Source of the DNA: Erigeron canadensis
Taxonomy: Eukaryota > Streptophyta > Magnoliopsida > Asterales > Asteraceae
Direction of reading: 5' to 3'
NCBI RefSeq assembly: GCF_010389155.1
Contig: NC_057769.1
Coordinates: forward strand, 34,581,548-34,645,547
DNA: 64,000 bases
A program made the translations under genes and the position numbers. Numbering within the stretch: the first letter of the stretch is position 1; each line of letters starts with the position of its first letter. Shown one piece after another: positions 1 through 64,000 of the stretch. The notes under the pieces are model-generated. The model saw only the letters and a program-made list of their open reading frames with translations. It was not told the DNA's origin and made no database searches.

Positions 1-1979
1 TGGATAATACTCCTATATCTCCGCCTACTCGGAATGTCGATACTACTTCAACCAACGTTCAGTCTACTACTGATATTGATGAAAGTGGTAAGGACAAGGA
101 TAAGACATTAGATTCAGACAATAATGAACCCGCAAACACTACACCACCTACTCCATCGAAGGTTACACTGCCTGATGATGATCCTATTCCTAAAGAATCG
201 TAAGATGATTTCAGCTCTCCTGAGTTTCAGATTAGAACAAATTTAGGAGAAAGTTTGAATGTTGATTCGGTTCCTCAATATCGAATTAATAAGGTTCACC
301 CAGTTGAAAATATTCTTGGAAATGCTACAGAACCTGTTCGAACTAGAAATCAGTTGAATAAGGATTTAACTAGTTTGTTTTGTGAAGTGAAAGACACCGG
401 ATTGATAACTGAGTGTTTGTATTCTGGTTTCATTTCACAAGTAGAACCTAAGAATGTTAAGGCAGCACTTCAAGATCCATGTTGGGTTGAAGCTATGCAA
501 GAAGAATTGGCTCAATTTGAAAAACTTGGAGTTTGGGAGTTAGTAGATGTGCCTAGAGGTAAAGAACTGATTGGAACTCGTTAGGTATATAAATGCAAAC
601 GAGATGACAAAGGGATCGTTACCAGAAATAAAGCACGTTTGGTTGTTCAGGGGTTTGCACAACGAGAAGGATATGACTATAACAAAACTTTTGCACCAGT
701 TACTAGGATTGAAGCTATAAGATTATTTTTAGCTTTTGCAAGTTTCAAAAGTATAAAGGTGTATCAGTTAGACGTTAAGAGTGCCTTCTTGTACGGTGAA
801 GTTAAAAAAGAAGTATATGTTCACCAACCACCGGGGTTTGAAGATCCGAATTTTCCAAGAAGAGCATATCGACTGGATAAGGCTCTTTATGGATTGCATC
901 AAGCACCCAGAGTGTGGTATGAAAAATTGTCAACGCATTTGTTGACAAATGGATTTACAAGAGGATCGATAGACAGCACATTGTTTATCAAGTGGAAGAA
1001 GCGAGATTATCTAATTGTACAAGTTTACGTGGATGATATCATTTTTGGTTCATCCAATATAAAGATATGCAAAGAGTTTGAAATGAGCATGAAAAATGTT
1101 TTTGAAATGAGTGCTATGGGGGAATTGCAATTTTTCCTCGGACTACAAGTAGATCAAAGGAAAGATGGATTCTTTATTCACCAGTCTAAGTATGTCGATG
1201 ACATCTTGGAGAGGTTTCAAATGTTAGAGTCCAAGACATATGGTACTCCTATTCAACAAAATCATGGTTTAGGAGTTCTTGATCCGAAAGATGAACTTGT
1301 GGATGCAACTTATTATCGTGCTATTATTGGCTCATTGATGTATCTGACTGCTTCGCGTCCAGATATCATGTTCGCTGTTTGTCTTTGCGCTAGATTTCAA
1401 GCTAGTCCGAAAGAGTCACATTTGACTGCGACAAAGCGTATTCTACGTTATCTTAAGGGAAACCAAGGGCTTGGTCTATGGTATCCAATTGGAGGAACGT
1501 TTGATTTTGTTGCATATACTGATTCGGATTTTGGCGGTTGTAACAATGACAGAAAGTCTACGACCGGAGGTTGTCAATTGTTAGGAGGGAGATTAGTATC
1601 GTGGCAATGCAAGAAGCAGACATGTGTTGTTCAGTCTTCATGTGAGGCAGAGTATATGGCTGCTGGTAGCTGTTGTTCCCAGGTATTGTGGATTCAGCAA
1701 CAACTTCGTGACTACGGTATGGATTTTCTTGATACTCCTATTAGAATAGACAATAAGTCAGCTATACACATTACAAATAACCCTGTCATGCATAAGGTCA
1801 CCAAGCATATTGATATTAGACATCATTTCTTGCGTGATTGTGCCCAAAAGAAGTTAATTCATTTGGAAAAGGTTATAACCGATGATAATTTTGCTGATCT
1901 GTATACCAAAGCATTTGATAAGACTCGATTTGAGAAGTTAATTCTTCTCAATGGAATGAAGAATGCTGATTCATATTAA
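1..1979 (+). pseudogene. Ty1/copia pol, 3' part (reverse transcriptase and RNase H), decayed
   Basis: The reading frame enters from the left edge and runs to a stop at 1977-1979. It begins in the linker between integrase and reverse transcriptase. The reverse transcriptase has the copia motifs VYQLDVKSAFLYGEV (near 760-800) and YVDDIIFGSS (near 1027). RNase H follows with DSDFGGCNNDRKSTTGG and, near the end, NKSAIH and KHIDIRHHF, which is the usual copia order. Two in-frame stops, TAA at 201 and TAG at 582 (where copia proteins normally read GTRWVYK, so TGG to TAG), show that the copy cannot make a full polyprotein. Family assignment is secure. Placement in the SIRE/Maximus lineage is an inference from the extra coding region downstream. 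Confidence 0.93.
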
Positions 1980-3965
1980 ATCTCTCAAAGAACTAATTTT
2001 GTAAGTTTGTGTCTGTAAATAGCTAGAGTCATAAAAAATATAAAAAGAGTTCTTAGTGTCATTAAAAAATCATAAAAATGTGACAAATGAGAAAATGACA
2101 AAAATATAGCGAGATTTAAGTTAATGCTGTCAGGTGATTAGAAGTGAGGATACTTAGCTTTTAAGTCTGCTTAATCGTAATATAACTGCTTAGTTCAGTG
2201 ATTACAATTTGGGATATATTGGTAGACACAAAGTAGCAAGGTTTCCTTAATCTGAACTTAAATTATACAATGTTCTTGTGGGAAACATATTCAAATATAT
2301 GGCTGAGAATGCTTGCTTTTCAGTAATGAATTGATCTAGTCCTTAAATTTTGTGAAAGATCTAGCATTACTATAAGATTTGTTCAATGTATAGGCAAAAA
2401 CATCTACCAATCATGAGCATGAAAGCTAAATGTGATATTGTTTATGCACATGAAATGAATGTAAATTAAGGGGCTAATCTAGTCTTTGAGATTCGGACAA
2501 GTATGTCCTCGGGGTGTCTTTGTATACCTAGCCTACCTAAAGCTTCCAACTTGGGATAGGTTGTCAGAAAGTTCGCTACATGGGTCTCATAGAAAATCAC
2601 GGGTTCCTTATAAATAATGAAATGCAAAAGCAAATAAGTTAAATCACAAAGTAATTAATTTCAGTTATCTAAAAAGTGTCTCATGATTTGTTAACGATGT
2701 TTTTGAATATACATTGAATTTTTGTTATCTTAGTGCTTGTATCAATTACGGAAGTATATTTGAATGTGGGTCACATAAGTTCGCAAACTATTCAATGGCA
2801 TATTAGGCTACTCGGGTTACATGGTGACTGTCCTTGGCCAGGGTATGTCGAAAGTGTCATAACTCAAAGGAAACTGGAAGTACCAAGTGTTTAAGAGGAC
2901 AAGTATACCGGTAATCGTGGTTGAATCACTGTTCATAATTAATAATAAGAGAATTATTTCTCACGTGCAGACTTATGTAAATACTAATCTGATCTAATCT
3001 GCAGAAACTTAGAATTTCTTGTAGATAAATAAAGTAGCTTAGTTTATTTTTTATTTTTTATTTTGTTTCTTTTATTTTTATTTTTGTAATAAGTGTCAGT
3101 TTGTGTGTCAAACTAGTTCTTATTGCACGAGAGATTTGATAAGCATTAAAAGTTATAATTCTTAGTGAATTATATAAGTCTTGTTGCTTACGGTATTAAT
3201 GCTTTTAAAAGATGGATTTTCTAATTTAATACATACGTTGTTTAATTTAGAAAATGAAATGTTTTGAAAAATTGAAAAGTCAAAATATTTTTGAATGTGT
3301 TTCAATTAAATTTTTGAAATTTCAATTGTTTGTGGTTGATAAGTATGCTTGACAAAGATTGGACTTGCCTTAGATCTTGTAATGATTACTAGGTTAAGTT
3401 TTTGGTTGTTTTGCATATTTATGATATCTTTATTGTTCTTGATGCATTGATGAAGTTTGTTAAGTGTGCAGGTTACAGATATCAAATTTCATTTGAATAC
3501 CATGTTGAAACAAGTCGGATTGGATATATCATGATTAATCTACACGCGAAATGCATCATTGCCTATTTATTAACCTAAGACTTAGTGTGATAGGTTATAG
3601 TTTTATTATCAAGATCACATCCTAAGATGTATTATGATAGGTTGTTGATATGATATTTTTGATGTATTGTATTGCATTATACATTAAAATGCTTTGCATT
3701 GTTGAGTTAAACATCAATGAAGAAATGATCGATTTTATGTCAAGATAATAATGTAAGATTTATTTGATACATTATTGTGATGACAAGTTAGTACGAATTA
3801 TTTACGATAGCATATTCGAGTAGATACAGGTTTTTAGTAACGAGTATCTACAGGTTTATGTTTCTGGAATTTCTGGAATTTTTCCTTGTTTACATTTCTG
3901 GAAAATTTGCGAAATTTGGCTAAGGAATGAAGCTTTTGTGGTTTAAAATCTGGAAATTCGAAATC
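1980..3965. other. Non-coding interval between pol and the extra coding region
   Basis: About 2 kb of AT-rich sequence with no reading frame that looks like protein. It has short local repeats (for example fragments of TTTCTGGAATTTCTGG near 3860-3895). It probably belongs to the same retrotransposon, because coding sequence with retrotransposon character resumes at 4.8 kb and a likely 3' LTR follows. I see no separate insertion boundaries. Confidence 0.5.
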
Positions 3966-4060
3966 ACCTCGTGCTGACGTCATCACGAAGCCCACGAACT
4001 ACGTGTTCGGCCCGGCCCATGTGGATTCGAATATATATATATGGGTTATTACTATTCATT
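3966..4060 (+). promoter_or_regulatory. Candidate internal promoter: TGACGTCA palindrome plus TATA box
   Basis: The 8-bp palindrome TGACGTCA, the consensus bound by plant TGA/bZIP factors, lies at 3975-3982 inside a longer imperfect palindrome with flanks TCG...CGA (3969-3988). A TATA-like run (AATATATATATATGGG) begins near 4029, about 50 bp downstream. A possible first exon and intron donor follow (4187). The spacing resembles a plant core promoter and would drive the extra coding region from 4779. The elements are visible; promoter activity is inferred. Confidence 0.5.
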
Positions 4061-4186
4061 AATTACCATTAATCAAAAATTAACCCTAAATAACCACACG
4101 AACTTCGTCTACCTCGCGCCACTATTCATTCGTCTACTTTTCGATCGATTTCACCCTCTTTTCGTGTTTATCATTCAGATTTGTAG

Positions 4187-4776
4187 GTAAATTCATGATC
4201 TAGGATAGATTATTGATGTTTTGACTATGAAAATTTGACGATTACAAGTCGTTATAATGCCCAATGATTGACTTGTTCTTCACGTGAACGGTACCATGAA
4301 CTAACTAAGGATTGAATCTTTGATTTTTTATGATTTGGACTGAAATTGGACATAAAATTAGATTAACTAATGTTTATACACTTTAAATCTTTCAAAAGTT
4401 CACATTAACATGCTTAAAATCAAGATTAATTGAAGAATCTATGGCTCGTTTACTATTCACACGAAGCAGATGACGAACATGAAGAACATCCACTTCTTGT
4501 TCATCTAAATTGAATTCGTTTCGATTTCTTAGTTTTTCTGGGCATACGCAAACCATAAAAAAGTCCACGATGAAGTTTTTGATCAATTTTCACATCATAT
4601 GGAGATGTTTATGTCCTTTGTGTTCTGGGTTCATGCTTGGTTCGTGCTGACGTCACGACGAAGGAGATCCTCCTCGTGATGACGTCATCACGAAGCAGAA
4701 TGACAAAACCCTAACTTTTGTTTTTTGTTTATTCTAACTTTTCGTTTTCTTGTCGTTTTTGTTTGATTTTATGCAG
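4187..4776 (+). other. Candidate 5'-UTR intron of the extra coding region
   Basis: A donor TTGTAG|GTAAATT at 4186/4187 and an acceptor TTTTATGCAG|GT at 4776/4777 bracket 590 bp of T-rich sequence that ends two bases before the ATG at 4779. This is a typical plant leader intron next to a start codon. The intron contains two more TGACGTCA sites, at 4648-4655 and 4680-4687. The second is the centre of a perfect 20-bp palindrome (4674-4693). Splicing is inferred from consensus only. Confidence 0.45.
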
Positions 4777-4778
4777 GT

Positions 4779-7227
4779 ATGGCTGGACAAAGTGCTCGCG
4801 TGTTCGTCAAGGAACATAATGCTGCAATTGACCTCAACATTACGCAGTCAGGATGCACACCAGAGTTTCATGGTGTCCTTCAGTACTTAGCACGCTCTCG
4901 TATTCGTTTTGCTTTGACCGAGAATCCTCCGTTGGTCATAAGTCTTATTACTGAATTCTGGAACTCAGCCAGATTGGTGCAAGTTGGTGATCACACTATG
5001 ATTCGCACTACTGTTGCTGGACGTAACATTCAGTTTACTGCTGGAGACTTAAGGACCATTTTGGACTTAGGAACTGATGATATGGAGCAAGGTCCTATTG
5101 AGTTTGAAGAAAGCTTTTGTGACGGTGCTCTCAAGCGTATGGGATATGTTGGTGATATTACTCATCCTTATCGCAAGAATCGTCTTCTAGGCAAATGGAG
5201 ATTACTTGCCTACTATTTATTGAGGTCTCTTAGTCATCGGAGTGCAGGTCATGATCAGTTGAACATTTTTACTGCTTCTCAGGTGGTTGCTCTTGAATTG
5301 AACAAGCCCTACAGCTTTTCCCAGTACATCTATGACAATTTTGTAAAGTAGTTGAGAGCATTTGGGAACGATAAGAAATTCTTCTTATTTCCAAGATTTG
5401 TTATGATAATCATTCGGCGCAGAATAGCAGATTTACCGTTTGATGGTCCTACTTTCAATTTGGGTCGTCTGACTCATAAGGTGTTTGTTGAGAGTATGAA
5501 GCGCTTTGCAGGTCATGGTGTTCCTGATAATGTTGCCAATCCACCATTGTTTGGACATCTCATAAATCCTGGCTATGTTGCTCCTCGACAAGGTTGGGAA
5601 GATGAAGCGCCTACTGCTGCTGATGATGATCAGGCTCAGGAAGATCCTCGAGAAGAGTGAGCTGATCAATTTGAGGGACTAAATGATGTTCCTCTGTATG
5701 CTGGAGATCTGGAGGATGATCCAGATATGGACGCTCTTATGCAGGATGTTGATGATCCCGCAAATCTTGTACCAACATCTACTGGAGTCTCTACTTCTAC
5801 CTCTGCTCCAGTTGATGTTGATGTTGGTCCTTCTGAAGATGAAGAAGAGGAAGAAAGACTGCCAAAGCGAAGAAGAAGACATGCACGATCTCAAGCTGAA
5901 GTTGATAGAGAGTTTGCTGCTTATTCTGAAGCCATGGAGAGGTCTCATGCACCTACTGTTGGTGATACTCCATTGGTTGCTGCTTTAAGAGCTTCAGTTT
6001 CTGATGTTCCTGTTTCGGTGTCTACTACTTCTGCTGCTGGTGTTGTTATTGGGGAGAGAAGGTCGAGACCAAAGTTTATAATAAGGGGAATTGGTTCTCG
6101 CGTACAAGTTGTTACTGAGGCTATGACTGTTACGATTCCTGCTGCTCCGGAGTCTACAGTTCGTCAAGAGCCAGAGCCGACACTTGTTGCTCCTAGGCCT
6201 TCGTCTGCTCCTCTTCAGGTGACAGTTCCTGTTTCTACAATCATGGGACGTCCGTTGGCTCCTTTACAAAGACCGCAGATGCCTCCCACAGGAACTTCTA
6301 GTGCTCGTATGCCTTCGTTTGAAGCTACGTTGCCACCTCAGGCCTCTACATCTGATGTTGTCTTGTCCATTTGTTCTTGTTCAAGTACAGCTGAGTCGTT
6401 TATTTTTAGAGAAGAAAATGTTGGAGATGAGGGTTACAGCTTTGGAGAGTCAGCTAAAGCTCCAAGCTGCTAAGCATCAGGAAGAGATGGACATGATGAC
6501 AACACTTATTCATTCTCTTGGATCTAGACTTGACCAATTCTTGGCTCAAGGGGGAGATAAAGATGGTTGTAAGGATGATGAGCTAGCAAAGAAGACTAGA
6601 GATGATGATCATGATGATCAAGATCGAGCTCAAGATCCAAATCAACAACAAACAGATGGTGAGCCAGAGAATAGAGGTCAAGATCAAGATGTTGCTGGTG
6701 ATGCTATGGATACAGAGATTGCAGATGTTCAGGGGGAGTCATCAAGACAAAGAGAGTCAGAGATTGCTGGTACAACTGTTGCTAGTACTTTTGGGACTCA
6801 AGATAAAGGAATAGCTGTGATGACTGCTCCAGATGCAGATCTTGATGATCCAGATAACAATGATGATGGGGAAGATTCCAATTCAGGTAACTCTGATTCT
6901 ATAGAAAGGGAGATAGTGAATGATCCTCATAATCATAAAGAAAAAGAAAATCTTAGCAAAGGAAAATCTATTCAGGATAGTGAGTCAACTAAGACTGCTT
7001 CTACTACCAATGCCTCTACAGAGTCAGATTTGCACCCTTTAATTGTGCATAGACTAGAAAAGAGATTGGGATATGATCCACAAGCTCATATGAGAGCTAG
7101 AACTGAGATTATGGATTATTATGATCCAGGATCACTTAGGGATCAAATGAAAGAACAGTCAGGGTCAACTCATACATCTTCAAAGTCAGAGTCAAATTCG
7201 GATTCAGATTTGGATTATGAACCTTAG
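4779..7227 (+). pseudogene. Extra ORF downstream of copia pol (SIRE-type aORF-like), broken
   Basis: Starting at ATG 4779 (MAGQSARVFV), one frame runs to about 6.4 kb with stops at 5349 (TAG) and 5658 (TGA). It then shifts by one frame between about 6365 and 6410 and continues to 7227. The first ~290 residues form a compact domain with the pattern IRFALTENPP...LITEFWNSARL. I recall this pattern from extra ORFs of Asteraceae SIRE-lineage copia elements, sometimes auto-annotated as synaptobrevin/longin-like. A Pro/Ser/Thr/Val-rich linker, a predicted coiled coil (LEMRVTALESQLKLQ, near 6420-6470) and an Asp/Glu/Gln-rich, Ser-rich tail follow. The function is unknown; structural or envelope-like roles have been suggested for such ORFs. 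The stops and frameshift make this copy a pseudogene. Confidence 0.6.
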
Positions 7228-7652
7228 TGCTATTGATTTTGTATTTTTGATGATAATTGATTATGTTTCATAATGTGTGTACATTAGATTACTTGGGTTA
7301 TATTAACAATTTAAAGTGTTAATCAAAGTGTTATTTAGCTCAGAATAGTGATCAAAGAGTTATTCTGTTCGGCTTAACATATTGACAGTGTAATTTTAAA
7401 ATACTCGAGTGATGAAGAATAATAATTATAAGATAAATATGAATGTGTTACATTATATTTATGATATAATATTATTGTTGTAAGTTAAAATAGATAAAGA
7501 TTATAAGATAGATATTAATGTAATTGTTACATTATATTTATGATATAGTATTATTTATTTTAATTTCTTTTATGTATTTATACTATTTTATTATGTCTTG
7601 ACTTATGATTTATGTTCTTTATCTTTGTATATGTAAATCGTTTGAATTGCAG
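7228..7652. other. AT-rich spacer or intron with a local direct repeat
   Basis: Between the two coding segments lies 425 bp of AT-rich DNA. A block reading TTACATTATATTTATGATAT occurs twice (near 7448 and 7527) in a longer imperfect direct repeat. The 3' end has a good splice acceptor, so this may be an intron, but no strong donor pairs with it in frame. Confidence 0.4.
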
Positions 7653-8751
7653 ATAAGCTTCAAACAATAGGTGCATTGGACGATCTTGATGTTGAAGAAG
7701 ATCTAGAAAGTATCGATGATGAAGATTTGGAAGAAGGAGAGTTCATTACTTCGGAAGCTGATAGACAAAGGTTGCTTGAGACACCTTATGACTTTGATCG
7801 TGTCTTTAATGAAGATGAAGTCATTCAAGTTGAACCAATAGCTGAAGTAGAACATCTCAATCTTAATTCAATCAGAGATAGTCCAGATGAACCTAAGAAT
7901 GCTGCAAGGTTGAGATTTGCTGTATATGCAAACATAGTCGATGAAGGACATGACAATATTTTTGATCTATACTGGAATATAGATGCTACACGAGAGGTTG
8001 ACCTTGGAAGATTTAATATACCTCCGGTGCAGCAAGATCATGAGTTTATTGTAGACTGATTCCAGGTTATAGAGGACATACTGGTTTGATGATACGTGAT
8101 ACGTATAAACCATCAATGTTTTGGGAGTTTGTCTCAGACAAGGATGCACCCAAATACTTCTCAGTGATACAAAGTTGGTTCTATAATCACAGAATCAAAT
8201 TGTTTATTATCAAGAGAAAGGAGGGTTGCCAGTACATGTCAATAAGTCAAAGACACTTCCACTCTCTCAGTGATTCTGATATGATAGATTTGGGAAGACA
8301 CTGGTTCGTTAATCTTCAGAGCAATGGACTTGCAGATTTCTACTGGAATAGATTCAGAGACGAAAGAATTAAGTATTTCAGTGATAGAGGTCTGAAGCCA
8401 GAAGAAAGGTTGATAAAGCCAACACCTTTGAAGAAGATTAAGAATTCAGATGGCACATTTCGGTTTGTCCAGAAAAGAATTAAATGTGTTAAGAAGGTTC
8501 CCGCTATCAGATGGGATCAAGATATGCTGACAGAGATGACATTTTGGCAGATAGATATCAAGTCAGGCGAAGCACAGATGTTTGTTGATGATTCAAAGAA
8601 ACAAATGTTGCTACGCATGTATGATCCAATGCAGGTTGTCAATTTGTCAAGAGGTGATCAGAGAAGACTTTTGGATGCAACTTGCTCAGCTGTGGATTTT
8701 TGGAGAGTTGAGGAAAGACGCTATTGCAACATTCTCGCTCATTGTTTATAA
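7653..8751 (+). pseudogene. Second segment of the extra coding region, frameshifted
   Basis: A canonical acceptor (TTTGAATTGCAG) ends at 7652 and opens a frame reading KLQTIGALDDLDVEED. It is an acidic segment that ends at a TGA at 8057. The neighbouring frame continues without a gap (IPGYRGHTGLMIRD from about 8059, then FWEFVSDKDAPKYFS) to 8751, so a single-base frameshift splits one ancestral protein of about 360 residues. I do not recognise a domain. It lies between the aORF-like region and the putative LTR, so it is most simply part of the same retrotransposon transcript. A matching donor in 7228-7600 is not obvious. Confidence 0.5.
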
Positions 8752-8845
8752 GAGAGAATTCATGCGAATAGCATCAGACTTTTGTTTAACGGATAATTTT
8801 GAAGTTCAAGTTTTGAAGACTTTAAAGAGATCTAGTTGCAATCGT

Positions 8846-9515
8846 CAAAGGGGAGTCTGTAGATGCAGATTCGGTGTGACAATCGCAACATAGATTTGAT
8901 TATTGTTTACGTTTTAAGGAACTTGTTTGTAATCATTTAAATAAGAACTTGTGTTGATATTTAATGATTACGTTTGAACTTCAATATTATATTTGTTTAT
9001 GTTTTGTATTGTGTTTGTGTGTTATATATTGTTTTGTAGGTACAAGAACATAGAATCAAGGTTTATAAGTGTCGTAGAACACTTAAACGGTGATTGGATG
9101 TTATGTACGAGTCAAACAAAGAACAAAGGGTCGTCCCTCGTGCTGACGTCATCAGCATGTAGGAACAACCTCGTGCTGACGTCAGCACGAGGCAAATCGG
9201 TTGTTTATTGTTTCGGGCCTAATACGTAATTAAGGCCTAAGCCCACACGATCCAATACTTAACTAGTATAAATACAAGACCTAATCTACGAAATTAGGTT
9301 AATGATTTACGAATTCTTGATAGATATTCACGAATTTACGAGCTAAGGTTATTTGTTCCTTCGTGTGTTCTTCTACACGAACCACAAGCCTTGTGCATCT
9401 CCTTGGGTTGATTAATTACTTATTATTTAACAAAAGGCAATAGCAATCTAGTTATTTCAAGAGGATTCCGCACTCTTGACATAACGAATCACGTCTTATT
9501 ACGATCCACGCAACA
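8846..9515 (+). mobile_element. Probable polypurine tract and 3' LTR of the copia element
   Basis: A purine tract CAAAGGGGAG (8846-8855) lies where a copia polypurine tract is expected, followed by TCTGTAGATG; the LTR would start at about TGTAG (8858). The segment has a TGACGTCA pair (9143, 9177), a TATA box (TATAAATA, 9267-9274) and a U5-like stretch ending ...CCACGCAACA at 9515, a plausible LTR terminus. The 5' LTR is outside the window, so neither boundary can be confirmed by repeat comparison. Confidence 0.5.
9136..9274 (+). promoter_or_regulatory. LTR promoter: two TGACGTCA sites upstream of a TATA box
   Basis: TGACGTCA occurs at 9143-9150 and 9177-9184. The second is the centre of a perfect 24-bp palindrome (9169-9192) whose arms read CCTCGTGC. 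TATAAATA follows at 9267. The same extended motif (CGTGCTGACGTCA) occurs at the internal promoter near 3970 and in the leader intron near 4643, so the element carries the same bZIP-type site at two transcription starts. Confidence 0.55.
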
Positions 9516-9534
9516 ATATGGCACCTTACAAGAG

Positions 9535-9725
9535 TTTCCCTTTTTCGGTTTGGGCTTCGCCAGCCGTCGGGTATTTTTGCAAGGGTTATAGCCCTGGGCC
9601 GGAAGTCCCTTCCACTTCGGTGGATCTGTAAGCATCCTCTCTACCTTTGAGTAGGGGTAAGGTCTGTTTACATCATACCTCCCCATACCCCGGTTTATGC
9701 CAGGATTGGGTATCGTTGCTGTATT
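9535..9725. repeat. Possible SINE-like 3' module
   Basis: The part reading GGGGTAAGGTCTGTTTACAT then CCTCCCCATACCCCGG and GGATTGGGTATCGTTGCTG (about 9653-9720) resembles, from memory, the 3' part of TS/SolS-type plant SINEs, which end in TTG-rich tails. I see no convincing A/B box pair or target duplication. It lies just outside the putative LTR end. Confidence 0.3.
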
Positions 9726-9859
9726 TCTCTTTCGGTCTCTATATTATTCATGGAGCTTGACCCCTTTTAAGGGTTACTTATCATATAAAGGTGTACTTTT
9801 GTTTTACATTGGAAATATAAAAGGTTTTATTCCTTTATGTAAAATGAGGGATAGTGCCT

Positions 9860-10160
9860 GCACGTTGTGGCAGTGAGATAGTGGGGGTGATAGGTCAAGT
9901 CATAGAGTATGATAGCCAAATGCCTTAGCCATACGGGCTTCGCACTCTAATTTAAAAATTCGTCGAAAATATATCGAATGACATCTCTAATGAAAGAGCA
10001 TGAAATTTTAAGAGCACCCATACAATTTTTATAATTTATTGATATACGGTTTTTGAGATAAAAATTTTTGAATGAATTAGAGGAATAAAATAATCTATAG
10101 ATGAGAGAAAAAAAATGAGTAGTTGAGATTTGAGGAAAGAGAAAAAAATGAATGGTTGAG
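9860..10160 (-). repeat. Partial copy of the long-inverted-repeat MITE family
   Basis: It shares, in reverse orientation, the core seen at 18.7-18.8 and 48.9-49.0 kb (on the - strand GCGAAGCCCGTATGGCTAAGG, then TGACCTATCACCCC). It is followed by one arm (ATCTCTAATGAAAGAGCATGAAATTTTAAG, 9988-10017) that matches the arms of the copy at 18.4-19.2 kb. Only one arm is clear, so this is a truncated copy. Confidence 0.55.
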
Positions 10161-10621
10161 ATTTAAAGTTATTATAGGTATATTATGTAGAGATGTTTAA
10201 ATTATTGAATAAAGAATAGAGGTATTTTGGATAGTTCAAATTATTATTTTTTTTAAAAAAAGGACAAAATACTTTATAAGATAGCATTAGATATTAAATA
10301 TATATATATATATATATATATTTTATCTAACTACAATAATCAAATTACATCTAATTTGATCGTACCACTAGCTATCACATTAAGTTCTATCTATTGTTTT
10401 GTTCATATTTGTAATATAACTATTATATTTATCACCTTTCAAATTTTTTTTTTTAATTATAATAATACTTATGATATACCATAATAGAATTGTATAACTT
10501 TGTCATGTACTTTCAACTTGTTGGAAAAAAAAATCTGTATACATTGAGAGGCTATGTATTCGTATATGCCAAGAGTCTTCATTTATAAACTTATATATAT
10601 ATATTATATATATATAAATAT
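10161..10621. other. AT-rich flank
   Basis: AT-rich sequence with (TA)n runs near 10303-10321 and 10590-10615. No gene or element end is seen before the left end of element A. Confidence 0.5.
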
Positions 10622-10665
10622 GGCATTGGGTAACACCACCAGGTCAACGGTCAACCCCACCAGGG

Positions 10666-10691
10666 TATTAGCGGCGACGTCGCCGCTAATA
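10666..10691. repeat. Element A left terminal palindrome
   Basis: A perfect 26-bp palindrome with half-site TATTAGCGGCGAC and axis between 10678 and 10679. Another copy with the same centre has its axis exactly 100 bp further in. Two imperfect copies lie at the right end (14935-14970 and 15044-15079). Confidence 0.9.
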
Positions 10692-10713
10692 GTGGGACCT
10701 CCGACAGCCCGAC

Positions 10714-10843
10714 GACGTTGAATGACAGCCATTTGGGCGATGAAAACCAAGCGCCACGTCACCGGTATTAGCGGCGACGTCGCTGCTAATACTGGTGACG
10801 TGGCGCTTGGTTTTCATCGCCCAAATGGCTGTCATTCAACGTC
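10714..10843. repeat. Element A 65-bp-arm hairpin
   Basis: Two 65-nt arms (10714-10778 and 10779-10843) are inverted copies with only two mismatches and no loop. The axis is a copy of the element's GCGAC|GTCGC palindrome. The arms (starting GACGTTGAATGACAGCC) are not otherwise terminal sequence. Element B has the same arrangement at the same relative place (19521-19605). Confidence 0.92.
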
Positions 10844-11197
10844 CAGTAACATCATGTAGTACCATACTGGTCTGCGACTTTGGGAATGATTATGTGCCAT
10901 ACCGAGCAATACTTTCCATACATCGATAGGATAAAATGATGGCAGCCCATCATTTTCGAATACTATATATTACCAACTAAATCACATTCATTTTCAAATG
11001 TAAATTTCTGAAAAAAATTTCTTGAGTATAGATATATATTTTTTCAAGACTTTGTGTATCTTTCTTTAACAGTATTTGTAGTTGCTGGTATTGTGTATCT
11101 TTCTTTTTCAAGCGTTTTGTTTATATATATATATATATATATATTTTGAGTATAGATGTAAATATATATATATATATATATAGTATGGACACCATAT

Positions 11198-12067
11198 GTG
11201 ACACAAAAATTATATGGATTCGGCGATACGTCCCAAGACCATTGGCTCAACTATGACCCACCATATTCCAACTTAGTTGATGACATCTTCGGGCCACCAC
11301 GTACACAATCTAGAAATGCACTCATATATGAATCAAGGCAGGCGCAGGTGTCAGATCCAGAGTCAGAGGCACAATCATCGGCCAGTTGGGTTGGGTATGT
11401 TGCGGAACCGTATAACGCCAGTCTTTCCAAAAATTACGCTTGGGTACTAGGTGAGATACCATCGTACTTAAGGCCTAACGTTGTAGGCGCACAAAATGTC
11501 AAAGGAGACGGTAACTGTGGATTTCGAGCTACCGCTGTAGCTTTGGGGCTAGATGAGGAGATGGGTGCAGAGTGGGTTCGTACGCAGATGCTCGCGGAGT
11601 TTGAATCTGACCTCAATCGGTACATGCAAATGTTTGGGCAAACAGAGGGCAACCAAATGTTGTCGGCGCTGCGAACATCTTATTATGGAAGAAGCCGGCC
11701 CATAGATCATTGGATGAGTAAAGTTTGGTTCCATATCCTCCTGGCCAATAAGCTGGGTATAATAGTCAACTGCGTTAGCCTACGTGACCCCCGCACAGTA
11801 TTTCCGATGCATCACGGCTTAGATCAGCTGTTATTCAAACAACCGATAAGTATTGCTCTCATAAACGACGAAACCCATTTTGTTGCAGTGAAATTAGCAA
11901 GCGATTACCCAATGGCCTACAAGAATCCGGAATGGGAATTTCACGCAACCGATCCTGCACGTCGACTAGCATTAACGTACGCAAATCAAGAAAATGCGTA
12001 TCAAAATTGGTTATACGCAAACATACCAAGAGTACCACCAGGCCCTCCTATTGTAATAAACGATTAA
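11198..12067 (+). CDS. OTU-like cysteine protease in element A
   Basis: An open frame of up to 289 codons. The catalytic core is clear: GDGNCGFRA (Asp and nucleophile Cys, near residues 104-112) and a His in ETHFVAVKL near residue 228, the arrangement of OTU deubiquitinases. It aligns through its length with the element B OTU protein (for example AVALG, MLAE, PISIAL, DYPMA), at my rough estimate one third identical. The listed start is a GTG and no in-frame ATG precedes the core, so the true 5' end is probably a splice junction or was lost with the transposase exons. Expected activity: cleaving ubiquitin-type conjugates. A role in transposition is unknown. Confidence 0.82.
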   Translation: MTQKLYGFGDTSQDHWLNYDPPYSNLVDDIFGPPRTQSRNALIYESRQAQVSDPESEAQSSASWVGYVAEPYNASLSKNYAWVLGEIPSYLRPNVVGAQNVKGDGNCGFRATAVALGLDEEMGAEWVRTQMLAEFESDLNRYMQMFGQTEGNQMLSALRTSYYGRSRPIDHWMSKVWFHILLANKLGIIVNCVSLRDPRTVFPMHHGLDQLLFKQPISIALINDETHFVAVKLASDYPMAYKNPEWEFHATDPARRLALTYANQENAYQNWLYANIPRVPPGPPIVIND

Positions 12068-12362
12068 CGCAAGTCTATGTTTAATATAGGTTGTTTGTAT
12101 GTATACTTTTTTTATTGTATATATTTTTTATGTATTTAAGTTGTTGTTCCAAAACAAGTTTCAATCAACAATTTTTCATACTTTTCTGTTGTACATACAT
12201 TGATTTTATAATACTTTTCTAAAGTTGATTCCAATTATTTTTTTATCAACAAATGTATAAAAACAAAAAAAATACAAATGATTATATCACGAAAATCAAG
12301 ATTACAAAAGTAAATCACACTTCAGTTAAACGATGAATACAAACAATAAAAGAAAGGGAAAA

Positions 12363-13711
12363 CTAATCACTTTCATCATCACTATCATTATCACTATCAC
12401 TACCCAACCGCTGTGTGGGGGCCCGTGACGTGCTAGGCCCAGCATGGGATGATGACGTGCTAGGTCCGACCTCGAATGATGACTGGCTCCAAGGGCTACC
12501 CTGCGCGAACATATCATTGACGTTAAAGGACGGTGACTGCTGGGCTGGGAAGGGTTGCTCTATATCCTCTGGGAGGGGGACATTCAGTCCACGTGTTCCC
12601 CTAACCACACGCCCAACCACACGAGTATGTCCCGATCGGGTCCCTAAAGCGTCCACATATGTCTGCGTAGGCAGGGTATTGGGCACTTGGGAAAGTCTTT
12701 GGTGGGTATCAAGAAGCCGCTCCTGTAGCACATGAAAATTAAGTTAATAATAACTAAAAATTATTTATATGTAATATAAATATATTCCAAAAAAATATAT
12801 TTTTTCCGGATTTGTGCAAGATCTTACATAAATGGGTCTAACTGCGTCCTGCACCATCCCATCTCGTCTCGTGTGGGCCCGCAAATAAAACTCAGGCGGC
12901 TCCTCATGTCGCCCATCATTATCTTCCTGTATATACATTAATCAAAGTTATATATTTGTATGTGTATCTCTGTATAGATATATGTTTACATACGTGGATA
13001 TAAATAATTACGTATAACTTACAGCGTAACGTCATTCACGCTGAGCGTATGACTGCCGACCGTGAGTACTGACAAAATTATTTTGTTGTTGCCTGTTTGT
13101 CGTGTTTCTTTGGGCAGCAATCATCCGGGGCTCGCTGGTCCAGTAACCCAGTAGATAACTCCACACCTGTGGAGGCATCCCGTACGGAGGTTGACCCTCC
13201 AGTTCTGCCAGCCTCTGGGACCCACCCCTGTCAGTGAACCAAGTCTTCTTGAATTTTGCTTTTTTATCCCTGTAGATCTTCAGGGCATCCTGACGAATCA
13301 TCCTGGTCACGGCCTCTCGTAACGGGTGATTTTCTGGGTGACCTAAATATGGTTCTAAGTAGAACCGTCTCTGCAATAGTACCAAGTAATAGTTAGCATC
13401 TACCATATTTTTTATATGACGTATTTAAATAGTAAAAAAAAATTGTTTTATACCATAAGCCAGTCAGTAAGTCCATCCTTGATGGGCTGGGGCACCTGAT
13501 TCCACAACTCGTAATTATGTGGGACGGTAGCGACATAGGTCCTCAAATAGCTCTTGTACCACTTGGCGTGGTCCCCGATTGCCTGCCACCTACTAAGATC
13601 GTTATTCAACATAAGCGAGATTCGGCGTCCCGAATTCTGAAACTCGCGCTCCAGATCGTTGTTAGCAGCAGCAGCTCTCCCTGTGCTAATACCTGCAAAA
13701 CAAAATAAAAT

Positions 13712-13748
<37 letters not shown>

Positions 13749-13881
13749 AAATATATACCATATATTTATATGCAACGTACATTAATATATACTTACCACC
13801 TGTACGCCTACAACCCCATTCGGGGTTCCACCCCCAATTTGGAGGGTCGTTGCCACCATCTCCGCCGTGAAGTGCAGCCAT
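12363..13881 (-). pseudogene. TNP1-like (Transposase_24, Ptta/En/Spm) gene of element A, five exons, one nonsense codon
   Basis: My model on the - strand: ATG at 13881; exons 13797-13881, 13454-13692, 13023-13370, 12828-12926, 12363-12722 (85, 239, 348, 99, 360 nt). All introns have GT-AG ends and the phases fit a 377-codon frame. Exon 1 is His/Gly/Asp-rich (MAALHGGDGG). Exon 3 holds the family signature: YRDKKAKFKK, TDRGG, then TTNRQQQN and STHGRQSYAQ, as in the En/Spm-associated Ptta/Transposase_24 proteins. The last exon is Ser/Pro-rich with an acidic tail. A TGA at 13032-13034 (probably from CGA) interrupts exon 3 ten nucleotides before the donor, so this copy is likely dead. In En/Spm, related proteins bind subterminal DNA. 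A similar role here is an inference. Confidence 0.82.
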
Positions 13882-14499
13882 TTTAACCTACATCAGTTAT
13901 ACAATTTATAAAATAATATAAACAAACATAAATGTTATAAAAAAAGGTGCAAATTAAATTAACATATTTTGGACACAAAATTGTTTTTCAAAATTACTAT
14001 ACCTAAAATGCCCACATTTTTGCAACTTTTTTTCAAACCTTAGTTTCTAACATTAATACGAACCTAATAAAAACTATATTAATGAACTATAATAAACAAT
14101 AATTATAACTACAAATGTTTTCCTAAAAATTAATGAATTTCTAAAAATCATATCATTCCTAACTATAATAACATAAATAATCTTTCCTAACTATACTACT
14201 ATAACATTTCTATAACTAATACTTTCTAACATATATTTACTAACACTTGTTTTTTAACATAGATTACGTAAAATAGAGTAGTTAATAACTGATATTAATA
14301 TTTTTTTCCCTAAAATAAAACTCCATGTATTTATTTACTATATTATCATTATGATTATTATTATTATATACTTACATATAATACTAGTTACCATACATGA
14401 ATATGACCAAGCATAACATGAGTACAACAAAAATATTTGTTAACATTAACATATATTAAAATAAAAACAATTATTTAAAAGGTAAATGAGTGTTACCTC

Positions 14500-14720
14500 G
14501 TCTGAAAAATGGTTCACCGGAAAAATGAGTACAACAAAAAACGTGGTGTCTGGCTGGCCGGAAAAAAGGTAGTCGCCGGAAAAATAAAGCGCCGGAGTTC
14601 GCCGGAAAACTAAAAAATCTGGTTTGGCGTATATCAGTGGAAAATAAGTTCCCCGCAAAACTAGTTGCCCGGAAATCTTTTTTGCCGGAAAAAAGTCGCC
14701 GCTAAAACCCAACCTGAAAA
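14500..14720. repeat. Element A right subterminal GCCGGAAAA repeats
   Basis: The motif (G)CCGGAAAA recurs about seven times within 200 bp (from CACCGGAAAAATG near 14516 to TTGCCGGAAAAAAG near 14683). It lies upstream of the TNP1-like gene, between its start and the right end. Element B has the same motif (GGCCGGAAAATATGG, twice) in the equivalent place. Confidence 0.6.
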
Positions 14721-14934
14721 TAGACTCCGGGACGTCGGAAAACGTGGGTCGTGTAAAAATTGTTGATAACGAGGATGAGGGGATAGATGGCCGGATTTTG
14801 TGAGTTAAACGAATGGAGAAGAAAATAAATTACGGAGGAAGGGAGGAGGAGTTCGGAGGAGAAGGAGATGAATAAAAACAGGAGGAGATGAATGGAGAAG
14901 ACGTGGTTTATATCGACAAGCGCAAGTGGGGGGA

Positions 14935-15079
14935 CCCACTATTTGCGGCGACGTCACCGCTAATAGTGGGGTCCACACCCACGAGATTCGAGAATGGTTA
15001 CAGACATCACGTGAATGGTTAGAGACATTGACTGACAGAGGGGCCCACTATTTACGACGACGTCGCCGCTAATAGTGGG
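14935..15079. repeat. Element A right-end palindrome pair
   Basis: Two 36-bp imperfect palindromes (14935-14970 and 15044-15079) share the outer half-site CCCACTATT and the GAC|GTC centre. The outer one runs into GGGTGGTCGGGTTACAC, the complement of the shared terminal core GTAACCCGACCACCC. Confidence 0.88.
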
Positions 15080-15130
15080 TGGTCGGGTTACACCTTTTCC
15101 CCTGATCGGGTTACGCGCTTCGATAAATAT

Positions 15131-16354
15131 ATATATAACGCCATATCTACCAATATATAAATATATATATAATGCCAAGATTTTTTGATATGATAGAAAG
15201 GTACGTCTTATATCCTCCACACTGGGATAATCAGTGCGGTTTTCTCGAAGTGGTACTAACCACAACCACTTAGCCACAATATGTATTTGACTTTTTTTTT
15301 CAAGAGTATGATGTACGTATTACGAGTAAAAAGTGGTCCCATACTCCCATGTATCTTTTTTAAATGTAGCTTTTTCTGTGTAGTATGTAATTGTTACTCA
15401 AATTTTAGACTAGTATCAAATGTATACATTAGAGATGCCAGAGTACAAAATGTATAAATAATACCAATTTAGCAATAGATGTTATGATATTGTCATCATG
15501 TGAGCATCTGAGCCGCTGCATGTTATAAGTTAGAAACTTGCCAAATGCAAGTGCGATAAACTATATGTGTGAGGATGGTGACTTACCAAACATGAGTTTT
15601 ATATGGTATGCGTTTTGGATAACAAGGCAGTAAATCGGACTAGAGGGCTCTCACCCATTCACTATTTTATTTTATTTTTTTATAAAAAAGGTATATACAT
15701 GGTAATCTAGGTTTGGGTCGAAAATAGAGTGAGTACAAAAGGTCTAGATCGTAGTGAGGGTCACAATAGACCACAAGGAAGCTTCGCGTCGCCTAGTAAA
15801 TGAATAAGGCATATCAAGAATGGGACCATGGTCAGGCCAGGTACACCCCCAAAACTAGTTTGTGGTTCACATCAAATGGTCCATGCCTCACTACATGTCC
15901 ATTTCACAACAATTACATTATATATACATATTTTTCTTTTAATACAGTCAAAAATGTGAATACAAATAGCAAGTACTTCCCATCTTGGGAATAATATAGT
16001 ACTTTCCAAGTTGTATTTTCAAGTGGTTTTAGAAAATAACAAGTGCTTCCCATTCTATTATCAATGTTCATTTGTTTTTATAGCTAATCGACTTGATAAT
16101 TTAACAAATAGTAAGTGACTTTTATTTTATTTTTACTAAGTGACCGCTTAGTTATATGTAGATGCTATTTTAGTATGTAAAATGTTTTTTTTTTGTTAGT
16201 GCTAAAGGGACGCCTAAAAATTACTCGTACTTGATAAAGAATTTATATACATTTAAATATACGTCGCAGACACACTTAAAAAGCTAAAAACATACTACAA
16301 GAGTGAGTATTAGAAAGCAATACTAAAAAAGGATTCATATCCCAACCAAGCTTT
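15131..16354. other. Intergenic, no gene seen
   Basis: AT-rich sequence with no convincing coding frame, element end or RNA gene. Confidence 0.5.
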
Positions 16355-16570
16355 TTTGGTATATAGACCACACCAACTATATGCAGCGATAGTCGCTGCA
16401 AATAGTGCGGACCCCCTTGTCTGTAATGGCAAACCTGACAAAAAAATAACGGCCCCTGTCAGTAATCGCTGCAAATAGTTTGATATGAACAAAAACACCA
16501 GTATTTGCAGCTAAAATCACTGCAAATAGTCTGGTTTAATTATCAAAAAAGTGGTCAGGATACCAGCCGC
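16355..16570. mobile_element. Small non-autonomous element with a third palindrome type
   Basis: A palindrome with half-site ACTATATGCAGCGA (16376-16406) stands near the left side. A degenerate one with half-site ACTATTTGCAG (about 16500-16531) stands near the right. A half copy (TCGCTGCAAATAGT) lies between. The outer flanks read GGTATATAGACCAC and, on the - strand, GGTATCCTGACCAC, an imperfect terminal inverted repeat. The layout copies elements A and B at small scale, but the palindrome is different. No clear target duplication. Confidence 0.5.
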
Positions 16571-18399
16571 CTACTAAAATTATATAATGAATGTTGAAAG
16601 AATCATTACATATGGGTACATACATTAAAAACATTAATGATATTCATCATTGCAAGCTCTAAATTGAGAAATATACAACAACATATGCCTAAACGGTCCA
16701 AGACTAATAACCTTTGTTTTTGCAATAGTAGCATGATCATGAAATTGAGACCATCAAAAGTCCAAATATGACATCAAATAAACCTGTATTTGGTAGCTTC
16801 CAACAGCTTGATAACTTTGTTGGATGCCATTAACTAGAAAAAAAGATGCACATTGTTTATCCTAAATTGCTTGTAATGATTTTTCTTGCAACGAACTACT
16901 TCCGAGTTGTAATGATAAGTAGTACCTCTCGGTAGCTGTTAAAACTGACCGTCTATCAATAATCGATTTGGTCAACTTAGTTCAATTTTTTTTTTTTTTT
17001 TGGGTTTTGTATTCATTTTCAATATTTACTAAGAAAGCTCGTAGCACAAACTTTTATAGTTTCTGCGTAAGATAACGAGTAGATTGTTGTTATTATAGAT
17101 TTTTTACTATTATTAACGATTTTAGAAACTTTTTGAGCACTCTTTGATAGCTAGCGACATTGACCATACTTTTTTACCTCTCAGACCAATAAAAATGATA
17201 ACATCTTTTAAAATATTTTCGTTGGGTCGAATTGAATGGACTTATAGTCCAGGCCATCTCTACTTTAGATTAATTCTGCCCTTGATCTCAAAGTAGTCAA
17301 TTAAGACAACTAATAAGGTGGGGATAAACATGTCCATGTGTTCTTACATAAGCTATTACATTATGTTATACGGCGAAAACAAACACCGCAATCTTTTTCT
17401 ATGTCGACAAAATATTCATTTTTAAATATGCGCATCATAAAAAGGACCACATGCATTTAGCCATTTAGGTTAACAAATATCTAAAGTGTATCTTCATAAA
17501 CATCTATACCATTTATTAAAAAAAAATACCCTCAATGTTGAAAGTTACATGGAACAATGTCTAATATGCTTTTCTATGTAATATTTTCATCTATCACCTT
17601 TAAATTATGTAATATTTTCACTTACACTGCCCCTTAACATTAATGATTAAGTTACACTACCAATCCTTTATCTTTTAAAATATTTCCATTGACCATTTAT
17701 ATCAATAATCTACACCAATCGACGCATCATCTACTACTAACAATTTCCCCTACTATCACATTGTTGTCCCATGACCACCGCCGCATTGCGCAGATAACAT
17801 GCTAGTGTAACTTATCACCGAGTATATATAGTATTAGCAAATTATCTGAATGAAAATAACCAAATATCTGAATGAAAATAACCAAATAATATAATGTTAT
17901 CTATACTATATTCATGGGACAATTTATATAATTTTTTTTTTGTTTTTTGACAAGTATACATGGGACTAGACAAATATATGTATTACTTAAATAATTATTT
18001 TATGATCATTTATGACATAGTAAATGAAAAGTTTGAAATAAGACTATTTCGTAAGATTCTCAAAATTTTTTTTTTTTAACGACAGAATTGTATTAAATAA
18101 ATTAAATGACCATCTAACAAGATGCTAGAGACCAAACATTACAAAAATCAGATGCTAGATGCTCAGAATTATTATTATTATTTTTTTTGTTTAATAGGAA
18201 ACATATGACATAAATATAATGTGTTGGAGATTCAAATTCGACACGAAGTTCCTTTAAACATAGAGGGAGGTGATGTACTCGTATTTAACATATAGACATA
18301 TAGAATTTTGATTTTTGTAATGCATGTTAATATGTTATGTGATTTGAGTAAGGGTTATTTACCAATTCATAAATAAATAAAAAAATGAGAAAACAATTC
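16571..18399. other. Intergenic, no gene seen
   Basis: AT-rich sequence with homopolymer runs. I found no supported gene, RNA or element boundary. Confidence 0.5.
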
Positions 18400-19170
18400 T
18401 GGGTCACATATTTCTCTACTTTTCTCTCTCTTTAATTAGATTAAAAAATTTATCTAAATCATTCAAAATGTTTTATTTAACAAACCGCAAATCGTTATAT
18501 GAAAAAAAATTATGGTAGTCTTAAAATTTCGTCGTCTTTCATTAGAGATGCAATTCAATATATTTTTGATAGCTTTTTAATTTTTGTTTTTTATTGCCCT
18601 TATACTTGTGTACATACACATATGTAGAATCTTTGTTTTCACATGTAAATTAGTAAATAACAATCTTCACACAGCAATGAAGGTTAAGAGCGGAGCCCGT
18701 CAATCCATGGCGAAGCCATGGTGGTCAAGGGCGGAACCCGTGGGTCCATGGCGGAGCCATAGCGGCTAAGGGCGCGTTAGGTAGATCACCCATCATCGAT
18801 CACCCCTATGACCTATCAACCTCTATAACTTATCACACTATAGCCTATCACCCTCAATGATCTATTAACTCCACCAACTTTAGTTTATGAATTTCCATAA
18901 GGTCAAAGTCCGTTCCGAATCACAATTTTTTTCAACTTAACATGTGTAGGTTATGTGTAAGTATCAAAAAGAAAAAGAAAATTAAAAAGTCATCAAAAGT
19001 ATATCAAATTGCATCTCTAATGAAAGAGGACGAAATTTTAAGACTATCCATACTTTTTTTTTCATCTAATGATTTACGGTTTGTGAGATAAAACATTTTG
19101 AATGATTTGGATGATTTTACATATTTTATTTAAAGAGAGAAAAATTTGGAAAAAAAATGAGTGATTTAAA
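18400..19170. mobile_element. Long-inverted-repeat MITE (foldback-like), copy 1
   Basis: The left arm (about 18411-18565) and right arm (about 18975-19165) are inverted copies over roughly 150 bp. For example TCATTCAAAATGTTTTAT and CTTTCATTAGAGATGCAA on the left recur on the - strand of the right arm. The core (18690-18840) is GC-richer and contains degenerate repeats of GGCGGAGCCATAG / GGGCGGAACCCG, then TTAGGTAGATCACCC and CCCCTATGACCTATCA. The same core is at 48.9-49.05 kb. No coding capacity. Superfamily uncertain (MULE or foldback). Confidence 0.75.
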
Positions 19171-19458
19171 ATTGGTTTTTCATTTTTTTTATTCATGAAT
19201 TTTTAAGATAACTAACCCCTGTATGATTTATCAATATAAAGTTGTAAAAACAATTTTCTTTTTAATGATTATATGTACTACATTTTAACCAGGATTGTTG
19301 TGAAAAAAACATTCCATTTCCTCGTCAGATTGCCAACTCAACACAGTTTGACCAAAGGTAATCAAATCGTGAACGTCTGACAAGCACATGTTTGATAAGA
19401 TCAAATTTTAATTTCGTTTGTGTATTATTATGGGGACGTGTAGGCCGACCACCCCTTA

Positions 19459-19497
19459 TGTAACCCGACCACCCCTTTTGGAGCGACAGTCGCTCCT
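19459..19497. repeat. Element B left terminal core and palindrome
   Basis: TGTAACCCGACCACCCC is followed by GGAGCGAC-a-GTCGCTCC (19480-19496). The first 25 bp of the element (from 19434, GGACGTGTAGGCCGACCACC) repeat part of this core, so the extreme end looks like a partial duplication of the terminal repeat. Confidence 0.85.
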
Positions 19498-19520
19498 AAA
19501 GGGGTATTAGGATACGACAA

Positions 19521-19605
19521 CATTTCTGCACGATTCGAATCTACCACCCCTTTAGGAGCGACAGTCGCTCCTAAAGAGGTGGTAGGTTCGAATCGTGCAG
19601 AAATG
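19521..19605. repeat. Element B 42-bp-arm hairpin
   Basis: Arms 19521-19562 and 19564-19605 are inverted copies with two mismatches around a single central A. The centre is the element's own palindrome (AGGAGCGAC-a-GTCGCTCCT). The outer arm sequence (CATTTCTGCACGATTCGAA) is not found elsewhere in the element's ends. It lies about 170 bp upstream of the transposase ATG, so it may be transcribed in the 5' leader. Confidence 0.92.
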
Positions 19606-19775
19606 TTTCTGTTTCCCCGTGACGATTCATTCTTTATAAGTTCAATCATTTCATATTCATTCTATATAAGTTCAATCTCATTATTCAATCGTTTTGATAT
19701 TCGATCGTTTTCATATTCATTCATTTTGATTTATTCGTTTTCATTTATTACTGTTAAGTGTTTTTATTATTTTAG

Positions 19776-22340
19776 ATGGATTGCTTGGAGGAAATTTTCT
19801 TAAATCCAAATGCGCCGGAAGGTGTAAATGACGAGTTTGTGTACGAAGAGCCCGATGACGAATTTGAATCCCCAGATGTCCGTGATGAATTTGATTACGA
19901 TCACGATGTTTTTATACCAAGGAGGTATGTATATAATCCAACCTTTTCATTTTTTGTGTTGTTATTTTGTGAGTAATTGTATTTTGTTATTATTCATTAG
20001 ATTTGTTGCTATAAAAGTATGTAAGAAAACTAATTATTAAAACTACGGATAAAAAATTGTTTATAAAAACATATTAAAAAATGTACGTAAAAATGTAGAT
20101 TAACAAAAGCTATTAAAAAATTGTTAAAAAAAAAAGTGTATAAAAAGTGTATTATAAAAAAGTATATAAAAGTGTATTATAAAAAAGTGTATAAGAAAGT
20201 GGATTATAAAAAAGTATATAAAATAGTGTATTAAAAAAAATGTATTATAAAAAAGTGCATAAAAAGTGTATTAAAAAAAAGTGTATAAAATATTTCAGGT
20301 GTTTGACACACACATAGATTTGGTAGACTGGGCTCAAAGAACGACAAAGGAGCTTGGTTATGTGTTAGTAACACGAAGATCAAATGTCACAAAAGGCGGA
20401 GAAGTTAAAAAGGTGGTCCTTATTTGCAACCGTGGTGGAAAAAAAGATAAGCGGTCAACCGGGGCACCCAAAGGGAGTACCAAAATTGACTGTCCATTCA
20501 AATTGGTAGGCCGTCTGACAAAGGACCATAGTTGGTGGGTTGAAGTTATAGATCACCGACATAACCATCCATCAGCTCGTAATTTGGAAGGTATTGCGTA
20601 CGCAAGACGACTAACCGATGTTCAAAAAGAATTTGTGGACGAAAAGGCGTTGCTAGGTTTTGGGCCAAATAGCATAAGGGACCAATTGAAGGATGCATTT
20701 CCCGGCATCTTGACTCGTTCACAAGACATTTCTAACTACCTGCGGCAACACCGGCTAAAGCACGCCCAACAACGAGGGGAAACTCGAATGCAGGTGAAAT
20801 AAGAAACATACCTGCATGTGGATCGTATAACTATATGTTTATTTTTTTTAAAAATACGACTTCCTTATACTTTGGTTGTTTACCCGTTGCAGATCGTGCT
20901 CCAATTACTATCTGACCATCAGTACACGTATCAGTACACGACGGATAGCAAAACCGGATGTTTGACCAATCTCTTTTTCGTACATCCTACATCACTTGAC
21001 ATATGGCGTGCATTTCCTTGGATCATTGAAATAGACGCCACGTATAAAACCAACGTTTACAACATGCCGCTTGTTGAGATTGTGGGTGTCACTCCAACTG
21101 GCAAGACATTCAGCATTGCGCACGCACTTATTGAAAATGAGCAACATGCGGCATACACATGGGTGTTACAGTGCTTGAGGTCGACGCTCGAAGAAGGGTT
21201 CGTCGTGCGTGTGGCACTCACTGATCGGGATCTGGCCCTCATGAAAGCGGTTAAGGATGTGATGCCGGAAACGAAGCTGATACTGTGTAGAATACACATT
21301 TGGAGGAATATTGAGTTACATGCCAACCCATCGTTTGGGTCAAAAAAAGATTATGGTTCGTTTAGACACCGGTGGGATAAACTCGTAAACTCAATCACGG
21401 TTAAAGAATACGCAGAGAATGAGCAGCGGCTAAAAGTATTCTTGGCAGATAAACCAAGTATATACATCCCGTCTCCATACTGTTTTTATGATAACGCTTA
21501 CGATGTAACCATGTAGCTAAATCACTTTTTATTTTCCTGCAGATCTTTATAAGTATCTACAAATACAGTGGCTTGCCTCGTACAAGGAGTTATTTGTGTC
21601 ATGTTGGGTCGACCAACACCGCAACTATCGTAACTACACTACCAACAGGGTTGAGAGCGAGCATTCTTTGCTGAAGTCAGTTATGCATCAAAAGCGGCTT
21701 ACGTTCCACAGAATCGTTGAATGTGTTAACTCTGTTGTCAGCGGGCAATACACCGAAATAAAGGGGTCACTGGAACATTGCAGGCAGTACAATCAAAATA
21801 AACACAATTATCCCTGTTTAAAGGATTTGCTCGGTAAAGCCTCCCATGTAGCCTTGCAAATTATGGTTGACGAAATTGATCGATTGAAAAATACAGTAAA
21901 AGGGGACGTGTCAAAGTGCGGGTGTACGGTATGGGCTAGTTGTGGCTTGCCATGTAGTTGTCGACTTCTAACATACATGCAGGAACGTAAGTACAGTTCA
22001 TTCAATACAAATGGTCCATTTTACTTAAAAATACTTAATGTAATATTTTTATTCCTGCAGGAAGGCGTGTTCAAGAATATGAGATAGATGCATTTTGGTG
22101 CAGGCTCGATATAACCCCGTCCACCTGCCTGCCTGGAAATGTGAAGAAAGACTCGGATGATGACGAGCCTGTTGAGGCCTTTTGTGGCGAGGTTACTGCT
22201 GCCTTGGAACGACAACCCATAAAACAAAGGAAAAGCTTGATGTCAAAAATAAAGGACCTCATCTATCCGGGTCGGTCCAAAATCAAGGACCCGGAGGTCC
22301 AAAAGAAAACACGTGGTAGACCTGTTGGGTCAAAGAAAAA
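19776..22340 (+). CDS. FAR1/MULE transposase of element B
   Basis: Mutator-like transposase in about five exons: 19776-~19929, 20299-20793, 20893-21457, 21543-21986, 22061-~22340. The 3' three introns have good GT-AG sites and consistent phases; the first donor is ambiguous by a few bases. Exon 1 is acidic. Exon 2 is the FAR1-type WRKY-GCM1 zinc-binding domain (TRRSN..., CNRGGKKD, IDCPFKLVG, DHRHNHPS). Exon 3 has the first two catalytic Asp (EIDATYK and LTDRDLA) and CRIHIW. Exon 4 has the Glu region (NRVESEHSLLK) and a SWIM-like finger (CGCTVWASCGLPCSC). The last exon ends in a basic AT-hook-like KTRGRPVGSKKK. Intron 1 is filled with degenerate AAAAAGTGTATAAA repeats. All catalytic residues appear present. 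Confidence 0.85.
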
Positions 22341-22427
22341 GTTATATTATTATAGTCTAGCAAATTATTAATTGTTAAATACTATACGGGTATACATCTA
22401 ACTTAATTATTCATTCATTCATTGCAG

Positions 22428-23669
22428 ATGCCAGACTTGAACGTATCACCTCCAATGCCACCACCACCAAAGATGAAAAAGTCGAGGTCCGTGCACGTGA
22501 CAACACCTAAGTATCCGGATACCGCACCAGACTCAGGCTCATGCTACAGAGACTTTCAGGCGGCGAGACACAGTGACCATGTGCCCACGCAGTCACGTTT
22601 CGCGGAGCCTGACACCAAATTACGGGAGGACACCCGTGATTATATTGATGAGTTGATCCGATCGTCACAATTTTCAGCAGCAGGGCCGAGTAATGAGCCT
22701 ACAACCGAACCCTCATTCTTAGATCAGTTGTTCGGCGCAGCCGAACCCGCGTACTATCCTGTGCCACCAACAGCACCAACAGGCGTAGTGGATCAGTTCT
22801 TCAGTGCCGATACTTATTTTCCTGCAGGTCCTAGCACTCCGATGCCAGCTGCACCATCATCGTACTTTGATTTGTTCAGTACGCCCACACAACCTTCGAT
22901 GCCACCAGCACCATCACCTCCGATGCCACCAGCACCATCACCATCACCAATATCTCCCATATCAGCTGAGCAGCAATTGGCTGCTCTACCAGTACCACCA
23001 CCTAACACTCGCCCACTGCAGACGACGGGTATAAAGGGTTACCTTGATGACATACCGAATGTATTTAGACCATACGTCAAGGGGATTATTAATGTCAGTG
23101 GTGATGGCAACTGTGGATTCCGGGCACTTGCTGTTGCATTGGGGTACGATGAAAACGAAGGTTACGAGTGGACCCGACTACATATGTTGGCCGAGTATGA
23201 AAACAACAAACAATTCTACGATGAACTAACAAGATGGGGACAGGTTGAAGCGAGGTTTTTTGAGGGGTTATCAAGGTCTTATGTAGGGGTGTTTAGACCA
23301 ACTGGCTACTGGATGCACATGACTATGGGGGCCATGTTGTTGTCCAACAGGATGGGTATAGTAATTCACTGTTTATCTACTGCCGCCAGTTGGACTTCGT
23401 TCCCATTTACCAATGGTCCTGATGAGATGCCTAGGAGAGAGCCCATATCAATAGCATTAGTACATGGTCACGGTCACTATATCATGGTGCAATTGGAAGG
23501 TGACTACCCGATGGCCCCGGAGATCGCATATTGGGTACAGGATCGTGTAAGGCCTCCCGTGAGCAAATGGAAAGATTTGTACCGACACCGCCAGTTAGCC
23601 TACAATAGATATATAGATGCAACAAAACCTCCTCCCATCTATATGGGAACAGTGGACTCATCTGATTAG
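22428..23669 (+). CDS. OTU-like cysteine protease of element B
   Basis: ATG at 22428 stands directly after an acceptor (CATTGCAG). The frame runs to 23669 (413 codons). The N-terminal half is Pro/Ser/Ala-rich with a repeated PSPPMPPAPSP. The OTU core follows with SGDGNCGFRA (catalytic Asp and Cys near residue 230) and the His in HGHGHYIMVQL near residue 350. In MULEs such a domain could be fused to the transposase. Here the most likely donor after the AT-hook (22340/22341) leaves two codon bases and does not join the OTU frame, so either another donor is used, the OTU is translated on its own from this ATG, or the junction is mutated. Confidence 0.82.
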   Translation: MPDLNVSPPMPPPPKMKKSRSVHVTTPKYPDTAPDSGSCYRDFQAARHSDHVPTQSRFAEPDTKLREDTRDYIDELIRSSQFSAAGPSNEPTTEPSFLDQLFGAAEPAYYPVPPTAPTGVVDQFFSADTYFPAGPSTPMPAAPSSYFDLFSTPTQPSMPPAPSPPMPPAPSPSPISPISAEQQLAALPVPPPNTRPLQTTGIKGYLDDIPNVFRPYVKGIINVSGDGNCGFRALAVALGYDENEGYEWTRLHMLAEYENNKQFYDELTRWGQVEARFFEGLSRSYVGVFRPTGYWMHMTMGAMLLSNRMGIVIHCLSTAASWTSFPFTNGPDEMPRREPISIALVHGHGHYIMVQLEGDYPMAPEIAYWVQDRVRPPVSKWKDLYRHRQLAYNRYIDATKPPPIYMGTVDSSD

Positions 23670-23978
23670 GATTGTAATAAAGTTTTTTGTTTTTTGTTAT
23701 GCCCGTTTTTTTGTTTCCTTTTTTTTTTATTAAAGAAAACTTGGGGTGTTACTTCGTAACTTTATCATCTTTTTACTTGCTATATTACTTTTAATAATAT
23801 AATAATACTACGAAATTTTGGGGTGTTACATCTTTGCAAATGGAATAGTCGACCATCATTACAAACAAACAGTACACAAATAATAAAAATGTCCATATCA
23901 AACACAAATAATAAAAATGTACATAACAAACTGTATTTATAAAAATGTCCATACTTCGTACAAATAAAAAAAGTCTAA

Positions 23979-25548
23979 TCACCCGGAATCGTCGTCGTCC
24001 TCACCGGCATTATCATCACCCACACCTGGTCCGGATACAGAGCATGTCCCACTAAAAAATCCACTCATATCCGACAAGCTACCAAATTCCCCTGATGGAG
24101 GTCCATAATGCGCCGATGTCCCACCCCATAACTGGCGGGGGTCGAAATACTCATCACCAGGCTGGTTCAAGTCAACATGGTAGCCGGAAGGTTGGGATCC
24201 AGAGGGGCCAGAATAGGATCCAGACGGGCCGGAGGAGGATCCTTCCGGAGGTCCATAATGTGGTTGCGGCAACTCAACAGGGAAATCATGGGATCCGAAA
24301 CCCCTGAGAATCCTCCCTAGTCCGCGCTGATGTCCCGATCGCGATCCAAACGCTTCCGGGAACAACTGGGTTGGAGGTGTCGGTGCAGGATCCTGTGAAT
24401 GTCTCTCCTGCGCAGCTTCCAGACGGGACTGCATATAAATAGTAAGGTAAGTTTAATAAATGGAGCAGTAATTAAAAGTAATTTAACTTAAAGTTATGTA
24501 TATACCGCAACTTCCGGAGGTTGTAGTCTGTGGGTTGCCGCCCAAGTCGACTCCCACGTGGGCGGTGGCCCCTCCTTCTTTTCGTTATGGTGCTTGGCCT
24601 GCAAACAAGTCAAATAATTAGCATTAAAAAAACACAAGAATTGTATACTTTTGTTAAAACCAAACGTACCAACGCCCGATCGTGGGCAAGAGAAATAGAT
24701 CGCCGACCCTGAGTCCCCACTGCCTGTTTGGACCGGTTTGTCTTGTTTGTCTCGGCCCGCTTGACCCGGTCATCCCTCGTATAGAAACGCAATAGTTTTC
24801 CCCACTCTTTCGGGTCCATACCAGCTGGCGGTGCTGTCTGCAGGGTATCTGCTGCGCCTACACCCCCCCCCCCCGTGCTGTAAAATGCTGAGATTTGAAT
24901 TTTGACTTTCTCTGCCTATATATGCTAGCTGCATCAGCACGGAAAGCCAGTTTTGCTGCCTTCCGGGTGGGGTCGTCCTCATCAAGCTCTAGGTACTGGT
25001 CCATCGCAAAATAGCGCTACATTGTTTAAAAATACAAGTTAGCATTTTCGGGGTTAACATTGTAAAACATATTAAGTAAAAAAATATAAAAAGAAACATA
25101 TTCTAACCTGTACTTCCTCCAAGATATGGTCCCTCATAGACTCAGGCACATCGTCCCATGACTCGTAGTATTGGGGGACATCTCCGATCAACGAGCCTAA
25201 CAAAGATTTGTACATAGCCCCGTAGTCCCCGATCGACTGAAAGGTCTTTGATTTGTAGTCGAAGTACATGGGTAACGGGCCTCCATTTTTCTTGAAGGCA
25301 GCCTCAAGTTTTAGATGTTTGGCTGCCCCTCTTGGTGGTGGTGGTGTTTTCTTCGAGCCTACAAAACCAATAAGTAACAATAACATAAATAAGTTACTTT
25401 AAACGATAAGAATACAATTATTTTAATGCATAACTAAATTTAATGTAAAGTCAATTTTCTTACCGCTGTCTTTGCAGCCTGATATTTTCTTCCACCACGA
25501 TCGGTGCGGATCCCTCCCATCGCCGTCGCCGCCGTGAGCTCCTAGCAT
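23979..25548 (-). pseudogene. TNP1-like (Transposase_24, Ptta/En/Spm) gene of element B, five exons, one frameshift
   Basis: Model on the - strand: ATG at 25548; exons 25464-25548, 25108-25358, 24670-25016, 24506-24598, 23979-24428 (85, 251, 347, 93, 450 nt), all with GT-AG introns. Exon 1 (MLGAHGGDGDGRDP) matches the element A exon in length and phase. Exon 3 has YRQRKSKFKS, TARGG, then ETNKTNRSKQ and GTQGRRSIS, the Transposase_24 signature. The last exon is Gly/Ser/Pro-rich with an acidic end. Exon 3 is one base off a multiple of three because of a 12-C run (24863-24874 on +). Removing that shift restores the A-like phase, so it is a recent slippage mutation or a sequencing error. Likely role: DNA-binding accessory protein for element ends (inference). 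Confidence 0.83.
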
Positions 25549-25900
25549 TTTTCTTATATCTACATAAATAATACACGTATTATAATACTTTTTATATCAA
25601 CTTTTTTAACTACTTTTTTTAACTTATTTTTTATATGACTTTTGTACTACTACTTTTTCAATATATGTTTTAATATCTTTTTATACTTATGTTTTAATAC
25701 CTTTTTTATTTATACATTTTCCTACCATTTTTCTTATATCTACATAAATAATACACGTATTATAATACTTTTTATATCAACTTTTTTAACTACTTTTTTT
25801 TAACTTAATTTTTTATGACTTTTGTACTACTACTTTTTCAATATATGTTTTAATATCTTTTTATACTTATGTTTTAATACCTTTTTTATTTATACATTTT
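25541..25900. repeat. 180-bp tandem duplication
   Basis: 25541-25720 is repeated at 25721-25900 with few changes (both contain CATTTTTCTTATATCTACAT). It starts at the first codons of the TNP1-like gene and extends into its upstream side, so the leader or promoter of that gene was duplicated. Confidence 0.9.
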
Positions 25901-26246
25901 TATATTTTCTAATACAAACATTTTCTAGTACAAACTTTTATAAACTTTTTTTTAAATATATTTTTTATATACTATGTAATACACTTTTTTTACATTTTAT
26001 TTTTTACACTTTTTTACAAACATTTTACATAACAAAAACAAGAACAACAACAAGAACAACAACAAGAACACAAGAACAACAATACATTAAATCTATGGGC
26101 GTATACAATACGTTAAATCTATGGGCATATAAGATCGATCCTAATACATCTATGCATAACAAGAATAACATCAAACTAATACATATACTATATAGCAAAT
26201 TAATAGATACGAAATAAAAAAAATAAAAACTTACTTCAACGTTGGG

Positions 26247-26494
26247 TTTACGAAAGGGGTAACGACGGGTCGCTCCTAAAGCCTCACTGAAAAACTTGGT
26301 CGCTCCTAAAGCCTCACCGGAATATCTTGGCCGGAAAATATGGGGGAGAGGGAGGTTGGATCGGTTGGGGTTTACGAAAGGGGTAACGACGGGTCGCTCC
26401 TAAAGCCTCACTGAAAAACTGTGTCGCTCCTAAAGCCTCACCGGAATATCTTGGCCGGAAAATATGGGGGAGAGGGGGGTTGGATCGGTTGGAA
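26247..26494. repeat. 124-bp tandem duplication with palindrome half-sites
   Basis: Units begin at 26247 and 26371 (TTTACGAAAGGGGTAACGAC) and are nearly identical. Each unit contains two GTCGCTCCTAAAG half-sites of the element's terminal palindrome and one GGCCGGAAAATATGG. These half-sites lie about 250-500 bp inside the right end. Confidence 0.9.
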
Positions 26495-26572
26495 TGGAGA
26501 AGAGAAAGGAGATTGGAATGGAGAAACTGATGAAGAAGCAGGGGATGGATCGGTTTTTATTTATTCGATGCA

Positions 26573-26704
26573 CCCCTTTAGGAGCGACTGTCGCTCCTAA
26601 AGAGGGGGTTTGACGGGTCAACGGTCGAACGGGTATATGCATAGATATCCGCGAGCAATAAATGTATCGACCCTTTAGGAGCGACTGTCGCTCCTAAAGA
26701 GGGG
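26573..26704. repeat. Element B right-end palindrome pair
   Basis: Palindromes at 26573-26607 and 26671-26704, each CTTTAGGAGCGAC-t-GTCGCTCCTAAAG with CCC/GGGG flanks. The outer one continues to GGTGGTCGGGTTACA, the inverted terminal core. The central base is T here and A at the left end, as expected for an inverted pair. Confidence 0.9.
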
Positions 26705-26756
26705 TGGTCGGGTTACAGAATATTCCGTGGTCGGGGTATGTGGCCTGTTATTATGG

Positions 26757-27924
26757 TCATATATTGATCTCTATTGTCATAAACTCATAATCACTTTATT
26801 TCCTTTTATTAATTGATCGAAATTTTCATTAAAAGTTAACAAACATTGTTTCAAAATTTCTTGAATCAAACCGGGTATTATTTGTTAGTAACACATAAGA
26901 AATGTTTAAAATTTATATTTCTATAACTCTATAAGCCAAGATTTACTATTACGTACAAATCTAGAAAAAGATAAAAAAAACAATATATTTTAGATTTGTT
27001 TTTAACTAAAAAAAACTACAAAATGAGTAAAAAAATCCATGCCAATTACGATCAAGACAAAGGAAAAATTCCCAATAATCATGGAAGCCATGACACCAGT
27101 TAGGATTAGATGGATTAGCTAGTCTTAACCTTTAAAATAAAAATAAACCCAACAGTGCTTTTATGGAATTCAATAAAAAATAAATTATTTATAAACAATA
27201 AATATTTTTAGAAATAATCAATCAGCAAGGAGCTAATTAAAGACAAAAACTAAAAAATTAAAAGAAAGTTTTATTACACCTATCTTTCCATATATAATGT
27301 AAAGACCAATCCACGTCGGCTTCAGTGTGGTCGCCATACCATTACATTCCGTTTGTTTTTTGGAATGTTCATATATAAATATATGTACCATTTTGTTCTT
27401 TTATCGATATTAGCATGGTACCCGCGCGTTGCAGCAAATACCATTGACAATGCGTTCGATGTCGTGATTACCAAAAACAGTATCAATGAACAATTAATTA
27501 AGTGAGATATCACGATGATACCGTAGCTTCAATATCAACCAACAGTAACAAAAAATACACGTATTAACAATATAAGTGGATATTCAATTGAAGTGAAATT
27601 GTGAAAATAGTTTAAATATTACTTGGAATAAAGGAAGGACATTCTTATACATTCACATGATTACATTTCAACATTTGATGAGAGATAGTGCTATTTATTT
27701 TATATAATAGTATAGATAGATGAGATGGTGATGCCTATTTTGGCGATATACGACGATACTTGATAGTACTAGGCTACTAGCTACTAATCAGGGATACACA
27801 TAATAAGTCTTGTTAATATTTGTTTTTATTTTTATAATATTAAGACACACATCCATTACACGTCAACATACAATAGAGAATGGATCATCACAAAAACTAG
27901 TTAAATAAAATAAAAAACTACTCA
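26757..27924. other. Intergenic, no gene seen
   Basis: AT-rich sequence without supported genes between element B and the hAT-like element. Confidence 0.5.
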
Positions 27925-27932
27925 CACGTCAA

Positions 27933-28545
27933 TAGTGGCGGATCTTAAAATTTTATCGGTGGGGCCAATTTTTTTTTTTTCTATTGCTATGTTTCAGGTA
28001 TTATATTATGGTCATGCAATACACTTAATCAGGTCGGGTCAAACAAAAATAACACTAATAATCTAAGTTTTCCATTCAAATTACCAATACATAGTTTCTA
28101 ACTAACAAAAAACTACAATAGAAAAGGCGTTGGATTGTGGGAGAAATACCTTGTTACATGGATTATGGATTGTTGGCTAAAACATACAATTATGAATGAA
28201 CTAAGCGAATTGTGTGTTATAAAAACTAAAAAGGTAAAAAAAAATAATTCTGGAGCCTAAAACTCAAAAAAGGGGGGAAGACCTTGTTACGTGGATTGTG
28301 AGTTGTAAGCTAAAACATAGAATTATGAATGAACTAAGTTAATTGTGGGTTATAAAAACCAAAAATGTAAATTTTATAGGAGTATTAAATTTATTAAACG
28401 TATCAAAAGTTTTTTAATAAATAATCCTTAGGGACCGACTTAATAAATATAAATTATTTTGGACGAAATACGAATTTATTAGTACTATTAACCAAAAAAA
28501 ACGGTGGTGGCCCGGCTCACGGGCCCCTAAAGACAACCGCCATTG
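27933..28545. mobile_element. Non-autonomous hAT-like element
   Basis: A perfect 8-bp target duplication CACGTCAA (27925-27932 and 28546-28553) flanks ends reading TAGTGGCGGATC and, on the - strand, CAATGGCGGTTG. The YARTGGCGG terminus and 8-bp duplication are typical of hAT elements. 613 bp with no coding capacity. It contains an internal near-repeat (TAAAACATA.AATTATGAATGAACTAAG near 28178 and 28313). Confidence 0.88.
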
Positions 28546-28829
28546 CACGTCAATATATTTGTGTTTTTGGGTCATTGTATCTAAACCGTACGTTCAATTA
28601 TTGAAAGCTACTTAATTTTATACGAAAGTTGACATGTAGGCTGTAGCTATTATATACCCATCAGTTAGAGTATATGCTATGAGAAATGATATTAGTACTA
28701 TGGTTTTTTATTATTCTATTACACGGTACTAATATTATAACATACTGTACAAGTTGATAATGCATGATAGTGGTACATGAATAAAAAGTTGTGGTATTAA
28801 TATCATTGCCTATATGCTATTGATTATTA

Positions 28830-29105
28830 GACTATCTCCAATGGGTATGTTTTTGGGCGCCCTTGGGTGTCCTTGGATATCCTTTGCGGTTGAAGCTTGT
28901 CCAAAACTAAAGATTTTTTGATGCATGCCCTTAGGTGCCCTTACTTATATTTTTTTTGTTTTTAGTGGAGTTAAAGGATATGTAAGGATGTTTGTATGGT
29001 TGGAGATAAAATTATATGATTTTAAGGATTTATAAGTTGGATTTCTAAGGATATGATGTGGCAGCTCAAGGACGCCTAAGGGCGTCCTTAGCATTGGAGA
29101 TAGCC
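28830..29105. mobile_element. Tourist-like (PIF/Harbinger) MITE, copy 1
   Basis: The terminal inverted repeat GACTATCTCCAATG / CATTGGAGATAGCC is flanked by the 3-bp duplication TTA on both sides (28827-28829, 29106-29108), the PIF/Harbinger signature. 276 bp, non-coding, rich in AAGGAT repeats. Two relatives lie at 31.4-32.0 kb. Confidence 0.88.
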
Positions 29106-29108
29106 TTA

Positions 29109-29765
29109 TTGATGATAAACAATTTTTTTTTCCTTATCAATTTCACTTGAATTCCCGTGATTCGACAGTGTAAGGTTTAAAAGAGACTTTCTATGTCATT
29201 CTCAAAATTTAAACACAATATCTCATAAATAGGGATGGTTTCACCAAATAAATTCATGATTCATTATACTCGTACGTAATTCCTCACCAGTAAATACTCA
29301 TTATTATTTTATTTTATAATTAGTAATGGAAAATATTAAATAATGCCCTAAAAAGATCTAATTTTTTCATGTTAAATGTTTGTTCTTGAATTTTAAGGTA
29401 AATGTACAAATATTAATTTATTTTAACAAAAGCTTTTAAAACTTTTATTTAGCAGATGTCATTATAATATATAAGCATATAGATACACATATAACACGTA
29501 TAAAACGGACATTTGAGAGGGACAGGTGATTACTAAATAAGGTCGTCCAGACCAAAGCAAGTTTACGATTGTGATTATCACTCAAATGATAAGTTACTTC
29601 AATGTACATCAAAATCTAAAAAGTAAAGAAGCTATAGTTGCGTACGGGTCGCTCTACAATTAACAATAGTATGTTTAAGAACAACAATTATATATTTCTT
29701 CTGTTATAAAACACGAAAGCAATAAATATAAAATAACAACTTTTCACCATTTGTCATAATCAAAT
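29109..29765. other. Intergenic, no gene seen
   Basis: AT-rich sequence with no supported feature. Confidence 0.5.
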
Positions 29766-29972
29766 GTTAGTCCAACTGGTCAGAGGCACTCCCAGGTTTT
29801 ACCCAAGGTCTTGAGTTTGATCCTTAGGGATGACAAGTCTTGGGGTTTTTTCTTCCCAATACTTGTAACGGCCTATAGTTAATATCTCGTTGTCTAGGGT
29901 ACGTGCAAGGCTTCACCATTATACGGTGAGGTTTCCCTGATGTTGTGTACCGACTAAATATTCGAAAAAAAT
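29766..29972 (+). repeat. tRNA-derived SINE, copy 1
   Basis: A box-A-like TAGTCCAACTGGTCAGAGGC (29766-29785) and a box-B-like GAGTTTGATCC (29814-29824) are spaced as in a Pol III promoter. The body (GGGATGACAAG...CTTGTAACGGCC...CTCGTTGTCTAGGGTACGTG...TATACGGTGAGG) and the end TTCGAAAAAAA match the copy at 45707-45930. That copy has a 17-bp target duplication, which proves it is a retroposon. Confidence 0.8.
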
Positions 29973-29984
29973 AGCCAATGGAGT

Positions 29985-30222
29985 GATAGGTCAATGGCAT
30001 CCTAGATCTTCAATGAAAGTTTGTTTTTTGGACAACCAGAGTTTGAATCGAGGGGCACATGTTTTACCCAAAATGACATTCAATGGCGTAGATGTCGTGC
30101 CGTTTGGTGATCTATCCGGAGGTTTTCCCTGTGAACTACCGCGATGGCAACCTGCCCGGTTGGTGTAGTGGCCACATATGGGGTGAACAGACTCTGATCA
30201 AAATTGAACGTTAAAAAAAAGT
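29985..30222 (+). repeat. Possible second SINE-type sequence
   Basis: Directly after the first SINE lies a segment with AGGTCAATGGCATCC, a box-B-like GAGTTTGAATCGAGG, GGTTGGTGTAGTGGCC near the end and a poly(A) stretch at 30213-30220. It has the same kind of composition but no confirmed duplication or second copy in the window. Confidence 0.35.
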
Positions 30223-31423
30223 AATAAAAAAATCAAAGGTTAAAATATAAAAATATTTTTTTAATCTTGACTATTAATTTTGATCTATCTAATTTTACCT
30301 TTCAACTTTAGATAATTCCAATCCCTCTTTTCTATCTTAATTTTCAAGATTTATTTGAACAACTTACAATTCTACCCACATCGTGAACTAATGCAATCCA
30401 ATCTTTAATTAAAAATTACTTTCTTTCTCTTCAATTTATTCAATTCAATGTAACTCAAAATTTCATTCACATTCACAAGTTCACAATCCAACCTAAACTA
30501 TTTTCTATTATATTATAATTCATAATTATTTTTACCATATTAAAAATAATTTACTTTAGATAAATGACTACCTTTTATAATTATCGTATATATATAAAAT
30601 AACAATTAAAAATAAATACATATTTAGTAAACTATTAAAAAATATATAACTTTTTAAATAACTTCATTTTTAACCCATCAAGAAAATATCATGTTTTTAT
30701 ATTTATATAAAAAGTTATGATATATAAGATACTAAGAAAAAAACTCATAAGTTTATATAGTAATTGTAATAATAAAACATTTAAGAAAATGTTACCATTC
30801 AATTTGCGACACATTTACAAATGCATGCGTCCTTTTGTGTGCAATCTCAGATCGAAAGAAAGGCCGGACCGTGAAGGATTGCAAGCAATTATGTGCTTTT
30901 AGTAATATAAAATTGGACAATCTTTGTAATTGCTAACTCATGTAGTGATGTGGATGTTCTAATAAATATCTATTTTAAAACAGTATAAAGAGTTCATTTT
31001 CTTTTTTTCACCGTGTCTCATGTATATATGACCAGGAAATTAAGTACTAACTACAACTTTACGGGTTATCGTTCATATAAAAGAATTGTATCTTTCATAC
31101 TAAAAACTCAGCTCATAAGACTATCATTAAAACCCAATGAGACTACCCTACAAGGTATCGATCAGCCATATGATGTATATAGTTTTTGGTTATAAGAACA
31201 CAACTGAAAGGAATCATAAAATTACAAAGTGGAATATTCAATGTTTGCGTGGTTGGGGAACATGATTGGAAGTGAAATGGGAAATGGGGTCTCGTTATAG
31301 CGTTGAAGTCTTTGAAGTACTTTGTGGATAGAAAGAAAATTACACATTTCAAAGTATATACATTAATCACATCATTATATTATACGACCAATTATGTCCA
31401 TATATATGTCATAGTGACAATAA
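30223..31423. other. Intergenic, no gene seen
   Basis: Very AT-rich sequence, no supported gene. Confidence 0.5.
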
Positions 31424-31970
31424 GGCTATTTCTAAATGGAGTGCCCTTAGGCGTCCTTGGATATCCTTTGTCGTTGAAGCTTGTTCAAAACTAAGGATTT
31501 TTTGAAGAATGCCCTTACCTAAGGGCATGTCCTTACTTGTCCTTAGCTAAGACTATCTTCAATGAGTATGTTTTTGGGCGCCCTTGGGTGCCCTTGGATA
31601 TCGTTTGCGGTTGAAACTTGTCCAAAACTAAAGATTTTTTGATGCATGCCCTTAGGTACTTATATTTTTTTTGTTTTTAGTGGAGTTAAAGGATATGTAA
31701 GGATGTTTGTATGGTTGGAGATAAAATTATAGGATTTTAAGGATTTATAAGGATGTGTAAGAATTTGTAAGGATATGATGTGGCAGCTCAATTGGAGATA
31801 GCGTAATATATTTTGTTTTTATTTGGAGGTAAATGATATGTAAGGATGTTTGTATGGTTGAAGGTAAAATTATAGAATTTGAAGGATTTATAAGGATGTA
31901 TAAGGATTTGTAAGGATATGATGTGGCAGCTCAAAGACGCCTAAAAATGTCCTTAACATTGGAGATAGCC
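31424..31970. mobile_element. Tourist-like MITE, copy 2 (outer, interrupted)
   Basis: Ends GGCTATTTCTAAATG and CATTGGAGATAGCC are flanked by TAA (31421-31423 and 31971-31973). The body matches copy 1 but is split by copy 3 at 31551-31803. Removing copy 3 and one TAA leaves one MITE of about 290 bp. Confidence 0.87.
31551..31803. mobile_element. Tourist-like MITE, copy 3 (nested in copy 2)
   Basis: Ends GACTATCTTCAATG and CAATTGGAGATAGCG are flanked by TAA (31548-31550 and 31804-31806). It is inserted into a member of its own family and is closer in sequence to copy 1 than to its host. Confidence 0.88.
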
Positions 31971-31973
31971 TAA

Positions 31974-32460
31974 GAGGGATCACAGTACCCTCATGGTTCA
32001 CTTGTGATCCTCTCACTCATGGTTCCTCTAGCCATGGATGCATAATTCACAATAGATGTACTAAAAACAATTAAATAAACAAAATATCACTTCTTAAAAA
32101 TATGGACAATAAAGACTAGACTACAAACAGCATATGCAATACATGTATGGCTGGGGAACATAATTGGAGGTTAAATTGGAAATGACTAAATGAGGCCCGA
32201 CTAAATGACTAAATTGATTAAAAGTAGGCTATATATAGCCACGTTCCAAAAATCTGTTCATTATTACGATTAAATAAATGAAAAGCATGTGAATTCCATT
32301 ATGAGTCTTAATCTGTCGTGAATAGAAGTTATTTCACAACATTAATCTCATACCGTCAATGATCGATGAAAATCTGGCAAAATATGAGACTCGGCCCCTC
32401 TAATCCTCCTAATTTCAGTACCTACATTAAACAGTATAAAGTTCTTTTTAAAAAAAAAAA
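31974..32460. other. Intergenic, no gene seen
   Basis: No supported gene. The right end runs into an A-tract at the border of the long-TIR element. Confidence 0.5.
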
Positions 32461-33868
32461 GAGTGATCGACACAAATCGTCCTTGTGGTTTACTTAAACA
32501 ATCAAATTTCGTCCTTTAACTTTGAAAACCTTAGAGACAATTCTTTATAGGCTGATAATATTCACGTTTCATCCTTTTATATAACAGACATTATCTCGAG
32601 TCCGTTAAGCCCCTCACGTGTAAACCACGTGAGGGTATTTTTGTATTTTGCCAGCCTTTTGACTCAGCTTATAATCACTCAACTTATAATCAAAACCCAG
32701 ATTTATATACACATGTATACACGAAAAACACATTGAAATCCAAATCTGAATATCTGATCTTAGAACTCATTGGGTCAAACTCAGAATTTCTAGATTATAT
32801 ACTCATTATATACATGTTTTGTATTCATTCATCTAAACAACAACAAAAAAAAAATCAATAAAAGTCCCCTTTCTAGATTATAATCACCACTAGTTTCATA
32901 TATAAAAAAAAAAAAGAAGAAAAATTACATCAACAATGGTTGTTGCTTTAGCTTCTTTGATGAACAATATCATCTCTAAAATTCATTGAATTGTCACATA
33001 TTCTCCCTATCTTCACTTTCTTTAGATTTCATACATACTATCCACCAGCATCAGTGTCGCTGCCGCCGGCGGCGACCTATTCAGTTCCGTCAAGAAGGGC
33101 ACGGATCTCAGTGGTGCAACAGATCGCGGTGGTGGTGGTTTTTTTCCGGCCTGGTGGTTTCTTCTGGCGATACAACAGACTGCGGTGTTGGCGTCGGCTT
33201 TTTCCGGCGATGAAAAGTGAAGGAGGTCGGTTATTCGGGTCTTGGTGGTCACCTTTCAAATTTTTAGTAGAGATATATATTTAGATCTGTGCTTTGCTAT
33301 ATCTACATATATTGATATGGGGGTTTTAGATCTTCTTTTAGATCTGAGATAAAGATACAAGCCAGACTAGTGTATATAACTAGATAGACAACTAGTAGTC
33401 TAGCACCATACTTTTTTAAAATTGGTTCTTTTCATAAAAAAAAATGAGATGTGAGAAACGGGTGCAATTTATAAATATAGATTGATCATACTCTTCCTTA
33501 AAAAAATTATAGATATAAATCTAGTGTTTCATTTCTTTTGCCAAAAGATATGATTTAAATGATAGATATCGATACAAATGGAGAGATTGATATAAATTGA
33601 TAATATATATCTATATTTATTCATATATATTTAGTTTTGCAGGTGAAAAAAAATCAAATTTGGTCCTTATCAATGAAAATGACCTTAATACCCTCATGTG
33701 GTTTACACGTGAGGGGCTTAACGGACTCGAGATAATGTCTGTTATCGAAAAGGATGAAACGTGAACATTATCCGCCCATAAAGGATTGTCTCTGAGGTTT
33801 TCAAAGTTAAAGAACGGAACTTGACTGTTTGAGAAAACCATAAGGACGATTTGTGTCGATTACTCTTA
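32461..33868. mobile_element. Non-autonomous element with ~200-bp terminal inverted repeats (MULE-like)
   Basis: The left arm (32461-32645, from GAGTGATCGACACAAATCGTCC) and the right arm (about 33675-33868) are inverted copies over nearly 200 bp. Shared words include GACATTATCTCGAGTCCG and CCCCTCACGTGTAAACCAC. Long arms suggest a MULE. The flanks share a T-A(8) run, too simple to prove a duplication. The interior includes a GC-rich, out-of-character segment (33045-33250) with CGGCGG-type codons, so a captured host-gene fragment is possible (Pack-MULE); I could not identify a source. Confidence 0.75.
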
Positions 33869-34742
33869 AAAAAAAGTTTGTTTATTTATTTGAATTTGTT
33901 AGGATGTCTATATGGACAAATTTGTTAGTGATATGCATATTGAAGTCTTGAACAACGCGAGTACAGCTACAAAAATGTTTAATTGCACAAGTACTACAAT
34001 CGTTAAAAAAAATCGTAAAAATCTTTACTACATTTTTAACTTTTTAGCATCATAAAAGGAAATGTAACTTGTCTTTTGACCAAAAATCACGAGTAATCCA
34101 TTGTATTCAATGGTTTTAATACCACATTGATTGATGACGAGATATGATATGCGTTATTTCAATACTTGTTTGGAATCTTAATTACATACTAAAATTAAAT
34201 CGATATGCCAAGACTGAAGACATATCGTTATCCTTATACTTCGTATAATTTAGCTTTGTGTAGCATTTACTAAATCAAATTGAAAGGGATTGAGTCATGT
34301 TGTTTGTTGTAAATATTTATTAACTATTACATGTTTTTTCTTCTTATGTTTTTGCCTCAAACTAATCTTTTAATTTTGATAAGTTTTTTGTGACACGATT
34401 CATAATGTTCCACTAACACAAGTTCAGATAAAAAAAATTAATTTAGTCAGTTCGTATATAAAAAAAAAGATAAAACGAAAAAAAAATAAAAAATCAATTC
34501 GAATAAATTTGATAAAAGTCTAACTTTGGGACCAAATATTCAGAATTTAATACGAGTATTTATTTATCGTATAAAATTTCGTCTTTTAGCAAAAAAAAAT
34601 AAAAATAAAATCAATGTTTTAAACATAATCCAAGACTCGTATAAAACGTGATGGGCTATTGGGCTTCATCAATCTAAAATATATATTAAAAATAACCATA
34701 AATATTATTTGAACAAAAATAAATCATAACGATTCTATTTTT
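33869..34742. other. Upstream region of the TauE gene
   Basis: AT-rich non-coding sequence. No further element boundaries are seen. Confidence 0.45.
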
Positions 34743-34750
34743 CTATAAAT
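34743..34750 (+). promoter_or_regulatory. Candidate TATA box of the TauE/SafE-type gene
   Basis: CTATAAAT lies about 115 bp upstream of the ATG at 34861. A transcription start about 30 bp downstream would leave a leader of about 85 nt containing an out-of-frame upstream ATG (34762). Confidence 0.5.
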
Positions 34751-34860
34751 TCAGGTGCCATGTGAGGTGTAACATGCCTATAACTTGTCTCTATTCTTAT
34801 ATATTGTCTTCTTCTTTGTTTATTTCTCATACAAAAACAGAGCAAAACAGAGCAACATCC

Positions 34861-37800
34861 ATGGCAACCAAAGGCTTTGTTTTATATCTGTTAACAGCTT
34901 TCTCCATCGCTGTTTTATCGGTGTTCCTCATTTCCGGCCATGACAATCACAAAAAAAATCTTCATATTCATCGTTCATCGTCGAATTCTGTCTCTCTTGA
35001 GACCGACGAGAAAACATGGCCTGTAAGTTGTCGTGTTCTGTCCCCTTTTTAGTTTAATGAATTTGCAAACATAGGTATTGTTAATTTTGAGTTTTTGAAT
35101 ATGGGTTTTGGTTTTTTGTGTTTTTTGATTTAGGAATTGGAGTTCAACTGGAGAATTATGTTGGCTACGTTGATCGGATTCTTGGGTTCGGCTTGTGGGA
35201 CGGTTGGTGGTGTTGGGGGTGGTGGCATTTTTGTTCCCATGCTTACTTTGGTTGTCGGTTTTGATACTAAATCTGCTGCTGCTCTTTCTAAGTGTATGTT
35301 CTTTCTTGGTCTTTAATACTTGTGCGTTTTAAAATCTATTATGTTTAATGTTGTGATTATTATTTGTTGCACTAATCCAGTCAACATGGTTTGACCGTAC
35401 ACGGTCTTTCAGGTATACTTACTAAGTATGGATCGTGCACAGTCAAACTATAACGTTGCACATAAGATCCGTGCAACAAATATTTTCTAGTTAAATCTTA
35501 AAATTAATCTGTATCAACTTTAATTTGAATGGAATTTGAATAATGTTGTGTTTATTTGTGTATGTAGGTATGATAATGGGGGCATCGGCTTCATCATTTT
35601 GGTACAATCTAAGAGTCCAACATCCATGTAGAGAAGTACCAATTTTGGACTATGATTTAGCGCTCTTGTTTCAACCTATGCTTATGCTTGGAATCACACT
35701 TGGTGTCGCTCTTAGCGTTGTTTTTCCTTATTGGCTCATCACTGTTCTCATCATCATTCTCTTCTTAGGTATCCCATACTTTGTCCCATTTCAATTTTAT
35801 TCATTTTATGGTTTTTATTTGGTGTTCATAAATCATAACCTACCATTCTTCCATTAGGAATGATATATGAACAAATTACTAATGTTATTTGTATTCATAT
35901 GTTTGTTCTTATTGCAAACGTCGAGTATAATTGTTATGAAAGTGATTACTCGGTTTAAAATTGAAAAAACCTAGTTACCTAAGACCTTTCGAGTGTGTAC
36001 AAAGACAAGGGGAATATATTGTTCTACAAGTTAAATGTTATCTTAAGATTTGTTATGTCTGGATCCAGGAAAATTATCTAATGATATAATGTATAATCTT
36101 GCATTATTGCTTAATCAAAACTCAAATTGACAATGACTTAGTTAATCTCTATATTATTGTCAAGTAGCTTATAAGTTATGAAACCATGATGCTCTCAATA
36201 TATGATTCTTAAGTATAAGTCAATCTCACTAGAATTAATGTGCATTTGTTTATTGTTTAATCACTAATCATTGTTATTTCCTGATCTAAGTTACTATATT
36301 TTATACTATCTCTATCACAAAGTAAATGCAATTATATACAGTATATTTTTTCGCTAATCAATTAAAAATCACATGTTTTGTAATTATTATACTTCTTAAC
36401 ACACCTAAGCCATAGTTTTAGCTATTAGAATCTTTTAATTTGTTATGCCATTAAATTAAAATTTTTGTAACTGATAATCAAACAATGTTATTTACTGCTG
36501 TCATATTGACTGTTCAGGAACATCTTCAAGGTCTTTTTTTAGGGGCATTGAGATGTGGAAAGAAGAGACCATACTAAATGTGAGACCGCGAGACTAAACT
36601 TTTTAGTTATCGTTACAATTTGTTGATACTGATCTCTTGTGTAACTTTTCTCTTTTTGGCTGATTCAGAAAGAAATGGCACAACCACGGGAAACATTTGC
36701 AAATTCTAGAGGAGAACGTAAGTTTCATAATAATTGTCTTTTGATTCGTATACTGCTTATAATGGAAGTTTACTAAAATGGATGATAATCATTCTCTACA
36801 TATTGTTTTCAGTCTTGATCGACACATATGAGCCTTTAATTCCAAGGGAAGAGAAAACGCCAATGGTGAGCGTTGTCTTGAATGTTAGTATTTATTTTCA
36901 AGTAGAACATCTACGTGTCTAAAGTCTAAACGGTTATCCTTACAATTTGCAGGAAATCTTTACCTTCAACTTACGCTGGAAGAAGCTTATGTTATTGGTA
37001 GCTGTATGGGCTGCCTTCTTAGTTCTTCAAGTCATCAAGGCAAGTAAATTTATGTGAAAAAAGTATACACGCGAAAAAAGTTATTTTCCGGTTCATACAT
37101 CCCATATGTACAGAAACAAGCCTAACTCTAGCCCATTTTGTATTTTGCAGAACGATTTAGTAGTCTGCAGTACATGGTACTGGGTACTCACAGTAGCGCA
37201 GGTACGTTCTAGTTTCAAGATAGTTTTTACAGCCTAGTAGCACTTTAAATGCCCAAGATGCAGGGACGCGGGTTCATTTGTATTGTTAATATTTCAGTTC
37301 CCAGCAACACTAGCAGTGTTTGGGTATGAATGTGTTAAGTTGTACAAGGAAAGCAAAAAGAGGAGAAGCTTAGGGAACACTGAATCGGTTTGTGAGGCCA
37401 CAATCAATTGGACTGTCCCCAACCTCATATTCTGCGCACTTTGTGGGATCTTGGGTGGAACTGTTGGCGGCCTTTTGGGGTCTGGAGGCGGGTTTATTCT
37501 CGGCCCTCTTTTACTTGAGATTGGTGTCATACCACAGGTAAATATTATGAACTGATCTTCAATCAAAAGATCAAGCTGTCAACTACCAGATTATATCAGT
37601 TTACCTTCAATCAAAAGTTGGACGCCTTATATGAAAATTTTATAATACATTGGTTAAAAAATAACTAGTAATTCTGGTAGAAAATGGTTGGTTAACTGAA
37701 GTTGAACAAACATGGGTAGTTTCTTTTGCAATTAGCTCATTTGAAGAAACAAAAGGCAGGCATTGTCGTGTTTGTCACCATCATGAAAATGATACATTCT

Positions 37801-38431
37801 CATTTACGTTTTCTTTGTTGTTTCTTATTATAGGTGGCAAGCGCAACAGCGACATTTGTGATGATGTTTTCCTCCTCTCTATCAGTGGTCGAGTTCTATC
37901 TACTCAAGAGGTTCCCGATCCCTTATGGTATATTCCTGGTTTTCTGTCATTATCTCATAATTAGCAATTATTCAAGTAACTACCACATGAAAATAATTTT
38001 CGGTAGACCATTAAGTCTTTCTATTCTTTTATAATATCAAAGACCAACAAAATGATAGGGATTTACACTAAAACCAAAACCAATTCACTGATATTGAATC
38101 TTTTGATATTTGTATGCAGCACTATACCTAATGAGTGTATCAATTTTGGCTGGTTTTTGGGGTCAATTCTTCGTTAGAAAACTCGTTGTATTCCTAAAGA
38201 GAGCTTCTCTCATTGTCTTCATTCTTTCTGGTGTGATCTTTGCCAGTGCTATAACAATGGGTAACTTTCTAACTTCTTTTATTCGATAATCCACATTATT
38301 AATCCAAAGTTTTACATTATACTTACACTGTTGTTCTTATATACACAGGAGTTATTGGTATTGAACAAAGCATTAGGATGATCCACAATCATGAGTTCAT
38401 GGGATTTCTTGAGTTCTGTAGCAGTCAATAG
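34861..38431 (+). CDS. Sulfite exporter TauE/SafE family membrane protein, 12 exons, intact
   Basis: Exons: 34861-35022, 35134-35293, 35568-35768, 36518-36579, 36669-36717, 36813-36865, 36953-37039, 37151-37201, 37298-37537, 37834-37927, 38120-38260, 38349-38431. They sum to 1383 nt, giving 460 residues, and every junction keeps frame. An N-terminal hydrophobic segment ([16 protein letters not shown]) is followed by two homologous halves. Each has a Gly-rich membrane entry: [18 protein letters not shown] in exon 2 and [20 protein letters not shown] in exon 9. A cytosolic linker in exons 4-6 ([15 protein letters not shown]) separates them. This is the plan of plant TauE/SafE proteins, integral membrane proteins related to bacterial sulfonate/sulfite exporters; their plant substrate is poorly known. 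Intron 7 (from 37040) has a GC donor (AAG|GCAAGT), all others GT. Start chosen from context CATCCATGGC and the downstream hydrophobic segment. Confidence 0.93.
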
Positions 38432-38588
38432 ACACTCCAAACACAATAGTGATGGTATTAATGTACAAAATCATACAGCATTGTTCTGAAGGTGCTTTAG
38501 GCCAATGTCCGTTGGCCAATTGACCCCCAATGAATGCTGTCATTAGTTCACCTTATTATTCATTGTTACAAAATGTCGGGTGCATGTG

Positions 38589-38622
38589 AAAAGAGGCTTT
38601 TGGGGCAGATTGAAATGTTAAC
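38589..38622. repeat. 34-bp identical repeat, copy in the TauE 3' region
   Basis: The sequence from AAAAGAGGCTTTTGGGGCAG to ATGTTAAC is identical to 40365-40398, in the 3' flank of the RPN10-like gene. No larger homology surrounds it. Confidence 0.9.
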
Positions 38623-38686
38623 TACTTTGTTAACAATATTGTCGGCCACCATTAGCGCCACAGTCACTGTTAGCAATTTAGTTTCA

Positions 38687-38692
38687 AATAAA
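38687..38692 (+). terminator. Candidate polyadenylation signal of the TauE-type gene
   Basis: AATAAA lies about 255 bp after the stop, followed by GT-rich sequence (GGTTATGTTTTGTGGTTGTG). Typical plant near-upstream element; inferred. Confidence 0.4.
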
Positions 38693-40661
38693 GGTTATGT
38701 TTTGTGGTTGTGATGAAGTGTTAGCTACTCGTTAACACGAAAGCAACCTTCAATTCGTTGGATAGTATTTGCATTTCATTTCATTGTATTGAATTTGTTC
38801 TGCATATAATTGAAAGCTGCAAGATTGTAGAATTTATTTCAAATGATTCTCACTATGTATTTTGTTTGATTGACATGTTTATCATGAAATGTCAAATCTA
38901 TCAAGTAGAAGACTATTCAAAAATTAAGAAAGATATTGAATTTCACAACTTTAAAACTGGACACTTTGATGATTGAAGCGAAGTGTCAGATGCATCAAAA
39001 AGTTAGTGTATTATCTTTCGGGCTCTTCTTACATTATCATATAAGCCAATATCTAAGATATGTATACCACTTTCTTTTAGCCGTAGACCATCAGACTTGT
39101 TTTAGGATGTTATACTTTACAATAATTTTAAACACATTTAGTGGTGTATGAATCTTCTGCCTATCGCATAATACTAGTTGGTATCAATAATTAGTTTATC
39201 ATAATATTATAATGCGACGAGTAATTATATAGGAAGGGATCGAAATTGACCCTTTTTTTTTTAACCGGAAAGACCACATGAAATGCATATGTTTTGATAT
39301 GACAACCAAAAATCAAATGAGACTACAAAACCAAATTGTGCACTTGCTTCAATCAAAAATAACTACCACTTGGAGCTTAATGATAATGATCATATATTAT
39401 ACTATTACATTAATAAAAAATTAAGAGTACGTGTACATAACTTAAGAATATGTGTACATTTTCTTTTATTATAATGTTTCTTAAGTTGAACTGAAATAAA
39501 TTAAGTACCTACAAATTTAAAGAAAATATGTTTGTATAAATATTACTCTGAATAAGCAACCCATACATTATAAAAAGGTGGTACAAATTGATTACAACTT
39601 GTCCAACATATATTCTAAAAGAACAAGTGTACTTTCACTTTCAACACAAGCCTACTTGATAAAATAACTATGACTATAAATTTTACAAACATATAAGTTA
39701 AATAAAATAAGCTAAGAAGGCCATATAGAGTATTTCTTTTTGAGATGCCATCTACAACTTGTGATGAAAACCAACAAGTAAAATGGGAATACAAAATCAA
39801 ATTGTATACATATCTCACATGAAGACATTACCAACCGACACCAAAGATAACACTTTGTCCCAGCACTTTTTTACAAAATAATATGCCTCCTACGTCAACC
39901 CATAATCAAATTTGCTTTGTTTTTTGGTTTGTTAAAAGATATTGTACGTGGATAATTAAATCTGACAAGTAAAAAAGATGAGCTTATTAACGGGGCAAAA
40001 AAAAATAATGGTAGTCGATTAAACATCATAAGCCCTTGTCCAGAAAGATTTACAAGTTTTTTTTTGTGTCTACCCAGGTTCACCGGGGTTTGGACAAGCT
40101 CGATCCAAACCTCAAGTGTTGATGAAGTATGGACGAAAGACCAGAGGTGAACAGTATTGGACGGTCCGGGCCGGGTTGGGTAACTAGAGTACGGGTTTTG
40201 GGTCCAATAAGGTCATCCCCAGACCAAAATATAAATGAAAATTAATAACCAAACAACATACCTATCCATTTGTAGATCCATTTGAACAACCAAAAATGGG
40301 TAACAGATTAATAGGAGGTAGCATGCATGCATAGGCCTCTACAGCTCTCCTTCTAATTCCCTATAAAAGAGGCTTTTGGGGCAGATTGAAATGTTAACAA
40401 CAGCTCATAATATAATATATATGAATATATAAACAAGCATTAACAAACCAATCCATCAACATGAGAAAATCCAACATGGGATAAGGTTCCTTTATTGCTG
40501 CTTAACTGTAATAATAAGTCATTCACATATTATGATCTGCTGAACACACAAACACAACCAATTCAGCAGAGCAATTAACAGTGCATTTCTACTCCAGCAG
40601 CTCTCTTTTTAACATCAACATTCATCATCTGTTCCTCGGACTGACAGGGAGTTAGTTTTAA
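38693..40661. other. Intergenic between TauE-type and RPN10-like genes
   Basis: AT-rich sequence with no gene. It holds the second 34-bp repeat (40365-40398). The last 250 bp (from about 40440, TGGGATAAGGTTCCTTTATTGC) is the 3' flank of the - strand RPN10-like gene, because it recurs beside the copy at 53 kb. Confidence 0.5.
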
Positions 40662-42684
40662 TTATAAAGGGGACTCAGATAGGGCATCACAAATAGAACG
40701 TGTTGATCCAACATGGTTGTTGTCATTGTCATCACCATTGCAGCTTTCAATGAGCGCCATAAGCTCCCTTCTTCCATATTGGAACGGAGACAAAGAATAT
40801 TCGGGTGGTTCACCTGTATAGAAGTCGATAACGTCAACAGCTACACCCTTGTCTCTATAAAACTTTCCAATATCATTCACCTTTAGTATAGACAGATTCG
40901 TAAGCCTGGCAGCCAACAAACACATTATTAATTAGCATATACATATATATATTTAGAATAAATAACAACATAAAAATATAAATTACATGAAACAACAGCG
41001 ACTAAAAAGAGATGTTGGTTCAATAAATAATACTCTACCAAAATTTTTTTTTATCATAGGAAACATTTATTTTATAACAATTAGTACGATCTAAACATAA
41101 TGCTACATACTTGAACACATCATTAGAATAGGAATTTTCACATAATTTTACGTTTCTTATATTTGATAAACTGCAATTAGTGTGGGCAAGATACCATCTT
41201 TAACCTATAAAATAACAATGAAAGATTCAAGTCTGTATACAAAAGTCAAGACTACTAAAACCATCTTTTATTTTTGAGCATTCAACATATATATTATGAT
41301 ATCAAAAACTAGCGAGAGACTAAGATACGTATAACAGAGAATGAATAAAACAGATTACAAGGGATGATTGAAATTAGAGCGATTCTTTTTTAACAATTCT
41401 AAACAGGCCTTATGATACGTGCTTAATTATAAATCTCGGAAGTGAAGAACAATGCATAGATGCACGTATACTACTTTTGTTTTATATCAATATTAATTAA
41501 TTAGTTAATATTAAGTATTTATAATATATTTAAGTTAACTCAGTCAATTATGAGAATAGTGGACGGTTGATAACTTACCATATATATTCTCAATATTTTA
41601 GTCAGCAAGTTAGTAGTAGTTATTTCATATCCTTTGCTTTGTAAGGCTCTATATATAGCCGTGGTATGTTTGTTTAAGATTATGAATGAATGAAATGGAA
41701 TTTTAGTCTTTTCTCTTGTCTCTTGTTCTTGGTTTTATCTTGGGAGTTTGTAGGTTTTCTCTGTAAACCTATCAATTCGTGCTTTCATTGCATCGAACTA
41801 TGCCTCTTACACGTGATCCACCACAAGGTTCCATGGCTTCCTTAGCCGAAAGCATGGAAAAGTTGAACACTGCCATGACTTCCCTTAACACCGCACTAGA
41901 AACCACCGTGCAACTTGTTACCACCCAAACCGCCTTAACAGCCAAGCTTGTGGCTGCTTTAACCAAAACCGACACCCATGATATGCCTAAACATGAGGCT
42001 GTTTCCGACAATCCCTCAAGCCATTAGTCACCACAGTCCCCTCCACCATCATTGCAGCCCCCTCTACCACCTAGCCAGATTCATGTTCCACCCAAAATCG
42101 ATGAAGTGATAACCTGGTTAACCACTACTCACGCCAATCATGTGACACCCGTCACCAAAATCCATACCAAGGTCGCCATCCAAATGCCTTCGCCTCTTGC
42201 TAAACTGACTCATAACTCACCAAAGTTCCAACGGCAGAATGTCATTGTTCCTCCAATGCTTCAACCAACTCACAAACCATTCAAGTTCTTCACTGTTGAC
42301 GAGTTCCCATCCAATCATCTTCGTTTCTTGTCATCAAATTCACTAGCCCGGTTCTTGAACCCACAACACCAAGTTGTTTCTCTATCATTCGAGGACCTTT
42401 CAACCAACAGAATCCAAGTTTATTCCAAGGACTTGGTGTTCGTCCAACGACATTTCCGTCTTGTCTCGAGTTTATACCACCCAAGTTTGTTTTTCTTCCA
42501 TCCGAACACAAACCACCATGGGAGATATGTAGACCAAAGGATGACAAAACGTGAGCCTTGAGGACAAGGCTCTTTTTGAGGATGGGAGTATTGATACGTG
42601 CTTATAAATCTCGGAAGTGAAGAACAATGCATAGATGCACGTATACTGCTTTTGTTTTATATCAATATTAATTAATTAGTTAAT

Positions 42685-42975
42685 GGGATTAGTTCCCTAA
42701 AATGTAAGGAACTTTGAACGAATGTCTATTGTAGGAAATAACTAAAGTTGTGTATATTGTATATAAACAACTTTGAAATAATGTTTATTGTATGTAAGAA
42801 TTTCGTTTCAACCAATTACAATCTGACAAGTGACACCTATATATGGTTGCCACGTATGTTTTCTTACATACAATAAACATTTTTTTAAGTTGCTTACATA
42901 CAATACACATAACTTTAGTTTTTTCCTACTATAGACATTCGGGCAAAGATAGTTACATTCCAGGAAACTAATCAT
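42685..42975. mobile_element. MULE-type MITE, copy 1, in the 3' LTR
   Basis: 291 bp with ends GGGATTAGTTCCCT and, on the - strand, ATGATTAGTTTCCTGG, flanked by the perfect 9-bp duplication TTAGTTAAT (42676-42684 and 42976-42984). The body is largely self-complementary (for example CTTACATACAATAAACATT against its inverse). Non-coding. Confidence 0.9.
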
Positions 42976-42992
42976 TTAGTTAATATTAAGTA

Positions 42993-43283
42993 GGGATTAG
43001 TTCCCTCGAATGTAAGAAACTTTGAACAAATGTCTATAGTAGGAAACAACTAAAGCTGTGTGTATTGTATGTAAACAACTTTGAAATAATGTTTATTTTA
43101 TGTAAGAATTTCATTTCAACCAATTACAATCTGACAAGTGGCACCTGTATATGGTTGCCACGTATGTTTTCTTACATACAATAAACATTTTTTCAAGTTG
43201 CTTACATACAATACACATAACTTTAGTTTTTTCCTACTATAGACATTTGGTCAAAGATAGTTACATTTCAGGAAACTAATCCC
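42993..43283. mobile_element. MULE-type MITE, copy 2, in the 3' LTR
   Basis: Also 291 bp, same family and orientation as copy 1, ends GGGATTAGTTCCCT and AACTAATCCC. It is flanked by the perfect 9-bp duplication TATTAAGTA (42984-42992 and 43284-43292). The two target duplications share a single base (42984). Confidence 0.9.
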
Positions 43284-44819
43284 TATTAAGTATTTATAAT
43301 ATATTTAAGTTAACTCAGTCAATTATGAGAATAGTGGACGGTTGATAACTTACCATATTCTCAATATTTTTGTGAGCAAGTCAGTAGTAGTTATTTCATA
43401 TCCTTTGCTTTGTAAGGCTCTATATATAGCCGTAGTATGTTTGTTTAAGATTATGAATGAATGAAATGGAATTTTAGTCTTTTCTCTTGTCTCTTGTTCT
43501 TGGAGTCTCACCCACTCTACGGGTTTTATCTTGGGAGTTTATAGGTTTTCTCCGTAAACCTATCACCTTGGAATGGTACCAAATCTACTAAACCATCTAA
43601 CCTGCACACTAGTCTCCAACTACAACCACAACAGTACCCAACCCTGCATAAAAGTTGATTTCGATTTGTACAAATATCAAGTAATTCTACAAAACCATTT
43701 CAAAACTATAACATATGTAAGTTGCTTATCATATTTTTCCTACATATAGTTTTTGTTTTTATGTTCTTTCAAATGTCGTGATATTATCTTAAAAGCAATT
43801 TTATAAAAGAATTTGAAGTGTGGTATATCATCACCGAGTAAAAAGTATAATCATATTCCCAGTATGCAACCCCAACTAGAAAATAAAAGAACAGAGGATT
43901 AAAGGGTGTTCGGTTAGTACAGCTCCAGACTCTAAAGGGAAAAAAAAAAAAGAGAAGAAAATGTATGAAATGGTCACAAAAAGAGTCTAAATGAATTGGG
44001 CATTTAGGCAAGAATCTGGACTCATGTAAGTTTGAGCAGGCTACTACAGTTCTGGTCTTATTCACCGCACAAGGTTATAATGTACCGCATGGGAGCTAAA
44101 CTCTATTCTTATGCGCTGCATGGGGTAATGAATACGTCACATAGGCCTCATTTTCAGGACAATAAACAGTTGGAGTCACCGTACATTTTGCATACAGATG
44201 TGTTTTAGGGGAAACAAAACTGGAGCTGCTCAAACTTTTAACATTTTTATTAAACTAAAAAGTAATATAAGATTTACATACCCTCCAACAAAAAGAACCA
44301 TCCTCTTATTCCTATATTGTTTCTGTTGACCGAGGAGCCCTGCAAAGGGAAAAGAGCCTAATGCGAACGTGCGCAAAAGGTCCACCTCACCACAGCCGGG
44401 ATTTATGCCTGCGAACCAAGTATGGTCCTGTTTAGTAGCGGTTGAATAATAACTAAAAAATAAAAATCCTACATATATATAATTAAACATGAAGCCTACT
44501 ATATGCGGGAACTTTGCAACTAATTCTTCAAATTTTTTGGTAGGATAAACCAAATGTCCATAACGAAAGGAACTCATTGTGTATAAGCCCACAACAGTTT
44601 CTGGATTTTCCTGTAACAAAACAAAAACATATACGGTATATTAATTAACATTCAGGCAATCATCAGTTATTTGTGTCAAAAAAGAAGAATCAACAAAGAT
44701 GGCAACGTACATTAAATTTGGCTTCGCAATAGAGTTTGATAGCATCGCATTGATTCTGATAGATATCAGAGTCAGGGGGCACCCAACGAGAATTGTCGAC
44801 ACCGATAACTATGCACTGA

Positions 44820-44820
44820 A

Positions 44821-44860
<40 letters not shown>

Positions 44861-44862
44861 AT
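44820..44862. repeat. (TA)n(TG)n microsatellite in intron 1 of RPN10-like copy 1
   Basis: A TA run followed by a TG run, just upstream (gene sense) of the exon 2 acceptor. Simple repeat. Confidence 0.9.
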
Positions 44863-44950
44863 TCATCAACTTAGAATTTTTGAAATCGATGGCCAAATAA
44901 ATAAAGAAATGGAGATGAAGCAATCAGATAGATACCTTAGCGTCCTCCAT

Positions 44951-45555
44951 GAAGAAGATGATGATTATTAAAGGTTAAGTACGGTGCCTGCAGCAGATCA
45001 ATGAATCTTTGTAATGAAAACGGATCAAATCATATAAAACTAACACGTATGAAATAAACAAATGAAACCCAAGAAGACGGGATAAATGGGGGATATATAT
45101 ATGGGAAAATATTATATGCTGCAAACATGAGTCCCTGCCCTCACATAAATTTTTACATGTGATGAAATAAAAACTCAACACCCCCTCCTGAATGTGAGGT
45201 GAAACAGCATATAACAGCATACTAGACAACACCTGTATATATACTATATATATAATGGTCAAACACTGACTAACATACATATTAGGGTTTCGTATGCAAT
45301 CCATTACATATCTTTCAGCTTCCCATGTGCCACTCTCGTACTACATACAAAAACACACATAACTCAATCAACACTTTGAAGATAAAATTAAAAAAGGAGT
45401 TGTTCAATAAATTGCACTCCATTTGTTCGATAAAATGTCTCAAAGAAATATAGCTACGTAACTTCTCTTTATGAAATTTTTATTTATTTACATTTCTCAT
45501 TTTAGGAAATGATGACTACAGTGGGGATAAAACTACCGTTGATTAATTACAGTTC
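44951..45555. other. Spacer between RPN10-like copies 1 and 2
   Basis: Upstream side of copy 1 (its promoter and 5' UTR should lie here on the - strand). No clear TATA box or coding sequence picked out. Confidence 0.4.
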
Positions 45556-45706
45556 GAGGCTATTACCGGACTCGGGTAGGACGTCACGAATAGAACGTGT
45601 AGATCCAACGTGTACAATGTGGTGGTTGTCATTGTCATTACCATTGCAGCTTTTAATGAACGCCACAAGCTCCCATCTTCTTGGTAATTAGATGTAGGAT
45701 ATATTG

Positions 45707-45930
45707 CCAACGAAGGTAAGTCCGTCCAACTGGTCACAAGCACTCTCGGTTTTACCCAAGGTCTTGAATTCGATCTTTAGGGATGACAAAACCTTGGGGT
45801 TTTTTCCCTCTGAATTAATACTTGTAACGGCTCATGGTCAACATCTCGTTGTCTAAGGTACGTGCAAGGCTTCACTATTATACGGCATGGTTTCCCCGAT
45901 GTCGTGTACCGATTGAATGTTCGAAAAAAA
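45707..45930 (+). repeat. tRNA-derived SINE, copy 2, with 17-bp target duplication
   Basis: Same family as 29766-29972. It is flanked by AGATGTAGGATATATTG (45690-45706) and AGATGTAGGGTATATTG (45931-45947), 16 of 17 identical. Ends in eight A. Box A-like GTCCAACTGGTC and box B-like GAATTCGATC near the 5' end. Confidence 0.88.
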
Positions 45931-45947
45931 AGATGTAGGGTATATTG

Positions 45948-46221
45948 TCTTTGTCTGGGATTCTGCCCTTAATGCTCCTCATGTCTTTCAGACAAATGTT
46001 GACCATGAGTTCGAAACTTTTGAAAGACATAGTGGGAAGTCTTGCCAATGAGGTGGGACGTACAGGTTTTTCTCCAGTATTTATCTGGTTTCCTCCAGAA
46101 TGGTAGTGGGACTTCCACTTCCAGTCATGCCATCGGATTGACTGTGCCGGTGACATGGTCGATCTCCACCGAACGATGAAGAGACATGCCGCTGAGTCCA
46201 ATCCCCCACTGTCAAAAAAAA
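45948..46221 (+). repeat. Second poly(A)-tailed retroposon insertion
   Basis: About 270 bp ending in a run of A (46207-46217), then ATGTGGGATATTC, similar to the target sequence on the left (ATGTAGGGTATATT). So it looks like a retroposon that used nearly the same target as the SINE. Not a recognised family; could be a SINE or a LINE 3' end. Confidence 0.5.
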
Positions 46222-46408
46222 AAATGTGGGATATTCGGGTGGTCCATCTCTATAGAAATTGATAAAGTCAACAGCTATACCCCTCTAAACGCCTTTCCAA
46301 TTTCATTCGCATATAGTCTAGACAGATTCGTAGGCTTGGCAGCCAACAAACACATTCATAATTGGCATATATACAAGAGAGAGCGAATAAAATAACAAAC
46401 ACATTATT

Positions 46409-46923
46409 GATAGGGATTTACACTAAAACAACACCAAACTGACCCTAAACTTACACCAACACAACACCTTAGAAAGTGTGAAAACTGGTCGAGAAAAATT
46501 TATAGAAAGCATGGAAATTTTAATGATATTGAATCTTTTTATATTTGTATGCAACACTATACCTAATGAGTGTATCGATTTTGGCTGGTTTTGGGGTGAA
46601 TTCTTCGTTAGAAAACTCGTTGTTTTTCTAAAGAGAGCTTCTCTTACTGTCTTCATTCTTTCTGGTGTGATCTTTGGAGCAATGGGTAACTTTTTAACTT
46701 CTTTATATTCAATAATTCACAATATGAGTAACTTTCTAACTTCTTTTATTCAATAATTCACATTATTCATCCAAAGTTTTACATTATACGTACACTGTTG
46801 TTTTTATATACACATAAGTTATTGGTATTGAACAAAGCATTAGGATGATCCACAATTATGAGTTCATGGGATTTCTTGAGTTTTGTAGTGGTCAATAGAC
46901 ACTCAAAACACAATAGTGATGGT
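46409..46923 (+). pseudogene. TauE-type pseudogene fragment (exons 11-12)
   Basis: Matches 38054-38456 of the intact gene: part of intron 10, exon 11, intron 11, exon 12 and some 3' UTR, all collinear and unspliced, so it arose by DNA duplication. Both acceptors are mutated (GCAG to GCAA before exon 11; ACAG to ACAT before exon 12), bases around ATAACAATG are deleted, and part of intron 11 is duplicated in tandem. Confidence 0.9.
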
Positions 46924-48641
46924 AGATTTGTGGTAACTTTAAATGTCAACTTTGATATGGTATCTCATATTTGATATCTTTGGTGTGTAAAACCTTTGGC
47001 GGTTGACAAATTATATAGATTTGGCGCATTTGGCACTCGTTGTTATTGATGTCGTTGTTATTGTTGTTGATGATGTTGCTAGTTGCTAGAAAACATGTTC
47101 CCAAACAGGTTCCGTTGGCGGGAAATTGGCCGGAAAAAACCCGGTGGAAAGCTGAAAAAGCAGCAGAATTCTGTTGAAATTTTTAGCATTGCCACGAATT
47201 TTGCCACGACATGTATTGTATAGAAAAACATAACGATATATGTAACTTTGTATAAGCGTATGTTTTGTATATAGTGATACTAGTCTTAATACATGTACAG
47301 ATTGACTATATATATATATTATAAATGATTATTTTTCCAGTATATAGTAACGATGATTTGTTAGAATTTTGCAAAAATAGAATGTTAGTACATTACTAAT
47401 TATTCTTAGTTATACCGACTTAATAGGAAGAAAATCTATATTAATTATAACCATGAAAGTCAATCAATCTCATACTAAAAAACCTCATGCTTATACTGTA
47501 TTTAAGCATGTATATGTGTAAGATTGGATATTACACGATTATAATTTTTCATTAGAATCGAATTACACCACAATTATTTTCATGATAACATCTGACAAAA
47601 TATGTTAAGATATACCTTTATGCATTGATGAACATGTGTAGGCTAGAACGAATATTCAATCGTAGGAATATCTCTAAAGAAGTTCACAAGAGCACATCCA
47701 ATAAAACACTGAAAATTGCAAGATTTTAAATATATATTAAAAAAAAACAAAAATTTAACCTTGGCTATCTTTATGTTTGTGCTTAAAACCTGTTGTTTAT
47801 TTATTCTTGACATTGTCGACCAACAACATCACCAAACGAAAAAAAAATAATAATATTATTTATTTTAGTTTCTTTGTAAAATTTAAGAATAAGGTTCTTT
47901 GCTTTTTTGTGGTAGACGAACCCAATGAGTATATATATACATTTAAGTTTTGGAATATATAATATAATGGATTTGGAAACTAATAAATAATAATTAATAT
48001 CAACATTAAGAAAACGGATATACTAAAAATTTAAAAGTAATTTAATTAAAATTAAAGTAATATTATATTTTTAAAAGACACTTGTCGTTTCAAGATCGTG
48101 TCATCTGTCGTCATAAGACATTACAATCCTGTTTTAATTTATTGGTAGATGTCTAAATGGGCACGCAATCGGACCTACCATTTGTAAATTAGACGACTAA
48201 TTGAGAAAAAGATCTAGCCAAAATTGTCAACCTCATTACTAATTACCCAACATCAACCGAAGCCAAAGCCTCGCGTTGTTAAAACCTAGTTATAAAGATG
48301 AGTTGTTGCCATATATAAATCAGAAAAAAATGCTCAAATGCTATTAAAATAAAAAAAAATTTAATTATAACTTATCAAATTACCATTTGAATGTAGACAT
48401 GTGTTGAATTCTTATGTTTGAATAATTCGGCTCACGTATTTTACTGTTTTCAAACATTTGTTACTTTATCATGTCATTGCTTAGTTTTGTCTCGCTTCCA
48501 ATTGTTGCAACTATTTTCAGTTACACGTATTACTTATTAGTTGGCTATTCTTTTCCGTAGCTTTAGCTTTTGTGTGGAAATGATTTTAACTTTACACAAC
48601 TATTTGATTACATGTTTGACTAAAAAATAGGACTAGCAATC

Positions 48642-48692
<51 letters not shown>
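46924..48692. other. Intergenic, no gene seen
   Basis: AT-rich sequence, ending in a long (TA)n run at about 48645-48693 that borders the next element. No supported gene. Confidence 0.5.
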
Positions 48693-48699
<7 letters not shown>

Positions 48700-49246
48700 G
48701 ATAGAGATCAAATGAGAAGGTACCTTAAGAAGAGAAGGATGAGAATGTTCGTTTTTGATTTTTTTAAATTTGTTTTAAAAACTTTTTTCCTTTTTTTCAT
48801 TCTCTCTTTAATTAACTTATTTCATATAAGAATTTTTAAAAAGTTTTAAAATTTTTTTTTTTTTCAAGGGAGTAGCCCGTAAGTTATAAGCGAAGCCTTT
48901 CGACTTATGGCGGAGCCATAATAGCTAAGGACGAAGCCCGTTAGGTAGATCACTCCATCACCGATCACCCCTATGACCTATCACCCTTTATGACCTATCA
49001 CTCCTACCAGTTACCCATTATGAATATCCTTAAGGGCGAAGTCCGTACCGTATCCTTACATGTATAACTCACTAACTCGGGTTAGAAATTTTTTATTTTT
49101 ATTTATTTTTTAAATTTTTTTTATGGATTGAATTAATTAAAAAAAGAATAAGAAAAGTGAAAAAAAATAATAAAAGTCCAAAAAAAGCTAAAAATAATAA
49201 AAAACGAACATTCTCTCCTTAAAAACCTTTTCTCTGGATCTCTACC
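48693..49246. mobile_element. Long-inverted-repeat MITE (foldback-like), copy 2
   Basis: The ends GAGAGGATAGAGATC...AATGTTCGTTTTTGATT and, on the - strand, GGTAGAGATCCAGAGAAAAGG...AATGTTCGTTTTTTATT are inverted repeats. The core 48870-49060 shares GGCGGAGCCATAATAGCTAAGG, TTAGGTAGATCAC and CCCCTATGACCTATCACC with copy 1. It is inserted in a (TA)n tract. The arms differ from copy 1 although the core is the same. Confidence 0.75.
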
Positions 49247-49277
<31 letters not shown>

Positions 49278-49414
49278 ACACATGTTTTAATTTGTATTGA
49301 TTTTTTTATTTTGAGGTCGCATTCGAAATGTTGAACTCGTCATTTGTACATCTTGATATTTGTTTACCGTTTTCTTTTATCAACATTGGTTTCATCATCA
49401 TAGGTATATATAAG

Positions 49415-50320
49415 ATGGCGTCACCATCAGAAATAAAATTATCCAAACCACAGAATTCTTCTAAAATATCAAAACCATCTCCACATTTTTCGGGCAATGA
49501 GACAAAAGGTACTTATATTTTGATGTAAATTGTATCTTTATTTTCTAATATATTTTTTTTGTTTTTGTTTAATCATTTTTTTTCTACTTTGTTACAGCGA
49601 CCAATTTTTTATATTAGTGTCGTCGAGTGGTACGTTATCTCTCATGTCTAAGGATGATAAAAGCATTTTTTGGTCTTGTGAATTGAAAACCAAAGTCCAC
49701 AAGGTGGATTACGAGGAGTGTGAGGTAACCAATTATAAATACATTGAAGTGAAAGCAGATTTAAACGGAAAGATTGACTTGTACTACAAGTATCATGGTA
49801 GCGAGGATGAGAAGGTATACTAAATCCAATCGATCTATTTGTAAATTTCTTTTATACAGTAGTTAGCATGTGATTTTTATTAGTTGGTCTATTTCATTCT
49901 ATAAACATTTTTTTTCCTCTTTAGATTCCATGGAAAAATGGTGAAGATCTCAAAGAATATGTAAAAAGCAAGGATATTACTTTTGGCCAATTTGAGGAAG
50001 ATATAGATCTTGATTTCAGTTCTGGAACATGTTTAGATGATGGCCATATGTACTCCGAGTTTATACGCATAAAGAGGCTTGCATGCAGGATGTCCATGCA
50101 TTTCATAGGTAATGTATGGCGTGTGAATTTTTCAAGATTTACGGGAACATTATTTGGTAAGACAGGGATGAAGTTTCCCTGCCAGAATGTTCATCATGCA
50201 TGTAGTGATGAAGATTTTGTACGCTTTTATGAGAAATATCAATGTTCAATAACTTCAGCCTCACGGGATTTATTGTGCTTCAAAAGTATGCTTGAACGGA
50301 GAAATAAATTGGTTTTATAA
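49415..50320 (+). CDS. Unidentified small multi-exon gene
   Basis: Probable exons 49415-49508 (MASPSEIKLSKPQ), 49598-49814 (ILVSSSGTLSLMSKDDKS, KADLNGKIDLYYKY) and 49925-50320 (IPWKNGEDLKEYVKS to stop). The exon 2-3 junction is in phase with good sites. The exon 1-2 junction is not in phase with the displayed donor, so exon 1 or the gene is defective. About 200 residues of mixed charged sequence. I do not recognise a family with confidence. A weak resemblance of SGTLSLMSKDDKSIFWS to lumenal repeats of plant IRE1 is only a guess. Confidence 0.5.
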
Positions 50321-51780
50321 AATGTTGATATCATTGCCATCTTCGTTTTCTATTTTTGCTATCGATTTCAAAAACTCTAATTTGACCAAAGCATAATCTA
50401 AGAACACAAGTAGATAGTCACAAGAATGAAGTCACAACATGATTTCGAAGTAACAAACACGAATACATCTCGGATCTCGACTAGATCTGAACAAAAACAA
50501 CCCAAAAATCACTTTTATTCACGTTTCAATTATTTCGGTTTACATGTATATGAACAAAACAGATTTATATATATATATATATTTGTAAGCATTTTCGGAT
50601 CTATAACTCTATACAAACATTTACAACCGAAAACATATATATTAAGGTACAAAATCTTGGATCTAAAGATTTTCGGTTCAATGTTTTCGGATTTGAAGGA
50701 TTTCGGGTTTATATACATATACATTCAGCCGAAAACATATACTGTATATAATATACAAAAATGTTGGTTTTAAACATATATAAGCCGTTTTAGATATATT
50801 TATTTATATGAGTTCATGGCATTGGATTTGGGATGAAACCCATTTAGTTTTTCTTACCAAAAACGTAAAAATAAGAAAAGGTTTTCGGTTTATAGCTGAT
50901 TTATACATAAATTGGCAAGAAATTTGTGACTTCTATGAAGAATAACCAGTTAGATGCATAGATCCAACAAAACTTACCAAGATCTAAAAGAAAGATGACA
51001 AATTTTTATGGTGGTTGATGGTGGCTGGCCGGATTTTATACTATATTGTTTAGTTAACTTAAGAATGAAAAGGAAAGGAAAAGGGAGAATACGTTTTCAT
51101 TTCTAATCACCTCAAAAATGAAAGAAAAAATCTTGAATCAAAAATAACTACAACTTTACTTCTCTCTTTTCATTTCCTTTCCATGCCATTTTTTTCCTTC
51201 CCAAATCCTTTCCTCCCACTTCTTAAATAAACTTAACAATACAGTTTATTTTTTTTCCTCTCCACTTCTTTCCTTTCTCTTTGATAAAAAACTTAACAAT
51301 ACAACCTTAGAGAAAGGGAGGGGAAGGGGTGGCTAGGCAGAGAGGGAGAAGAGAGAGGGGAGTGTTTGTGAGAATAAGAGGAAAATGTGAAGAAGTTTAG
51401 GGTTTTGTGTACTCCGATGCTCTAGCTTTGACCGAGTTGACTATCATTGACCCTTACAAAAATCGTTTAACTCGACCATTTAACAAAACCCGAGGCTTGC
51501 TAATTTATTTTGTCGACTTATTTGGATGTAACTTTTAAATAGCTTTCTAACGGATATAAACATGACCATATTTGTTCATTAATATTTAATTGGTTAAATT
51601 CTAAATATTTCACTTAATTTGATATTTCGACAAGACAACTAGTATTCCTCAAGTTCTCGAGTCTACGTGTAATTTTCTAAAGTCTAAATGCTCATAAAGC
51701 CTGAATGAAACTAAAATCCATTTATTCCATGATAAAGTCTTAATGACTAATGACGTACATAAACAAAAAGGTACTTCGGG
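50321..51780. other. Intergenic, no gene seen
   Basis: AT-rich, with a (GGGA)-rich purine stretch at 51300-51365. No supported gene. Confidence 0.45.
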
Positions 51781-51842
51781 AAAATACGCTTAGGTGATGG
51801 TTGTTACAAGAACTGCGCTGTCCTATATAGACTACTCCAACA

Positions 51843-52207
51843 TTGTGGTGTGACAATATAGACACTACTTATTTGTCAGCTAATCTCGTCTTTCATGCTC
51901 GCACAAAGCATGTGGAAATTGATTTTCATTTTGTACGAGAGAAGGTTTTTCAAGGAAATTTGTCAGTAAAATTCATATCTTCACACGATGAGATTGCGGA
52001 TGTTCTTGCTGTTGCGATCCAAGCTAAGAGTCGCACACAACCTTAGCTTGAGGGGGCGTATTAGATATATTAGTTTATATATATCAAGTTTTCATAATAT
52101 TAGTTTCCAAGTATTGGTATAATAGACTCTATAAATAAAACCTCTTATAATCCTCTTAATCACGATTCAAGAATACAAAACACAAGGATTTGTGAACATG
52201 GTTAACA
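51843..52207 (+). pseudogene. Copia remnant: RNase H end, polypurine tract and 3' LTR
   Basis: The frame reads [17 protein letters not shown] and [12 protein letters not shown], the end of copia RNase H. The polypurine tract CTTGAGGGGGCG (52047-52058) follows, then a short LTR beginning near TATTAGATATATTAG with a TATA box (TATAAATAA, about 52130) and ending near GTTAACA at 52207. Everything upstream of the RNase H tail is missing. No similarity to the other copia elements in the window beyond the family motifs. Confidence 0.8.
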
Positions 52208-52989
52208 CGTTGAAGTAGTAACGATCAGTTTAATAGTGTTCTACAAATCATGTTTCTGTTTTCATTTTCTAAGACCGGAATAAGTGGTTGGAACAATATC
52301 TGAAACTTACAATTGACAAATTTTTATTCTTAGGCATGGCGATAAGCCGATAACACCTTTTAATACAAATTTTGGAAATGGGTAGGCGGATAGCTACCTA
52401 AGATTGAAAGATGATATGAAGTAAACATAGAAGGCTTTCTCCCAAAAGATGAATGAATATTTTGCTTTTCTTTTTTGGTAATTGCGGATTCTCAGTATCT
52501 ATCATTTTTGAGCCAACGGCTGTAAACCCAGCTAATTGACTCAAAAGACATCAGATTTCAATCATTCAGCACTAGACCCATATATAAAAGAAGTGCTCAC
52601 AGAATAAATATCCCACTGGTTTCAGGAGCGTGTGCGAAGTAAACAGAAAGTGTGTGGAATCCTAGATTACTAGAAGTCCAACTAGTTTAATCAGTTAAGA
52701 TTTAGTAGTCTGGTTCAAATCTTGAAATAATTACAAAACAGTAAGACATAGTGGCAAAACTGCAAAAGTCCAGATATTTCTAGTATACTTTAATCAACCC
52801 ATATGGGATAAGGTTCCTTTATTGCTGCTGCATTCGACAGAACACACATCCAGTAACATGAGAGGAAGCCCAAATGGGATAAGGTTCCTTTATTGGTGCT
52901 TAACGGTAAAAATAAGTCATTCACATATAATGATCCGTTGAACAACCAATATAAAGGGTGACAAATAGGCAGCATGCATGCATCAGGCC
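52208..52989. other. Spacer with duplicated 3' flank of RPN10-like copy 3
   Basis: TGGGATAAGGTTCCTTTATT occurs at about 52805 and 52877, both matching the flank of copy 1 (near 40478). This is downstream sequence of the - strand gene that was copied with it and locally duplicated. Confidence 0.5.
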
Positions 52990-52990
52990 T

Positions 52991-54754
52991 CTACAGCTCT
53001 CCTTTTAGTTCCCCATATATGCAGGCATTTAATAAACCGGACTTCTGTTCCTCGGACTGAAAGGGAGTTACTTTTAATAAACTGGACACGGCGTCAAGAA
53101 TAGAACGTGATCCAACGTATACAAAGCGGTGGTTGCCTTTGTCATAATCATTGCACAATTTAATTAACGCCTCAAGCTCCTTTCTTCCACATGGGTACTT
53201 AGAAAAAGGATATATGGGTGTTTCACCCATATAGAAGTAGATAACATCAATAGCTATCCCATGTCTGTAAATGTCTTTGCAGTTCTCTCCGCAAATAGCA
53301 TAGACAGATTCGAAAGCCTGGCAACCAACAAACACATTAGTACAAGCGAGAAGCTAGGATACAAGAGAGAGTGAATAAAACAAATTACAAGGGTTGATTG
53401 AATTTAAAGCAATTCCATTGACCATTCTAAACACCCCTTAATCCCCTGCAAATTCTTTTGTAAAATTTCTGTCAAGGTAATATCACGACGTTTCAAAGAA
53501 AAAAACAATAACCATATGTAGAAGAAGTATGACGAGCAACTTACATATGTACCTTTAATGCGTAATCAAATAATATGTTATGGTCTAGTTGTACTTGACT
53601 TTTGTAAAAATTAAAATTAAGTTAAATAATCTTGGGATGGTTGACCTCTGTACAAATCAAAATTAAGTTAACACTTGCTATGGAGATTAGTGTGCATGCT
53701 AGATCTTAGATGGTTTAGCAGTTTTGGTGTGTCATTCTAAGCCCTGTTTGGTTTGTACATCTCCAAAGGGAAAAAGAAGAAAATGTATGAAATGGTCACA
53801 AAAGGGGTCTAAATGAATTCGGTAAAACTCTGGACTGATGTAAGTTTGAGCGGACTATGTCCGCATAGGAGTTCCAGTTCTGGTCTTATGCGCCAAACAA
53901 AGGTTATGAATGCGCTGCATAGGAGCTAAACCCTAGTCATATGTGCAGCATGGGGTAAGGAATACGTCGCAAAGGCGTTATTTTCAGACCGATAAACTAG
54001 TTAACCGTCGACTTTTTTTAACCTTTGTTTACTAAATAAGAAAACGTTCTTAAAAGTTCTTTGCAATGAGAAAGATATAGATACACACTAAAAGGTTATA
54101 AGAAGAATTACATACCCTCCAACGAAAACAACGAGTCTCTTTTTCTTATTACTATGTTGACCGAAGCGTTTTACCAAGGGCATACAGCCAAATGAGAACA
54201 TGCCTAAAAGGTCCACCTGACCACAGCCGGCATTCATACCTGTGAAACAAGCATGGGCCTGTTTAGTGGTTGAACAATTATTAAAAAATCCTACATATAT
54301 ATAGCTAACAACTACTCTAATTAAACATGAAGCCTACATGGGAACTTAGCAACTAAATCTTCAATAGATCGGGTGGGATAAACCAAATGTCTAGAATCAA
54401 AGGAACCCATTGCGTATAAGCCCGCAACAGTATCTGGATTTTCCTGTAACAAAACAAAAACATAGATTTGGCTCTGCAATAGAATTTGGCTGAACAAAGG
54501 GCAATCAAGTAGGATGAACAAAGGGCAACCTACGTTAAATTTGGCTCTGCAATAGAATTCAATAGCCTCACATAGATTCCGAAAGATATCAGAGTCAGGG
54601 GGCACCCAACGAGAATTATCGACACCGATAACTATGCACTGAAAATATATATAAATATATTCATCAAATTAGAGTTTTCGAAATCGATAGCAAAATAGAA
54701 AAAGAAAGGAGATGAACCACTCAGATAGAAAGATACCTCTGCGGCATCCGCCAT
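52991..54754 (-). pseudogene. RPN10-like VWA-domain gene, copy 3, compact, last exon frameshifted
   Basis: Exons on the - strand: 54737-54754 (MADAAE), 54534-54638, 54338-54443, 54116-54239, 52991-53317. The first four junctions fit in phase: IGVDNSRWVPPDSD, ENPDTVAGLYAMGSF, then CMNAGCGQVDLL and KKRLVVFVGG. The CM at the exon 3-4 junction matches RPN10 (ACMHG), which supports the model. The last exon entered in phase meets a TAG after about 22 codons, while the adjacent frame (YRHGIAIDVIYFYMGE) continues to 52991, so one base is missing near 53260. The C-terminus is longer than copy 1 and, like it, lacks ubiquitin-interacting motifs. Possibly a working gene only if the shift is an artefact. 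Confidence 0.78.
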
Positions 54755-55499
54755 GAAGATGATGATTCTGAAAGGTTAGGTATTAATGATTCTGCAGATC
54801 AATAATCGATAATAATGACAATCTAAAACAGATCAATGAGAAGTATTAATGTTATAAAATAAAAAGATAAATAACTTACGGAAAATATATTAGAATAAGA
54901 AATCGAAAAATTGTGAGATCAAGAAATCTTCGATTTGAATAAACTATGAGAAGCCCCAGAAGTTATACGATTTTAACATTAAAGGATTTGAAACCGTAGA
55001 ACTATTTCCTTATTTAATAAGTGACCGATTTATCAAAGGATTTGCACTACGTATTTACGTTAGTGAACCAACCCAAAACTATTGCAACTAATAAAACAAG
55101 AACCGACCACAACCAAAATCAATGACAATGTTATGTAGAAATCCCACTAAGACCATCCCTATCGGCGGTGCCGGCTTAAGCTTTTCGGTGATCTTAAAAG
55201 AGACTAAATTTGGGGCCTGGTATATAACATACAAAGCAAAAGAAAAAAAGATAATAACCACAAAGGCCACCTAAAAATCTAAATATTTTTCTTTAGGCCA
55301 ACAATTTATTATAAAGGACTTATAAGCCGTCTAAAATATGATTTTATTTCATTTTTAAAAGTTCTAGCTAAAATTACTTGTCATGTTTAACATTCTAAAA
55401 ATTTTAGGCTAATGAGAATTAACCTTTATTATAGTTTTGACATTAAAATAGTATCCTAGTATTTTATTTCTAAATATAAGGTTAAATTAGTTGGAATTT
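54755..55499. other. Upstream region of RPN10-like copy 3, no further gene
   Basis: AT-rich sequence. The promoter of copy 3 should lie here on the - strand. No convincing motif. Confidence 0.45.
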
Positions 55500-57060
55500 T
55501 AGCGGATAGTGGGTGTTATACCCACTAAATTTGAGTTGGGTCGAGGCATAACAAGAATGTGCCAGCCATGTTTTTTTCTCTTACTCACCATTCCATTCAC
55601 ACTTAAAACTCCTTGATTCTTCTTTTCTTCCAATCCAAAACAAATTTAATTCTTTCAAACAATTCAAGAATTCCCTCAAGATTGAAATAATAATCTTCAA
55701 GCATCAAAATTTAAAAGCTAGGGTTTGTGTTTGGTTGAGGGGCTGGCCGAATTCAAAAGAGGAAAGGGGAAAAGAAGAAATTTTAATTCATAGTCTAATT
55801 CTTTGAGTACTTGAGGTAACAATCTTCATAACCTAATTACAATTCTTGATTTCTTTAAGAATTAGGGTTCATGCAATCCATTGTATTTGTGAAATTGGGG
55901 TTTTAATTAAATGAGTTAAAATGATTTAATACAAGTTAGGGTTCTTGAAATTTAATCAATTTAAGGGTTTCAAGTTGGGTTACATGATAGTTTTGATGAA
56001 TGTTAACAAAATTCCGGCAGATTCTGTACCAGTTTTTGTAATGTGTAAAACTTCCCTGTAGCAGAATTTTCACTTGTCGAGTCCTAAAAAGAAAATGTAG
56101 GTTATTGTGTTAAGTAAATTTTGCCATTGGAATGGGTTAAAAAGACGAAATAGAACTCTAGATATGAATTTTTGAATTCAGGGGCGCTATGCTGATTTTT
56201 CAGCAAAACTGATTATGCGTTTGTCATTAAAACGGGTAAAACACATTATTGCAAGTTAATTCATATTTTGGTCACTGAATATAAAATGTACCTAAATGTG
56301 TTAAGAAGAAGTGACCACTGGAATGGGGTCAAAATGTGTTGTAGAACTCAAGTTATGGTCATTTGAAGTCAGTAAGGTTAAAACTGTTTTGTTAATGAAA
56401 ACAGCAGCAGTCTTGGTTTTTAAAATGACCAGAAGTCATCTTTAAAAGACAATTCACATGTTGGTCACTAAAGATAAAATGTAGATATATGAGTCTTATA
56501 AATTTGGCCACTGGAATCAAGTAAAAAGAGTGAGTAGAAGTTGAGTTATGCTTGTTTGAAGGCAGCTTGGTCAGATATGAAAATAATAATTTTAAACAAT
56601 AAGTTTGTTGACTATTTTGTGATTAAGATGAAAATAATAATTTTGGTAAGGATGTTGTATAGCCATATCATTATGATTATGAGAATGCTTTTGACATTTG
56701 GGTCGAGTTTTTATGAAAATTTGATAGTGGCCATATTTGCTTAAGTTAGGAATAATAAGAAAATGGTGATTTTGCTATTAAGATGAATGACCACATTGTT
56801 GTGAAATCAAATTGAGATTTTGAAAGAGGCCAACCTTAGAATATGATGAGACTGTGAATTATGTAAAAGTTGGGTTGGGCATTGAGATGCTAGAAAAGAT
56901 TGTAATGTATGGCTTGTTAACCATGTGTATGAAGTAATTAAGCTTGATGATCTTATATGTGTAAATTACGAATTATTGCTAGGTGGAAAGCAATATGATT
57001 GTTAGATGGTCATCATGGATTTGGTTGTCGCGAAGGAGGTAAGTGCTCTTGCATACGGTT
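55500..57060 (+). repeat. LTR-retrotransposon-like repeat region with ~188-bp imperfect tandem units
   Basis: From about 56070 to 56570 a unit containing TTGGTCACT.AA.ATAAAATGTA and CCACTGGAAT..GT.AAAA...AGTTATG occurs three times in diverged form with a spacing near 188 bp. The region opens with a leader-like sequence (55500-55800). It codes for nothing. I suspect an LTR or untranslated part of a gypsy element but cannot delimit it. Confidence 0.4.
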
Positions 57061-57080
57061 ATATATACGTTGGGTCAATT

Positions 57081-57414
57081 GACCACATCATGTTGAAGTT
57101 GTTTATCCATGAGTGAAAAGACCACCATGTTGAAGTTGTTTATCCATGAGTGGTAAGACCACCGTGTTGAAGTTGTTTATCCATGGGTGGAAAGACCACC
57201 ATGTTGAAGTTGTTTATCCATGTGTGGAAAGACCACCATGTTGAAGTTGTTTATCCATGTGTGGAAAGACCACCATGTTGAAGTTGTTTATCAATGAGTA
57301 GAAAGACCACCATGTTGATGTTGTTTATCCATGTGTGGAAAGACCACCATGTTGAAGTTGTTTATCCATGTGTGGAAAGACCACTATGTTGAAGTTGTTA
57401 GTCCATGTGTGGTA
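57081..57414 (+). repeat. 37-bp minisatellite, about nine copies
   Basis: TGTTGAAGTTGTTTATCCATG recurs every 37 bp, with GTGGAAAGACCACCA between. The units differ at a few sites. The motif TGG(A)AAAGACCACCA is partly self-complementary (TGG...CCA). Confidence 0.93.
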
Positions 57415-58589
57415 ATTGATTTTGGCATAGGCCCGTATGGGGCATAGTTGTTATAAGGCCTAAGAACCTCCGGGGCCTAAGAATCCCGATAGTTATGATT
57501 GTTTAGCTTATATGGATCCATATATGTGTTTTTAGCGCAAAGGTGAGCATGCAAGAGATGGTATGTAACACCTTGAGCTAGGCTGAGAATATTACTGAAA
57601 AGATATAGCGTATGCATGGAATTATCGTAGAACATGACCTATATGAATAAAAGGGATTCGGTGAATCCAAACATCAAACATACAAGGTACAAGATACATA
57701 AAGAACATGAAACCATAAAAGGACAAATGAATCCTGGATCCATGTAAGTCCAAGCCCAAGCGAATGCACAATCTACCAACACGTCTCGGATCCACTTCAT
57801 TTCCTGAAAAGTGTACTAAACAAAGTCAACACTAGGTTGGTGAGTTCGTAGCGATGGATCACGAGGAGCCATCGACAATAATCACAATATATATAAGGAA
57901 GATCAAGCATACAAGTAGCCTTCACATACCACAATATCAACCCATCAAGATTTCACATTATAAACAAGCTTGTAATGGTAAACACATATAATGCCAATGC
58001 CAAATAGGAATCGTATGCATGTCAATGTCATAACGAGTATGATAAGCATGCCAATGTTGTGATGCGTATGATATGTATGGCCATAATGCCATCTATGTAA
58101 CGATACTCACATGTTATCACCATGACCAATGTGGCATCTCAAAAACGTCGGCGTATATACGTCTATATACCCGGATGACTTAACACCAGTGCATACGTCT
58201 ATACACCTGGATATACACTTTTGTCTCATCAGACAACCATATCATCAATAACCAACCAATGCAATCCCAAATGCATTTCCCCGAACAGCCCCAAGCCTTG
58301 GTTTACCACAAAGACCAACAAACTAGCCAGAATCCATATCAAAAGTGTTGCCTCTATCACAATTCCATCAATAATCATCCATCAATCCAACCATCTATCC
58401 AACCTATACGTACATACACTTAAGAGGGCTTGCTTTCAAAGGGTCCTTGATGTTTGTATACAGGGTCACCCGTAGCCTTCCCACCACATCTCAAACCTTT
58501 TGAAAGTAAAGTCGACATCCATGTATGTACGTCTATCCTAAATAACCACAATATCACAATCATATGCGTAATCAACCCGTGTCAATCAA
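57415..58589. other. Repeat-derived non-coding sequence
   Basis: It includes GGCCTAAGAACC / GGGGCCTAAGAATC near repeats (57458-57490) and two TACGTCTATA(T/C)ACC(C/T)GGAT blocks (58159 and 58195). GGTTGGTGAGTTCGTAG (57836) resembles LTR sequences on the - strand as I remember them in Asteraceae. No gene. Confidence 0.35.
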
Positions 58590-58800
58590 TCCATCATTCA
58601 ATCAATCAAGACCATCCATCAATCAAACAATCAATCAAGACTATCCATCAATCAAACAATCAATCAAGACTATCCATCAATCAAACAATCAATCAAGACT
58701 ATCCATCAATCAAACAATCAATCAAAGCTATCCAGCAATCAAAACTATCCATCAATTAATCAAACAATTAATTAGTCAATCAACAAGTCGTCAATCAAAT
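58590..58800 (+). repeat. 29-bp minisatellite
   Basis: CCATCAATCAAACAATCAAT recurs every 29 bp (58616, 58645, 58674, 58703), decaying on both sides. The Ser/Ile/Asn/Gln-rich frames here are artefacts of the repeat. Confidence 0.92.
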
Positions 58801-59369
58801 CAACCAAACAATCAAACAACACGTATGTGTACACTTTTCAGCCCGAATCTCAATTGAGTATGGAGCTACTAAACTTACCTTGATCGGCAATTAGAGGTTA
58901 AAGTTGTTATAAAAAGGAGTTACAAGCGTTCAACGTTCACTTCGTGTCCACCACCTAATAATCATAATATACACATTTATTAATATCTATACATTTATAT
59001 TATACGTTGTTAACTTGTGTCAAACCCTGTTTAGGTTTATGTATGACTTATGACATTAAATGTTCTCGAAACTTGTCATGGTCGTTAATGAAGTCGAGAA
59101 CTAGCTCGGATCTGAAACCTTCCAAACGTCATTTTGAAATCAAAAGTTATTATTATACGTTTATTCATATATATAATTTAAAATTAAAAAGGAGCTCTAG
59201 TTAAGTGTCATATGTTCTCCACAACTTTGCATGACCTCCACGACTAAAATAAAGCATTAGGAAAAGTCCAGATGACAACTCAATTCAATCTAAGAAATGT
59301 GGTTCACAAGCTGGAAAAATCTGAAATTTCAATTAAAATAGAGCAACGTAAGTTACGGGCATGGTGGTG

Positions 59370-59660
59370 TAACATTACGGTGGCTGGGTTTTGCCCAGCG
59401 TAAGACATGATGCCACCACCGTCTATTGCGGTGTCCTGGAGCCCCCACTTTTGGCGTCTCGAGTTATAGTTGTGGCGTAAACAGGGGAATTTTGGCGTAA
59501 TGATTTTCTAGAGCACCGTCTATTATGGTAATGGCAGTGTACAAGACGCCAAGTGGGTTCCTTCAGCGTGAGCTACGCCCATCAATGGCATGCCAAACGC
59601 CAAGCCACCATGAACCAGGGTAGGTTACGCCCCACATGGGCGTATGAGACGCCAAACAGA
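59370..59660. repeat. Cluster of GGCGT / ACGCC motifs
   Basis: GGCGTAA, GGCGTCT, GACGCC, TACGCCC and AACGCC occur at least eight times in both orientations over 280 bp of otherwise GC-poor surroundings. This could be a relic of a hairpin-rich LTR or subterminal region. No coding sequence. Confidence 0.5.
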
Positions 59661-60119
59661 AACAAATTCGAGCAGGCAGCAAGTAAATGCACTAGAATGA
59701 CCCCAAATGCATGAAAACTTTATTTTGACGTCCTCTTAATATGGGGAGCTTTAAAACGTATTTAAACACATAATTAGCCAAGTTTTGACACAAGCCATTT
59801 CACCAATCCATTTCAAGACCACAAACTAATTTCCAAAAAATCCAGTTGACTCATATAAACCCTCACTAAACTTAAATAGCTCAAAATTCGGTTTTTACAT
59901 CCTAATCGCCTGAAACATGTACAAATGCATTAAAAAGTAAGTTGTATAGCACATGGGAATGCTTTTATGTCCAGAACACTTACCAAAAATGTCCACCAAA
60001 AGTAAATTCCGAGATTAGGCGATAATTTGAGAACTCTTGCACTTGAAGCTTTGTTTTCTTGATATGATATTATTATTATGATAAAATTTGTTATTCTTGT
60101 ACAAATCTAACATATATTG

Positions 60120-60341
60120 ATAGATATTGTGGGATCAGAAACGTGTTCATCACATCCCGAGAAGACAAGATCAAGACTTAAAGCCCATCGATGCATATTT
60201 AGGCCCAAGATCAAAATTAGAGTCGGTCTAATTTAGACTTATGTTTCCATTTATTGTTTCAAGCTCTTATATAAATAAAACCCTCACGTAATACGATTAA
60301 TTAATGAAATCAAAAACCAAAATTAATTCCATTCGTTTTCA
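60120..60341 (+). mobile_element. 5' LTR of a second copia element
   Basis: It ends ...ATTCGTTTTCA at 60341, directly before the primer site. A TATA box (CTTATATAAATAAAACC, about 60268) lies near its middle. The start is uncertain: TGTGGGATCAG at 60128 or a TGATAG about 10 bp earlier. The 3' LTR is beyond the window. Confidence 0.65.
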
Positions 60342-60354
60342 TGGTATCAGAGCC
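60342..60354 (+). other. Primer binding site (initiator tRNA-Met)
   Basis: TGGTATCAGAGCC, the standard copia primer site complementary to the 3' end of initiator tRNA-Met, immediately follows the LTR end. Confidence 0.92.
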
Positions 60355-60428
60355 CTAAGTCGACTTGGGCTTCATCATCTACCTCTTTAATCCCTAATTA
60401 TATCACCTAAATCAAAACTGAAGCCACC

Positions 60429-61515
60429 ATGGCCGGAGAAGAAGGCAGCGGCTCCAGTAACGATTTGGCATTACAATTCGCAACTCTTTTACAAAACAAC
60501 AATCACCAATCTCAGAATCCAAAATTATCGGACAACCTTCAAATTAATCTCAAGCTTAATAGTCAGAACTATGCTCTATGGACTCGAATGATTCGAGTCG
60601 CTATGGTGAAAAATCAAAAAATCTATTAAATCACTTAAGCGACTTACCTCCTGAGAAAGCCTCATCCGAAAAGTTTGAAACATGGGAGCAAGAGGATCTT
60701 ATTGTATTCTCTTGGCTCATCCAAAATATAGAGCCAAATATTGCCGGAAACTTGACCGAGTTTTCCACCGCCAAAGACTTGTGGGATGCTCTCGTCACTA
60801 CTTATAGTAGTGGCAAGGATAAGTTACAAGCTTACAATCTTCATGTTAAAGCCAACGAAATCAAACAAACCAACAAACCCATCGAAGACTTTTGGATTTC
60901 ACTTCAAGGGATTTGGGGCGAGATTGATCGTATCGATCCGAATCCAATGAAGTGTCCAGAAGACATCAAAGCCTATAATAAGATTCGATCCGATCAAAAA
61001 TTGTTTCAATTTTTAAGTGGATTAGATCAGAAGTTTGAATCGGTCAAAAGAGAAATCCTTCGACTCGACCCTTTGCCGGCGGCTAAAACCGCATATGCAA
61101 CCATAAGGAAAGAGGTCGCTCACCAACAAATTTTGGGAGAAACCACCACCACGGCCGCCGTTGAAGGAGCACAAGGCATAGCCACCGGATTAGTGGTTAA
61201 GGAAGAAGATGGATTCGGGTTTGCCACCAAACGATTTAATCAAAGTAGTGACAAACAAAAATCAGTGATTCAAGATGATAAATCACATCTTACTTGTGAT
61301 GAATGGGCCTGAAGAGACACACCAAAGACCAATGTTTCCGATTGGTGGGTTATCCAGAATGGTGGGTCGGAAATAAAAAGGGTCAGAGATTTAACCCATC
61401 AGATAGAGATAAATCTTCAACCACTCGCACTAACCCCACCAAAGAAAGTAATAGTAGTGATGGCCGGAGATCGGAGAAGGGATTCGGTGGGGTGGCGGCG
61501 GCTGAAGGTGAATAG
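60429..61515 (+). pseudogene. Copia gag with zinc knuckle, two frameshifts
   Basis: ATG 60429 opens MAGEEGSGSSND and NYALWTRMIRVAM. The frame breaks in an A-run near 60615 and continues in the next frame (LSDLPPEK to CDEWA, 60630-61312) with the copia gag body (WDALVTTYSSGK, QFLSGLDQKFE). A one-base loss at about 61307 removes the second Cys of the CCHC zinc knuckle and shifts the frame again (LKRHTKDQCFRLVGYPEWW). Gag packages the RNA, so this copy would need help from intact relatives. It ends at 61515. Confidence 0.88.
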
Positions 61516-61736
61516 GGGATTGGTTTTTCGGTGTTTGATGGTAAGAAAAAAGAGACAAGTCTCTCAAATGATTTTATTGAGAAACACCGATCCACACAAC
61601 ACCACCAATTACCAAATCCACATTTAAATAGTAATCAATTTTATAAAAAACCTTTTTTTATGGATCGGGTAATGGGCCTCCTGTTCTAAATCGGCCAGCA
61701 AAGATAATTGGGCCTAAATCAATAGCGAAAGGATTT
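61516..61736. other. Gap between gag and protease
   Basis: About 220 bp with no coding match. The imperfect inverted pair GGTTTTTCGGTGTTT / AAACACCGATCC (61520-61590) could mark a small insertion or deletion scar. Confidence 0.35.
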
Positions 61737-62387
61737 GTGGCCCGTTCTGATCATTCTAAGTCAAACGGGTCATGGATTTTTGATTGTGGTGCCACTGACA
61801 CTATGACTTATGATATATCAGATTTTTCTGTTTTTTCAAAACCTAAAAGGACCCATATTCAAGCTGCTAATTACGGGAAAATGGATGTTATGAATGGAGG
61901 ATCAGTTATGATTTCTCCGAACATCCGTTTAACTAACTGTCTTTATGTTCCATCTTTGTCTCACAAACTTTTGTCAATAAGTCATGTGACAAAGGAACTT
62001 AATTGCTCAGTTCTCATGCATCCAACGTTTTGTTTGTTACAGGATATCAGGACGGGACAGATCATTGGGTGTGGCACTGAGAGAGAAGGATTGTATTATG
62101 TTGATGAAGTTACTGAAAGCGGGACTGTCATGCTTGCTCATGGAACTAGTGAGAGAGAAGCATGGTTATGGCATAGAAGATTGGGGCATCCGTCAGTTAT
62201 TTATTTACATACGTTGTTTCCGAAACTTTTTCCTTTGAATAAAAAGATTGATTGTGAAACTTGCATTTTAGCAAAGAGTCATAGGCAAACTTTTAAACCT
62301 CGTAATACTAGAGTTGAATTTCCTTTTTCATTGGTTCATTCAGATGTGTGGGGTCCTGCTCCGATTTTTGTTGACGATTGCACTTGA
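61737..62387 (+). pseudogene. Copia protease and start of integrase
   Basis: Protease: SWIFDCGATDTM, where the catalytic triplet DSG of aspartic proteases reads DCG, so activity is doubtful. The integrase zinc domain follows (WHRRLGHPS...CETCILAKSH, the HHCC pattern) and the first catalytic Asp (VHSDVWGPAP). The frame then jumps to FVDDCT and a stop at 62385-62387; the stretch normally between GPAP and DDCT is missing, so a deletion is present. Confidence 0.85.
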
Positions 62388-64000
62388 AAAATAAAGATGA
62401 AGTTTATGATAGATTCACTGTTTTTTATAACATGGTTGAAACTCAATTTCAAAAATCTATCAAAATCATGAGAACAGATAACGGTGGAGAATATGTGAAT
62501 TCACGAATGAACCAGTTTTTTCAATCCAAAGGAATAATTCATCAGACCACTTGTCCTCACACCCCCGAACAAAATGGTGTGGCTGAAAGGAAAAATAGGA
62601 TACTTTTAGAAATAACTAGGGCACTTATTATTGAGTCCTTAGTTCCAAAGGGTTTTTGGCCCGAAGCCTTAGCTACTGCTACATACTCGATCAATCGGCT
62701 TCCTACAAAGATTCTCGATATGAAAACCCCTTTGAAAGTCCAGCTTCCATCGGTTCTTACTTTGCCGACTAGAGTGTTTGGATGTACAGTTTTTATTCAT
62801 ATTCCAAAATCATATCGTGATAAACTTGAACCGTGTGCTGAAAAATGTGTTTTTGTGGGATATGGGGTTACTCAAAAGGGTTATAGGTGTTACAATCCTA
62901 AAACTCGACGTATGTTTACTACGATGAATTGTGATTTCTTGGAAACCAAGTATTTCTACTCTCAGGAACTCAGTGGTCAGGGGGAGGAACAAAGTGACAC
63001 ACTGAGTTGGCTTCAGTATTCATCAGATGTTCAGACTACAGATAAAGATCAAGATTTACAGTCCTCCTCTCAAAGTGACAACCCAAGTCCAGACCTGATA
63101 TCTGAGGTAAGTAATTCTGAACCAAACCATGATTTGGATATTCCAGTAAATGAAGTGCAGGGAAATGTTAATGAAGGATCAGAAAGTATAGAAGAAGTAA
63201 TTCCAGAAAGTGCTTCAGCAGTACTTCCAGAAAGTGCTTCAGCAGTAAATGTTCCAGAAAGATATATTCTCCTGCCGAGGTCTACCAGGGGAATACCTGC
63301 AAAACGATATTCTCCAAAAAGGAGTTCCCGATCTAAGTATCCGGTAGGCAACTTTGCTGGTGTTGCAAATGGTGTTTTCTCCAAAGAAGCAAAGGCATTT
63401 ACAACAAAATTATATTCAGAAGAGCTTCCGTCAGGAGTAGAACATGCTTTGAAGTTAAAGAATTGGAAAGATGTTATGAATAGTGAAATGGAAGCTCTTA
63501 TCAAGAATGATACATGGGAGAAGTGTGTTCTTCCAACAAGAAAGACTCCAGTAGGATGCAGATGGATATATACCATCAAATACAAACCAAATGGAGATGT
63601 AGAAAGATACAAAGCAAGACTTGTTGCCAAAGGATACACTCAAACCTATGGCATCGACTATTCAGAAACTTTTTCTCCAGTTGCAAAGCTAGATACAGTA
63701 AGGGTTCTTTTCTCAATAGCAGCAAATCAAGGCTGGTCTCTTCATCAATTTGATGTGAAGAATGCCTTCTTACATGAAGAATTAGAAGAAGAAGTATATA
63801 TGGAAGCTCCCCCAGGTTTTTTTCATGATTTCAAACATGGGGAAGTATGTAGATTGAAAAAGTCCTTGTATGGGCTTAAACAGTCACCCAGAGATTGGTT
63901 TAGAAGATTTACTCTTGCTATGAAGAAATATGGATACCAACAAAGCAATTCAGATCACACTTTATTTCTTCGACATAGAGGAAATCTAGTGACATGTCTA
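62384..64000 (+). pseudogene. Copia integrase core and reverse transcriptase, open to the window edge
   Basis: From 62384 the frame LKNKDEVYDRF is open for 539 codons to the end of the window. It has the second integrase Asp (MRTDNGGEY) and Glu (NGVAERKNR), the variable linker with a duplicated PESASAV (63205-63245), and reverse transcriptase (GCRWIYTIKYK, ARLVAKGYTQ, HQFDVKNAFLH, LYGLKQSPRDWF). The YVDD motif is beyond the edge. It is separated from the upstream frame by the deletion before DDCT, so it cannot be part of an intact polyprotein. Confidence 0.9.

Follow-up and report, generated by a model that had tools for sequence, protein, structure and literature searches.

We suggest that the two transposons of the Erigeron canadensis window (the whole stretch of 64,000 nucleotides analysed) belong to a Mutator-like (MULE) lineage with an old, co-inherited module of the En/Spm style, which putatively binds the element ends. 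This is our best reading, supported by a common gene order, agreeing trees, selection on the core of an accessory gene and palindromes found only near the ends. Elements A and B are probably degraded members of one Mutator-type lineage, whose complete members would carry a FAR1/MULE-OTU gene and a convergent TNP1-like gene, with the TNP1-like protein binding the palindromes, pairing the ends and/or blocking silencing.

Structure of the two elements

The borders proposed in an earlier note on this DNA, 10622 for element A and 26747 for element B, were both confirmed (Table 1). In element B, the conserved tip GGGGACG starts at 19432 and the 9-bp duplication ends at 19433. No MULE match was found in window element A, while its relative L066 has one, and element A is probably a deletion derivative.

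Table 1. Positions of the features of elements A and B in the window.
Feature	Positions	Strand	Remark
Element A, 4,501 bp	10622..15122		OTU and TNP1-like genes, MULE gene absent; right tip common to sibling copies, left tip shared with L060, 8-bp duplication
A, target-site duplication, left	10614..10621		ATAAATAT
A, target-site duplication, right	15123..15130		ATAAATAT
A, left subterminal palindromes	10666..10792		TTAGCGGCGAC/GTCGCCGCTAA type
A, right subterminal motif copies	14942..15072		one more at 14695
A, OTU open frame	11162..12067	+	stop to stop; OTU fold predicted
A, TNP1-like exon 1	13797..13881	-
A, TNP1-like exon 2	13454..13692	-
A, TNP1-like exon 3	13023..13370	-	in-frame stop close to end
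A, TNP1-like exon 4	12828..12926	-
A, TNP1-like exon 5	12363..12722	-
Element B	19434..26747		MULE-OTU gene on +, TNP1-like gene on -; ends set by sibling-copy comparison
B, target-site duplication, left	19425..19433		TTATTATGG
B, target-site duplication, right	26748..26756		TTATTATGG
B, left subterminal palindromes	19477..19574		TTAGGAGCGAC/GTCGCTCCTAA type
B, right subterminal motif array	26269..26697
B, MULE exon 1 (proposed)	19776..19928	+	in-frame donor not the best-looking one
B, MULE exon 2	20299..20793	+	FAR1 domain
B, MULE exon 3	20893..21457	+	MULE domain
B, MULE exon 4	21543..21986	+
B, MULE exon 5	22061..22340	+	GT donor at 22341 leads to OTU exon out of frame
B, OTU exon	22428..23669	+	one protein with MULE in E. 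canadensis P0014
B, TNP1-like exon 1	25464..25548	-
B, TNP1-like exon 2	25108..25358	-
B, TNP1-like exon 3	24670..25016	-	12-G run, one-base frameshift
B, TNP1-like exon 4	24506..24598	-
B, TNP1-like exon 5	23979..24428	-

As the earlier note had described, in both elements an OTU exon on the plus strand converges on a five-exon TNP1-like gene on the minus strand; the exon lengths given there (85/239/348/99/360 in A, 85/251/347/93/450 in B) are exact, and the introns are GT-AG. The intron phases were said to be the same, and they are 1, 0, 0, 0 in A, but B loses the frame at the 12-G run of exon 3, so that its later phases match those of A only with this one-base shift set aside. The TNP1-like gene is thus broken in both window copies, by an in-frame stop in A and a frameshift in B. 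Of 20 A-type copies retrieved, 12 were readable at the site of the stop, and it is absent from all 12. The first exon closes at GTAAG, in phase 1, in each of 7 elements.

The assignment to Transposase_24 (PF03004, Pfam cut-off 28.7 bits) stands for the spliced gene of A (45.1 bits), and P0001 and P0002 also pass (38.5 and 33.4 bits), but the raw ORF pieces (17.7 and 12.7 bits) and spliced B (15.1 bits) fall below. The B protein is counted in the family by its similarity to the homologous A protein (34% over the alignment). NCBIfam returned nothing for P0001, P0002 and P0004, and the predicted structure of the TNP1-like protein gave weak structural matches only. The core of the gene is under purifying selection in groups A and C, and less clearly so in B: dN/dS is 0.17, 0.22 and 0.20 for exons 2-3 in the three larger A comparisons and 0.31 for exon 3 in group C. 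Constraint on exon 5 is weak. In three Tanacetum relatives, a Transposase_24-type domain lies downstream of PF13952/PF13960, which we take to be domains that accompany the CACTA transposase. Such companion domains are described in PMC8978399.

The OTU identity was not reached by Pfam scores, with C65 at 12.4 bits in A and B (cut-off 24.3) and OTU at 14.7 bits in P0015 (cut-off 23.3), but the predicted fold does resemble OTU deubiquitinases. Nearly all of the 50 Foldseek matches listed for the model are OTU domains (A20, DUBA, OTUD3 and others); 14 of 161 matches have E <=0.001, the best being 5.2e-5, with modest query TM-scores (~0.3-0.46) and pLDDT of 73-95 by blocks over residues 91-290. The motif GDGNCGFR with its cysteine is found in A, B and 7 of 10 relatives aligned (as variants in P0016 and P0055), being degenerate in P0026 and missing from P0023 and P0024. 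A later histidine follows it in A, B and 5 of the 7 motif-bearing relatives, and this pair presumably represents the catalytic residues.

A FAR1/MULE transposase gene was recovered in B (PF10551 88.2 bits, FAR1 36.1 bits) but not in A. All five fetched representatives have MULE matches, limited to residues 1-308 in A2. Proteins in which the OTU motif comes after a MULE domain also occur in Taraxacum, Centaurea, Lactuca, Bidens, Aquilegia and Glycine soja; since MULE and OTU are joined in one protein in other eudicots too, the unusual part here is only the TNP1-like gene with the end motifs.

Element ends

The unit is bounded by duplications of 7-9 bp, mostly 8, which agrees with the 8-11 bp of MULEs (PMC6446971) and not with the 3 bp of CACTA elements. 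The 9-bp duplication reported for B is present in the window copy; among the 9 B copies read at both ends, 7 have 8 bp and one has 7 T. Elements A, A2 and D have 8 bp, while C is ambiguous. In a comparison of the two ends for long terminal inverted repeats, the best end-to-end matches cover 47-132 columns with 71-92% identity in A, A2, B and C; the match is weaker in D, and the outermost bases of B match poorly. The tips are GGCA, GGGG and AGGG, not CACTA...TAGTG. Elements A and C are located in TA-rich DNA.

Near the tips we found CG-containing palindromes, related but distinct between groups, with 40 of 40 motif matches inside the outer 700 bp. Counted from the left tip, the first palindrome lies at 45-48 bp in each of 5 elements, preceded at the tips by repeated GTAACCCGACCA-like units. 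The papers listed by a literature search for the palindrome letters were unrelated by title. A plasmid collection gave no match.

Distribution of the pairing in the genome

A TNP1-like exon is antisense just downstream of OTU in 62 of 70 OTU loci, window B included, so that most of the copies read do have the gene; its absence from most copies would, according to the earlier note, have refuted the combination. By set, it is present in 30 of 30 B-type loci (the best 30 of at least 101 matches, with 100 of 576 candidates scored), 17 of 20 A-type loci (ranks 2-22 minus L066, from at least 132 matches, 131 of 350 candidates being scored) and 15 of 20 more distant loci. The latter (10 A-type, 8 C-type and 2 D/E) were picked from the 55 distant rows of the list that gave the B-type loci, so as to cover a range of lengths and identities. 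Among the A-type loci, 12 lack exon 3 or the entire gene (7 in the A-type set, 5 in the distant set). A-type palindromes are nearby in 11 of these (7 of 7 and 4 of 5), as expected of internal-deletion derivatives; L063 lacks the palindromes as well.

The order MULE, OTU, TNP1-like is common to groups A, B, C and D/E, and window B has it just as the five representatives fetched (A2, A3, C, D, E) do. The MULE and TNP1 trees agree. In the trees, A clusters with C, a third group, so A and B are not the sister pair that had been proposed. The common order, the agreeing trees and the purifying selection do support, inside one genome, an old and conserved partnership, and locus counts, order and trees favour the claim that one element family, moving as one unit, combines a MULE transposase, an En/Spm-type accessory protein and OTU. 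Around the four PF03004 loci detected in the genome (L001-L004), no E. canadensis MULE-OTU/TNP1-like protein match was found within 1.5 kb; L001 has one weak P0007 match in that distance.

Possible function and origin of the accessory gene

By analogy with its CACTA counterparts, the TNP1-like protein would bind DNA. It could attach to the palindromes as a dimer, like TNPA/TNP1 on the subterminal repeats of CACTA elements (for the role of TNPA there, see PMC2613891), and may bring the ends together for the MULE transposase, keep them free of silencing marks, or both. The transposase itself would act on the tips, at the GTAACCCGACCA-like units, and the OTU part might protect the transposase or chromatin against ubiquitin-dependent shutdown.

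The protein could instead be mainly an anti-silencing factor like VANC, binding its own motif arrays and removing DNA methylation outside the excision complex. VANC does recognise short motifs that lie in the non-coding repeats of its own MULE family, motif and protein co-diverging (PMC10398659), and our palindromes contain CG and vary from group to group. However, the motifs lie by both tips, with the constant left spacing given above, and a role in end recognition fits this better; we see the VANC-like function as a serious possibility, but not the favoured one.

The gene may also not derive from CACTA elements: MULE and CACTA could each have acquired an ancient plant gene for a DNA-binding protein, or it could have passed from MULE to CACTA. 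The Tanacetum and Deinandra sequences are on long branches, compatible with either direction of transfer. Yet published reports of the domain concern CACTA elements across angiosperms (PMC8978399), and no report of it in a MULE was among the papers listed by our literature search; we regard such an origin as less likely than not, though clearly more probable than the two explanations that follow.

Capture of gene pieces is frequent in MULEs (PMC6446971), and the broken window copies and the weakly constrained exon 5 could suggest functionless cargo, passively copied as in Pack-MULEs. This is very improbable for a gene of five exons whose start and first intron phase are conserved, whose core is under purifying selection in A and C, whose position does not change between the groups read, and whose tree resembles that of MULE; order, trees and selection all disfavour it. 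A CACTA element, or part of one, hitchhiking inside the MULE is hardly credible and was rejected: the domain is typical of CACTA elements and accompanies CACTA-transposase companions in the three Tanacetum relatives, but CACTA...TAGTG ends, which the earlier note had named as a sign against its proposal, were not found around the gene in A or B, the two searched (none in B, and such words in A fall within exon 5 or palindromes), TNP2 (PF02992) was not among the Pfam matches in 10 pieces of A and B scanned, and position and orientation are constant in all groups.

Under the preferred reading of a MULE lineage with a co-inherited end-binding module, we tentatively propose, as an idea slightly short of an even chance, that transposons of different superfamilies can exchange end recognition as a module. 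The MULE lineage would have taken a CACTA-type TNP1 protein together with its kind of subterminal sites, and protein and palindromes would have co-diverged into several specificities in one genome, with the result that related families no longer cross-mobilise or share silencing.

Comparison with known systems

The lineage has a partner of the CACTA kind in a different superfamily and several related protein-palindrome pairs in one genome, which makes two questions testable: the movement of modules between DDE superfamilies and the origin of new specificities. It also hints at what the poorly understood second genes of other MULEs may do, and the palindromes offer a marker for non-autonomous relatives. 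No report of a TNP1-like/Transposase_24 gene in a Mutator-like element was found among the papers listed by our literature searches, most subscription journals being outside their range. The related but distinct CG palindromes confined to the outer 700 bp are new here.

MuDR of maize, likened here by description, is also a MULE with a second gene; its genes mudrA and mudrB are in convergent order, and to our knowledge it has no OTU domain. The function of mudrB is unknown, although it is apparently needed for integration (PMC6446971). The VANDAL elements of Arabidopsis (VANA, VANB, VANC) likewise combine a MULE with accessory genes and non-coding motifs that co-diverge with the binding protein (PMC10398659); compared by description, VANC is directed to non-coding tandem repeats, whereas most motif copies here form palindromes near both tips. 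MuTAnT of Medicago, another plant MULE, has G-rich tips and goes into TA repeats (PMC4486113), which recalls the TA-rich surroundings of A and C, but it has 9-bp duplications and a single transposase ORF. Transposon proteins with a fused peptidase domain have been described before, ULP1 occurring in both MULE and CACTA elements (PMC2528002); unlike here, no TNP1-like gene is mentioned in the text consulted.

The closest parallel to the accessory module is in the CACTA elements En/Spm, Tam1 and Tgm, which have a Transposase_24/TNP1-like accessory gene and short subterminal motifs in one element, these being family-specific and in direct and inverted order, as in our elements (PMC2613891, PMC7139988). 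CACTA elements work with two proteins, and how quickly the subterminal repeats and their reader protein change in concert is posed as an open question in PMC2613891. Our elements differ from CACTA in having a MULE-type transposase and not TNP2, mostly 8-bp and not 3-bp duplications, other tips, and an accessory gene that converges on the transposase gene.

Borders of the mobile unit

Both ends were compared in 11 copies of B, the window copy included; they were found in 9 of them, and one end was not found in the other 2. The 9-bp duplication first described for B holds for the window copy, while 7 of the 9 copies with both ends have 8 bp and one has 7 T. The right border of element A is at 15122, and the element has ATAAATAT (8 bp) as its duplication. 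Sibling copies have the same right tip as A, and the left tip of A recurs in L060, an element copy with the duplication AATTTTTA, and a group D copy (L058) has TTATATAT. These tips and duplications place the TNP1-like gene inside MULE-type units, not adjoining them. Element A lies in TA-rich DNA (10600-10621, 15123-15160), as do C and D, related elements elsewhere in the genome, and their target preference may resemble that of MuTAnT.

Association of OTU and TNP1-like genes

The counts come from one genome, among the matches listed, with partly chosen samples. An antisense TNP1-like exon lies downstream in every one of the 30 B-type OTU loci, window B among them, in 15 of 20 chosen distant loci (C-type 8/8, D/E-type 2/2, A-type 5/10) and in 17 of 20 further A-type copies taken by rank among the matches listed, so that the situation named in the earlier note as contrary to a fixed partnership, most copies without this gene, was not seen. 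Where the OTU exon of a B-type locus is complete or almost so (26 loci), MULE exon 5 is always present, and so are exons 3 and 5 of TNP1. The rank-taken A-type copies have exons 3-5 in 13 cases, exon 5 alone in 4 and no TNP1 exon in 3; A-type palindromes are found at most 1.4 kb away in all 7 without exon 3. They are also kept in 4 of the 5 distant loci without the gene, none being seen at the fifth (L063). Since palindromes persist at such loci, the losses resemble deletions of internal sequence with the ends left in place, as in usual non-autonomous derivatives.

Subterminal motifs

With at most one mismatch allowed, GTCGCYSCTAA has 21 occurrences in the window where 1.06 would be expected; 20 of these lie within A or B, close to the element ends. 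The group versions are related yet distinct, TTAGCGGCGAC in A, TTAGGAGCGAC in B, TCCGCGGCGAC in C (the inner GCGGCGAC being common to C and A) and GATGGGGCGAA in D, often arranged as head-to-head palindromes. In A, its relative A2, B, C and D, 40 of 40 matches fall within the outer 700 bp (the tip of C being uncertain), against an average of 0-0.1 per element in the controls (50 first-order resamplings each); the motifs were chosen from the same elements, so an excess over the control is expected, but their restriction to the ends does not follow from that choice. Counted from the left tip (19432 in B), the distances to the start of the first copy are, respectively, 47, 47, 46, 48 and 45 bp; before it, the tips have repeated GTAACCCGACCA-like units, CTATTGACACC-like in D. 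In 11 B copies the exact motif appears 0-3 times in the left window and 4-8 times in the right one. Element E, whose ends were not located, has one D-like palindrome on the left side, and a left palindrome was looked for in A3 (L066) and not found.

Coding parts

Splicing reproduces exactly the exon lengths previously noted for the TNP1-like genes, with GT-AG introns, and in all 7 elements examined the first exon closes in phase 1, at GTAAG. Transposase_24 scores are 45.1 bits for spliced A and 15.1 bits for spliced B, above and below the Pfam cut-off of 28.7. The two proteins have 34% identity in alignment and a common HGGDG N-terminus. Neither window copy is intact: exon 3 of A has a stop at its end, and in B the frame shifts by one base at a 12-G run. 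These sites are read through in two E. canadensis proteins, P0001 of A-type and P0004 of B-type, neither of which is full length. The closest proteins among the matches listed, with 95-98% identity, are from Erigeron canadensis, which points to this species or a close relation as the host. In Tanacetum, TNP1-like sequences with an HGGDGGG (or near) start lie downstream of PF13952/PF13960, which we take to be CACTA-type domains, within single predicted proteins (P0011-P0013), a possible CACTA-borne sister group.

The OTU part scores under the Pfam cut-offs. The predicted model for A matches OTU deubiquitinases, and conserved residues include the GDGNCGFR motif and a histidine after it. MULE followed by OTU within one protein is present in several eudicot genera (10 aligned of at least 120 relatives) and is therefore not the novelty.

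Age and selection

A2, A3, C, D and E, the five representatives read over longer stretches, all have MULE, OTU and the antisense TNP1-like gene in this order, and their MULE parts show 37-52% identity to that of B. The MULE tree, with outside proteins from Taraxacum, Centaurea and Lactuca, is ((A,C),B),(D,E) with main forks at 99-100%, under the warning that D/E and the outside proteins form long branches which meet. The midpoint-rooted TNP1 tree, in which P0002 is a long branch, has the same shape (forks 97/94, 90/78, 93/92). This agreement is supportive, though not strong by itself, since E is close to D and only four main groups are left. The OTU tree is compatible, without resolving the position of B.

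dN/dS, a measure that the earlier note proposed for comparing the TNP1-like gene between families, was computed by Nei-Gojobori and pooled over non-independent pairs. For A-type exon 3 it is 0.17 among members of the core group (120 pairs) and 0.22 when these are compared with the L057/L060/L065 lineages (48 pairs); exon 2 gave 0.20 against the same lineages (9 pairs). Where an A-type comparison had 3 pairs, exon 2 gave 1.42 and 0.70, and exon 3 gave 0.42; values for the acidic tail (exon 5) are 0.55, 0.81 and 1.21. Exon 3 of C has 0.31 (28 pairs). Between the two B subgroups the values are 0.45 and 0.70 for the two halves of TNP1 exon 3, 0.99 for TNP1 exon 5, 0.50 for MULE exon 5 and 0.62 for OTU; within them, 0.08-0.67 for TNP1 pieces, 0.59 and 1.21 for MULE, and 0.82 and 0.51 for OTU.

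Other features of the window

Three pieces of 4767-8751 were tested against Pfam, with no family over the cut-off.

Additional repeats and candidate mobile sequences in the window
Feature	Position	Strand	Remark
Ty1/copia-type retrotransposon-like pieces	585-1979, 60563-62387		judged by eye from reading frames
Long frames in series	4767-8751	+	possibly unrecognised mobile element
MITE-like related repeats, direct and inverted, 70-136 bp	9949-10084, 18502-18595, 18979-19114		directly left of A and B
Inverted repeat, 181 bp, 91% complementary, 1,047 bp spacing	32459-32639, 33687-33867		candidate small transposon
Tandem arrays, 37-bp and 29-bp units	57049-57455 and 58556-58772		
Diverged segment copies	38155-38457, 46589-46924		perhaps duplicated genes
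Diverged segment copies	40709-40941, 45615-46371, 53122-53353		perhaps duplicated genes

Proposed role and comparison with known systems

MULE accessory genes as such are already known, with mudrB, vanB and vanC named in the available part of PMC6446971, and ULP1 domains occur in MULE and CACTA elements alike (PMC2528002, excerpt). A MULE that carries a TNP1/Transposase_24-like gene together with CACTA-style subterminal motifs would be new; no such report was among the papers listed in the literature searched. The main rival reading would make the protein a VANC-like anti-silencing factor, as described in a portion of PMC10398659; such an activity could also be an additional role. We suggest that the TNP1-like protein would bind its own palindromes as a dimer and organise the ends for the MULE transposase. 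With one accessory gene and inverted motifs near both tips, these MULE elements are like En/Spm in kind, where, according to the accessible text of PMC2613891, the accessory TNPA binds subterminal repeats and transposition needs both TNPA and TNPD.
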